This document shows, piece by piece, positions 1 through 64,000 of a stretch of DNA of 64,000 nt; position 1 is the stretch's first letter; each line of letters starts with the position of its first letter. This DNA is from Euphorbia lathyris. Taxonomy: Eukaryota; Streptophyta; Magnoliopsida; Malpighiales; Euphorbiaceae. The notes under the pieces were generated by a model. The model was not told where the DNA came from, did not search any database, and saw nothing but the letters and a program-made list of their open reading frames with translations. Both the position numbers and the translations under genes were made by a program. The stretch covers positions 76,525,501 through 76,589,500 of the forward strand of contig NC_088916.1 of assembly GCF_963576675.1 (NCBI RefSeq), in the 5' to 3' direction.

Positions 1-1650
1 AATATTAATCGAGATTAATCTGATTTGTATTTTTATATTTTCTTATTTATTAATAAATAAATTATTATATAAATACAATTAAAATATGTATTATACTCTC
101 TAAAAATAAAATACAATTACTATAGAAAAACATATTGGTTTGAAATAAAATTGGCTTGAGTAGTTGAAAGTCTCGAATAATAATATTTTTGTTTCGATCG
201 CCATCTAGACATTGTCCAAGCAGTCTAGGAACTGGAGCCTAATTGGAAAAATCTAAATGGGAGGCTAATTGGGAAAAATCTAAATGAATTCTCAATTTCG
301 AACACAAAGTCTTCAAGCGTTCTTGAGCACCGAATTATAATCTTGAATGAAACAATAGAAAATGTATAATTAGTGATAAATAGAAAATGTATAATTAGTG
401 ATAAATAGAAAAACAAAATTGCCCATCAATTTTAAGAATATCTTTACATCAATGGAATAAGATGGACTAAGCAGCAGGCTGCAAGTAAAACAGAAAACAA
501 TTTAGATTGGCACATCAGTAATCATATACAATTTTATATAATTATTATGAGATTATATAAGATATAAATACACCAACAATAATCATGTTAATCATAATTC
601 TTTTAAACAAGTTTTATGTGATTATATAAGATATAAATACACCAACAATAATAATAATAACAATAAACGTGTCAACTAAAGTATCTACGTAAATCTTGTT
701 ATACAAAATGTTTGGTTAGAATTAAAAAACAGTTATTATTAATAGCTATTTTAATAATAAAACACTAAACAACCATAGCTTAATCAAACAACTGAGCGAG
801 AGATCTATGATCTTTCAAAAATTAGGGGGAAATTTTTTTTGTCGAGGATATGCAACTCATTCAACTTGCAGTTAAACACCTGTGTTTGTTTACTTGTTTG
901 CTTTGTCAAATAGCTTTTAATACAGCAACATCAAACATTAAACAGCAAAAAAAGGGCCCTAAAACTTCCAAAAATGAAAGTGACTTTTCCCGCATCTCAA
1001 CTTGCTTAAAACAACGTTTATGTTGCCTCAAATTCCTTAAAAGGACCTTTCCCACAGCACCTCAATTTACTTGAACTGACAATAACGCGTAGAGAGTGAT
1101 GCTGCCACGTGGAAAAAAAGGATTAGTTATGGTAGTTTAAGTAAGTTGAGGGATGCATTTTTTCATATCATGAGAATTAACAGTAGACCATCCGTTCGCG
1201 AGTTTCTTAATGATACTATATTGTCTTCACAAGTCACAGTAGATTATTTTTCAGTTCCATATGCCTCAAAGTAAAATAGTAGCAATCTATGTTCCCCAGA
1301 AACAGAAATCAGAACAGACACAGGCACAGACACCGGAAAAAAATATTGTTAGAAATATAGAAAATGAAAACGTGGAAAAACGTGAAAACAATAAAAGTAT
1401 AGGGGTATATTTGTAATTTACACTCACGCATATATATAAAAGAAAAATCACATGTAAGTTTACTTAATAGGAAAGAAAAAAAAAGTTCTTTATTTTGAAA
1501 GCTTGAAGGACATGATCTATAAAATTAGGGATTTAATATATGTGATTGACACATGATGAATTAATTAAAAGATTTGATCATGTGCCGTCTCTTTCTAGAA
1601 ATGTATTTTATTTTAAGAAACGGGTTTTCAATTTTCTTAAATTACAGTGA
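1..1650. other. AT-rich intergenic DNA, no gene seen
   Basis: I find no convincing exon or known element here. There are small local duplications: a roughly 25-bp unit beginning AATAGAAAATG is repeated in tandem at about 353-410, and a roughly 32-bp unit containing AAGATATAAATACACC occurs at about 551 and again at about 623. The short open frames have no recognisable domain. Confidence 0.5.
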
Positions 1651-1843
1651 GTTTGAGGGCGAGCCTTGGCGCAACAGTAAAACGTTACTGTTGTGGGACC
1701 GAGAGGTCACGGATTCGAGTCTTAGGAGCAGCCTCTTGTCAAAAAAATTGGCAGGAGAAGGCTTGCCCCCACAGTACACCCTTGTGGTGCGACCCCTCGC
1801 TTAGCGGGGATGCATAGTGCACCGGGCCGCCCTTTTTTTTTTT
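1651..1843 (+). mobile_element. Au-type SINE (tRNA-derived)
   Basis: The 5' part, GAGCCTTGGCGCAAC followed by GATTCGAGTC about 45 bp on, looks like the A box and B box of a tRNA-derived pol III promoter. The 3' part, with GCACCGGGCCGCCC and then a run of T residues (1831-1843), matches the ending I know for the Au SINE family of angiosperms. Length (about 190 bp) fits. The flanking target-site duplication is not clear; ACAG occurs on both sides. It lies about 160 bp beyond the TFB4 stop codon, in opposite orientation, so it may fall in or near the TFB4 3' UTR. Family assignment is from memory of the consensus. Confidence 0.82.
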
Positions 1844-2006
1844 ACAGAAACGTGACCTTTAGAGGGAAACAGAAACCGAAATGTTTCCAAAACTCTTCAA
1901 TATCAGATTACCACTACATATGAAGCAAAGTTACCATGTAAGCGGATAATAATACTGATTTAGACGGACATACGTACCTAAAGCAAATGTTTCTACAGCA
2001 GTAAGA

Positions 2007-5000
2007 TTATGTCTCTGTAGCCTTTCTCTTATCATTTGATTCCAAGGAACTTTCTGATTGAGCTTGACCAAATACTGACCTGTGTCATACCCAAAGCCAC
2101 AATGATATATTAGCGAAAATTTCACAGATGTAAATGAACCAAAAAGGTATAGCAAAATTGCATCTTCAGTTTGTTATGTCCTGCAGCAACTTCTACAATG
2201 AAATCAGAAGAGAGCAAAGAGCAATGCATCTTATTTATAATTGGAAAAAAGCATTCCGAGGTCCCGGATCTTTTCGATTTTTATTGAAAAAACCCTCATC
2301 TTTCAATTTGACACATTGAAGCCGTGATCAATTATAATTGAATACTTGAATATCCCCTGGTGACTAGGAAAGCCAGCTCTGAACGTAAAATTCGGTTAAC
2401 AGAGCGTCATTCATTTCATCTCCATTCAAAATTTGCATTTTTAACAGTTCAAAACAACTGCATTTCTAACAGTTCAAAAGTAGGTTCTGTTTATGTCTGA
2501 TGTAGCTATAGAGAAATTGTAATAACTTATTTCGAACTGCAAAAGATACAATTTCAAACACGATGAAATGATTGAAGCTATTTTAACTAAATTAGATGTC
2601 CACAACTAAATGATTTGGCAAGCTAGGGCTTAATGTGTGCGATTATAATTGATCAAGGGCACCATGTGTCAAATTGAAAAATCTGGGTCTCAATCAATAA
2701 AAACTGAAAATCAGGAGCTTAAAGATGTTCTTTTTCCTTTATAATTTAACACCAGGAAACTCCCATGCATGCTGCAACCATGTTAGTTTGATATCAAATA
2801 TAATGGTCAGGAACAGGAAGTATTTATGAGCAAAAAGAGCCTCTTAACCTTTATGAACATAGTACCATGCAGCCAGCCCAAAACACACAAAGGACATAAA
2901 TCGGATAAATTACACGCATGGCCCCTAAAACTTACAGTTACTTTCACTATGGTTCTTGAACTTTAAAATCGAACATTATGTGGCCCCTCAACTTTGCACT
3001 TTACTAACATAATGGCCCTTTTTACCATTGACCAGTTCAAAATGACGGATGAATTTCAAAATAAAAAAAAAAAATCTAAGAATTAAAGTTGTTTAGAACT
3101 ATATTTCAATTGGAACCATCATTTTAGATTTTCTAAATCACATTTTTTGGATATTTATCTCTCTAAACAACCATTTTCTCTCTCCTAACCAAACAATAAC
3201 TAAATGACCACAAAAAAAAAATCAAGAATTAAAGTTGCTCAGAATATCAGTTTCATCAGTTCTATAATGGAGAGTTGCCTGCTATTGGAGTGATCATCTT
3301 GATCAACGTTAAAAATGATCATTATGTTAGTAAAGTGTGAAGTTCAGGGGGCATAGTGAAAGTAAGGACAAACTTCAAGGGCCATGGGTGCAATTTAACC
3401 CATATAAATGGTACAAAACAGATTTTCAATATACCACAAAGAAAACAAAACGTAAAAACCCAATGACCACCAAGAGCAATGCCAAAATTCAAATGATACT
3501 TATGTTGCAGTAAGAGCGTCTTTATCCTGATCAAATTTTTGCCACATTAGTAACATGTAATAATGTAAGCATGGTATGGGTCTTGTAGGTATGGGTCTGT
3601 CTAGGTATGGGCTGTAGCTATCTAGGTAGTATCCTTAATGTGTATATATATGTGTATTCTCCTTGAATGAAATATATTCATATAGTTTTAGTCTATATGG
3701 TAATGGTATCCCATGTGTTTCCAGTGTATTCACATGGTTTGTAACATAACAGATGATTGAATAAGAACATGAAAATAAGTTGCAATGTCTTTGTTATTTC
3801 AAAAAAAAATTCATCGAAATTGACTAAAGGAAGAACTACTCACCCACAGGTTGAACACTTCTTGTGATGCTTACAGAATATAGACAGACATACAGAACAT
3901 ATGTAGCCCGTGTCAATGGTTGTTTTATGACAGAAACACCTGTACAATCCAAAGTAAGAAATTATTGTGAGATTTTGAATTAGTTAAAGAAAAATCTGCC
4001 GTCAGCAAATGCACACTTGTAAAATGATTGTACCAGAATGGTTAACCATGAACCATGAAGGATGGTAAATTAAGAGAATACAATTATACATGTTTCAGGT
4101 TTATGTTTGAGTGATTAACAAGCCATGATCCAAAAATATTGGACCATAAATTTTTCGTCCAAAGACCCCGTTTTGAAGGGAATTTTCTATCCCAGTGCAT
4201 GAAAGCACTTGCACACTTGCTACCTAAAGTATTCAATAAGAAAGTACTAGACTGTACCACCTGGGACCAGCGCCTTTTCTGACCCGCAGTTTTTTTGGTC
4301 AGGATGGCCTAATCAACCTCGGTATATCCCTGTTCCCAGTGGGACTCTCCATGTACGGTCCCGTCCCGAGGCTCATCGGGCTGATTTCTCCAGGGGTACC
4401 ATTGGTGCCCAAGGCTGTGTTTTTGACCCGTGATTTTTTTTTGCTCTGGATGGCGTAGCTGAGGTGAATCGGGATCTGTATACAAGATTGGATACGAAAG
4501 AAGGGGAAAGAGACATATATAGAATTGCTCGGATGAGAGATAGGAAGACGCGAGATCTCGGAAAAGTTAAACGTGTGAAAGGTGTGGACCAGAAAGTCCT
4601 AGTTGGAGATAAGGATATCAAGGAACGATGGAGGTCCTATTTTGATGACTTATTTAATGGAGATCGCAGACAAGATGTTGGAGATATAAGTATCCATCAT
4701 GATATGATAAATCATGAATGCCTGCAGAGAATTCAAAAGGGTGAAGTCAAAATGGCATTAAGTAAGATGAAGTTGAAGAAAGCAGTAGGACCTGATGGCA
4801 TCCCTATTGAGATTTGGAGATGTTTGGGAGAAAGAGGAATCGAATGGTTGACGACGTTCTTCAACAAAATTTGGAGAAACAATAAGATGCCATCAGAATG
4901 GAGGAAAAGTATCTTAATCCCTTTGTATAAGAACAAAGGCGATGTCCAAGATTGTGCCAACTATCGGGGAATCAAATTAATGAGTCACACTATGAAACTT

Positions 5001-8000
5001 TGGGAGCGAGTGATCGAACAAAGGCTAAGGAGGACGGTGAAGATCTCAGAAAACCAGTTTGGCTTTATGCCGGGAAGATCAACTATGGAAGCCATCCATC
5101 TAATGAGACAATTAATGGAGCACTATCGAAATAAGAAGAAAGACTTGCATATGGTTTTCATTGACTTGGAGAAAGCATATGATAAGGTACCAAGGGAAGT
5201 ACTTTGGTGGGCCTTGATAAGGAAAGGCATTTCGCGGAAATATATTGACATCATAAAGGACATGTATGAGGGAGCATGCACGAGTGTACGTACTAGTGTT
5301 GGGAAGACTGAAGAGTTTCCTATTACGATTGGAGTGCATCAAGGTTCCGCACTAAGCCCATTTCTTTTTGCCATCGTTATGGATGAACTAACAAGTTCAC
5401 TTCAAGATGGTATACCATGGTGCATGCTGTTTGCAGATGATATTGTGTTGGTTGATGAGACGGAAGAAGGAGTGGAGAGGAAGTTGGAACTATGGAGACA
5501 AACTCTAGAATCTAGAGGCATTAAGTTGAGCCGAAGTAAGACAGAATATTTGGAGTGTAAGTTTAGCGGCCATAGGAGTAGGGAGGCAGGGACAATCACC
5601 CTAGATGGGAGAGTTGTTCAGACCTCGGATTGCTTCCGGTATTTAAGATCTATTATCCAAACGGATGGAGAAGTAGATAGAGATGTTGCTCATAGGATTA
5701 AAGCTGGTTGGTCGAAGTGGAAGAGTGCTACGGGTTTCCTTTGTGACCCCGGCATGCCTAATAGATTGAAGGGAAAATTCTACCGAACGGCAATTAGACC
5801 AACATTGTTATATGGTACGGAGTGTTGGGCAGTGAAACACTGCCACATCCATAAGATGTCGGTGACGGAGATGCGTATGTTGAGATGGATGTGTGGTCAT
5901 ACGAGAAAGGATCGGGTGAGTAATGAAATAATTAGGACAAAAGTAGGGGTCACATCTATTGAGAATAAAATGAGAGAAAACCGACTAAGGTGGTTTGGCC
6001 ATGTGAGACGTAGAGCGCTTGATGCGCCGGTTAGGAGAACCGAAGAGTGGCAAAGGGATGTAGTGGTGAGGGGTAGGGGAAGACCTAAGCAAACTTGGAG
6101 GAGGGTGATCGAGAGTGATATGAGTTTACTGGGAATTGAGGAAAATATGGTAGTGGATAGGACGGAGTGGAGGGAGCGAATTTGTGTCACTGACACGACT
6201 TGATTTCACGGTTTTATATGATGGTTCATGTTAGCCGACCCCGAATCATTTTGGGACTAAGGCTTTGTTGTTGTTGTTGTATGGCGTAGCTAAGGTCCGG
6301 GATATACTCAACTCAGGCATACAATCCAACCGGCTAAGATATCTTGTTCCACGAAAATACAGGGAACTATGAAAGAAGAAAATTAGCGCAGATATAGGAG
6401 CTAGTATTATGGCGACTACAGGTGAGCCATGGCGCATTCCCTCAAACACATAATATCTAAGTTAACCAGAAAAAAAGAACTACGATTTCCAGTAATTCCA
6501 ATGTATGCTCATGAGTATATTATGATTAAGCATGGGTTTATCAAAAATGGGCAGCTAAATCAGATACAGGAAATTACCCATTTAATGAGGCATAATTACA
6601 AGTTAAGATTGTAGCTTACGATGCACGAAAATCCACACCCGCAGGCCTAGGAAGCTGTAAGAATCTACGGGAGTGCAAGTCAGTCGCAAACACAGTCTGC
6701 ATACAACAAGAATAGTAGATTAGTATGAATATGTCATGTAAGGGAAAAGAAAACTATTAAATATCTAAATAAATTAATGTAACATATTAATAGTATATCC
6801 ACAAGAATGAAGATATTAACACTAGAAATAACAATGTATTACATATTTTGATATCAGACCCTAAGGTATATTCGTATGAGAGATCGTCTTGCTTCAGATA
6901 TAAAACTTACCACCAAATACTGAAATAGCCCATCCAAATGTTGAGGCTTAACATATACACCACCACTTATGTAAGATGCCTGTTAGAGATGCAACGCAGG
7001 AAATCACAAAAGAACAAAGGCGCCATAGCTTTTGCAACCAAAAACAAGAAAAGAGATCCTATAGAACAAGAGGCTACCTGCTGCAGGAAGGCTGAATTAT
7101 GAGAACCAACATAACAGGAGTCTATAGGCACCTGCAATAGAGTCAAGTCAAGATATATAACATTACAGTCTATCATTACGATTATTATCAAGATATCAGA
7201 AACTCTCTAACAAAAAAAAAGAATATGAATTAGATAAGCAAGGAAGGTCTATGAAGTCCTTCGACAATTGATTGTGTCCTTTCTCTAGTCAAATAAGAAC
7301 TTTTTGGAAGTTTACAAATTAAATATACCAGTTTGCATAAGCAAAAGCGTTTTCCTTATGGCATGAAAAAATACTACATTTAAACAAGCAATGAAGTTCT
7401 ACTAACTGGCTACTTTTACTGGTTGGGTATCAGTCAAAATTAAACTGAAAATAGAAGCACCTTACAATGAAAATTATATTCTATTAGAGTAATAAAAACA
7501 CAAGAAAAAAAATAACTGAATGCATTATAGTACCATAGAACGTTGAGCAGAGAATATTGAGTTCATTACTGCAACATATCTGGAAAGTCAAACCCCACCA
7601 TCACCAGAAAACGGATATAGTCAAAGCTTGAGAGGGAAAATATACAAAGAAAAATAATCATAAACATACTGTTCAGGTCCATCTGGAGATCCCTGCAAAC
7701 ACAGAATCTGCTCTTGTATGTCAGTAATGCAGTAAGAAACACAATCCATCATAATCTAGTAAGTCCCTATACTGACTTGTCAAATAAAAAATATTGCAGA
7801 CATATCATTATACTTTGAAACTATGCAACATCTCAACTGACCTCAACTGATTAAGTGTAAAATTAAATTTCTTTAATCTGGACAACATGAAACAACGGCA
7901 GAATATCCATTGGTAATTTTACATGGAAACATAAGGATGGTTAAGCTAGAATGATTTGGGAAAAAAAAACATCCTTCCGTGCACAAATGAAGTTTAGCAT

Positions 8001-9121
8001 CAGCGATTTTTCACCTTATCATATTGATATCTGCTTCTATTACTAACATGCTATGTGTAAAATTCAACTGTATAACAAGTACTCAAGTGCCACAAAATTA
8101 CACCTAAAATATTAATGAAGTGCTCGATTGATAGAATTTCAACCTCAAAATTTACACAGAGAAATAGTTAAGTAAATATTCAACACTCACCCGGGGCTGA
8201 GGATTAAGCACTCCTGATCGGAAAACCCGTTGTATATCTATTTTTTGGTCAAAAGAAACATTGCATAAGAAGGTTATAGTTCTTTATGATCAAATCACCT
8301 AGTGCTGAATCAGCTCCACATGCAAGATGCAACACAAGAACATACTATTCAATGACACATGGTAACCTTTCTACCCTTCAAGAACACCCATTGTCAACAA
8401 ATGTCTGAACATCCAAGCATCCAAAACACAAAAGAACCTCCAATGAACCAATAATACCATGTCAGAAGAACCATAAACAAACAAGTAACCTTGAAGGATA
8501 CAACAAAGTGCCATAGACAATGACCCAGAGAGCAATGAAGAAGCAATCTTTCCTGGAGACTCCTCTTTCCCCAGTTTTTCATCTTTGATCATAAACTCCT
8601 CCAATTTTTGCAACAAATTGGAGTATAAAGCAGGCATTCTCCCATCATCCGAGCTCTGGTTATCAGCCCAAGAAGAATCGTAAACATAGTCACAAGAATT
8701 ATACCCAGTAGCAATCACCACCACATGGTTCAGCTGATTAAGCAGCAAAATCGAATTAAAAAATGCAAGCGCCTGCAATACAGAGAAATAAAGGAAATCA
8801 ATCATCGCCTCCCCCAAAAGGTGCTAGAAAATATATACCAATTTCCACTTATTAATGTATAAACAAGTAAACAGAGAATTAGGGATTCTGTAGTAAGAAA
8901 AAAGTATTTACATGAGAAATAAACTGAGAAAATGGGAGAGAAGAAGTGGACCAGAAGAATGGATTGGTATCTAACAACACCATCACAAGGCTAACATCAT
9001 CTGCAATTCAACAACAAAGCAATGAAACAGATTGTTGAGCGCACATAGCTGGATATAATATGCATATTACAGAGAAAAATAGGGATTCACCAGAGTAGAG
9101 TTTCGAAGGATTTGAAGCCAT
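2007..9121 (-). CDS. TFB4: General transcription and DNA repair factor IIH subunit TFB4
   Basis: Eleven exons on the minus strand: 9091-9121, 8912-9000, 8502-8772, 8191-8237, 7670-7707, 7534-7579, 7078-7131, 6914-6979, 6620-6696, 3844-3939, 2007-2079. All introns are GT-AG and all phases close, giving 888 nt and 295 residues, near the length I recall for Arabidopsis TFB4 (about 300). The vWA-like domain starts at about residue 13 ([12 protein letters not shown]) and includes [13 protein letters not shown] and [18 protein letters not shown]. The C-terminal zinc-binding region is in exon 10, with Cys241, 243, 254, 257, 262, 268 and 271. Known role: core TFIIH subunit in nuclear pol II initiation and nucleotide excision repair, paired with the p44 subunit. 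Introns 9 (2.7 kb) and 10 (1.8 kb) are swollen by a LINE, a MITE and a solo LTR. No coding defect is seen. Exon 3 also reads open past its donor, so the true donor was chosen by joining to exon 4. Confidence 0.95.
2904..3401. mobile_element. Foldback MITE, probable Mutator-like, in TFB4 intron 10
   Basis: The two ends are inverted copies over about 100 bp: the left arm reads TAAATTACACGCATGGCCC and the right arm, reverse-complemented, TAAATTGCACCCATGGCCC. Both arms include CACTTTACTAACATAAT or its complement. Flanks ACATAAATC (2895-2903) and ATATAAATG (3402-3410) look like a decayed 9-bp target-site duplication, which points to the Mutator superfamily. No coding capacity. It belongs to the same family as the element at 15598-16208. 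Confidence 0.75.
3556..3746. mobile_element. Short solo LTR (191 bp) in TFB4 intron 10
   Basis: The segment starts TGTAATAATG, ends TTTGTAACA (TG...CA) and is flanked on both sides by TAACA (3551-3555 and 3747-3751), the 5-bp duplication expected for an LTR insertion. It contains a TATATATA-type core and no coding region. The size suits a small Copia or TRIM-like LTR. The duplication is AT-rich and could be chance, so confidence is moderate. Confidence 0.55.
4466..6203 (+). pseudogene. RTE LINE reverse transcriptase (5'-truncated, frame open)
   Basis: About 579 codons without a stop. The RT palm motifs are clear: [15 protein letters not shown], then [61 protein letters not shown] and the catalytic [10 protein letters not shown]. 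The C-terminal part ([20 protein letters not shown]) is the usual tail of plant RTE/BovB-like elements. There is no native start: the first possible start is a GTG formed across the insertion junction, so this is a fragment of the full endonuclease-RT protein. It would encode the enzyme that primes reverse transcription at nicked target DNA, but without the endonuclease and a 5' promoter it is presumably inactive. Confidence 0.9.
4466..6280 (+). mobile_element. 5'-truncated RTE-clade LINE in TFB4 intron 9
   Basis: The element is bounded by a 16-bp target-site duplication with one mismatch: ATGGCGTAGCTGAGGT at 4450-4465 and ATGGCGTAGCTAAGGT at 6281-6296. The 3' end is a (TTG)n tail (6265-6279), typical of plant RTE LINEs. 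The 5' end is truncated: the endonuclease half of the ORF is missing. It is antisense to TFB4, inside the 2.7-kb intron between exons 9 and 10. One long open frame without stops suggests a fairly recent insertion. Confidence 0.93.
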
Positions 9122-9472
9122 GAGAGGTATCCTTTTCTTTGCTTAAATCTGGAAAGAAATTAAACGAGAATTCACTTCAAGTTGCTGCCCAACCTCAAGA
9201 GCTCCACTTGACGACAGGGATACTTTTGAATTTATAATTTCTTGCTCTGGTTTTTGTTATTTATACTAGTCCAGTGGACTGATTACTGCACCAATTGGGA
9301 AGCTGCGAATTGCCTCAGTCGACGGTGAGGAGCAGCGGCAGCCGTGACCAACCCACCGGTGGAGGCTGGATCCTAGGAGCTGCGATGAAACGACAGTTTA
9401 GGATTTGGGATTTCTGAAAAATGAAATCGAGAGGAACGAAGATTGGAACGAAAATCAACTTTTTATATATAT
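9122..9472. other. TFB4 upstream region (5' UTR and promoter)
   Basis: This stretch precedes the TFB4 ATG on the minus strand and should hold its 5' UTR and core promoter. No TATA box or other element can be placed with confidence. The stretch at about 9300-9370 is richer in G+C than its surroundings. Confidence 0.4.
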
Positions 9473-9849
9473 GCCCTAATACACAAATAACCCCGAACTT
9501 GTCCAAATGCTGTAACTGCCCTCCGAACTTTCAATTGTAACAACTTACCCATCAAACTTATCCAATTGTAAAACATAACCCTCAAACTTGTTCAATTGTA
9601 AAACATAACCTCAAATTGCTGACATGGACGGTAATGAAGAAACACGTGAAATACAAAAACTGCAACGCTCGTGGAGTGTGATAATCAGATCTTTAGCGTG
9701 AAACGTTTTTACGGTTGCTTCAAGTACGGGATAAAAAAAATTTCCAATTTGGGGTTATGTTTTACAATAAGGGATGAGTTGTTATAATTGAAAGTTTGAG
9801 GGGCAGTTGCAACATTTGAACAAGTTCAGGGGTTATACGTGTATTAGGC
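9473..9849. mobile_element. Foldback MITE upstream of TFB4
   Basis: Inverted arms: the left end CCTAATACACAAATAACCCC and the right end, reverse-complemented, CCTAATACACGTATAACCCC, continue into matching stretches (CTGTAACTGCCCTCC versus TTGCAACTGCCCCTC). No coding capacity. The flanks are AT-rich and give only a poor 9-bp duplication, so the superfamily is uncertain. It sits 12 bp from the next MITE. Confidence 0.65.
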
Positions 9850-9861
9850 GTATATATTTTT

Positions 9862-10776
9862 GGTAAAAAGCATCCTGAGGTCCCTGATCTTTCATTGTTT
9901 GGTGTATTAAGCCCTCGATCTTTTATTTAGACACATTAAGCCTCTGATCTTTCATCATTTGGTGCATTAAGCCCTCGATCTTTCATTTAGACACATTGAG
10001 CCCTTGATCTTTCATATATGTGTGTATTAGGCCATTCCGTAAATCAATTAATATATAGGTTTATTAAGGGCATGTTTGGTTAGGTTTATATAACTGCAGC
10101 GTTTCACATTTTCTCTGGACAATGCAACATTTTGGAGCTTTTCACGAAAAGCTCTTTTCATGAACAGTTGTTTGTAGTTACTTGTTATTGATAAAATTAC
10201 CCTTCTTATTTCAACAAAATGTGCTTCAATTTTAACATTATTTTTATTTTTAGAACATAATTATCGAAGAACAAGGTTTTATTTTTTATTTAAATTATTT
10301 TTATTAATTTGTATAATATATTTTTTATTTTAGAATTTGTTATTTTTAGAACATCATTTGTTGTCACACCAAACATGCCCTTAATAAACCTATATATTAA
10401 TTGATGGGTTAATTATATATAACTACCATGTGGTTTGGCCGATTTGTGATGTGGTACCTGTGGTATTTTTTTTTTGCAAACACAACCTTATGGTTGCAAA
10501 ATTTTACATGTTTTTTTTTACTTTGCCAAATTTGGCCGATAACGACTTCGAAATGAAAATTTTCGATAATTATTTGTAATTAACCCTTAATTGATTTATG
10601 GAAGGACCTAATACACCCATGTATGAAAGATCAAGGGCTGAATGTGTCTAAATGAAAGATCGAGGGCTTAATACACCAAATGGTGAAAGATCAGGGGCTC
10701 AATGTGTCTAAATAAAAGATCGAGGACTTAATACACCAAACAATGAAAGATCAGGAGCCTCAGGATGCTTTTTGCC
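9862..10776. mobile_element. Mutator-like foldback element with repeat-containing arms
   Basis: Terminal ends GGTAAAAAGCATCCTGAGG and (reverse-complemented) GGCAAAAAGCATCCTGAGG are flanked by a perfect 9-bp duplication TATATTTTT (9853-9861 and 10777-10785). Each arm holds a 60-bp tandem unit beginning TGATCTTTCA (9885, 9945, 10005), mirrored on the right. The centre (10069-10382) is bounded by GGGCATGTTTGGT and its inverse and may be a separate MITE. The right arm is interrupted by a second MITE at 10406-10586. No transposase is present, so it is non-autonomous. Confidence 0.85.
10406..10586. mobile_element. 181-bp MITE nested in the foldback element
   Basis: It starts GGGTTAATTA, ends TAATTAACCC and is flanked by a perfect 9-bp duplication TTAATTGAT (10397-10405 and 10587-10595). 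Taking it out restores continuity of the host element's right arm with its left arm, so this insertion is the younger one. The 9-bp duplication suggests a Mutator-like mover. Confidence 0.85.
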
Positions 10777-12022
10777 TATATTTTTCTGTTTTGATTTAAG
10801 GAAAATAAATTCGTTTTTATTCTCTGTTCCCTTGCTGCCCCCACACACACTCTTCTTCTTTAACTGGACCTGTTCACGGCCCAGTACCCACCCGGGCCCG
10901 TGTCTCCTGCACCGAATTTGGACATAAAATTTTGTCATTAGACCCGATTCGATTCAGGTCCGTTAAAACTTATTTATATTTTAAATAGGTTTGGGATTTA
11001 TAAAAATAGCACCGGCCGGTGTAGCCCAACCTTGTTTTTATTAGTTAATGAATTTATATATTTAATATATTAATATTTATTTTTAAATATAAATTTTATT
11101 TTTAAAATTAAAAATCTATTATCTACCTATCTATTATATCTATCAAAGCTGGAAACAAAAATGACACATGACAAATTATTGAAGCTTCTAAACTTAAGTG
11201 TCAATTTAATAAAATTTTAGATTTTCTAAAAATAAATTTTTCATGTATCCAGCTCATTTTCTTTAACATTGTTATACTAAAATTTCAGGTATCTTTTCAA
11301 TTGCTTTAGAATCCATCTTTCACACGATCTCTATCCATCTTCCTCTTTTCTCTATCCTTCCTTCTAACCGTATCACCTACCAACTCCTTCTCACTTTACC
11401 CTCTTTCACGCGACCCTATTTTTTTCAAATTTTAACCTACTACGACCTCTCTCACATCCATTAAACCATCAACCCTCCTCCCTCAAAATCAATCACATCA
11501 CCCATTCTTTGACGATGGATAAAGAAAAAGAAAGAATGGCAAGTAAAGAACAAAGTGCAGACGAACTGGTATCTCTCGCTCTATCTCTCTCCGCTATTCA
11601 TATTTGTTATTCTTCCCTGAATGTCTTAAAATTATAAAGCATTTGTTTATCCATGGCTTTGCAGTTTGCACACTTGGCAGCAACTGTTGCGAATATTTGC
11701 TTATGTTCATCATCACACATTATAATATGTATATTATTGGAAAACAAATATCCTAATGTCACTATACATTCTATACATTCTATTCTATATGTCTGATGTG
11801 TCTCTGTGACAATGCTAACTACATCTTCTATTTTTTTTTTCAAATAGAGAAGCAGGTGAGGGGTGTCGTTAACGACACAAACGCAGAGCTCGGTAAATTT
11901 GCATGTTTGGCTCAAGACATTAACAAACCAAGTTCGGTTCGAACGCATGTTCGGCTCAATACATTAACAACACGAGTTCGGTTTGAACGCATGCTGAATG
12001 AGTTGTTCTCCTTCTGTCCTAA
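10777..12022. other. Intergenic DNA, no gene seen
   Basis: Mixed AT-rich sequence with pyrimidine-rich stretches around 11330-11600. No conserved domain or splice-consistent coding series was recognised on either strand. Confidence 0.5.
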
Positions 12023-12370
12023 AAGCATCTCTGATGGTTTATACTCACGACCACTCAATATGCATGTCACATCATCAATTTAATAAATATCATTTTATTA
12101 AACTATCTAACTCCAATGGTTAAACTCTATAACCACTCAATTATAATTGATCCACCAATCATAAAAGATCCACCAATTAATTAAACCAATCATATTATTT
12201 TAAAAATAAAAAAAATATATATATAGAAATTATCAAAAGCTCAATAAATATTGAGTGGTTGATAAAAGCTCAATATATTAAACTCACTCCAATAGGAGAG
12301 AATTTATTAAAGGAGTATAATGAGTGGTTCATTATACTCCATTGAAGATTATACTCCATTGAAGATGCTC
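12023..12370. mobile_element. MITE with TAA duplication (Harbinger-like)
   Basis: The left end AAGCATCTCTGATGG and the right end, reverse-complemented, GAGCATCTTCAATGG are inverted repeats of a type common in eudicots. TAA flanks both sides (12020-12022, 12371-12373), the 3-bp target of PIF/Harbinger elements. Internal copies of CCACTCA and GAGTGG also pair. The right end carries a short direct duplication around ATTATACTCCATTGAAGAT. Confidence 0.7.
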
Positions 12371-12589
12371 TAATAGTTTTTTTCCTTCTATTGTTGATCA
12401 AGTGTTTGAGTAAGTTTTAGTTAAAAAAAAAACTATAATGGATCTGCACATTACTTAAAATTATTTTGTTCTCATTAAATTGTTACTATTATTTAATATA
12501 TTTTTAAATATAATTTACCTAGTCATTCGAATCACACCTGGTGGAGAATTTTCTTTCTTCTTTAATGTAAGCGCATTGTGCGTAAAAAA

Positions 12590-13530
12590 AATTAGGTGAA
12601 GTTATTATTTTATAAAAAAATATTAAAAATTACATAAAAGGTTTAAACTTTATATAAATTCTTTATTTGTAGATATAATTTACATAAAGTTATTATATTC
12701 TTAAAAAAAAGCCAATACCTTTACGAAAAATTGAATTTTATGTAAATCTTCGATTTTTATACATAATTTACGTATATGTACAAAAAAAAATTATTAAGTT
12801 TGCGAAAAATCGAGTTTTACATAAAACCTTTTAAATTTATATAAATCATCCATTTTTAGACATAATTCACGTAACGTCATAATTTTAAAAAAATCATGAA
12901 CTTCGCGAAAATGTAAGTTTTACGTAGAATCTTTAAACTTTACATAAATCTTCTATTTTTAGACTTAATTTACATACAATAGACTTAAGTTACATAAAAT
13001 TGTATTTTTATATAAAAAAATCATTACCTTTGACAAAAATCGAGTTTTACGTAAAACCTTTAAACTTTACATAAATCATCTATTATTAGACATAATTTAT
13101 GTAAAGTTGTTATTTAAAAAAAACACCAACTCTGTGAAAAATTAAAACCTTTAAACTTTACGTAAAATCTTATGTTTTTAGTCATAATTTACATAAAATA
13201 AGCCCTAATTTACGCAAAGTTGTATTTTTACAAAAAGAAATGATTAAGTTGATGGAAAATTGAGTTTTACATAAAATCTTTAGACTTTATATAAATAATA
13301 TATTTTTAGACATAATTTACGTAAAGTATTTTTACAAAAAAAAAATATTAACATTGCAAAAAAATCACATTCCAAAGAAAAAAACATTGCAAAAAATCAA
13401 ATTTTACATAAAAAAATTTAAATTTTATATAAATCTTCTATTTTTTACATAATTTACGTAAAATGTTGAAAAAAATCACTACCTTCGAAAAAAATCTAGT
13501 TTTACGTAAAACTTTTAAGTTAGTATATGG
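12590..13530. repeat. Degenerate tandem array, about 100-130 bp units
   Basis: A unit with the order GAGTTTTACATAAAACC, TTTAAACTTTACATAAATC, ATTTTTAGACATAATTTACG and an A-rich spacer recurs about eight times with drift; starts are near 12733, 12812, 12913, 13041, 13144, 13261, 13397 and 13498. Several units contain the perfect palindrome GTTTTACGTAAAAC. Nothing in it looks coding. Confidence 0.75.
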
Positions 13531-14342
13531 ATTGAGAATAATAAGGATAATTGACAAGAACTCTTTTAGGAAGTAAAAAGCATCCCTAAAAAATCTCCGA
13601 GTTAGATCATTTTTATTGATTTTTTGTAACCTTTTGACATGAATGATGTTGTATCCGAAAAGTCATGTTATTAATGTTCTTTATTGTATTTATATTATTC
13701 TTGTAGTTCGTCCATTCATGTCTTTAATGTCATTAATAGCAATAACTCTTGAATTCCTTTAAGACCATTTTAAGAGAGGCGTGAGGGCGTATCCTCATGG
13801 GTAGAGAACGGATGGCGGATCCTACCCATTCAACTCCACCTGGCGCATGAACATGGCATATGCTACTCCATGCCACGTGGCATGGTATAACACTGGTGAG
13901 CCCTTCCTTCCTCTCAATATTACATTTTTGCCCCCCCAATGATAATATGCGGATGTTATCACACAGAAACTCCACTTCAGTAGCGTTTCAGCTTTTCATG
14001 TCTGTTCCCATTTCCATTTCCTAGCCCTGTTTTTTAGGAATAACGTTTTTCAATGTTCGTTTCCATTCAGTATCCATGCAACATTTCAGTTTCTGTGAAA
14101 ACCAAAATGAATCACCAAAGGAACAACTTCCCAGAAATCAATAACACAACAAATCAAACACAAAATGTTACTTAACCTATAATTTCTGCATACACAAATG
14201 GGTTCACAGGCAGAAACTAAATTAACCAAAGCAAAGCAGGTTTTACATACATCAGAACAGACAAGTGAGACCTCTCAAAAATAATATGACCAACCCAACC
14301 AAAATCTCACCATCTACTAAACTAGCAACACTCGTGCCGAAG
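13531..14342. other. Intergenic DNA between the two genes
   Basis: This includes a less AT-rich block at about 13770-13970 with an open minus-strand frame of 80 codons and no recognisable domain. The segment at about 13965-14095 resembles the small element at 17479-17614 (shared CCATTTCCAT and AATGTTCGTTTC), so it may be a decayed relative. The LYM 3' UTR must also lie at its right end. Confidence 0.45.
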
Positions 14343-17300
14343 CTACAATGAACCCGAATTCAGAAAGCCGGCCACCAAATATAGCACGATTGCAAGTACG
14401 GAAAAGGTTAACGGATTCACCAGCGAGCAAGCATCTGATGCGCCTCCTATTGGGCCACCCATAGGTGCTAATCCGGGGAGTGTCCCGGTATTAGGTATGA
14501 TTGTAGACTTCGGGGTTGAACCAGAACCGGCTGACTCAGGCCCAGGTGCTGGTGCTGGACTGAACGTTGAATCCTTACTCACTGTAGTAGGCGGAGCTAT
14601 GACAGACGGAAATTGTTGTGGTCCTGCATCAGTTAGAACAATGCAAAAACCGGATCAACATATTAAGATGTAAAAAGAAAAACTTTAGCTTCTCAACTCA
14701 TAAACTCCGTCGTGCTAATTGACTTCCAGACACACAAATGACGTGTTGTATGAATTCATCGATGACTACGAAGATGATCTTTGTAAACACCATTATCTTA
14801 TAAGCCAGGTCAATATGAATGATATTAAAGGCCGGGACTACATAAGATGTAAAAAGGAAAAAAATTCGAGTAGCTTTTCAGCTCATAAACTCGGTCTTGC
14901 TAACTTTCGGACAAGAAAATGAAGTGTTATATAAAGAAATTCATCGATAACTATGAAGATGATATTTGTAAACACCATTATCTTATAAGCCGGATCAATA
15001 TGAATAATATTAAAGGGCGAAACTTTATGAGATGTGAAAAGAAAAACTTTTTGACTAGTTTCTCAACAACTCATAAACTCGGTCATGCTAACGGACTTTC
15101 GGACACGCAAATGAAGTGTTATACAATGAAAGTCATCTATGACTATGAAGCTGATCTTATAAGCTTTAAAGCTAATGTAACCAATAGTAATATTCGGATA
15201 TTCATCAAAATTTTACCTGGACATGTAGGTCGAAGTGATGTGGACAACCTGCGCCGGAGATTGAACACAAACCATTCAGTCACGAGGATATTACTCGATA
15301 CATAATCTAACATAATGTTAAACAAACTATAAAGAAATAGCAGAACAAAGAAGATATGGCGTACTCGGTGACAATGCTGCCATTGACATATCCACCATAA
15401 TTACAAGAAGTAACCTTACACCCAGCACTACTCCGTTGCCATGTGACATTCCCAAGCATAAGATTAGTATTTTTACACTGCATGCTCGAACAAGAAACCG
15501 CCAACGAAGCTGGCATGCAGTACAAACTGCAGAATGAACACGGTGGAGAAGATTAATAACTTCACAATTTGCAGAAAAAGTAGACATTAAGTTTAAGGGG
15601 GTATATTACACGCCCATGGACCCTCAGCTTAGACCTTATTTTCTTTATGGCCCCTTACCTTCACAGCCGGACATAAAAATCCATGAACTTTGCACTTTAC
15701 TAACATAAAAGTCAAACCTTTGACTACTCCAATAGTAGGTAACCCTCTATTGTAGAAGTGACCTAGTTTATATTCTAAGAAACTTTAATAGTTGAACTTT
15801 TTGGTTTTGAGGTCATTAACTGTTTAGAGGAAGAAAAAGAAACCCTAAAAGTGGTGATTTTGGAAAATCGAAAACGTGGTTACATAGAAAATTTTGGTTA
15901 TACATGTTTAATTTTTGGACTTTTCCATTTTGAGGTCGTTTATTTTTATAAGGGGCTTTTATGTTAGTAAAGGGCAAAGTTTATGGACTTTTATGTCCGG
16001 TTTTGGAGGTAAGAGACAATAAAGAACTTTAATTTTTGGACTTTTCCATTTTGACTTCATCAACAATCATTTTGAGGTCGTTTATTTTTATAAGGTGCAT
16101 TTATGTTAGTAATGCCCAAAACTTATAGACTTTTATGTCCGATTTTGAAGGTAAGGAACCATAAAGAAAGTAAGGTCTAAATTGAGGAGCCACGGGTGTA
16201 ATTTACCCTAAGTTTAAGAATGTAAAATGCAAGGGAATAAACAAAAAAGGCAAAGAAAGGTGTATGATTTACTTGAGATTCCCAGGCCCGCAGCTGCATT
16301 GCACACAATGACTTGCAGTGATATAGTAGCTCCCATTTCCCACAATCAGGCCATGATCGAAGGCATAACTTGGGAAGTTAGAAGCACAAGCTGCAAAGCA
16401 AGGAATATATTCAAAACTCAATCTTTACTCATCCTATTCAATCATAATCTAACAAGGAATCTTTACAGACTGTATTAAACAAAGGCAACAACGTTAAATA
16501 ACAGAAATGCAGCACGTATTGACAGTAAATTAGAGGTGGCAATTGTGTACACGATTTGACAACAAAACACGAACCAAAAACGAATTCAGCGGAATATTGT
16601 TTCACTAAACATGTAATAGATCATGTTTGGGTTAATACCATGTAGACATGTTCGCTTTGGCCCAAATACAACCTATTGGACCTCGCAGCTTTAAATGCAT
16701 TTACATATATTAGAACACACGCCTTACTAATAACTCTCCATACAATTCCGATGTGTGATTCAGTTTATTCATGCCCCCATTGCCATCCCTTAGAGAGACC
16801 TTCTACCCTGACGTCAACCTCTCCAGACCAAGTCGTTACATTTAGGATTTGACTTACTAACTCAAAAATGACACGAATATTTAAAATTATTATTATATTC
16901 TATCATGTGTTTACAATAAGAAAATGAAAAAACGAGCAGCGAACTCGACTTGAAACTCCTATTTTCTTATATGTTATCCCTAATAGAGATAGTAAAAATA
17001 ACTGATTTGTGAACACATTACACGAACCTAACGTGATATTAACACTAATATGATAATTGACAATACACGAACACAACCCACTTACAGGAATTCCCATACC
17101 TACACTAAATATTATAAAGGGATAAGGTACCAAAATAAGCCTACTGTTTTTGAGGAAGTATCAATTTAGGCTCCACATACAAAATAACACCAATGTAGGC
17201 TTAACGTTTACAAAAAAGTACCAATTTAGGCATCAATAACGGAATGTGACACGCTATTCATATTACTCCGTTAAGTTCTGATTTCTTCTCTCCACTTCCA

Positions 17301-18342
17301 GTTGGCAGAACGTTACATATTAATATGAATGGCGTGTCACACTCAATTACTCAGGCCTAAATTGGTACTCTTTTATAAACTTTTAAGCATGCATTGGCGT
17401 TATTTTGTCCATAGAGTGATACTTTCCCAAAAAACTTGGACCTGTTTTGGTACATTATCCCTGTTATAAAGGTACCGACCTATGTTGCACGGAAACTCTT
17501 ACTCGTTAGCGTTTTCGCCTTCAGTATCGGTTTTTGTTTCCATTTCCATGCTATATTTTCTTAGAAATAAAGTTTGCCAATGTTCGTTTCGGTTTCAGTT
17601 TCGTGCAACATAGGTACCAACTAATAGCCACAAAATACTCCTGCTACTGATATAGAATTGAAAAATCTCAGAACATGAACTCAAATTTACCTGGCAATGG
17701 AATAGCAAGAATATCACCAGCTGTAATAGAAGGATTCCCCATAGCATTAACATTCATCAAATCAGTAATAGTAGTGGTATACCTCGAAGCAATCCCAACC
17801 AAAGTATCAATCCCTTGCACGACATAAGACAAATAAATTGCAGGCAAAAAATTATCAGTCCCATTAAAACAAGTACACGGCAATGGAACCACAAGGCTTT
17901 CCCCAACATCAAGAACAGAAGGATCTTGAATCGAATTAGCCTCCTTAATCTGATCAGCCGACACCAAACCCGAATAAATCGAGTCTGCAATCGAAGACAA
18001 AGTATCAGAAGGCCGTGTTTTATAATGTGTAGACACAGACTTTCGAATTCCATCAACGCAAGAACACACTATTGGGATCTTAAGGAAAAGCTGAGAAGGA
18101 AGAATGCGGTTTTCAATATCTGGGTAAGAGATATCAATGGAGTTAGCAGTGAGGAGAGCTATGGGATCAATTTGAAAAAGAGAAGCTACTTCAGAGACTT
18201 TGAGATCGGTGTAGAGTGTGTAGCCGAGGAGAGCGCTGCAGGAATCGTTGTTCGAACATGGTTCGATTGTGGATTTTGAATTCACTATAGCTACTACATT
18301 GATGAAAATCAAAAACAGGGGTAAAGATTTAGGGGTTTGCAT
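14343..18342 (-). CDS. LysM domain GPI-anchored receptor protein, LYM1/LYM3 type
   Basis: Five exons on the minus strand: 17691-18342, 16273-16390, 15365-15526, 15217-15248, 14343-14623. All introns are GT-AG; the 1245 nt give 414 residues, the size known for LYM1/LYM3. Residues 1 to about 22 are a signal peptide. Three LysM units follow (about 41-92, 105-155, 170-217), separated by CxC pairs (Cys93/95 and 156/158). A Cys-rich stretch (HCVQCSCGPGN, MPASLAVSCSSMQC) comes next, then a Pro/Ser-rich linker and a hydrophobic C-terminal tail (LTFSVLAIVLYLVAGFL) expected to be replaced by a GPI anchor. The family sits on the outer face of the plasma membrane; Arabidopsis LYM1 and LYM3 bind bacterial peptidoglycan and act with the kinase CERK1. 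Residues around STIEPCSNNDSC and VCSCVDGIRKSVSTHYKTRP favour LYM1/LYM3 over LYM2. No defect is seen. Confidence 0.94.
14645..15165. repeat. Tandem array of about 185-bp units in LYM intron 4
   Basis: Three copies, the last partial, share GACTACGAAGATGATC-like, AACACCATTATCTTATAAGC and AACTCATAAACTC-type blocks. The first block recurs at 14761, 14946 and 15139, giving periods of 185 and 193 bp. The units keep plus-strand frames partly open, so they appear as small ORFs, but they lie inside an intron of the opposite strand and have no known domain. Confidence 0.8.
15598..16208. mobile_element. Foldback MITE in LYM intron 2
   Basis: The left end GGGTATATTACACGCCCATGG is mirrored by the right end, reverse-complemented GGGTAAATTACACCCGTGG. 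TAAGTTTAAG flanks both sides (15588-15597, 16209-16218), a 9-10 bp duplication as in Mutator-like elements. A motif around ACTTTGCACTTTACTAACAT links it to the element at 2904-3401. Internal segments (TTTGAGGTCGTTTATTTTTA) are repeated. Confidence 0.82.
17119..17461. mobile_element. Mutator-like MITE in LYM intron 1
   Basis: The left end GGGATAAGGTACCAAAA and the right end, reverse-complemented GGGATAATGTACCAAAA, are inverted repeats. The flanks TATTATAAA (17110-17118) and TGTTATAAA (17462-17470) form a 9-bp duplication with one mismatch. Inner arms such as GGCGTGTCACACTC and GTGACACGC also pair. Confidence 0.82.
17479..17614. mobile_element. Small inverted-repeat element, LYM intron 1
   Basis: Perfect 12-bp inverted ends CCTATGTTGCAC and GTGCAACATAGG enclose 112 bp of non-coding DNA. 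GGTACC lies beside both ends, so the duplication is unclear. A similar segment occurs at about 13965-14095. Confidence 0.55.
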
Positions 18343-18352
18343 ATTTGGGGGT

Positions 18353-18369
18353 TTAGGGTTTTAGGGTTT
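18353..18369 (-). promoter_or_regulatory. Two overlapping telo-box motifs upstream of LYM ATG
   Basis: On the minus strand AAACCCTAA occurs twice (18361-18369 and 18353-18361), ending about 10 nt before the ATG, so they probably lie in the 5' UTR. Telo-boxes are known plant promoter and leader motifs bound by Myb-type and other factors. That they act here is inference. Confidence 0.5.
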
Positions 18370-19432
18370 GGATTAGTGCTATGCCCTAAACCCAGAATGA
18401 GAACCTACAAAATACAGTAGAATGAGGTTTGTTTAGTGAGAGAAGAGTGGGTTTGTAAATTTCGGTGGTTTTGTTTGAGGGGAATTTGAGGATTTGGTTT
18501 CTTTCTTCTTCTTTTTGCCGTTAATGGCGTCCAGCGAGAAAGAGTAAAGAGTGGATTTTTAATTTTTGAATGGGGGAAAGGAAAGGAGGTGAAGGAGGAG
18601 ACAAATGTAGTACAGAGAGTGAGCTGACACTAGTCAGTTCTCGATTCCAGAGTTTCAGACAAAATTATTCATTGGACTATTTTGTCCTTCACTTATTTGA
18701 AACGAAATTTGCGAAGAAGTAACCGCGACGTTGACCGCCGTCAACATTCCCTTTTTTTTTTATGAAATACTAATAATTTGTTGGAGAAAAAAAGAGAGAT
18801 AAAATAGTAATTTTACATTGATGTTATTATTTATCACTTCAGACTAAGGGTTAAACCCCTAAATAGGGTTAATTTGAGAAAATAATTCTCCATTTAGGGT
18901 TTCAAAAAAAAAATTCTCCATTTAGAAAGAGTTAAGAATTATTTCCTCATTAGTGAAAACACCCGTGTAATGCATGGGATTGGGAATTTATTATAATTTT
19001 CCAAGTAAAATAAGAAAACTACATAATTTTTATTAAAAATTATAGTAAAAAATAAAATTCAAATTCATTTATAAAATTTACAAACTAAAAAAATTGCAAT
19101 CCATAAATTTTATAAATCATTTTTTACAGAAAATTTATATTGATAATTTATAACAATTATTTAAAATATTAATATATAATTTGAATATAATAAATCTAAT
19201 TTAACTTTCAACAATCTTTAATTTTAAAATATTAATTAACAATGCATATCTCAAATAATATCAATTAAAAAATCAAATAAAACTGGGAGTATTTCAAATG
19301 ATAGCTGTTTTATAGCTTTTCCAACCAAATGTTTAATATGTAAATATTTTTAAATTTATTAGTATATTTGTAAACTAATCGTAAAATAAATTTAAATAAA
19401 ATTATTAAAATTAATGGTATAGTTGGCCTTGT
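18370..19432. other. LYM promoter side, AT-rich intergenic DNA
   Basis: The first 300 bp should hold the LYM 5' UTR and promoter. The rest is AT-rich without a recognised gene. The motif ATTCTCCATTTAG is duplicated near 18883 and 18912. Confidence 0.45.
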
Positions 19433-20969
19433 TTGATAAAAAAAAAAAAAACTACTTAAACCAACAAGTTAAACCCTTAATTAATATAAATGTGTTTGAT
19501 AAATATTTTTTTTTGTTGACTACTTAATTTATTCAATTCAGTTAATATTTCACTTAATTGGATAAGTAATTTTTTTTGACTTATTTTTATTACTTAACAC
19601 GCTCAGTTAGAGCTTTTAATTTATTTATTTTTTGATTGACGTTTATACCCTTAAATTGCCAGGAGATTTAGACAGATTTTATGGAATAAGTAGTCATCAA
19701 CGTCTCTTTTTCTTCTTTCTTCAAACAAATTCCTTCTTTCCTTTTATCTCTGCAACAAAATTCCATTTTTTCTTCCCTCATTTCACGTGATTTTCCCATC
19801 TCTCTACTTGATTTGCAATCAACCTATAATCTATTTTTCAGATTTTAAAAACGAAAAACAATGGAAGTTTTCAAAAAAAGTTCAAAGTTGATAAAATCGT
19901 GGCTCTTCAAAATTCAGCTATTTATATATGAAAAGAGAGTGAAAAGACCGATACTGCTTCAATTTACCATATTTGACGATACCTTTGTTTCTCCTATTTC
20001 TTTCTTTCTCATATTGCTTTCTGTGATCTGATCCCGTTGAAGGTACGCATTATTTATTCAGCTATTTATATTCTGTTTGATTTATTTAATTGTTCTGGTC
20101 TGTGTTTTTTTTCTTTACAATAATTTAGCTATACTGTACTAGGTCTGATAAAATCCCACAGAGAAATATATATAAAATTTGTCATAGAATAGGTTCATTT
20201 AAAATCAAATATTGATATGCCAAATACTTTTTATTCTAAATTCCAGATTCTCTAAGCATGTTTCAACATGGTGTAATCTTAAATATGCAAGCTATGGCAA
20301 TTTATATACATATTTCTTCCTGAGATTTTATGAATCATACTTTAAATGAACCTATTCTATAATTAGTTATATAACTTGCCATAGTATATAGTAGTATATA
20401 TATAATTAACTAGAATAGGTTCAAAGATTGATATGCCATAGAATTTGTTCGTTTTTCTAGACTTTAAATATGCACATAACTTGCCATAGAATAGGTTAAT
20501 TAAATCTTAATTATTATTGAATCATTAGTTAATTATGTATTTTATAAAAAGGAAAGTTGTGGTAGTGGGTTTTTTGTAAACTAATTACAATATACTAGAA
20601 TAAACAAGTTAAAGACAATAAAAAAAATATCAACTTTGAATACTATTTGTATGAACAAATTAATTAGCCTAAAAATTTAGTTTAATAGCTAAAATTTAAT
20701 AGCGTATTTGCTTTTATTTCCTTTTATCTTTGTGGTCTATTTCCTTTTATTTTTGTGGTCTATGGTGGAAGTGGCTTTGCATCAGTATTAGAGGTTATGA
20801 GTTGAAAGTTCATTTGTAATTCATTGATTCAATATGGTTAGTTTTTCCTTGAATGCATATATGACATCTAATGATAATACTAAAGCTAATTGAAAAGATC
20901 CCAAATTAGTCAAATTTTTTATTGATTTATGCAGTGAACAAGTGAATCAACTTGGGCAGCAAGGTAGTA

Positions 20970-21823
20970 TAGCTTGAAGAAAGAATCTTGGGATAAAATA
21001 ATTAGATCGTTTGAAGAAAAACAAAACATGAAATTAAATCAGAAACAACTAAAGAATGAATGGAACTATTTGAAGCAAAAGCACAACGTATGGTCTAATT
21101 TATTAGGAAAAAGTGGACATGGATATGATCCCGTAACAAATACTGTTAATTAGAGCGCTGAAGAATGGGATGAGTACCTAAAGGTAATTTATAATTATCC
21201 TTTCATTAATATTTAAGTTTTTAACAAAAAAAAAATTAACAATATGTCATCATGTTACAGAGAGTTCCCGAAGCAAAACAATTTCGTTATGTTGGATTGC
21301 AGTATGCTGATGAGATGAAATCATTGTTTGATGGTATAAGTGCAACTGGAAAGGAAGGATGGGGTCCTTCTAAAGATACTATGCCCTTTAAAGATTTTAT
21401 GGAATCTATATTTGTAAATGGATCATGATCTTCTTCATTCACCAATCTATCAAATTTTGGAGATTTAAAATCACCTATTGATCTTGATGTGGATAATTCC
21501 AATGCAAATGTAGTTAATGATGATAAACCGAAGAAACGTGAAAAACACCAAAAAAAAATAAGACTGACATAATTGATGATCAATTGATGGCAATTCTTCA
21601 AACACTAGGGGAGACGAATAATGGACCTAGTATAGAGCAATGCAATCAAGTATTGGATGGGATGATTATGTTAACAATGATCGATCTGTTATATGTTGCT
21701 GCATGTAGTATTTTTTGTGAAAACAATACATATCGAGAGCAGTGGATGATGTTTGCTCAAAAGCCCGAAGAAGTTAGGATCAATTGGATCAAAATGAATG
21801 CTAAAAAATTAGGATTACTTTGA
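20970..21823 (+). pseudogene. Harbinger ORF1, SANT/Myb-like DNA-binding protein (broken)
   Basis: The first exon reads SFEEKQNMKLNQKQLKNEWN and then GYDPVTNTV before an in-frame TAG at 21151. After an intron-like gap (about 21184-21260) it continues RVPEAKQFRYVG and MPFKDFMESIF to a TGA at 21426. A last block (about 21584-21823) reads LDGMIMLTMIDLLYVAAC and ends normally. Order and motifs are those of the SANT-like partner protein that helps Harbinger transposase reach the nucleus and bind the ends. Two nonsense codons and a frame change make it a pseudogene. Confidence 0.8.
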
Positions 21824-22015
21824 AATATTTGATATCTTCTATTTTTAAGTTCCAATCTAGTTTTTGTGTTACTTTTGAATTAGAAAAGTTTATGAATAAA
21901 TTATTATTAGTATTATATTGAATATCATTTTATTTATTATATGGCTTGATATTAACTTCTGTACTTTTATTGTATATATATATATTAATATTATTTTATC
22001 CAAATTTGTGACAGT

Positions 22016-23085
22016 ATGTTGACCGAAAAGCAAAGGAAGAGTTTAAAATTAATTGCAATATTTTTGATAAAGAAGAAATTGGATAGAAAGCGTATTGGGA
22101 GAAGGCCAGATACTAATTCATCTCTCAATGGAAGTGGGTATGTCAAAGAAATACTTAATGGAAATGCAGTGCATTGTCAAGAAATGTTAAGAATGAAAAA
22201 AGAAGCTTTTATATGCTTGTGTCTTCATTTCAAAACTAAACAATGGTTAAAAGATAGTCGTTATGTCAATGTTGAGGAAAAGATAGCAATGTTTTTAATG
22301 ACGCTAAGCCAGAATTTTAGTACTCGTGCTGTGAAGCGGAGATTCAACCATTCAACTCAAACTATACATTTCTATTTTCATGAAGTTCTAAAGGCAATGC
22401 TATATTTTGCAAAGGAAATGGTTGTGCCTACTACTTTTGACCCTGATTTAGATACAGTGCAGCAGCATCGACGACTTCGACACTGAAACTATGCGTGATC
22501 CAACTAATAATTTTCCTTTTCCTCCACCCGGTAATGTTATCAAGTTACATACAATTTCTTTATTACATTTATAAAACTGAAAAATTAAGTAAATATATTC
22601 TTATATATATAATTATTATTATTTTTGTAGACAAATATTATTTATACGATGCTGCATACGCAAATACAAGAGGATTTATGGCTCCTTATCGTAATACTCG
22701 ATATTGGCTTTCAGATTATCGAAATGGTCGGCATCCTAGAACAAAGGAAGAAATGTTTAATCATGCACATGCAAGATTAAGGAATGTGATTGAACGTGCC
22801 TTTGGTGTTTTAAAAGCAAGATTTCGTATTTTGAAGAGAATGGCGCCATATCCATATTTGGTGCAGAGAAATATTGTCATTGCATGTGTTGCTATACATA
22901 ATTATCTTCGTAAAACAAGTGTGACCAATGATTTTTTTGATAGATTTGATGGAGAAGACTTGATTTTTGAAAGATCCACAAATGATGTTTCGCGAAGCAT
23001 TGAAGGAACAACGCATGGACATACAGATCAAATGTTTATGAGCGGTCTACGAGATCAAATTTCTAATCAATTGTTTAATGCTTGA
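22016..23085 (+). pseudogene. Harbinger DDE transposase with internal deletion
   Basis: The N-terminal part (about 22016-22485) has the helix-turn-helix-like region (VEEKIAMFLMTLSQN, STRAVKRRFNHSTQTI). It then jumps, with a frame change, to RDPTNNFPFPPP. A 100-bp GT-AG intron (22531-22630) follows, and then DKYYLYDAAYAN, GFMAPYRNTRYWLSDY and HARLRNVIERAFGVLKARF with the third catalytic acidic residue. The block between, which in intact relatives carries the first two catalytic Asp residues, is missing. The protein could not cut DNA. Confidence 0.85.
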
Positions 23086-23210
23086 ATTTTTTTTTTCAAT
23101 TTTTTTTAAGAATTTATAATGTTTGTTTGTGTTTTTGTATTTATTTCCTTTAAATTAACTGAAACTATATAAAAGGGTAAAATTGTCTTATTTATAGTTT
23201 TGTAAATTTT

Positions 23211-24739
23211 TGTTAAGCCCAAAATATACCTAAAATATTATATATAAATACATTAAATTTACATTGAAATCATGCTAATTATATTCATTTAGAATACTTT
23301 TACGTCTTTATATGCTTCTTTGATGCAAGGTACTTAATTATTTGGTTAAATCCAAATAGGAGCTAAAACGGCTAAAACGAGGGAAAAACCTAAGTTACGT
23401 GCCAAAAATACGTATTAATCAGAAGACCGACTCAAGGAGACAAGAAGCAGCCGAGAGACGGGGGAGAACACCCCTATCGCGACTGAGATTCTCAAAATCT
23501 CAGTCGGGACACGCTAACACCAGTCACCAAAAAGATCGAAATTTTCAGCCTTTTTTCGTGCCCCCTATCGCGACTGAGATTCTCAGAATCTCAGTTGAGA
23601 CAGCGAAGAATCCTGCACAGCTTTCACATGTCAGAAATCCAAAAAATGCGTCTGTTCGTTTGGATAAAAGCGACCCTTCACCAGCGGACACGGCCCTTCA
23701 ATTACAACCATTCACCAACTATAAATAAGTGATTCATTTCAGAAATCAGAGTTGGAAAAAAGTTGGAGAAATTATAGTTTAGAGAGTTGTTATTATGTTC
23801 TGATTCAGAAAAGAGTTAGGCGTTTAGATTACATTTCTGTAAAAACAAACTTGGTGTACACAAGTTGTTCTTAGATTAGTTATAAACACAGTAGTGATTA
23901 GTTTAGTTTTAAAGATTGTTCAGAGACAAGTTTTCATTCTGGTAGTGGACCTAGCGGTCTCTATTCCGAAGATTCAACGAGAAGAACTAACGGCTGAAGC
24001 GCAAAAGGGTCTGACAAACCTACGAAGTTTGAGGGAAAGATTGACAACCCGGATCTCAAAGTTTTCATCAAAATGCTATCCATGTTTCTTCCTCTCTCTT
24101 AACTTGTGAAGATTCACAATTCATTAATAATACATTTATATTATTCAATATATTCTTCCTGTTGTTATTTTGATGTTATTCTGACAATATGATTTTCAAA
24201 GTAATAAACTGGTGTTTTCATTAAAACATTTTATACAATTATATATTTACAAAGAAACTTTGTTGAACACTTGAAAGAATTAGTTTTTATGGATGATATG
24301 ATCGTTAGCGCGGCTTATCGGATATAAAATACCAATTTGATTAAGGTAGAAATCTGCTCCGATCCAGAGAGATTTCTACGGTTCAAAGCCATTTAATTGC
24401 ATAAATTCTTGTATTATTCCATGTTCATAATCTTACCAAAGTTATAGTTGCTTTCTTCGCGTAATGTGAATAAGTTTCATACATGTTTCTATTTCATGAA
24501 AGCTTCTGGCTTGTGATTAATTCTCAAGACAGAATTGTACTCTAAGTTAATATAACATTCTCATCTAATCATAATTAATCCAAACCAATACAATTAATTA
24601 AACGATTTTCTTAAAGTTAAACCTAAAGACGTGAATAAAACTGAATTAAAATGAGTTTTAGTTAAAAAGCGTTCCTTGTGGGTTCGATATCTTTTATTAC
24701 TACAAGCGTATACCGTGCACTTGCGGAAATCGCTCAACA
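23211..24739 (+). repeat. Athila 5' LTR
   Basis: It begins TGTTAAGCCC and ends CTCAACA, 6 nt before the PBS. The end is firm because of the PBS; the start is inferred from the TGTT/AACA pairing and the usual Athila LTR length of about 1.5 kb. Two near-perfect palindromes built on CGACTGAGATTCTCA lie at 23480-23506 and 23571-23597. Confidence 0.65.
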
Positions 24740-24745
24740 AGTTTT

Positions 24746-24763
24746 TGGCGCCGTTGCCGGGGA
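24746..24763 (+). other. Primer binding site, tRNA-Asp type
   Basis: TGGCGCCGTTGCCGGGGA fits the 3' end of plant tRNA-Asp, the primer used by Athila and some other Gypsy lineages. It fixes the LTR end and the strand. Confidence 0.85.
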
Positions 24764-24931
24764 ACGCCAAAATTTTTAACAAAAATTTAGATTTTTCGTG
24801 TTTTATTTCGAATCTAGGTTTATATATACTTATTTTAATTTTTGTAATTTATTAATTTTCAGTTACTAACATATTTATTTTTTCAAATTATGTTTTGAAG
24901 GTAGTTTCGGTTCGTGTACGATTTCAGGTTC

Positions 24932-26640
24932 ATGCGCAGTTCTCGAAGTTCAGGCATTGCACCAAACCCATTAGACCCATAAATTGAAAAAACCATTAAA
25001 AAGAATAAGAAAAACAAGAAAAACAAAAACAAAACTCCATTAAAGACAAATACCGAGCCAGATATTATGGCAGACCCACCAACACTTATGGATTACGCTA
25101 GGTCAGGGGTGGCCGGTGTAACCAATAGTATCGTTAGACCCAGAATTACGGCAAACCAATTTGAAATTAAGCCAGCATTGCTTAATATGTTGTAAAATAA
25201 TGTAACATTTTACGGGTTACCTAACGAAAATCCTAACACTCATTTGACAAATTTCCTTGAAATTTGTGACACTTTTAAAATCCCAGATGTGACTGCCGAA
25301 GCAATCAAACTTCGCCTTTTTCCTTTCACTTTGAAGGATAGAGCCAAAGAGTGGTTAACTTCGATGCCAGGCGCAACGTTTGCAACTTGGGAACAATTAG
25401 CCCAAGCTTTTTTATCAAAATATTTTCCTTTAGCAAAAACCGCAAGAGTCATAAAAGAGTTAACATCTTTTTCTCAAAATGATAATGAAACTCTTTATAA
25501 GACTTGGGAATGTTTTAAAGAACTTCAACGTTTATGCCCACACCACCAATTGCCCGCTGAACTTCTAATGCAAACATTTTATAATGGATTAAATCCTACA
25601 ACTAGAGGTTCATTAGATGCTATGTCGGGAGGGCTATTTATGAAGAAGACATCAGCCCAAGCAAGAGAACTTTTGGAGGAAATGGCAATCAACAGCAGTA
25701 TGTGGCCCGCGGAACGTGGACATATACCGGTGGCAAAACCATCATCCTCAACCACATCATCGGTTAAAGGTATAGTGAACCTTGATCCAGTCGCGATGTT
25801 ACAAGCCCAATTTTCTGCCTTATCGCACAAAATTGATAGGTTTGTGGCACCGTGCGATACCAATGGTAATCCAATCCAAACGGATGTGGATTATGAAAAT
25901 ATGAGTGAGATCGAACAGGTAAATTTTGTCCAAGGGCAAACCAAACTAATAATCCTTATTCTAATACTTATAATTCGGGATGGAGGAATCATCCTAACTT
26001 TAACTGGAAAGATAACAACAATAATGCAAATGCTAATCAAAATCGTACCAATAATTATCAAAATCAGTCAAGAGATACGATTAGCACTTTATCTTCTAAA
26101 ATCGACAAATTTATAGATGCTATCAGTGGAAAAATAAGTAATCACGACGATGGTTTTAAACGGATCGAAAATAAATTCGATCAGCTTATTAAAAACCACT
26201 CATCTAGCATCCATAATTTGGAGGTCCAAATTGGTCAACTTGCTAAATCAATTCCATCCCGAAAAGAGGGAAGTCTTCCCAGCCATACGGAAGAAAATCC
26301 AAAAGAGCAGGTAAAGGCTATCACTCTTCGTTCAGGGAAAAATTATCTAGGCCCGGAAATGCCCGGAGATTTGACTTTACCAGGAACTGATTTACCAAAA
26401 TCCAAAGAAGATGTATTAAACACAAAAAGTTCACCAATTGACTCAAGTGCAAAAACTTTTGTACCCAAACCATCTTTCCCGCACAAAGTCCGAAATAAGG
26501 ACTATGACAAACAACTTTTAACATTTCTGGATAAACTTAAAAATTTGCACATTAATTTAACATTTATGGATGCAATTACACAAATTCCTAGCTATGGTAA
26601 GTTCTTAAAGGATTTAATTTCGAAGAAAATTAGTTGGTAA
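24932..26640 (+). pseudogene. Athila gag (broken)
   Basis: From the ATG at 24932 the frame runs through two nonsense codons (TAA near 24980 and in NML*NN near 25193) into the retrotransposon-gag core: THLTNFLEICDTF, IKLRLFPFTLKDRAKEWL, FATWEQLAQAFLSKYFP and LYKTWECFKELQRLCPHH. The W and P spacing is that of Athila gag. A frameshift near 26000-26200 moves the C-terminal part (NLEVQIGQLAKSI, VKAITLRSGKNY) to another frame. Structural protein of the virus-like particle; no longer a whole product. Confidence 0.85.
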
Positions 26641-27197
26641 GGAATTTTATCCATTTTGCTAACTGAGGACTGTAGTTCAATAGTGTTAAGTACTTTGCCC
26701 ACTAAACTCAAAGATCCCAGATGTTTTACTATTCCGTGTAAGTTGGGAGATATTGAATTCCCAAGTTGTCTTTGTGATTTAGGAGCAAGTATCAACTTAA
26801 TGTTGTTGTCTATTTTTAACAAGTTAGGTTTAGAAGAAGATATCAAACGTACCAATATGGTTTTGCAATTAGCGGATCAAACCACTAAGAGACCATATGG
26901 TATAATTGAGGATGTTTTAGTTAAAGTCGACAAATTATTTTTCCTACCGATTTTGTTATATTAGATTTTGCATATGACGTTAATTGTCCACTATTTTCTG
27001 GTAGACCGTTTATGAACACGGGACGTGCTCTAGTTGATGTGTCGGAAGGGAAAGTAGTTTTAAGGATATGAGAAGATAAGATCGAGTTTAATATGAACAA
27101 AGCGATGAAATATCCTATGGAGGAATTCGCTTGTATGAAACTGGACTTAGTTGAAGAATGTGTCAAAGACGTTATTCAAAAAGAAGAAATAATATAA
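26641..27197 (+). pseudogene. Athila protease region (broken)
   Basis: PCKLGDIEFPSCLCDLGASI holds the Athila-type protease active site (DLGA, where other lineages have DTG or DSG). A frameshift follows at about 26945, after which FPTDFVILDF and SGRPFMNTGRALVDV continue in another frame to an in-frame TGA near 27069. It would process the Gag-Pol polyprotein in an intact element. Confidence 0.75.
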
Positions 27198-27203
27198 CCT
27201 ATA

Positions 27204-29135
27204 ATGGGTGAAGAATTACAAGATAAGGACCCGGAGCCTTTGATTCGAGAAGATGGACCAGTTCCGCCTTCAATTGTAATACCCCCTAAATTAGAACTTA
27301 AAGAATTACCCAGTCATTTGAGGTACGCTTTCTTAGGCGAAGGCAATTCTCTACCTATAATTATCTCTAACAAATTAACAAATGATCAAGAAGAAAAATT
27401 GAAAGAAGTTGTTAGAAATAGGATAGGAAGTATAGGATGGCAAATTTCAGACTTAAAAGGAATTAATCCTAGTATCGTAATGCACAGAATTCACTTAGAA
27501 GAAGATAAGCCACCTAAAGCGGATAGGCAAAGACGCTTAAATCCGAATATGAAAGAAGTAGTCAAAAATGAGATTACTAAACTTTTAGACAATGGAATCA
27601 TTTATCCGATCTCGGATAGTGAATGGGTTAGTCCAATCCATTGTGTACCTAAAAAGGGAGGCATAACTGTTGTAAGGAATGATGAAGGTGAATTAATACC
27701 TACGCGAACCACCACCGGTTGGAGGGTTTGTATAGACTATAGGAACCTAAACAAAGCAACTAGGAAAGATCATTTTCCTCTACCTTTCATTGATCAAATG
27801 ATCGAAAGGATAGCCGGTCATGCATTTTATTGTTTCCTAGATGGTTATTCCGGATTCTTTCAAATTTACATTTACCCGGATGACCAAGACAAAACAACCT
27901 TCACATGTCCTTATGGAACATTTGCATATAGGAGAATGCCCTTTGGTCTATGTAATGCACCAGCAACATTTCAACGTTGTATGACAACAATATTTAATGA
28001 TTTCATTGAAGATATCATGGAAGTCTTTATGGATGACTTTTCAGTTTATGGAGATTCTTTCGATGCATGTTTACAGAACTTAGATAAAGTATTGTCTAGA
28101 TGTGAAGAAACGAATTTAGTATTAAATTGGGAAAAATGTCATTTTATGGTAGACGAATGAATTGTTTTAGGTCATAAGATATCTGAAAAAGGTTTAGAAG
28201 TGGATCGAGCAAAGACTTCAGTTATAGAAAAATTACCCCCACCGACTACTGTTAAGGGAGTAAGGTCATTTTTAGGTCATGCAGGTTTTTACAGGAGATT
28301 TATAAAAAACTTCTCTGTAATTTCCAAACCACTTACTAATTTGCTTATGAAAGATTCAACTTTTGATTTTAATGAGGATTGTTTACAAGCTTTCAATACA
28401 TTGAAAACAGCTTTAGTCAGTACACCTATAATATCGAAACCCGATTGGAATTTACCTTTCGAAATTATGTGCGATGCAAGTGACTTAGATGTAGGATGTG
28501 TATTAGGTCAAAGGAAGGATAAGAAACTTCATGTTATATATTATGCGAGTCACACATTGTCCGGTGCACAGTTAAATTACACCACAACTAAAAAAGAAAT
28601 GCTAGCGGTAGTGTTTGCATGTGATAAGTTTAGGTCATACCTGCTAGGATCTAAAGTCATCATTTATACCGATCATGCAGCTTTAAGATATTTATTTGCT
28701 AAGAAAGATGCAAAACCGCGTCTTATTAGATGGGTCATGTTATTACAAGAATTTGACATAGAGATTAAAGATAAAAAAAAGGGAATTGAAAACCTTATCG
28801 TCGATCATCTATCAAGACTTGAAGATGAAAACGGTCCCATCGGTGAAACATTAGGCATTCGAGATGATTTCCCTGATGAATATCTCATGCAAGTAAAAAG
28901 TGTCATAGCACCATGGTATGCGGATATAGCCAATTACTTAGCTGCTCATGTTGTACCAGATGGATTAAATTCTCAGCAAAAGAAGAAATTCTTTTCGGAA
29001 GTTAAGAGATATTTTTGGGAAGATCCATTTTTGTTCAAAACATGCGGCGATGGAATGCTTAGGAGATGTGTTAGTGAGTTTGAATATGACTCTATAATGT
29101 TAGAATGTCATGTAAGCACTTATGGAGGTCATAAC
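27204..29135 (+). pseudogene. Athila RT-RNase H, start of integrase (one stop, truncated)
   Basis: RT motifs in order: WVSPIHCVPKKGGITVV, WRVCIDYRNLNKAT, FYCFLDGYSGFFQI, RRMPFGLCNAPATFQRCM and catalytic VFMDDFSVYG. A single TGA at 28158-28160 interrupts the same frame, which goes on through [16 protein letters not shown]. The RNase H then follows ([33 protein letters not shown]). The frame ends in the HHCC zinc region of integrase at the SIRE insertion. GGITVVRNDEGELIPTRT before the RT core is typical of Athila. Confidence 0.9.
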
Positions 29136-30248
29136 TGTTGGTCCCTAGTAATTGGTTCCAAGGGGGGGTTAGGAACTAATATAACTTTTTCGCGTTCAAT
29201 TATGCTGACTAGAAGTTATTTTAGGAGTTTGTTAACTCAGCTTTTGGTCAGCTTGGTGAGATATGTTTTAAGACAGCTTTAGTCAGATGTTGACTAAAGG
29301 TATTTTCTTGTAAGTTAGGAATTGACACTCTTAGAGGTCAGCTTCTAACTCAGCACCACTTATTTACTCAGGGTCAGCTTTGGCAATTTATATGCTGAGT
29401 AAATAAAGCAAACAACACATGCAATATGAGAGAGAGTTTAGAGATTACTCAGTATCACTTATCCTGGTTCGGCCTCTCTGCCTACGTCCAGTCCCCAGAG
29501 TCCTCTGGGCTTTTTGAATCCAATACTGAGCTTTTTAACGGTAGAGCACAAACCAATTACAAGGCATTTGAATATGCAAGAGTACCTTCCTCTATTCGTC
29601 TACTCAACTCCTACTAAGTGCTACAACCCAGCACCTAGATTTTTCTACCACTGAATGCTTACAACCAAGCACTCAGCTTAACACTCTCAATATTCCTATT
29701 GATCACAAACTTGTTCTTTTTCAGCTAAAGAACACTTTAGATGATTACAAAACAATCAATCTAGCATTTACACAGAGAATGAAAAGTTGGTGTAAGATCT
29801 TTTTGTATTTAAGTGCTTTCAAGATTTTCTCTCTTTGTATTTTTCTTTTGATGCTTCAGTGATTATCCAAGGTTCTTCATTGTCCTTTTATAGAAGGAAA
29901 ACTGCAGATTTGGATCGTTTGAATTATTGTTACCGTTAACACCAAAACGGCTCTTTTGGGGGACAGATTCTGGTCAGCTTCAGTCTGTACCGCCATTCCC
30001 TTCCTCTGTTTTCTCCAGGCGTCAGGTTTTGTCTTCATGCATCAGACTTGTCTTTTTGTGCCAGTTGTCTTTTACCAATAATCCAATGGCCCATGTTTCT
30101 TGGAATTAGTCTTTTGTGTGTCTTCGAGGTTCCAATTATTGGTGCAGAAGATTGGCAGACTTTGTCCTTTAGTGAACGGATACTCCATGCTGTCTTGACT
30201 GTCACTCAGCTTCATTCGTTATCTCCGAATGTTCTACTTCCAAGCTGA
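29136..30248 (-). repeat. SIRE 3' LTR, distal part
   Basis: On the plus strand it starts TGTTGGTCCCTAGTAATTGG. It runs to the Tat-1 insertion at GCTGA (30244-30248). With the other part at 49088-49363 the LTR is about 1.39 kb. The LTR is dense in TCAGCTT and ACTCAGC motifs. Confidence 0.8.
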
Positions 30249-33225
30249 TGTTAGACAAGGTGCCGAACGGCCTCGCCCGGGCGGACCGGGGGGTGGACAC
30301 CTCATGGCGACGTAAGCGGTGATTGGCGCCGAAAGCAACCAATCGTGGAATCAAGCTGCTCGGCAGGACCGGAGCTCGGAGATATGGAAGAGTCGCCACC
30401 CACGAATGGGAAAATGAACACCGATCCCTTGCGGGAGACCGGTGAGGGTTTGGAAAACTTAGGTACGAGCCGAGAAGGCTAGCTCCTTTCCGGAGAAAGG
30501 CTACTAGGCACCCCGACATCGCCCGGTTATGAACCACCGGCCTCCTACTCAGCGTGTTAGGCGATAACGGACTAATCGCATATTTCTTTAAGTTTAAAAT
30601 TCATTTGAAACCTTTTCTTTCTCGCTTTGAAAACCGTTTTGAGCATGTTATTTGAAAGCCATTTTAGTAAAGAATCACCCATTTTGCATAAATTTAAAGT
30701 ATATAGGAGAGAGAGGGGGAGAAGAAAGAATTGATTTATTCACAGTGTGATTTTATGTTTTAGACTATATTACATCTATGCTAATCTCACTCCCAAAAAC
30801 GAGTTTATTTACATGGTTCGTACCTTAATCGCCGTTGGAACGATTTAGGTACGTTTCAAAGCCCTGTTAATGATGATTACTTGAAACGCCGTTGGAACGA
30901 CTTGAGCATTTGAAAACGTTGAGCAAACAGTTTTAGTCTAAAAACATGATTAAGCATACAAGTCAATTTATTTTGTACAAAACCATTTAGTTAGGAAAGC
31001 AATTCAAAACTTCATTATTTACAACGAAACAATTTACAATGTTCGTTTAATCCGTCGTTGGAACGGATTAAGGTTTCAACACGTGATGTTTTGGAAACGG
31101 TTTAAAAATGATAAAAAAAGTTATTTACACTTTAGGAATATCTAGAAAAACTTTTAATTTAGACAAACAACTTGAAATCTCTTTTTGTCTTTTATTTTTC
31201 CCTTTTCACTCAATTAACCTTTACTTGAATATATTTACAAGAATGGACCATTTAAATCCCAAAAATTCACCAAATAAAACAAATTTGAAATATATACATA
31301 TAAAGGTCAAAAAGTGAAGTGAATATACATATATATATATATATATACATTTTTATCTAAAAATAAGGATATATCTATAGATTAAAAAAAAATAAGTAAA
31401 AGATACTAAATATATGTATAATAATGATAATGAAAAATACTAAGTATAATACACTTTTATCCTAATTAAAAACAGGTAAAGCAATGAACAAAGTTCATTA
31501 AGAATAAGAAAATAAACCTTATATCCCAAAATAACTATTATAATAAATATATAGAAAATAACCCTCCCCAAATATACATTAAACATCAAAATAACATCTA
31601 ATTATCCCCAAAACGTCTACTAATTAATTACCCCAAAATGCCCAAGTAAATAACCCTCTAAAATAATACCCAATATAGTTTAAATGAGTTAAAAGAAAAT
31701 ATATACATATAGTTTTGCAAAATCAAATTAATGAAAATGATACCCAAATGTACAAAATAAATAAATACATAATAAGTAATTATTAGTTATATACCTCAAA
31801 AATAATTTTAAAAAACATATTGCATAATTATACATATACATATACAAGAATAAATGTAAAAAAAGATGAGAAAAACGTTGAAAAAGGGGTTTTTTTAAGT
31901 TCCAGCAGCTTTACCGACGGAAATTCCGTCACTAAACTGCCTTTACCGACAGAAACAGAAGAATTACAGAAACAGCTCCTATATTTTCCAGATTTATTAA
32001 AAAGCTTTAGATCTGATCTAATCTATCATTTTGGCCACCGAACTACCCAAATCGGGTCATAGTCTATAACGGAGCATCCCAAAACGATGTTTTATTTCAA
32101 AACGTTAATCAAAAACATTTTTAAATTTTAGATCTACAACGTTTTAGTCCCGAACTACCCTTAAATCGGGTCACGGTTCGTATTGGGACTTAAAACGAGG
32201 TTTTCCGTTTCAAATCAAAACCAAAGATTTATTTAATGAAAACATGAAATTAATTCAACAAATCTAAACAATAAAAGTGCAAAAACAAATAAATAAATAG
32301 ATCTAAACAACAAAAAGAGATGAATAAATAAACGGGTCTAGTTCCTCGGATTATTACCTCTCAATCGGTAATAGGAATGCCAAATCAAGTCGATTGATAG
32401 TGTTTTGAGTCGGATTTTTTTGTGTTTTTGCTTTGTTCGGGTCTCGGGGAATTTTTCCAGGGGTTCGGATTTTTTTCCCCTCCTTAATGTTTTGGACTCC
32501 ATCCTATTTATAGGCAAATGGAGCCCTAAGCTTAATTTATTTTTGGCTCCAAGCCAACTTGGAGCCAAAGACAAGCTAAATTAGCTTAGGAAATTACATA
32601 GCAATTTCCTTTTCATCATTAATCATCATTATTATTATTATTTGTTATTTTATTTATTTTTTATTTTCTTTAAAAACAAATTAAAGCACTTGGCCAAAGC
32701 CAAGTGCAATTGGGTTGGGCTTGGGCGGCCCAACCCCGTCACGGGCCGTCCAACGGCCCGTGACGAAAATAGCGGCCCCCGACGGGGCCGAGTTTATATT
32801 TGTAATAAAAAAATAAAAGTAAAAAATATTTAAACAAATAAAATCTACCTAAAATTAACCGAAATCAAAAAAAGGATTTTTGTCAAAACCGATTTTATAA
32901 AATTAGCTTTTATAAAATCGATCTTTTTACAAAACTATTTTTTTATTGTTCAAATTCTACAACCAAAACCCCTATCGATCCGAGATTTCATTAATAATGA
33001 AACACCCCGAACTCGGCGAGACGATTTAAGATTTCATTATTGGAACCGATTCGCCCGTCATCTCGATTCGATTTCCGAATTCGATCAAACCGGTCTCCAC
33101 GGTTCCTTTGAACAACGTTTTTTTTATATTTATTATTTTTATTGACTCATCATTTATTTTAATCGACTGATTTTGATTCCTTTTTATAATTTTTCTTCAT
33201 CGGTCCTCCGACCCCGGTGTCTACA
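30249..33225 (-). repeat. Tat-1 3' LTR (2977 bp)
   Basis: The plus strand reads TGTTAGACAAGG at the left and GGTGTCTACA at the right, so on the element's strand it runs TGTAGACACC...TAACA. It holds the empty site (CCAATATAGTTTAAATGAG, about 31671-31689) of the MITE present in the other LTR. An AT-rich middle includes a (TA)n run near 31325-31350. Confidence 0.93.
32738..32764. repeat. Perfect GC-rich hairpin in Tat LTR
   Basis: GTCACGGGCCGT and its exact complement ACGGCCCGTGAC are separated by 3 nt. The same hairpin occurs in the other Tat-1 LTR (about 48595) and in Tat-2 (about 54011). Next to it are CACTTGGCC/GGCCAAGTG-type and GGCTCCAAG/CTTGGAGCC inverted repeats, so several hairpins lie on the upstream side of the LTR TATA box. 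Confidence 0.8.
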
Positions 33226-33238
33226 GTTGCCCCTACTT
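33226..33238 (-). other. Tat-1 polypurine tract
   Basis: On the minus strand GTAGGGGCAAC lies directly before the 3' LTR start TGTAGACACC. This is the expected place for the plus-strand primer of reverse transcription. Confidence 0.7.
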
Positions 33239-33454
33239 TCTATTTTTGACAGTGACGTGTGTGCTTTTTCGAAAACCTCTTTTCGTGAATTCAACACATG
33301 CAATGCGAAATATATTAAAGTAAAAGACACATATAGAGTGGGAGGAGAAATAACTGATCTCCATGTCGCAAGTTCCTATCTTGTCTTCAATCTTCACTTT
33401 GGCTGTCCCGTCCTTGCCTCTGAATCGGCTGCCGGCGAACGCTCCTTCTGGGGC

Positions 33455-34133
33455 CCCTAGTCTCTAAATCGACCGCAGGTAAAATGGCTCTTTCTAGCAA
33501 CCCTAGTCTAAATCGACCGCAGGTAAATGGCTTTTTCTAGCGACCCTAGTCTAAATCGACCGCAGGTAAATGGCTTTTTCTAGCGACCCTAGTCTTTATC
33601 TCGACCGCAGGTAAAGTTGCTTTTTCTAGTGACCTTAGTCTTTATCTCGACCGCAGGTAAAGTTGCTTTTTCTAGCGACCCTAGTCTTTATCTCGACCGC
33701 AGGTAAAGTTGCTTTTTCTAGCGACCCTAGTCTTTATCTCGACCGCAGGTGAAGTTGTTTTTTCTAGCGACCCTAGTCTTTATCTCGACCGCAGGTAAAG
33801 TTGCTTTTTTCTAGCGACCCTAGTCTTTATCTCGACCGCATGTAAAGTTGCTTTTTCTAGCGACCCTAGTATTTATCTCGACCGCAGGTAAAGTTGCTTT
33901 TTCTAGCGACCCTAGTCTTTATCTCGACCGCAGGTAAAGTTGCTTTTTCTAGCGACCCTAGTCTTTATCTCGACTGCAGGTAAAGTTGCTTTTTCTAGCG
34001 ACCCTAGTCTCTATCTCGACCGCAGGTAAAGTTGTTTTTTCTAGCGACCCTAGTCTTTATCTCGACCGTAGGTGAAGTTGCTTTTTCTAGCGACCCTAGT
34101 CTTTATCTCGACCGCAGGTACTCTTTCGTTTTG
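33455..34133. repeat. Tandem repeat of about 46 bp in Tat-1 3' UTR
   Basis: Fifteen copies of a unit containing TCGACCGCAGGTAAAGTTGC and TTTTCTAGCGACCCTAGTCT. The first three are 42-45 bp (without TTTATC), the rest about 46 bp. Copies differ by single bases. It lies between pol and the 3' LTR, where Tat elements are known to grow satellites. Confidence 0.95.
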
Positions 34134-34374
34134 AAATTAATCATTCAACCCTAATCTCCACATCGATCGCAGGCGTCCTTTCGTTTGCATATCTCCACAT
34201 CCATCGTTCGACCCTAATCTCTACATCGATCGCAGGCGTTTTCTTGTATTGTAGATCTCCAAATCAAACATCTGACCCTAATCTATACATCAATCGTAGG
34301 CGTTTGCTTGTTTCGCATATCTCCAAATCAACCGTTCGACCTTAATCTCTACATCGATCGCAGGTGCTCTTCAT
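34134..34374. repeat. Second tandem repeat, about 66 bp, Tat-1 3' UTR
   Basis: Four units contain CCCTAATCTCTACATCGATC and GCAGGCG, at about 34164, 34230, 34297 and 34357. The order CGACC, CTAAT/CTAGT, ATCGA/TCGAC, CGCAGG is shared with the 46-bp array, so the two are probably derived from each other. Confidence 0.85.
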
Positions 34375-34379
34375 TGATG

Positions 34380-34640
34380 GTAGCTGGGCTTTATCACTCG
34401 TTCGAGAGTTGGAATTGAGACCTCCTCCAAGAGGTTTTGACCGCAGTCGCTTTGATATTTGGGCTTTATCACTCGTCCGAGAGTTTGTGACCGCAGTCGC
34501 TTCATGCCGTAGACTAGAGTCCGTAGCGGGCCTGTGCCCATTGATAATGCTATAGACCGCAGTCCGTAGCGGGGCCTGTGCCCATTGATGATGCCATAGA
34601 CCGCAGTCCGTAGCGGGGCCTGTGCCCATAGATCGAAGCC
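34380..34640. repeat. Third tandem repeat group, Tat-1 3' UTR
   Basis: Two units of about 75 bp carry GGGCTTTATCACTCGT and GACCGCAGTCGCTT. They are followed by three units of about 46 bp with CCGTAGCGGGGCCTGTGCCC. The core GACCGCAG is kept from the previous arrays. Confidence 0.85.
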
Positions 34641-34713
34641 TGCCTAGACTTGCACAAATTTCGTGGAGCTATCCAAGTATTTCTACGTGCGGCTTGACTT
34701 AAGTCACGCCCAT

Positions 34714-36282
34714 TGATGCGGATTCCGTGAAGAACCCGATCTAAGGGATAAGTGTACCCCGTCGTTATCAAGTAATAAATTTCTGGGTTTAAGTCCAGGT
34801 TATCGTCCACAGGATTTATTTCTGCAAGTACCGAATTACTAAGTCTCGGATGTTATCTAGGCTTAGGGGGGTTTTGAGTTTGGTTTTGTTTAATTAATCT
34901 ACTCCTAGGTTGAATTACACTAATTCTAATTAAGTTATCTAATTCTAGCTAAGTTATTCTAAGCCTAACTAAATTACTCTACCCCTAATTGATCTTTTAC
35001 CAAAGCAATCAGACTGAATGAACATGAAGGAATACGATGATAACAATGATAGAGTGTTTAAGCAATTGAATTGAAACTAAGTCGCTTATGTCCAAGGCGA
35101 TTAACCCGACCTATCCTCCTAAAGTCCCTAGTTCGTGATTCCCTTGTAAGGCCGAAACTAGCTCTAAGGCTCAGTAATTTGGGCTTAATCTTCTATAGGG
35201 TCGTCAATCCTATAGGCACTGACTAGGTCAGATTCAGCTCGCAATATGTGCCAACCTAATTTTGGGATTATCGAATGAGTTAAACCAATCAGACAAAGCG
35301 TAAGACAAAGATTAAAACATCAAAACAGTTGAATAAACAAAATCTATATTATATATCAAAGATGAAGGAATTGTCACGAAGTTACAATAAACCTAGAATT
35401 CATAGCATGTATCAGAGGCTAGACAGAATATAAAAGAAGAAAAATCCCTTTCAGGGAACCTGTCTACCAATGCAGGCGTCTTTCTAGGATTTAAGGATGG
35501 AGCTTGAGTAATCCTCGGTGAATGGAGCTTCGGAGGTGTCTTCAATGGAGGTTTGAAGGTTATGGAGGAGGTGGAGAGGATTTCTCAAGGTGGAAGCTAA
35601 GCTAATTACAAAAGTAAAAGATATCTAATTTACAATTGAAAATTTCTATTTATAGACGCGTCTCGGGCCTCGTTTTGACCTAATTTCGTGTCCTTGTTGG
35701 TGTAGGAAGACGTGGGGCCGAACGTGGCTTCGTGGGGGCGGAATTGGTCTTTTTGACCAATTCCCGCAGGTCTGCTCGCCGAGCAGGAAAGGCTGCTCGC
35801 CGAGCAGGATTGCGACGAGCAGCCCCTGCTCGCCGAGCAGGCGCCTGGCGCCCTGCTCGGCGAGCAGAAATGGCCCCTGGGGCCCTGCTCGCCGAGCGTT
35901 TTCGCCCGAAGCGCGCTCGATCCGTACCGGATGACTTCCAAACCCTTTTTCGTCTGAACTTACACCTGCACACGCATAAAAACTCCAGAAAACATTAGTC
36001 CAAAAGCCGAATTGATCCGTCAATCGCTTATTTTGAGCAAACGCTTCGTTTGGTGCGACTTTTGACGGACCAATTAGCTTCAAAAGATAACAGAATTCTA
36101 TTATGCGTGTTATTTCGGCCGTATTTGCCTAAATTGATCACAAAACGAGCCTAAACGACGAAAAGTAAATAGAATGCTTCCAATTTCTAACTAACTCACA
36201 CAAAAGCATTTAAATGCGAGAATTGCTCGCTTATTAGCCAAATAAACCTAAAAACCGTCCTAAAAACCTAAAACCCCTATCA
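34714..36282. mobile_element. Solo LTR, 1569 bp, inserted in Tat-1
   Basis: It starts TGATGCGGATTCC, ends CCCCTATCA and is flanked by CCCAT (34709-34713 and 36283-36287). There is no coding region or PBS/PPT, so this is one LTR left by recombination between two. Its lineage is not certain. It carries five copies of CTGCTCGSCGAGCAG between 35772 and 35898. It interrupts the 5' part of the antisense ORF of Tat-1. Confidence 0.85.
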
Positions 36283-36420
36283 CCCATCATCTGGTGAGTA
36301 TTGTATAACCTAGTGTAGTGATATGTATGCACATGATTATGAATGAATGTATGTATATTTTCTCTTTTTTTTTCTTCTTTCTCCTTTTTTACATTGCTTC
36401 CCTCCTATTTTTCTTTACAG

Positions 36421-36744
36421 GGAGGCCTCCATTTTATGGACCAAAGAGTACAGGAGGGCGTGGCGGCCGGGCGAGGAGAGTCACTACGGAATGATGACGC
36501 TCAGTTTTTACATCGTTATCGAGAGATGGAGGATGAGTGCTCCAGCTGGGAGGAGCGAGGTCGGGCAACCGAGGAGAGGAGCCGTGTGGATATAGAGGTC
36601 CAGCGAGCTGTTGAGGAGAGTTTGCGGATTGCGGTAAAGGGTCATCGGGTTGCCGAGGAGGCCTTAGCCGAGGAATGGGCACCTTACTTCAGAGGCTTTG
36701 ATTCACTTGAGGGCTTTTGGGACTTTGGGGTTCCTCCTCCTTGA
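36421..36744 (+). CDS. Antisense ORF (aORF-like) of Tat-1, last exon
   Basis: This open frame runs against the element, between pol and the 3' LTR. It is preceded by a strong acceptor (pyrimidine tract, TTTCTTTACAG at 36420) and a donor CTG|GTGAGT at 36293/36294, giving a 127-bp intron with phase-0 joining. The upstream exon is open from 34648 but is cut by the solo LTR at 34713. The product is charged and probably coiled-coil (MEDECSSWEERGRATEE, VQRAVEESLRIAV) and ends FWDFGVPPP. Antisense ORFs at this place are reported for other Tat elements. I recognise no domain, and whether it is expressed is unknown. Confidence 0.5.
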   Translation, partial: GGLHFMDQRVQEGVAAGRGESLRNDDAQFLHRYREMEDECSSWEERGRATEERSRVDIEVQRAVEESLRIAVKGHRVAEEALAEEWAPYFRGFDSLEGFWDFGVPPP

Positions 36745-37205
36745 TAGTCCCGTCAGTGTTTTGGTTTACGACTTTATTAGTACTATCGTGATGTATAGTG
36801 GGTATATGTGAAAAAGATGTTTGTGTAGGCTTTTTATTTGGTGGTGGGGAAAAGAAATGTATAACTCATGACTTGTAATACCATACATTCAGTCGATCAT
36901 AATCATTTCAAACATTCTCTTCGAGTATATTCATGCCTTTATTTATTTACAAGCAACAGAAATACTTAGCCACTTACACATTATTTCCATAATTGCTCAA
37001 GATATAACTACTGTTACCAAGACCCGCCTTTTTTCGGTTTTCAGGTCCCAGCGATTTTTCAACTCTCCTTTTATTATCCCGGAATTTTCAAATGAGCGCC
37101 CTCTTGGGTTTTCACTCATTGGGATGTCCCTTATTGTTGCATAGATCACCCTTTGCGGGTTTTCAACCTATCGGGAATTTTTATTTCTTTTTATTTCTTT
37201 TTTTT

Positions 37206-40200
37206 TTACGAAAAGTATTTCTTAAGCCTATCTAGATTGGTAGGTTTGGAGAACTCAATGCCATCCATCGTGGTTAGTTTCACCGCCCCTTTGTTTAGGA
37301 TCTTCTTCACGAGAAACGGTCCTTCCCAGTTTGGCCTAAACTTGCCCCTAGGGTCGGTGCGCGTCATTCGGATCTGTTTCAGCACCATGTCTCCTTCTTT
37401 GATAGGACTGACCTTAACCCTTTCGTTGAAAGCCCGGGCCATCCTCCTTTGATATAGCTGTATATGGTAAAGGGCCTCCATCCTCTTCTCGTCTACCAAT
37501 GCCAGCTGTTCATAACGCTTCTTCACCCATTCTGCTTTAGGAATCTCTACTTCTATCGCGATTCTCAGCGATCGCTTCTCAACCTCAATAGGCAGAACCG
37601 CTTCTGCCCCATATACTAAGGAGAATAGCGTTGCCCCAGTTGACGCTCTAACCGTCGTGCAATAAGCCCATAAAGCGAGCGGAAGCTGCTCGTGCCAATT
37701 CCGATGCGATGCTACTGTCTTTACGAGAATCCTCATAAGGTTCTTATTGGCCGCTTCTACTGCCCCGTTAGCTTGTGGGCGATATGAAGACGATCTATGA
37801 TGCTCAATACCGTACTCTTGGAAGAGACTTTTCACTTCCCCTTGAAACTGGATCCCATTATCCGTGATCATGTGGTGAGGCACCCCAAACCTGGTGATTA
37901 GATGCTTTACAATAAACTTTCTCATCTGCTTTGATCCCAGCTTACTAAACAATTCTGCCTCTACCCACTTGGTGAAGTAATCAATGGCAACTGCGATGAA
38001 CTTGTGTCCATTTGATGCATTAGGCCTCACCTCACCGATGATATCATTGCCCCAAGCTGCAAACGGCCAAACGGGTGCCAACACATGCAGTTCCATAGCT
38101 GGCAGGTGATTATAATCGCCATGGATTTGACAATCGTGGCATTTCTTCGCATATTCATTGCAATCTCTTTCCATAGTGAGCCAATAGAAGCCTTGCCTTA
38201 TGATTTTCTTTGCTAGCACTGCTCCTCCCTTGTGGGCTCCATAAATTCCCGAGTGCACTGACTCCATTACTTCACGGCCTTCTCCCTCGTCTAAACATCT
38301 CAATTGTAACCCATCGGTGTGCCTTTTGTAAAGCAGATCGTTGTGGATAACAAATTTCTGAGCTAGCCTTCTGATCACAGCCTGATCCCTAAGTTCTGAT
38401 CCCGCCGGATACATCCCGTTTTTCATGAAGTTCACGATGTCGAAATACCAAGGCTTTTCATCCACTCCTAGCAACATTACGTCTTCATAGCACGGTTTGT
38501 GAGACCTCTTTAGCACCAAAGGCTTTGAGGCCAGATTTCGTGGATTATCCCAAACTGACACCAGAGTGGCCAAAGCATCCGCCGCTTGGTTCTGTGCTCG
38601 AGAGATGTGATAAAAGCGACACTCATTGAATCTCTGTGCCAACCCTTCTAATTGGTCCAGGTACGGGCGCAACCTTTCCTCCCTTACTTCCCAATTTCCT
38701 TGTGCCTGTTCGATGATCAGCTTTGAGTCGCCCCAGATTTCGACATACGATGCTCCCAATACTGCTAGTGACTCTAACCCGTAGATGCACGCTTCATACT
38801 CGGCCATATTGTTAGTAAGAGGGAATGATAACTTCTTCGCCATTGGGATCCTTTCTCCTTTCGGTGAGATGAGTAGCAGTCGTACCCCGGCTCCATTCGA
38901 GTGAACTGCTCCATCGAAGAACATTTTCCATGGTATAACTTCTACTGCGTTCAAGTGCTCATCGGGGAAGTCATAGTTTATCTCTTCTTCTTCCGCAGTT
39001 AGAGGCTGATTGGCTAAAATTTTTGCTACGGCTCTCCCTTTAATAACCTTCTTCGTCATATATTCGATGTCGAACTCTGATAATAACAACAACCATCGGG
39101 CCAGCTTCCCAGTTAGAGATGGAGTTCGATACAGATACTTCACGGGATCCATCCAGGATATAATGATCACCTTGTAGGACTGAAAATAGTGTCGTAGCTT
39201 CCTTGTTAGCCATACTACTGCCACACACATCTTTTCGATCATGTTATACTTGAGCTCATATTCCAGGAATTTCATACTCAGATAATACACCGCATACTCC
39301 ACACCGATGTCCCCTTCTTGGGCCAGCATTGCCCCAATAGATCGCTCCTCGATCGCCACATATAGAAGAAGTGGTTTCTCGAGTTTAGGTGGCCTCAAAA
39401 CTGGCGGATTAGTCAAATAAGTCCGTACACCCTCCAGCGCTTGCTGACACTTATCATTCCAAATTGTGGGTTGATCTTTCCGTAACAGCTTAAAAATGGG
39501 TTCACAGATCATGGTGAGTCGTGCTATGAACCGACTGATATACTGAACCTGCCCCAGGAATCCCCTTACTTCTTTCTCATTCTTCGGTGCCGACATTTCC
39601 TGTATGGCTTTCACTTTATCGGGATCCACCTCAATCCCCTTGTTACTGATTACGTAGCCTAGGATTTTCCCCGACGAAACGCCAAAGAAGCACTTCTTCG
39701 GGTTCAACCTTAGCTTGAATTCTGCGATTCGGGCCAAAAACTTCTCAAGTGCTATGAAGTGCCCTTCTCTTGTATCCGAATTGACCATCATATCATCCCC
39801 ATAGACCTCCACCTCTTTGTGTATCATGTCGTGGAATAGTGCCGTAGCCATTTGCTGATAAGTTGCCCCGGCGTTTTTTTTTAAACCAAATGGCACTACT
39901 CTATAGCAACATGTCCCCCACTCAGTAGTGAACGAGGTCTTTGCTTTGTGCTTCTCGGCCATCTGAACCTGCATGTAGCCCATGAAGCCATCCACATTCG
40001 TGTGCAAGACGCTTGATGCTGCACTGTCGATCAATACATCGATGTGAGGCAATGCGAATTCATCTTCAAGCCTTGTTGAGATCTCTATAGTCGACGCACA
40101 TTCGCACCTTACCGTCCTTCTTTGCGATTGGCACTACATTTGCCACCCACGACGGATATTCAATTACTTCGATGAAACCTGCCTCTAACTGTTTCTTCAC

Positions 40201-40344
40201 TTCTTCCCTGATCTTATCTACCCATTCTGGCCTCATGCGTCGGAGCTTTTGCTTTACGGGTTTAGCATCGAGGTATTTTGGAATACGGTGAGCTACGATG
40301 GATTTATCGGTTTCAGGCATGTCTTCGTACGTCCAAGCAAACAC
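37206..40344 (-). pseudogene. Tat-1 pol: RT, RNase H, archaeal-type RNase H, integrase
   Basis: The first part (40344-40066) reads VFAWTYEDMPE and VRMCVDYRDLNKA and ends at a TGA caused by a roughly 5-bp deletion relative to Tat-2. The second frame (40052-37206, 948 codons) has RT with catalytic YGDD at residues 84-87 where Tat-2 has YVDD. A degenerate RNase H follows at about 210-320, then a second RNase H of the archaeal type with Asp380, Glu418/420, Asp442 and Asp492. The integrase has His600, His607, Cys638, Cys641 and the triad Asp670, Asp731, Glu766. It ends RLKKYFS just before the 3' region. No chromodomain, as expected for Tat. Known role: copying RNA to DNA and inserting it. The frameshift removes a joined product. 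Confidence 0.92.
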
Positions 40345-40613
40345 TATTTCGTATTTTTTTTAATTATTCTCTCAAATTCTTTCCTCTCTTCAATAGTTAA
40401 TTCTTGAGCAATTTGTATAAGTTTAGGATTTTCATCCGTGCCAAGATTGAAAGTTGACATTTCTATTGTATTGATTTCAAATGTAGGCATGTTATATGAA
40501 TGAGAATGCATGGAATGATCAGAATCAACATCAAGCAAGTAAGCAAAATCAGAATTCATTTCATTGATAGTATTGGTGAGTACATCATCAGATTCAAACA
40601 AAGCGGTAATCTA
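40345..40613 (-). other. Gag-pol junction: TAG then A-run slippery site
   Basis: Gag stops at TAG (40613-40611), but the same frame continues open through ITALFESDD and NLGTDENPKLIQIAQEL, which is normal pol N-terminal sequence. It then meets A-AAA-AAT. A shift of -1 there would enter the frame of YE-VFAWTYEDMP. Tat-2 has the same TAG and the same heptamer. Readthrough and frameshifting are inference. Confidence 0.55.
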
Positions 40614-43568
40614 GTTGTCATCAACAGGGTTCTCGAGTTTCTCATAAGTCTTAGAGGTACTGGGCTCATCCACCGCTCCCACAGTGGCCTCAATAGTGAT
40701 CACCTGCTCCTCAGCATTCAGGTCAAGCATCATGATCCCCTCTATGAAGCAGCATGCATTTCTTTTGCCCCAGTCAGTAACATCTTTGAAGATCTTAAAT
40801 CCGGGCAGATTCTTTCCCTCGGTGCCTCGGCCCGACTCTACCATTACGACAATTTCCGGCTCGTCATCAGACTCATCCCATATATGGATTGGAGCTTTCT
40901 GATTGATACCTTCCTCTTCCGAGGAACTTCCCCAGATATCCACAACAACCAGATCCATCATGTGAGGGACGTTCGGATTTACGTAGGAAGGGTCCGACGA
41001 TCCATACCGAGCCCATCCTATAACCTCATCATAATCCTTCAAGAACACCCTACTCAACCTCTTTGCCACAAGTGGAATAGCACCCTTTCGGATGCACATG
41101 AGTTGCTCCTGATCGCTTAAGGTGACCTGACATGAAGCATACTTGAACCTCCGCCTTCTTGCGTAATCCACAAATGCTTCTTCGGGAAATTGCTTGATCC
41201 TTTCTAAATCTTCCAACGACCCCGTCCACGGAATGTACATCTCATACCTTTGCACAAAGGCCTCCATAAGGGACCCCCAGTCCCCTTTTGTCTTTGCCGA
41301 GAGCATTCGGTGCCACATCAAAGCTTCTCCGATGAGTGTCTTTGGAAAATGCTGAACCAACTCACTTCGATAGAGTCCCGCGTCAAACATGTAGGCACGG
41401 AAACGGTTTACATGATCGATGGGGTTCTCATCTCCCTTGTACTTAGCCTTGGTTAACACTTCCTCAGGTGTCTCCTCATCGAGTGACTCAAGCATTTCCT
41501 CTGGATGTCCCCATGCGGTGCATTTCTTGATGAATCTCTTAGTCATTTCAGCCCAGTTCACCGTAACATTCATCGGAAGAGACATATACCACACCAGCGA
41601 TTCTCCTGTCAACGAGTTGCAAAACAAACTCGTGATTTCCTCCCCTTTGAAGCCCAACGGCCCCATCACTGACAAGTAGAAGTGCAAATGCTCCATAGGG
41701 TCTTTGTTGCCGTTATACTTACTAACTGCTGGCAACGGGCGCTTGATGGGCCCAACCTGCATTGCGCTACTTTCTGCCGCTCTCTCTTTAGCCTTCTTAT
41801 ACTTTTCCAAGAATAAACTTGCCAATTGTGACCAATCACCCTTGATGGAATCAGGCAAGGATCGGAACCACTCCAAAGGCTCGCCTATCAACGAAGGGTG
41901 GAACCACTGAGCGATCTCATTAATCCCAAACGGTTCAACAAACATAGCACACATATACTCATACAAGTGGACCTCAGGGTCCTCCACCCCACTGAATATC
42001 TTTAACTCAAGAATAATTCTCCGAGATGACCCCTGCTTGGTCTCTTCAGTGTCATCTTCGTCATATGGCGCTCCATCGCCCAATTCCTCATCTATCATCT
42101 CGCCCACTGTTTCCTCTCCCGGAAAAGACACATACAATCCGCTTCCTATCGTCATTTTCTCATCGGAGTCCAACAGCTCCTCTTCATCCTCCTCAAAGGA
42201 TTCTACCACCGTACTCTCCTCGAGCCCGGATTCGATCATACTTACCCTATGATTAGGAAATGGATTGCGCCTAGTGGAAGGGTTTGCTGATGATGGATCA
42301 GCTATCTTTTTCTCTTCAATCAAATTTTGAACCTCATGCTTCAACCTCTCACAGTTCTCAATAGTGTGCCCGTAGTTGCTATGGAACTCACAGTACCCCC
42401 TAGCTTGCATCTGAGGAGTAGACGGTGCTTTTCCATTAGGAGTGAGGGCTTTCAACAATCCCCTTTTCTGCAATCGTTCGAAAACTTTTGCGTAGCTTTG
42501 ATCAAACTTGGCGAACTGCCTCTTTTCGATAGCGTTAAGTTCAAGCACTTTCACTGCGGCTGATTCTGTACTCGCACTTGGCCCTCCGGCACTATATCCA
42601 GACTTCGTCCACTTAGTGTAAGCTTTCTTCGGCTCTCCATCCCCCTCAACTGTCAAGGCACAACTATACATCTGATTGAAATCGGTAAAAGGCATATACC
42701 GCAGCTCATTCTTAATATACGGCAACGTGTTACCAACTACCATTCGGATCTGATCCTGCTCAAGCGGCTTCTGCTTTATGATTGCCGCCTTGGCTCTCCA
42801 CCTTCTCACAAAATCGGAAAAAGACTCACCAGTTTGTTGCTTAGTACTCTCCAGCTTCTTCAGGGTAACCTCAAGCATAGTGTTGAAACTATATCGGGCG
42901 ATGAATGACTTTGCCAACTCCTTCCAATCTCTCTTCGTCACCAGTGGCAACGCATGAAACCATACGAGGGCCGCTCCCTCCAGATAGGTATTGAATAGTC
43001 CCAGGACTTGATCCTCAGTTAGGATCGTGTGCTTCATTACTGCGACATACTGATTCATGTGAGCCGTGGGATCCCCGGTTCCATCGAACTTTTTCATGTC
43101 CGGAAGCCGGAATTTCAAAGGCAAAGCAGTTGCCGACAAGCAGTTTTTCAAATTATAAAAGTCTTGACTCCCGGAACTTCCCCCACGCAGATCCTGCATC
43201 TCCTGAGTGATGTGCTGCTTCCACTCCTCTTCCTTAGACTTCTCTTTCTCAAGCTGTTTCTGGATATAATCCTGATAGTCATCTTCGTTCCCGAGGCGGG
43301 GACCAGCGTTCACTTCATTCTCAGCGCGCTTACTACCACTCTTGTTATCCTTCAACGCTAGCTCGGCGAGCTGGGCCAAAATTACGGCCAACTGATCATT
43401 AATGTTGTTCACAGAGGTTTCTAATTCGGCCACTTTTTCGTCGGTCGTAGACATACTGGCAGAAGACTGAGTATACTTGGACGAAGGTGATTCAGAAGCC
43501 ACAATTGCTGATTCAACCCGTAGCTGATCAGACTGCCTGGCTAGTCGATTACTCTCGCGAAACCACAA
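40611..43568 (-). CDS. Tat-1 Gag polyprotein with four capsid-like modules
   Basis: 985 codons without a stop. After a coiled-coil-like region (about 40-125) comes a first retrotransposon-gag module, then a zinc knuckle of the Cx2Hx4Hx4C form (Cys393 to Cys406), an acidic linker (455-515) and three more modules. The modules start at F161, F525, Y618 and Y710 with [FY]xGxx[DN]P. Each has a Trp 42 residues on (203, 567, 660, 752), a second Trp 12 further (215, 579, 672, 764), a Phe 7 further, and Tyr (Cys once) 4 further. Only modules 1 and 4 keep the C-terminal half. No DTG/DSG-like protease motif is seen. The start used is an alternative: Tat-2 begins at an ATG, and the corresponding ATG here (43605-43603) is out of frame by one base. 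Confidence 0.88.
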   Translation of the reverse strand: MWFRESNRLARQSDQLRVESAIVASESPSSKYTQSSASMSTTDEKVAELETSVNNINDQLAVILAQLAELALKDNKSGSKRAENEVNAGPRLGNEDDYQDYIQKQLEKEKSKEEEWKQHITQEMQDLRGGSSGSQDFYNLKNCLSATALPLKFRLPDMKKFDGTGDPTAHMNQYVAVMKHTILTEDQVLGLFNTYLEGAALVWFHALPLVTKRDWKELAKSFIARYSFNTMLEVTLKKLESTKQQTGESFSDFVRRWRAKAAIIKQKPLEQDQIRMVVGNTLPYIKNELRYMPFTDFNQMYSCALTVEGDGEPKKAYTKWTKSGYSAGGPSASTESAAVKVLELNAIEKRQFAKFDQSYAKVFERLQKRGLLKALTPNGKAPSTPQMQARGYCEFHSNYGHTIENCERLKHEVQNLIEEKKIADPSSANPSTRRNPFPNHRVSMIESGLEESTVVESFEEDEEELLDSDEKMTIGSGLYVSFPGEETVGEMIDEELGDGAPYDEDDTEETKQGSSRRIILELKIFSGVEDPEVHLYEYMCAMFVEPFGINEIAQWFHPSLIGEPLEWFRSLPDSIKGDWSQLASLFLEKYKKAKERAAESSAMQVGPIKRPLPAVSKYNGNKDPMEHLHFYLSVMGPLGFKGEEITSLFCNSLTGESLVWYMSLPMNVTVNWAEMTKRFIKKCTAWGHPEEMLESLDEETPEEVLTKAKYKGDENPIDHVNRFRAYMFDAGLYRSELVQHFPKTLIGEALMWHRMLSAKTKGDWGSLMEAFVQRYEMYIPWTGSLEDLERIKQFPEEAFVDYARRRRFKYASCQVTLSDQEQLMCIRKGAIPLVAKRLSRVFLKDYDEVIGWARYGSSDPSYVNPNVPHMMDLVVVDIWGSSSEEEGINQKAPIHIWDESDDEPEIVVMVESGRGTEGKNLPGFKIFKDVTDWGKRNACCFIEGIMMLDLNAEEQVITIEATVGAVDEPSTSKTYEKLENPVDDN

Positions 43569-45526
43569 CCGCTTAATGATGAAGTCTGCGTGGACGGTCG
43601 TCCATTAATATATATGCATGATTTTATATGTATGATTCGTGGTGTGTGCGTTTATTCATTTATGGATATATAAGATAAGAAGAACAAACGTTAGTCTAGT
43701 TACACGTATCACAACATCTCTCTTCCACCCTTATTCCTCCACGCACTCGATGGTCCCAGTCTCTTCCCTAGGATTTTGGTTTGGGGCTCACATTGCGGTC
43801 CAGGGGACGCGTGATGCCATCGATTATTGCGGAAAATTAAATCATTCATCATACAATACAGTTCGTTTTTGACGCATCAGCGTTTAGTGACTACGAAATC
43901 GACCAAGTTGGATTGTCCTTTCGGAATAACTCGTCTTTTGTCCTTTCGCGAGACGTATTAGTTCGGGTTTTGACTCCCTTTGAGCGCATCTCAATTTTTA
44001 GACGTGGTACGAGTTATTCTTCTAGTCCAATCGTTCGTTATTGACGATGACCCGTTCCCTTTTATTTGCGTGAGTTCGTGTCTCGATTTTTGGATTACAA
44101 CGGGATCTTTTGGATCTATCAAGAGATGCAGCCACGTGTTTATTTAGTGATGAAATCACTTTTGGATTTTATTTTAGGGAACGGACTCATCGCGTAACGC
44201 GTTTGTTCTTAGCGTCGAGGATCCGTTTGCTCATTTTAGCTACGTGAAAAGACGATGAGTCTTATTTTGAGCGCACGGTAATCTTTCGGCTAGCAACAAT
44301 TCATTGTTCTTCCCAATCCACGGGATATATCATCTTGGTGTGGTTATAGAAAATCAACGTTTCGTTGAATCGCGTGTTTGTTCGAAGCGAGGATATCACC
44401 GTTTTCTTTCCTTTAGGCGCGAATTAAGCAAACACGTACATCGGGCCATATTTCTTGCAGTTTTGGTAACGGTCGAAATGATCGAGTCGTTAGTCAAAAC
44501 CCGCAGTCTCGTCCATATGGCGCAATTATGCGGTTTGGCTTAATTCGGCTTCGAGATTTTAAACGGGGTATACACTCGTTCGAGGCACGTATTCAACGGC
44601 ATTGGTTTATTTTCTTTAACTACTCTCGGGATTGACATATATCGTAGATTCGGAATGATTTTGGTCGTTTAGTTCATTTTTCGCTTTTCTTTTCTTAGTC
44701 ACTTCTACGGACACGTCCATTTCTCTTAAGAACGACACAGGGCATAACGTAAAAGCTCGTCTTTTATTCGGAAGGGACGGGCTACTTGTGCGAAACTTTT
44801 CACGTTACGACAGGGTCATTCAAAACAGAAATGTTCTTCGTTTTCGTTTCGTTATGATCTCGTTTTATCCCAATTTATTTAAAGAATGTGAATAACGGCT
44901 ACTGTTAATATAGTCTTTTGTATCGGAATGTAACTATCCTTAACACCAAACCGATTCATACTAATACGTGCTTACGTCATAACGTATTTCCTGAACGTGT
45001 GCCTTCGTCGGGACACAGAAAGGGACAAGGCGGGCCGCACATGTTCATTCATACGAGATGGCTAAGTCGTCTTTAGTTCAAATCGTTTCGATGTTTTAGG
45101 GTAATTAGTACACCGATTCAAGAGTATATATTAACGCATCGTCTCATTTTCTTTATATACTTTAGGATTTAGACACGTATCATGGCGATTTGAAAACACA
45201 AACTGATTCATTTATCACACCAAAAATAGTAACGGGTAATCCTATGGCAACTTCTAAGGCTACTATATGCTGACACGGCTGAGCGCGGGACCTCACAGGA
45301 CCGCACAAATTCGCCCCTAACGAATGGATGGGGACCCTTTGGCGCCTTACTGTAAGGGGGAACTTACACTAGCCTCTTTCGAGCGACGAATGGACTCTCG
45401 CTAGAGGTTTCGCGGAAATTACCCAAAAGGTTTGCAATAATGCACATGAATGCATACGAAAAGAAATAATACGATCCGTCCCCGTTAAGGGCTTAATACA
45501 CGCCTTCCGGAATCAAATTTCTCGCT
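43569..45526 (-). other. Tat-1 leader between PBS and gag
   Basis: About 2 kb without a supported ORF. The same leader stands in Tat-2 (56647-58564), recognisable but diverged. It would hold the packaging signal. The ORF1 known upstream of gag in Ogre elements is not visible. Confidence 0.6.
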
Positions 45527-45544
45527 TCCCCAGCAGAGTCGCCA
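45527..45544 (-). other. Tat-1 primer binding site
   Basis: On the minus strand TGGCGACTCTGCTGGGGA starts 2 nt after the LTR end TAACA. The same 18-mer stands at 56629-56646 in Tat-2. It resembles the PBS reported as tRNA-Arg type for Ogre elements; the tRNA was not verified. Confidence 0.8.
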
Positions 45545-46973
45545 CTTGTTAGACAAGGTGCCGAACGGCCTCGCCCGGGCGGACCGGGGGGTGGACACCT
45601 CATGGCAACGTAAGCGGTGATTGGCGCCGAAAGCAACCAATCGTGGAATCAAGCTGCTCGGCAGGACCGGAGCTCGGAGATATGGAAGAGTCGCCACCCA
45701 CGAATGGGAAAATGAACACCGATCCCTTGCGGGAGACCGGTGAGGGTTCAGGAAACTTAGGTACGAGCCGAGAAGGCTAGCTCCTTTCCGGAGAAAGGCT
45801 ACTAGGCACCCCGACATCGCCCGGTTATGAACCACCGGCCTCCTACTCAGCGTGTTAGGCGATAACGGACTAATCGCATATTTCTTTAAGTTTAAAATTC
45901 ATTTGAAACCTTTTCTTTCTCGCTTTGAAAACCGTTTTGAGCATTTTATTTGAAAGCCATTTTAGTAAAGAATCACCCATTTTGCATAAATTTAAAGTAT
46001 ATAGGAGAGAGAGGGGGAGAAGAAAGAATTGATTTATTCACAGTGTGATTTTATGTTTTAGACTATATTACATCTATGCTAATCTCACTCCCAAAACGAG
46101 TTTATTTACATGGTTCGTACCTTAATCGCCGTTGGAACGATTTAGGTACGTTTCAAAGCCCTGTTAATGATGATTACTCGAATCGTCGTTGGAACGACTT
46201 GAGCATTTGAAAACGTTGAGCAAACAGTTTTAGTCTAAAAACATGATTAAGCATACAAGTCAATTTATTTTGTACAAAACCATTTAGTTAGGAAAGCAAT
46301 TCAAAACTTCATTATTTACAACGATACAATTTACAATGTTCGTTTAATCCGTCGTTGGAACGGATTAAGGTTTCAACACGTGATGTTTTGGAAACGGTTT
46401 AAAAATGACAAAAAAAGTTATTTACACTTTAGGAATATCTAGAAAAACTTTTAATTTAGACAAACAACTTGAAATCTCTTTTTGTCTTTTATTTTTCCCT
46501 TTTCACTCAATTAACCTTTACTTGAATATATTTACAAGAATGAACCATTTAAATCCCCAAAATTTACCAAATAAAACAAATTTGAAATATATACATATAA
46601 AGGTCAAAAAGTGAAGTGAATATATATATATATATATATATTTATCTAAAAATAAGGATATATCTATAGATTAAAAAAAAATAAGTAAAAGATACTAAAT
46701 ATATGTATAATAATGATAATGAAAAATATTAAGTATAATACACTTTTATCCTAATTAAAAACATGTAAAGCAATGAACAAAGTTCATTAAGAATAAGAAA
46801 ATAAACCTTATATCCCAAAATAACTATTATAATAAATATATAGAAAATAACCCTCCCCAAATATACATTAAACATCAAAATAACATCTAATTATCCCCAA
46901 AACGTCTACTAATTAATTACCCCAAAATGCCCAAGTAAATAACCCTATAAAATAATACCCAATATAGTTTAAA

Positions 46974-47532
46974 GGGTAATTAATTTATTAGTCCCTATAT
47001 TTTGACAAAACACACTGTTTAGTCCCTGTATTTTCAAAAACACATGGTAAGGACCCTAACCTTTTTCTCAGTGAACTGTTTAGTCCTTCCGTCTGTTTGT
47101 TACATTTTTTACCGTTTATGACTTCAGAAATGACTAAATTACCCTTTACTATTTACCTTCAAACTTCAGAAGAGTAATCCAATTTAGAAGAAGAAGTTAT
47201 TTGCATGGAGAACAATAAAAAGAACAGACTCAACGCTTACGAATTTGAACGTTTAAGAAGAAAATTAAGAACAAGAACACTCAAAGTTGATTTCAGATGC
47301 ATTAGAGTTTAAAGGAAAGCAAAATAAAGGAAAAGAAGAACACAAATCCAAATTGACTAACAGAATCTTCATGAGAGTCTAACGGCAGGGACTAAATAGT
47401 TCACCAAGAAAAACATTAGGGACTAAACAGTTCACCGAGAAAAAAGTTAGGGACTTTAGTGTGTGTTTTTGAAAATACAGGGAGTAAACAGTGTGTTTTG
47501 TCAAAATATAGGGACTAATAAATTAATTACCC
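46974..47532. mobile_element. 559-bp Mutator-like MITE in the Tat-1 5' LTR
   Basis: Ends GGGTAATTAATTTATTAGTC and its inverse are flanked by a perfect 9-bp duplication TAGTTTAAA (46965-46973 and 47533-47541). The other LTR of the same element has the site empty with one TAGTTTAAA. No coding capacity. Confidence 0.95.
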
Positions 47533-48361
47533 TAGTTTAAATGAGTTAAAAGAAAATATATACCTATAGTTTTGCAAAATCAAATTAATGAAAAGGATAC
47601 CCAAATGTACAAAATAAATAAATACATAATAAGTAATTATTAGTTATATACCTCAAAAATAATTTTAAAAAACATATTGCATAATTATACATATACATAT
47701 ACAAGAATAAATGTTTAAAAAGATGAGAAAAATGTTGAAAAAGGGGTTTTTTTAAGTTCCAGCAGCTTTACCGACGGAAATTCCGTCACTAAACTGCCTT
47801 TACCGACAGAAACGGAAGAATTACAGAAACAGCTCCTATATTTTCCAGATTTATTAAAAAGCTTTAGATCTGATCTAATCTATCATTTTGGCCACCGAAC
47901 TACCCAAATCGGGTCATAGTCTATAACGGAGCATCCCAAAACGATGTTTTATTTCAAAACGTTAATCAAAAACATTTTTAAATTTTAGATCTACAACGTT
48001 TTAGTCCCGAACTACCCTTAAATCGGGTCACGGTTCGTATTGGGACTTAAAACGAGGTTTTCCGTTTCAAATCAAAACCAAAGATTTATTTAATGAAAAC
48101 ATGAAATTAATTCAACAAATCTAAACAATAAAAGTGCAAAAACAAATAAATAAATAGATCTAAACAACAAAAAGAGATGAATAAATAAACGGGTCTAGTT
48201 CCTCGGATTATTACCTCTCAATCGGTAATAGGAATGCCAAATCAAGTCGATTGATAGTGTTTTGAGTCGGATTTTTTTGTGTTTTTGCTTTGTTCGGGTC
48301 TCGGGGAATTTTTCCAGGGGTTCGGGTTTTTTTCCCCTCCTTAATGTTTTGGACTCCATCC

Positions 48362-48369
48362 TATTTATA
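48362..48369 (-). promoter_or_regulatory. TATA box in Tat-1 5' LTR
   Basis: On the minus strand CCTATAAATAGG lies in the LTR about 2.8 kb before the PBS. It is conserved in Tat-2 at 54346-54353. This is the likely core promoter for element transcription; the start site would be about 30 nt downstream. Confidence 0.6.
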
Positions 48370-49087
48370 GGCAAATGGAGCCCTAAGCTTAATTTATTTT
48401 TGGCTCCAAGCCAACTTGGAGCCAAAGACAAGCTAAATTAGCTTAGGAAATTACATAGCAATTTCCTTTTCATCATTAATCATCATTATTATTATTATTT
48501 GTTATTTTATTTATTTTTTATTTTCTTTAAAAACAAATTAAAGCACTTGGCCAAAGCCAAGTGCAATTGGGTTGGGCTTGGGCGGCCCAACCCCGTCACG
48601 GGCCGTCCAACGGCCCGTGACGAAAATAGCGGCCCCCGACGGGGCCGAGTTTATATTTGTAATAAAAAAATAAAAGTAAAAAATATTTAAACAAATAAAA
48701 TCTACCTAAAATTAACCGAAATCAAAAAAAGGATTTTTGTCAAAACCGATTTTATAAAATTAGCTTTTATAAAATCGATCTTTTTATAAAACTATTTTTT
48801 TATTGTTCAAATTCTACAACCAAAACCCCTATCGATCCGAGATTTCATTAATAATGAAACACCCCGAACTCGGCGAGACGATTTAAGATTTCATTCTTGG
48901 AACCGATTCGCCCGTCATCTCGATTCGATTTCCGAATTCGATCAAACCGGTCTCCACGGTTCCTTTGAACAACGTTTTTTTTATATTTATTATTTTTATT
49001 GACTCATCATTTATTTTAATCGACTGATTTTGATTCCTTTTTATAATTTTTCTTCATCGGTCCTCCGACCCCGGTGTCTACAGCTGA

Positions 49088-49363
49088 GTTCCTTCTTAGT
49101 CAGCTTCGTTCTGGCGACTTTGAAGGAAGCTTCTGATGCTAAGTTCTACTCCACTCAGCTTCTCATACTTTCATGCTGAGTTCCGTTTAACTCAACTTTG
49201 GCTTATGTTGACTTCTGACCTGTCTTACTTTATATATTGTATATTTTTGCACTCAATATTGAACAAACACATTAGTACAATTAAATCAAAGCATTTAATT
49301 TAATTGCCTCTTAATCATGGATGATTTTGTCAAATCAAAATCTTGTGGAAAGGTGTTTCAACA
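49088..49363 (-). repeat. SIRE 3' LTR, proximal part
   Basis: The continuation of the LTR split by Tat-1. It ends GTGTTTCAACA on the plus strand, so the LTR starts TGTTGAAACACC on the element's strand. Confidence 0.8.
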
Positions 49364-49377
49364 AACTCCCCCATTTT
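49364..49377 (-). other. SIRE polypurine tract
   Basis: On the minus strand AAAATGGGGGAGTT lies directly before TGTTGAAACACC. It sets the orientation and the LTR border. Confidence 0.8.
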
Positions 49378-49815
49378 GATGTTGGCAAAATACATAATTA
49401 TGGAACTCAGTTATAAGTTACTCCATGATTGATATTTTTGAAATGACTCCCCCGTAAGGGTTGCACATATTGTCTTAACTTAATTCTAAACCTTCCAAGA
49501 TTTAATTGAATTATCTTTAAGACATTTGTGTATACTGACTTAGTTTTAATGTTGGATTTTTCAAGATCTGAATTTTTGAGTTTTAAGTCAGCTTTCAAAA
49601 ATATTAGAAGTATGTTGTTACTCAGTTTATTATCTAAGTGTTTTAGTGTTAATTTTATACTGAGTATGTTTTACTTCTTAACTTGTTTGTTCAATTTTAT
49701 CGACTATATTGAGAAAACAGTACTTGGCATAGATTAAATAAGAAAATAAAGCAAACACATACATGAAGGTTTCTATGCACGTTCTAAACAAACATTTACT
49801 AGACTACAGCTAGTT

Positions 49816-52785
49816 CTACTTCTTCTTCTTCTGAGTTTGGAGGTCAGCTTGAGCTCTTCCTTTACCTTTGTCTTTACTTCCTGAGACATTACCTGGAAGC
49901 TGAGTTCCACCTTGACTTGTCTCCCCCGTTTTGCCATCATCGGGTTTATAAAGGAAGGTTTCATTTCGTGCGGCATTGGAAAGGTAATGGGAGTAGCGCT
50001 GAAGCCGCTTAGTGCTTTCACCCAAACCATCAATAACAGGAACACTGTCATCCTGGACATGCCGAGGAACCCGGAGGGAGCTGCTGATCATGCTAAGTAG
50101 GCATTCATGGGATTTGCTCAGCCAGGTGAGCGAGCCGGTGATCTGACCAAAAGATTGATGGTACATCTTGATCAAGGCAGAATCAAAGAACATCCGCTGG
50201 GCATTGTTGATGCGCATGGCTTTCATAATGGCCTAGGAAAAACTCAGGAGTTCACTGTTGGAAACTGGATCAACATCCATCTGTGCCTTGTTGATGTTGA
50301 GTATGCTTACTGCTTCACTCAGCTGGTCAATTGTACACTGAGAAGAGGAGGATACTAGGTCACGCGTACTGGTCAGCTCAGCATGAAGCTTGGTAAAGCA
50401 TTGTTGAAGTTCGACAGAGGTGGCAAACTCAGCATTGCCCGGGGCGCTTGATTTGGTCAGTTCTTCAATTAACTTGATAAAATATCCTTAAAGTTCAGTA
50501 TAAGTGGCATACCCTGGATTGACTTCCGTTAGCTGTTGAATTTTGCCTTCAAGCGAATTCATATGGTTCGCCATTGTGAGCACCAATTCGGTTAGTTTTG
50601 CTATTTGATCTTGATTGGGTTGCCGAGTCTGAACCGTAGTCATGATGCTGACCAGATCCTTCAGTCCTCTGAGTTCATTTAGGAGCTGAGTGATACCTGA
50701 CAATTGGGAGGACTCAGCTTGAGTAGATTGATTTGCATCAGCTTGAGGAAGGTTCAAATCTTGAAGCAAGGACTGAGCAGAAGCAATGATACGGCGTCCT
50801 GACTCAGTGGCATTCAAGTATGTGAATGTTGCAGCATGAGACTCAGAGGCTGGTATTGAGCTTGATGGTGATGGAGGAGTTGGTTCTTTGCCAGATTGAG
50901 TACCTTGATTGGTACCTGGACTTTGATTGATTTCAGGAGCTGTGTCATCAACATTCTGAGTTGGAGGTGGAGTTTGATTAGGCATGTTGACCTGCTCATC
51001 TTGAATGGGTGAAGTGGAAATAGGATTTGATCCATCTTGAGCAACTTGGATTGGATCTTCAGGGGTTTTGGCTTGTTCCTCATCCTGAGTAACAGAGGCT
51101 TGTTTTTGTACGGAATTTACTGGAGGTGACTCAGTTTCAGCATCATTCGAGAAATACTAGAACTGGATTATGGAGAGGTCAGTTTCAATATCATCAATAG
51201 GAAAGTTGTCCATAAGATCAATTTGCTTTTGTGCCTTATTTTTGAGTCTTCGTCGTGTCGGAGCTTTTGGGGATGAAGGGTCAGCTGGAATACCTTCACT
51301 GGACTCAGTAGCAACTGTCTCCTCTTCTACATATGGATTCTCAAGTTGCTCAGCATGATCCTGAACAGCAACATTTTCTTCTTCCTCAGCTGTCTCCTCA
51401 GCATTATCCTGATGTTGCTCAACATTAGTGGTTTCTTCTTGCTCAACATGAACTTCTTCCTCAGTATGAGTTTTAGCTTCCACTTCTTTCTCAGTTTCTT
51501 TTTCTAGGTCAGTTCCATGACCTTCAGAGATAGCCCCATCTAGGGGATCAGTTTCAACTATTTTTAAGGTGTTAACCTTCTTCCTTTTCATTAAAGGGGA
51601 TTCAGGTGTTTCTTCTTCAACCTCAGGCTCTTCTGGCCTCTTTCTCTTCTCTGCTGACTCAGCTTTTTCCTTAGCCTTGTCAGCTTTAACTTTTTCTTGA
51701 GACGACAGCCTCACCTTCTTTGGGACAGCATGAATGTCTTTGGAGCAAGTTTCAAGAGCCTTCCTCTTTTTCTTCTTCTTCTCAGGCTGAGCTGTCTTAG
51801 GGGACTCAGCATGAGCCTCCACTTCCTTTTCAGGCTCATTTTCAAGCTCAACTTCTAGTTGCTCAGCTTCTTCATTTTCCTCAGCATCTCCAACTTCTTC
51901 ATAGCCTTTCAAGGGTTGATTGTACAACAATCCATCCAGCAGAACTGCAGTGATTTCACTCCCCAAGCTACTTGTTTCATTTATCATCTCGATCTGCTTG
52001 TCCTCGAGAATTTTTGTGATTAGAGAGCCCAAACGGAGTTTCTTACCACCTCGTTGAAGAGCTCCAACTAAGAAGACGGGAAGATTGAGCGGAGTGTAGG
52101 TCAGCATGTGCCATATGAAGCACTGCTCAAAGTTAGAGGCAGATGAAGCTGAGCTGAGTTTGGGGAAGATAAAGTTGGTCAGCATGTAATGGACCATCTT
52201 TTGTTCTTTACCCATACAGGTGCTGGGTATTTCACCTTTATGATCCTTGGGTTTACAGAACCCTTTGATCTTCTCAGCCTTGTCTTTTGGCACTTTCTCT
52301 TTTGTTGTTCTAAACTCAATTCCTTCGTCTGGTAAATCTAGTAAGGTGGCTAGATAGGCAGGGGTTACGGTGATTTTCTAACCTTTAACTGAGGTCTCCA
52401 AATAATCAGAATCATCTTCATCAACATGTAGATTCGAATAGAATTCCTGTACTAACCTAGGATAGGTTGTTCCTGAGAGAGAGAAGAGACCAGTCCACTT
52501 GTTCTTCTCGATCTAGTCACAAAATGGTTTCTCAGAGGTGACGAATCCTAGAGAGAACCATCTGCATTTCAGAACCTCCAGATTGTTGACCTTTTTGTGT
52601 ACTTTGATCATCTTTCTTTTTATTTGCGTCGAAGGACCCACGGGGTCAGCCTGAGTGGGTTTGCCAGAGGTTTGGCCAGGTTGAGTAGGAAGGTTATGGA
52701 TTTTGTTTTTGCCGGGAGCCATTGTTGCAGATGAAGGTTTTAAGGTTTTATGGAGAGAGGGAGGTTCGACTATAAGAGATCGCAA
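49816..52785 (-). pseudogene. SIRE extra (env-like) ORF, five nonsense codons
   Basis: One frame of about 990 codons without any frameshift but with stops at 52513, 52378, 51157, 50488 and 50233. The N-terminal part (LVQEFYSNLHVDED, VTPAYLATLLDLPDEG) resembles the domain described as putative plant transposon protein (PF20167). A long Glu/Lys-rich stretch (about 51900-51200) with coiled-coil character follows, then a Pro/Ser/Gln-rich part and a Lys-rich end. No convincing signal peptide or membrane segment is seen, so the name env-like is historical. The role in SIRE elements is unknown. Confidence 0.78.
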
Positions 52786-53305
52786 GCGTAAAGAGTGATG
52801 AGTGGGGATCCTTCCACTTTTTATATAGATTTCCGGCGGCCCCTATTTATTTACTAGCCGTTTTACCCAAGGACGTTCAACCGACAGAGATTCTGTCATT
52901 TATGACATCTTCGGCGCATGGGTTTTGCCATTAAATGTTCGTCTTTCCAAGGTGCCAGAAGTTACACGTGTAGGTATTTTACGCGAGTGGGTTACTTTTT
53001 GATTTTGCTAGAATTCGAAGCATTCGCGATGTTGAGTGCCTAGTTTTTGTTAACATGATTTTTCTTTCTTTAAATAACTCAACATACGTTGATTACTCAG
53101 CATGTACTTCTACTCAGCATAAGGTGATTACTCAATATTTGTATCTACTCAGTATAATCACATAATGTATATGTCAACTTAGCATAGGGTGATCATTTCA
53201 AACTTTGGTGAATAGAAGTTTCTTATTTGTTAATTTACTCAGCATGGTATTTTCACAAACATTCAACATTTCACTCATCATGGCAATCACTCAACATTCA
53301 ATTTT
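52786..53305 (-). other. SIRE spacer with repeated GCTGAGT motif
   Basis: Between the RNase H and the extra ORF lies non-coding DNA. On the plus strand ACTCAGCAT and close variants recur from about 53090 to 53300, roughly every 20-30 bp. Confidence 0.6.
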
Positions 53306-53512
53306 TCATATAGATTTACTTAGAGTGGATTTGACATACCGATGGCTTCCCTTAGTGTATTGAATTGTTCTCGTCCCAAAGGGCTTAGTGAAGATATCTG
53401 CAAGCTGTTCATTTGTTGGCACATAGGTCAGCTTGATCTCATCTTTTAGTACGTGATCTCTGATGAAGTGATGTCTTATGCTAACATGCTTCATCCTGCT
53501 GTGTTGGACTGG
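53306..53512 (-). pseudogene. SIRE RNase H C-terminal fragment
   Basis: [15 protein letters not shown] and [15 protein letters not shown] are the conserved end of Copia RNase H. The upstream side is cut by Tat-2 at 53512. The rest of pol must lie beyond Tat-2, outside the window. Confidence 0.88.
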
Positions 53513-55510
53513 TGTAGACACCGGGGTCGGAGGACCGATGAAGAAAATTTATAAAAAGGGATCCAAATCAGTCGATTGAAATAAATGATGAGTCAATAAA
53601 AAAATAATAAATAAAAAAAACGTTGTTCGAAGGAACCGTGGAGACCGGTTTGATCGAATTCGGAAATCGAATCGAGATGACGGGCGAATCGGTTCCGCGA
53701 GTGAAATCTTAAATCATCTCGCCGAGTTCGGGGTATTTTCACGCCATTTTCTTATTTATTTTATTTTTAATAAAGTCTCGGGACGATAGAGAGTTTTATT
53801 TTGGTATTCGAGTAATCCAAAAAATATATATGGTTTTGTAAAAAGATGATTTTATAAAAGTTAATTTTATAAAATCAGTTTTGACGAAAATTATTTTCGA
53901 TGAAAATCGTTATTGATTTTGGTTATTTTTAGATGTATTTTGTTTAGTTAAACGTTTTTTATTTTTTTTAGTATATATAAACGCGGCCCCGTTGGGGGCC
54001 GGTATTTACGTCACGGGCCGTTGGACGGCCCGTGACAGGGCTGGGCCGCCCAAGTCCAGCTCCCTGCACTTGGCATTCGGCCAAGTGCATTTTGGTGCAC
54101 TTGGCCAAATGCCAAGTGCAATTCTAGTTTAGGATTTATTTAAAAAATAATAATAATTAAAATCAAATAATAATAATAATAATTAAAATAAGTAATAATG
54201 ATAATAATAATAATAATAATAACAATAGTAATGATAGCAATTAGCCATGGATATTTCCATGAAATTTCCTAGGCTAATTTGGCTTATATTTGGCTCCAAG
54301 TTGGCTTGGAGCCAAAAATAAACTAAGTTTAGGGCTCCATTTGCCTATAAATAGGATGGAGCCCAAGGCATTAAAGAGGAGAAAAAAACCCGAACCCCTG
54401 GAAAAATTCCCCGAGACCCGAACAAAGCAAAAACACAAAAAAATCCGACTCAAAACACTATCAATCGACTTGATTTGGCATTCCTATTACCGATTGAGAG
54501 GTAATAATCCGAGGAACTAGACCCGTTTATTTATTCATCTCTTTTTGTTGTTTAGATCTATTTATTTATTTGTTTTTGCACTTTTATTGTTTAGATTTGT
54601 TGAATTAATTTCATGTTTTCATTAAATAAATCTTTGGTTTTGATTTGAAATGGAAAACCTCGTTTTAAGTCCCAATACGAACCGTGATCCGATTTAAGGG
54701 TAGTTCGGGACTAAAACGTTGTAGATTTAAAATTTAAAAATGTTTTTGATTAACGTTTTGAAATAAAACATCGTTTTGGGATGCTCCGTTATAGACTATG
54801 ACCCGATTTGGGTAGTTCGGTGGCCAAAATGATAGATTAGATCAGAACTAAAGCTTTTTAATAAATCTGAAAAATATAGGAGCTGTTTCTGTAATTCTTC
54901 TGTTTCTGTCGGTAAAGGCAGTTTAGTGACGGAATTTCCGTCGTAAAGCTGCTGGAACTTAAAAAAACCCCTTTTTCAACCTTTTCTCATCTTTTTTTAC
55001 ATTTATTCTTGTATATGTATATGTATAATTATGCAATATGTTTTTTAAAATTATTTTTGAGGTATATAACTAATAATTACTTATTATGTATTTATTTATT
55101 TTGTACATTTGGGTATCCTTTTCATTAATTTGATTTTGCAAAACTATATGTATATATTTTCTTTTAACTCATTTAAACTATATTGGGTATTATTTTAGAG
55201 GGTTATTTACTTGGGCATTTTGGGGTAATTAATTAGTAGACGTTTTGGGGATAATTAGATGTTATTTTGATGTTTAATGTATATTTGGGGAGGATTATTT
55301 TCTATATATTTATTATAATAGTTATTTTGGGATATAAGGTTTATTTTCTTATTCTTAATGAACTTTGTTCATTGCTTTACATGTTTTTAATTAGGATAAA
55401 AGTGTATTATATAGATATATCCTTATTTTTAGATAAAAATGTATATATATATTTAGTATCTTTTACTTATTTTTTTTAATCTATAGATATATCCTTATTT
55501 TTAGATAAAA

Positions 55511-55549
<39 letters not shown>

Positions 55550-56626
55550 TATTCACTTCACTTTTTGACCTTTATATGTATATATTTCAAATTTGTTTTA
55601 TTTGGTGAATTTTGGGGATTTAAATGGTTCATTCTTGTAAATATATTCAAGTAAAGGTTAATTGAGTGAAAAGGGGAAAATAAAAGACAAAAAGAGATTT
55701 CAAGTTGTTTGTCTAAATTAAAAGTTTTTCTAGATATTCCTAAAGTGTAAATAACTTTTTTTGTCATTTTTAAACCGTTTCCAAAACATCACGTGTTGAA
55801 ACCTTAATCCGTTCCAACGACGGATTAAGCGAACATTGTAAATTGTTTCGTTGTAAATAATGAAGTTTTGAATTGCTTTCCTAACTAAATGGTTTTGTAC
55901 AAAATAAATTGACTTGTATGCTTAATCACGTTTTTAGACTAAAACTGTTTGCTCAACGTTTTCAAATGCTCAAGTCGTTCCAACGGCGATTCGAGTAATC
56001 ATCATTAACAGGGCTTTGAAACGTACCTAAATCGTTCCAACGGCGATTAAGATACGAACCATGTAAATAAACTCGTTTTTGGGAGTGAGATTAGCATAGA
56101 TGTAATATAGTCTAAAACATAAAATCACACTGTGAATAAATCAATTCTTTCTTCTCCCCCTCTCTCTCCTATATACTTTAAATTTATGCAAAATGGGTGA
56201 TTTTTTATTAAAATGGCTTTCAAATAACATGCTCAAAACGGTTTTCAAAGCGAGAAAGAAAAAGTTTCAAATGAATTTTAAACTTCAAGAAATATGCGAT
56301 TAGTCCGTTATCGCCTAACACGCTGAGTAGGAGGCCGGTGGTTCATAACCGGGCGATGTCGGGGTGCCTAGTAGCCTTTCTCCGGAAAGGAGCTAGCCTT
56401 CTTGGCTCGTACCTAAGTTTCCCGAACCCTCACCGGTCTCCCGCAAGGGATCGGTGTTCATTTTCCCATTCGTGGGTGGCGACTCTTCCATATCTCCGAG
56501 CTCCGGTCCTGCCGAGCAGCTTGATTCCACGATTGGTTGCTTTCGGCGCCAATCACCGCTTACGTCGCCATGAGGTGTCCACCCCCCGGTCCGCCCGGGC
56601 GAGGCCATTCGGCACCTTGTCTAACA
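53513..56626 (+). repeat. Tat-2 5' LTR (3114 bp)
   Basis: It starts TGTAGACACCGGGG and ends TTGTCTAACA, 2 nt before the PBS. It is alignable over its length with the Tat-1 LTRs in inverse orientation, with a diverged block at about 53700-54230 that includes (TAA)n runs. Confidence 0.92.
54346..54353 (+). promoter_or_regulatory. TATA box in Tat-2 5' LTR
   Basis: TATAAATA within TTGCCTATAAATAGGATGG, the same as in Tat-1. It lies about 2.3 kb before the PBS. Confidence 0.6.
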
Positions 56627-56628
56627 AG

Positions 56629-56646
56629 TGGCGACTCTGCTGGGGA
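56629..56646 (+). other. Tat-2 primer binding site
   Basis: TGGCGACTCTGCTGGGGA, identical to Tat-1, 2 nt after the LTR end. It confirms that the element reads to the right. Confidence 0.8.
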
Positions 56647-58564
56647 AGCGAGAAATTTGATTCCGGAAGGCGTGTATTAAGCCCTTAACGGGGACGGATC
56701 GTATTATTTCTTTTCGTATGCATTCATAAGCATTATTGCAAACCTTTTGGGTAATTTCCGCGAAACCTCTAGCGAGAGTCCATTCGTCGCTCGAAAGAGG
56801 CTAGTGTAAGTTCCCCCTTACAGTAAGGCGTCAAAGGGTCCCCATCCATTCGTTAGGGGCGAATTTGTGCGATCTTGTGAGGTCCCGCGATCAGCCGTGT
56901 CAGCATATAGTAGCCTTAGAAGTTGCCATAGGATTATCCGTTACCATTTTTGATGTGATAAATGAATCAGTTCGTGTTTTCAAATTGCCATGATACGTAT
57001 CTAATCCTAAAATATGTAAAGAAAATGAAACGATACGTTAATATATACTCTTAAACCGATATACAAACTACCCCAAAACATCGAAACGATTTGAACTAAA
57101 GACGACTTAGTCATCTCGTATGAATGAACTTGTGCGACCTGCCTGGTCCCTTTCCGTGTCCCGAAGAAGGCACATGTTCAGGAAATGCGCTATGACGTAA
57201 GCACGTATTAGTATGAATTGGTTTGGTATTTAGGATAGTTATATCTCAATTCAAAAGACTATATTAACGATAGCCGTTATTTACATTCTTTAGATACGTT
57301 GGGATAAAACGAAATTATGACAAAACAAAAACAAAGAACATTTCTGTTTCGAATGACCCCGTTGTAACGTAAAGAGTTTCATAAACGTGGCCCGTCCCTT
57401 CTGAATAAAAAATGAACTCTTACGTTACGCCTTGTGTTGTTCTTAAGAGAAATGGGTGTATCCGCGAAGGTGACTAAGAAAATAAAAGCAAAATAAACAA
57501 ACGACCAAAATCATTACGTATCTACGATGTATATCAATCCTGAGAGTAGTTAAAGAAAATGAATCAATGTCGTTAAATACGTGCCTCAAACTGGTATATA
57601 CGCCGTTTAAAATCACGAAGCCGAATTAAGCTAAAAAACCGCATTATCGCACCATATGGATGAGACTGTGGGTTTAACTAATGGCTCGATCATTTCGACC
57701 GTTACCAAAACCACAAGAAATATGGCCCGATTGGCGTGTTTGCTCAATTCGTGTCTAAATGAGGAGAGCGCTAATATCCCTGCTTCGAATAAGCATGCGA
57801 TTCAACAAAACGTTGATTTTCTATAACCACGCTAGGATAGTATATCGCGTAAATTGGAAGACATAAAGAGTTGTTAATAGCCGAAGGATTATCGTGCGCT
57901 TGAATAAGACTCAGCGTCTTTTTCACGTAGCCAAAACGAGCGAGCGGATCCTTGACGCTAAAAACAAACGCGTTACGCGATGAGTCCGTTCCCTAAGGAA
58001 AAAATCCGAAAAGTGATTTCATCACTAAACAAACACGTGGTTGCGTCTCTCGATAGATCCAAAAGATCCCGTCGTAATCCGAAAATCGAGACACGAACCC
58101 ACGCGAATAAAAGGGAACGAGTCATTGTCAATAACGAATGATTGAACCAGAAGAATAACTTGTACCACGTCTAAAATCCGAGATGTGCTCAAAGGGAGTC
58201 AATACCCAAACTAATGCGTCTCGCAAAATGACAAAAGACGAGTTATTCCGAAAGGACAATCCAACTTGGTCGATATCTTAGTCACTAAATGTTGATATGT
58301 CAAAACGAACTGTATTGTCTGATGAATGATTTACTTTTCGGCAATAATCGACGGCATCACGCGTCCCCTGGATCGCAATGTGGGCCCCAAACCAAAGTCC
58401 TAGGAAAGAGACTTGGACCAACGAGTGTGTGGAGGAATAAGGGTGGAAGAGAGATGTTGTGATACGTGTAATTAGACTAACGTTTGTTCTTCTTATCTTA
58501 TATATCCGTAAATAATAAACGCACATACCACGAATCATGCATATAAAATCATGTATACATACTA
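56647..58564 (+). other. Tat-2 leader
   Basis: Non-coding DNA homologous to the Tat-1 leader. Many small differences are visible. No ORF1 was recognised. Confidence 0.6.
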
Positions 58565-61549
58565 ATGGATACCGTTCGCGCAGACTTCATCATTAAGCGG
58601 TTGTGGTTTCGTGAGAGTAACCGGCTAGTCAGGCAGTTTGATCAGCTACAAATTGACAACTCCGAATCGGCAGTTGTGGCTTCTGAATCATCTTCGTCCG
58701 AGTATAGTCAGTCTTCTGCCAGTATGTCTGCGACCGACGAAAAGGTGGCCGAATTGAAAAACTCTGTGAACAACATTAATGATCAGTTGGCCGCAATTTT
58801 GGCCCAGCTCGCTGAGCTAACATTGAAGGATAACAAGAGTGGTAGCAAACGCGCTGAGAATGAAGTGAACACCGGTCCCCGCTTCCGGAACGAGGATGAC
58901 TATCAGGATTATATCCAGAAACAGCTTGAGAAAGAAAAGGCTAAGGAAGAGGAGTGGAAGCAGCACATCACTCAGGAAGTGCAGGATCTGCATGGGGGAA
59001 GTTCCGGGAGTCAAGACTTTTATAATTTGAAGAACTGATTGTGGGCAACGGCTTTGCCCTTGAAATTCTGGCTCCCGGACATGAAGAAGTTCGATGGAAC
59101 TGGGGATCCCACGGCTCACATGAATTAGTATGTCGCAGTAATGAAGCACACGATCCTAACTGAGGATCAAGTCCTGGGACTATTCAATACCTATCTGGAG
59201 GGAGCGGCCCTCGTATGGTTTCATGCGTTGCCGCTGGTGATGAAGAGAGATTGGAAGGAGTTGGCAAAGTCATTCATCGCCCAATATAGTTTCAACACTA
59301 TGCTTGAGGTTACTCTGAAGGAGCTGGAGAGTACTAAGCAACAAACTGGTGAGTCTTTTTCCAATTTTGTGAGGAGGTGGAGAGCCAAGGCGGCAATCAT
59401 GAAGCAGAAGCCGCTTGAGCAGGATCAGATCCGAATGGTAGTTGGTAACACGTTGCCGTATATTAAGAATGAGCTGCGATATATGCCTTTTACCGATTTC
59501 AATCAGATGTATAGTTGTGCCTTGATAGTTGAGGGGGATGGAGAGCCGAAGAAAGCTTACACTAAGTGGACGAAGTCTGGATATAGTGCCGGAGGGCCAA
59601 GTGCGAGTACAGAATCAGCCGCAGTGAAAGTGCTTGAACTTAACGCTATCGATAAGAGGCAGTTCGCCAAGTTTGATCAAAGCTACGCAAAAGTTTTCGA
59701 ACGATTGCAGAAAAGGGGATTGTTGAAAGCCCTCACTCCTAATGGCAAAGCACCGTCTACTCCTCAGATGCAAGCTAGGGGGTACTGTGAGTTCCATAGC
59801 AACTACGGGCACACTATTGAGAACTGTGAGAGGTTGAAGCATGAGATTCAAAATTTGATTGAGGAGAAAAAGATAGCTGATCCATCATCAGCAAACCCTT
59901 CCACTAGGCGCAATCCATTTCCTAATCATAGGGTAAGTATGATCGAATCCGGGCTCGAGGAGAGTACGGTGGTAGAATCCTTTGAGGAGGATGAAGAGGA
60001 GCTGTTGGACTCCGATGAGAAAATGACGATAGGAAGCGGATTGTATGTGTCTTTTCTGGGAGAGGAAATAGCGGGCGAGATGATAGATGAGGAATTGGGC
60101 GATGGAGCGCCAAATGACGAAGATGACACCGAAGAGACCGGGCAGGGGTCATCTCGGAGAATTATTCTTGAGTTAAAGATATTCAGTGGGGTGGAGGACC
60201 CTGAGGTCCACTTGTATGAGTATATGTGTGCTATGTTTGTTGAACCGTTTGGGATTAATGAGATCGCTCAGTGGTTCCACCCTTCGTTGATAGGCGAGCC
60301 TTTGGAGTGGTTCCGATCCTTGCTTGATTCCATCAATGGTGATTGGTCACAATTGGCAAGTTTATTCTTGGAAAATTATAAGAAGGCTAAAGAGAGAGCG
60401 GCAGAAAGTAGCGCAATGGAGGTTGGGCTCATCAAGCGCCCGTTGCCAGCAGTTAGTAAGTATAACGGCAACAAAGACCCTATGGAGCATTTGCACTTCT
60501 ACTTGTCAGTGATGGGGCCGTTGGGCTTCAAAGGGGAGGAAATCACGAGTTTGTTTTGCAACTCGTTGGAAGGAGGATCGCTGGTGTGGTATATGTCTCT
60601 TCCGATGAATGTTAAGGTGAACTGGGCTGAAATGACTAAGAGATTCATCAAGAAGTACACCGCAGGGGGATACCCAGAGGAAGTGCTGATGTTACCTGAT
60701 GAGGAGACACCTGAGGCGGTGTTAACCATGGCTAAGTACAAGGGAGGTGAGAACCCCATCGACCACATAAACTGTTTCCGTGCCTACATGTTTGACGCAG
60801 GACTCTATCGAAGTGAGTTGGTTCAGCATTTTCCAAAGACACTCGTAGGAGAAGCTTTGATGTGGCACCGAATGCTCTCGGTAAAGGCAAAAGGGGACTG
60901 GGGGTCCCTCATGGAGGCTTTCGTGCAGAGATATGAGATGTACATCCCGTGGACTGGGTCATTGGAAGATTTAGAAAGGATCAAGCAATTTCCCGAGGAA
61001 GCATTCGTGGATTATGCTAGGAGATGGAGGTTCAAGTATGCCTCATGTCGGGTCACCTTGAGCGATCAGGAGCAACTCATGTGTATCTGAAGGGGTGCTA
61101 TTCCACTCATCGCTACAAGAATGAATGGAGTGTTCCTCAGGGACTATGAAGAACTGATAGGCTGGGCTGGGTATGGATCGTCGGACTCTTCCTATGTAAA
61201 TCCGAACGTCCCTCACATAATGGATCTGATGGTCGTGGATATTTGGGGAAGTTCCTCCGACGAGGAGGGTATCAATCAGAGAGTTCCGATCAACATCTGG
61301 GATGAGTCTGATGATGAGCTGGAAATGGCTGCTAACACCGAAGGAAAGATTCTGCCAGGTTTTGAGATCTTCAATAATGTTACCGACTGGGGCAAAGGAG
61401 AAGCAAGCTGTTTCATCGAGGAGATTATGATGTTAGATCTTAATGCCGAGGAGCAGGTGATCACTATTGAGGCCACTGTGGGAGCGGTGGATGAGCCCAG
61501 TACCTCCAAGACTTATGAGAAACCCGAGAACCCTGTTGATGACAACTAG
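58565..61549 (+). pseudogene. Tat-2 Gag with four capsid-like modules (three private stops)
   Basis: It starts at ATG 58565 and stays in one frame to TAG 61547-61549, the same terminal codon as in Tat-1. Private nonsense codons are TGA at 59036, TAG at 59126 and TGA at 61088. All four modules are present (FDGTGDP, FSGVEDP, YNGNKDP, YKGGENP), as is the zinc knuckle CEFHSNYGHTIENC. In module 3 the Tyr that is Cys in Tat-1 is kept (RFIKKY). Again no protease motif is visible. Confidence 0.88.
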
Positions 61550-64000
61550 ATTACCGCTTTGTTTGAATCTGATGATGTACTCACCAATACTATCAATGAA
61601 ATGAATTCTGATTTTGCTTACTTGCTTAATGTTGATTCTGATCATTCCATGCATTCTCATTCATATAACATGCCTACATTTGAAATCAATGCAATAGAAA
61701 TGTCAACTTTAAATCTTGGCACGGATGAAAATCCTAAACTTATACAAATTGCTCAAGAATTAACTATTGAAGAGAGAAAAGAATTTGAGAGAATAATAAA
61801 AAAAAATACGAAACAGTGTTTGCTTGGACGTACGAAGACATGCCAGGAATCGATCAATCAATCGTAACTCACCGTATTCCAACATACCCCGATGCTAAGC
61901 CCGTAAAACAGAAACTTCGACGCATGCGGCCGGAATGGGCGGATAAGATCAGAGAGGAAGTGAAGAAACAGTTAGAAGCAGGGTTCATCGAAGTAATCGA
62001 CTATCCCCCTTGGGTGGCAAATGTAGTGCCAATCGCAAAGAAGGATAACAAAGTGCGAATGTGCGTCGACTATAGAGATCTCAACAAAGCTTGCCCTAAG
62101 GATGAATTCGCGTTGCCTCACATCGATGTGTTGATTGACAGTGAAGTGTCAAGCGTCTTAATGTGGACTGTTTCATGGGCTACATGAAGGTTCAGATGGT
62201 CGAGAAGCACAAAGCAAAAACCTCGTTCACTACTGAATGGGGAACATACTGTTATCGAGTTATGCCGTTTGGATTGAAAAACACCGGGGCAACTCACCAG
62301 TGAATGGCTACGGCACTGTTCCACGACATGATACACAAAGAGGTGGAAGTCTACGTGGATGATACGATGGTCAAATCAGAGACAAGAGAGGGGCATTTCA
62401 CAGCACTTGAGAAGGTTTTTTTGGCCCGAATCGTAGAATTCAAGCTAAGGTTGAACCCGAAGAAGTGCTTCTTTAGCGTTTCATCGAGGAAAATCCTAGG
62501 CTATGTGAGCCGTAATAAGGGGATTGAGGTGGATCCCATAAAGTAAAGGCCGTACAGGAAATGCCGCCACCGAAGAATGAGAAAGAAGTGAGGGGATTTC
62601 TGGGGCAGGTTCAGTATATCAGTCGGTTCATAGCACAACTCACCATGATCTGCGAGCCAATCTTTAAACTACTACGGAAAGATCAATCGACGGTTTGGAA
62701 CGACAAATGTCAGCAAGCGTTGGAGAGCATCCGAACTTATTTGATTAACCCACCGGTTTTGAGACCACCTAAACTTGGAAGACCGCTTCTCCTATATGTG
62801 GCGATCGAGGAACGATCCATTGGAGCAATGTTGGCTCAAGAAGGGAACACCGGGGTGGAACACGCAGTGTATTATCTGAGTAAGAAGTTCCTAGAATACG
62901 AGCTTAAGTATAATATGATCAAAAAGACGTGCGTGGCAGTAGTATGGCTAACGAAGAAGCTGCGGCACTATTTTCAGTCTTACAAGGTGATGGTTGTTGC
63001 CTTTATCCGAATTCGACATCGAATGTGTAATGAAGGAGGTTATCAAGGGAAGGGCCGTAGCAGAATTTCTGGCCAATCAACCCCTAAGTGCGGAAGAAGA
63101 AGAAGAGATAAACTATGATTTCCCCGACGAACATCTGAATGCAATAAAATTTATACCGTGGAAAGTGTTCTTTGATGGAGTGGTTACCTCGAATGGAGCC
63201 GGGGTAGGAGTGCTACTTATCTCACCGAAAGGGGATAGGATCCCAATGGCAAAGAAGTTATCGTTCCCTCTCACTAATAATATGGCCGAGTATGAAGCGT
63301 GCATCTACGGGTTAGAATCGTTAGCAGTGCTCGGAGCATTGTATGTTGAAATCTAGAGCGACTCCAAGCTGATTATCGAACAAGCACAGGGAAATTGGGA
63401 AGTAAGGGAAGAAAGGTTGCGCCCGTACCTAGACTAGCTAGAGGGGTTGGTACAGAGGTTCAGCGAGTGCCGCTTTTATCATATTCCTTGAGCGCAGAAC
63501 CAAGTGGCGGATGCTTTAGCCACTTTGGTGTCGAAATGGGATAATCCTCGGAACCTTGCCTCAAAGCCTCTAGTGTTGAGGAGGTCCCACAAACCATGCT
63601 ATGAAGATGTAATGTTGTTAGGAGTGGATGAAAAGCCTTGGTATTTCGACATCGTGAACTTCATGAAAAGTGGAACTTATCCGGCAGAATCAGAACTTAA
63701 GGATCAGGCCATGATCGGAAGGTTAGCTCAGCAATTCGTCATCCACAATGACTTACTCTACAAAAGGCACACCGATGGGTTACAATTGAGATGTTTAGAC
63801 GAGGGAGAAGCCCGTGAAGCGATGGAGTCAGTGCACTCAAGAATTTGTGGAGCCCATATGGGAGGAGCAGTGCTAGCAAAGAAAATCGTAAGGCAAGGTT
63901 TCTATTGGCTCACCATGGAAAGAGATTGCAATGAATGTGTGAAGAAATGCCACGATTGTCAAATCCACGGCGATTATAATCACCTGCCAGCTATGGAACT
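61550..64000 (+). pseudogene. Tat-2 pol (broken, runs off the window)
   Basis: The linker (LGTDENPKLIQIAQEL) and the A-AAA-AAT site are followed by the RT frame (VFAWTYEDMPG, CVDYRDLNKACPKDEFALP). Damage follows: an indel near 62160, a TGA near 62301, an extra base near 62415 and a stop near 62545. There is also a deletion of about 20 codons near 63000 at the end of the first RNase H, and stops near 63355, 63436 and 63490. The RT active site is YVDD. The archaeal-type RNase H (FFDGVVTSNGAGVG, NNMAEYEACIYG) and the integrase zinc region (CHDCQIHGDYNHLP) are recognisable to the edge. Confidence 0.88.

Follow-up and report, generated by a model that had tools for sequence, protein, structure and literature searches.

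The genome of Euphorbia lathyris encodes a Gag polyprotein with four capsid modules, an architecture that we regard as new for Gag and place within a Tat-like Ty3/gypsy lineage of retrotransposons. LTR retrotransposons and retroviruses normally possess one capsid domain per Gag together with a protease that cuts the polyprotein. Here we demonstrate four modules that belong to the capsid family, a predicted capsid fold for the second of them, the same layout in diverged subfamilies, selection on the modules between subfamilies, no protease detected in the stretches tested and a conserved TAG at the end of gag. The failure to detect a protease, the conservation of the TAG and the evidence for selection go beyond an earlier reading of this DNA made without database searches (the sequence-only reading). 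As a whole explanation, to which we give about an even chance, the lineage would make a protease-less, uncleaved Gag whose four modules form a concatenated capsid. Four selected capsid modules without a detectable protease constitute a natural test of concatemer assembly and of the need for maturation.

Four capsid modules in one Gag

The gag open reading frame lies on the minus strand of the window, the 64,000-nucleotide stretch of DNA analyzed here, inside an element designated Tat-1. The frame and its parts are as follows.

40611..43568, minus strand: gag open reading frame, 985 codons plus the stop TAG
42639..43118, minus strand: module 1 (M1), residues 151-310, a whole capsid with N-lobe and C-lobe, N-terminal of the zinc knuckle
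42351..42392, minus strand: zinc knuckle, residues 393-406, C-x2-H-x4-H-x4-C as read from the translation, conserved in Hevea P0001
41796..42014, minus strand: module 2 (M2), residues 519-591, N-lobe only, from motif, PF03732, alignment, hhalign and AF2
41517..41741, minus strand: module 3 (M3), residues 610-684, N-lobe only, from motif, PF03732, alignment, hhalign and dN/dS
41001..41450, minus strand: module 4 (M4), residues 707-856, a second whole capsid with N-lobe and C-lobe
40614..41000, minus strand: tail, residues 857-985, relic of a gag-protease linker

The first ATG of the frame is residue 39 (43452-43454). An in-frame ATG lies upstream in five of the six copies compared, Tat-1 being the exception, and one of those five has an intervening stop. 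The motif [FY]xGxx[DN]P, read from the translation, occurs at residues 161, 525, 618 and 710, and relative to it every module has Trp at +42, Trp at +54, Phe at +61 and, in order, Tyr, Tyr, Cys and Tyr at +65. The sequence-only reading had described these four identically spaced segments, one before the zinc knuckle and three after it, and our coordinates agree with it to the residue. It had also proposed that only the first and last modules keep the C-terminal half, and alignment and hhalign likewise place that half in M1 and M4 only. The order along Gag is thus N- and C-lobes, zinc knuckle, N-lobe, N-lobe, N- and C-lobes.

Profile and alignment methods assign all four modules to the same family. 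The Pfam capsid profile PF03732 matches the whole protein in four stretches (81.9 bits, E 4.1e-23). Scanned one by one, M1 (31.3 bits) and M4 (36.1 bits) exceed the curated score of 24.1, and M2 (19.9 bits, E 8.5e-4) and M3 (17.7 bits, E 4.1e-3) fall below it. The six module pairs reach Smith-Waterman z values of 16-28 against 300 shuffles, compared with -1.7 to 2.9 for 15 pairs that include a control segment taken from this protein (the Athila row left out). The pairs align gapless over 65-75 amino acids, and M1 with M4 over 145. Against a profile of single-capsid gags that includes M1, hhalign returns probabilities of 97.6% for M2, 97.9% for M3 and 98.7% for M4, and about 0.1% for three control stretches. 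As the sequence-only reading had anticipated, modules 2-4 therefore score as retrotransposon gag with both PF03732 and hhalign. Residues 140-430, which include M1 and the zinc knuckle, match Hevea P0001 at 42% identity over 96% of their length. A tree of the modules resolves no source capsid for M2-M4.

The fold of M2, on which the sequence-only reading had also staked its claim, is predicted to be that of a capsid lobe: its AF2 model (pLDDT 82.8) matches capsid-lobe structures. Capsid C-lobes (PEG10, Ty1 prime) fit this model about as well as N-lobes do, and M2 is assigned as an N-lobe by its alignment to M1. A joint model of M2-M4, within which alone M3 and M4 were modelled, has a mean pLDDT of 46, with values of ~70-84 across most of the M4 C-lobe; a phmmer search of the PDB found no capsid structure for M4 alone.

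The C-lobe mediates dimerisation in capsids, and M2 and M3 have none. Among the structures that fit the M2 model well are N-lobes of Arc determined together with peptides of stargazin and GKAP; short peptides are the ligands of the Arc N-lobe. By analogy, M2 and M3 might be peptide-binding adaptors that recruit host or Pol proteins into the particle, an idea that both observations favor and that we nevertheless consider unlikely.

A Tat-like element with a broken reverse transcriptase

Tat-1 occupies minus-strand positions 30249-49082. Its LTRs and pol frame are these.

45547..49082, minus strand: 5' LTR of Tat-1, interrupted by an insert of ~560 bp (46973-47533)
37206..40052, minus strand: pol open reading frame, 948 codons, with part of the reverse transcriptase (RT), RNase H, RVT_3 (a second RNase H-like domain) and integrase, from Pfam
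30249..33225, minus strand: 3' LTR of Tat-1, from LTR comparison

The LTR pair shows 25 mismatches over 2987 aligned columns, and the element has a 5-bp target duplication, GCTGA. At a substitution rate of 1.3e-8 per site and year, Tat-1 would have inserted about 0.3 million years ago. The insert in the 5' LTR has 114-bp inverted ends and is possibly a small DNA transposon.

In pol, RT_RNaseH and RVT_3 are both present, with integrase next and no chromodomain reported by Pfam. These domains, together with similarity to Hevea and Hibiscus proteins, point to a Tat-like Ty3/gypsy lineage. Plant Tat elements likewise encode RT, RNase H, a second RNase H-like domain and integrase, and large plant non-chromoviruses share with Tat-1 long LTRs and tandem repeats, according to the available text of Neumann et al. 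2019 (PMC6317226). The repeats of Tat-1 form a 46-bp tandem array at 33476-34224, just inside its 3' LTR. Retand elements are described, in the part of PMC11963269 at hand, with an antisense TRP28 open reading frame between pol and the 3' LTR; five of the 17 open reading frames in that interval of Tat-1 (two antisense, three sense) gave no Pfam match and no TRP28 match.

The pol frame of Tat-1 is broken upstream, within RT, which starts ~500 nt past gag. One common inherited frame-breaking RT lesion is found in 29 of 30 close copies; the remaining copy, L026, is free of it but has a stop inside RT and further breaks in pol. The YxDD motif, located in 26 of the 30 loci, reads YGDD in 13, YVDD in 11 and YRDD in 2. 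Three loci of subfamily B, introduced below (L048, L051 and L054), keep all 260 compared RT residues in one stop-free frame. Given the lesion, the close copies were probably mobilised by borrowed enzymes, and the subfamily of the window has probably expanded of late by relying on outside enzymes, its four-module Gag staying open in some copies (6 of 46).

The layout is shared by diverged subfamilies

A search of the 1.02-Gb genome with gag gave 14,268 first-look candidates, of which the best 46 were scored. All 46, Tat-1 included, match, 44 of them over residues 1-985 and six without a stop, and all 46 present the same four-module layout, which counters an assembly error as the source of the array. 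Of 27 distinct copies (30 loci after removal of two near-identical ones and a short one), 21 retain the full set of motifs under a slightly relaxed pattern and six have lost one or two.

In subfamily C, recovered with query P0008, gag is 60-70% identical over the longest matches. M2 and M3 are present in 11 of its 12 loci, split across two frames in three of these, and M4 is full in eight and partial in one more; in L034 the match ends at residue 493. Subfamily B, the third, includes the rear of a second element of the window, Tat-2, which is inverted relative to Tat-1 and runs beyond the window's end; here all 150 scored places, from 4,772 candidates, match.

58601..61549, plus strand: gag of Tat-2, a mosaic with the same four modules and three in-frame stops

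The sequence-only reading had reported the same layout in Tat-2 and had dated it before both copies. Both statements stand: Tat-2 has it, with its three stops, and so do subfamilies whose synonymous sites are partly saturated, so that the layout is older than their split. From about residue 681 onward the Tat-2 gag belongs to subfamily B. Tat-2 and L026 each join a front like that of Tat-1 (subfamily A) to a rear 13-16% diverged, with different breakpoints, and L046 (Tat-2 itself) and L050 are A-like as far as M3. Judged by these alignments, the mosaic copies are products of recombination between subfamilies.

Purifying selection on all four modules between subfamilies

Among 27 recent copies of the window's subfamily, M1 is constrained (dN/dS 0.15-0.16), and dN/dS is 0.98 for M2, 0.82 for M3 and 0.70 for the M4 N-lobe at a very low dS of ~0.02. 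We read the weak constraint on these three as young, partly post-insertion variation and for this reason compared subfamilies instead. Twelve of 22 loci (L034-L055) have a single frame across M2-M4 and make, with Tat-1, 13 sequences; dN/dS was computed for 10 of the 78 possible pairs, five between subfamilies and five within B or C. P values below are non-independent, since pairs share ancestry and some copies are mosaic.

Between A and C (Tat-1, L037), dN/dS is 0.09 for M1, 0.04 for M3 and 0.24 for M4, and M2 is saturated in dS with a P for neutrality of 3.9e-6. Between A and B (Tat-1, L048) it is 0.06 for M3 and 0.10 for M4, with M2 again saturated (P 2.8e-10). Three pairs between B and C give 0.16-0.28 for M2, 0.05-0.24 for M3 and 0.12-0.19 for M4, and the linker lies at 0.22-0.29 across the five between-subfamily pairs. 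For M4 (residues 709-856) compared between Tat-1 and Tat-2, dN/dS is 0.12. Purifying selection between subfamilies is thus shown for all four modules, with dN/dS of about 0.04-0.3 or with P values where dS is saturated. At the rate given above, a dS near 1 for M1 between A and C would correspond to tens of millions of years.

Within C, M2-M4 stand at 0.10-0.16. Within B, where synonymous changes are few, M2 is at 0.12-0.21, M4 at 0.44-0.69 in all three pairs, and M3 is unconstrained in two of the three, one of them with zero synonymous changes. M2 has been evolving more rapidly than M3 and may therefore have a less strict role.

One could suppose that the array is functionless recombination debris, open by chance. 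The weak constraint on M2 and M3 in recent copies, the behavior of M3 in two of the three pairs within B and the mosaic breakpoints inside gag all fit such an origin. Against it stand the purifying selection on every module in five between-subfamily pairs and the frames of the diverged copies L048, L052, L053 and L055, which are open without stops over the compared part. We regard debris as highly improbable: provided that the alignments are right, the between-subfamily dN/dS contradicts the neutral reading drawn from the recent copies, which we accordingly rejected.

No detectable protease and a conserved TAG

Hevea relatives carry a linker after the zinc knuckle, with the protease next. This linker, as present in Hevea P0001, has a counterpart in the tail that follows M4 (z 10.7; 0 of 1000 shuffles), and no protease was found downstream of that tail in Tat-1. 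With Hevea and Hibiscus proteases as tblastn queries, the best E was 0.14 in 15 loci (representing 14 copies, one of them with two stretches) and 1.5 in the window; RT was found in all 15 loci at 1e-76 or better. The two query proteases detect each other's proteins at 38-41% identity (E 6e-31 and 9e-22). No match to a protease pattern appeared in six frames of the Tat-1 interior or of Tat-2 up to the window's end, Pfam found no protease domain in the gag and pol frames, and the RT-intact stretches of L048, L051 and L054 resemble the other loci in showing none. A protease hidden in another frame or part was therefore rejected for the stretches covered, all three methods having returned no match. 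In all four subfamily-C loci examined, gag is followed by the same pre-RT sequence, which makes a protease at the usual place unlikely there. The order GAG-PROT-RT-RH-INT of autonomous Ty3/gypsy elements is thus not detected in the stretches tested.

At 25100-29300 the window holds another element, which we take to be Athila-like; its pol has decayed, and its gag is of the usual single-capsid kind (PF03732, 70.7 bits). The protease of this element likewise went undetected by pattern and tblastn, so a distant protease could escape these methods too.

The boundary between gag and pol is conserved.

40611..40613, minus strand: TAG at the gag/pol boundary, conserved in close copies, Tat-2-tail loci and subfamily-C loci
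40345..40610, minus strand: conserved stretch 3' of the TAG, initially in the gag frame, limits approximate

TAG serves as the gag stop in every one of the 30 close copies and the 10 Tat-2-tail loci, and in three of the four subfamily-C loci examined. Among the 30 close copies, 29 have the conserved stretch behind this codon in the gag frame at 168 nt, and RT begins in that frame in only 9; in the remaining copies the frame is lost between TAG and RT, mostly at a run of A of variable length. For the in-frame copies, read-through of the TAG is the simplest reading and a candidate mechanism. Because RT is in the gag frame in 9 of 30, read-through alone cannot yield Gag-Pol in most close copies.

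A proposed concatenated capsid and its main rival

We propose the following sequence of events as the likeliest. Ribosomes would make Gag and, by occasional read-through of the TAG, Gag-Pol in copies whose frame permits it. Since the element seemingly supplies no protease, the chain would remain covalently joined and assemble as a concatemer, one chain occupying several positions of the lattice. M1 and M4 would serve as whole capsid units, M2 and M3 would provide N-lobe contacts, and the single zinc knuckle would hold RNA inside the particle. Copies whose RT is broken, Tat-1 included, would use Pol from other copies or families. A protease acting in trans could cut the chain. A further step, that the lineage abandoned protease-driven maturation by dropping the protease and building its particle from a covalent four-module capsid that needs no cleavage, we put forward tentatively and think rather doubtful.

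The main rival holds that the extra modules act in trans and that the lineage is a parasite, its multi-lobe Gag entering particles of protease-bearing relatives and either hitch-hiking in them or poisoning them as a decoy or copy-number control. That no protease was found and that RT is broken in 29 of 30 close copies of a family that has nonetheless spread recently would suit such a parasite, and capsid-derived interference has precedents. RTL8 binds the N-terminal domain of the PEG10 capsid and lowers particle yield, and p22 interferes with particles of related Ty1, as reported in the available portions of PMC11684626 and PMC4599808. However, M2-M4 resemble M1 (27-32% identity) no more than they do gags of Hevea or Hibiscus (26-32%), so their binding to the M1-like capsid of a partner is not apparent. 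Interference or hitch-hiking in trans is thus possible and, in our estimate, somewhat improbable; concatemer assembly remains the likeliest reading.

Comparison with known systems

M1 and the zinc knuckle are alike in Hevea P0001 and the present Gag. Arc and PEG10 contain one capsid-derived unit per protein. Together with RTL8 (PMC11684626) and Ty1 p22 (PMC4599808) they are capsid-derived, as are the modules here; in what is available of those sources RTL8 and p22 are single units, whereas the present array sits inside the element's own Gag. Plant Tat elements, in the available text of PMC6317226, have one capsid module, in contrast to the four found here without a detected protease. The same source removed elements with multiple copies of a domain as likely mispredicted, and such Gags may accordingly have been overlooked elsewhere.

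TR-GAG elements (PMC8704663, in its accessible part) resemble the present family, which probably moves in trans as they do, in keeping gag while missing other functions. They have a single GAG open reading frame, whereas here a 948-codon pol frame is kept and gag is expanded, so this is no lone GAG-only element. Some Retand clusters also have no protease, but their LTRs measure 315-1194 bp versus ~3 kb here, and GAG was scored as present or absent only, in the available sections of PMC11963269.

No tandem gag or capsid module architecture emerged among the matches listed in a literature search largely of non-subscription journals, a result consistent with the novelty that the sequence-only reading had suggested. 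Protein searches revealed no other multi-module gag, and residues 500-870 as query gave no match in a pool that seems thin in plant proteins; a scan of viral contigs was likewise without a match. The protein searches matched eight different proteins, seven with one PF03732 stretch and one, P0003, with none. P0003, an E. lathyris database protein, is a predicted gene model in which a zinc-knuckle stretch from this gag family is fused to duplicated parts of pol; it is probably an annotation chimera. Elsewhere in the window, 4464-6203 holds a reverse transcriptase open reading frame of 579 codons (RVT_1, 125.9 bits), presumably non-LTR and RTE-like.
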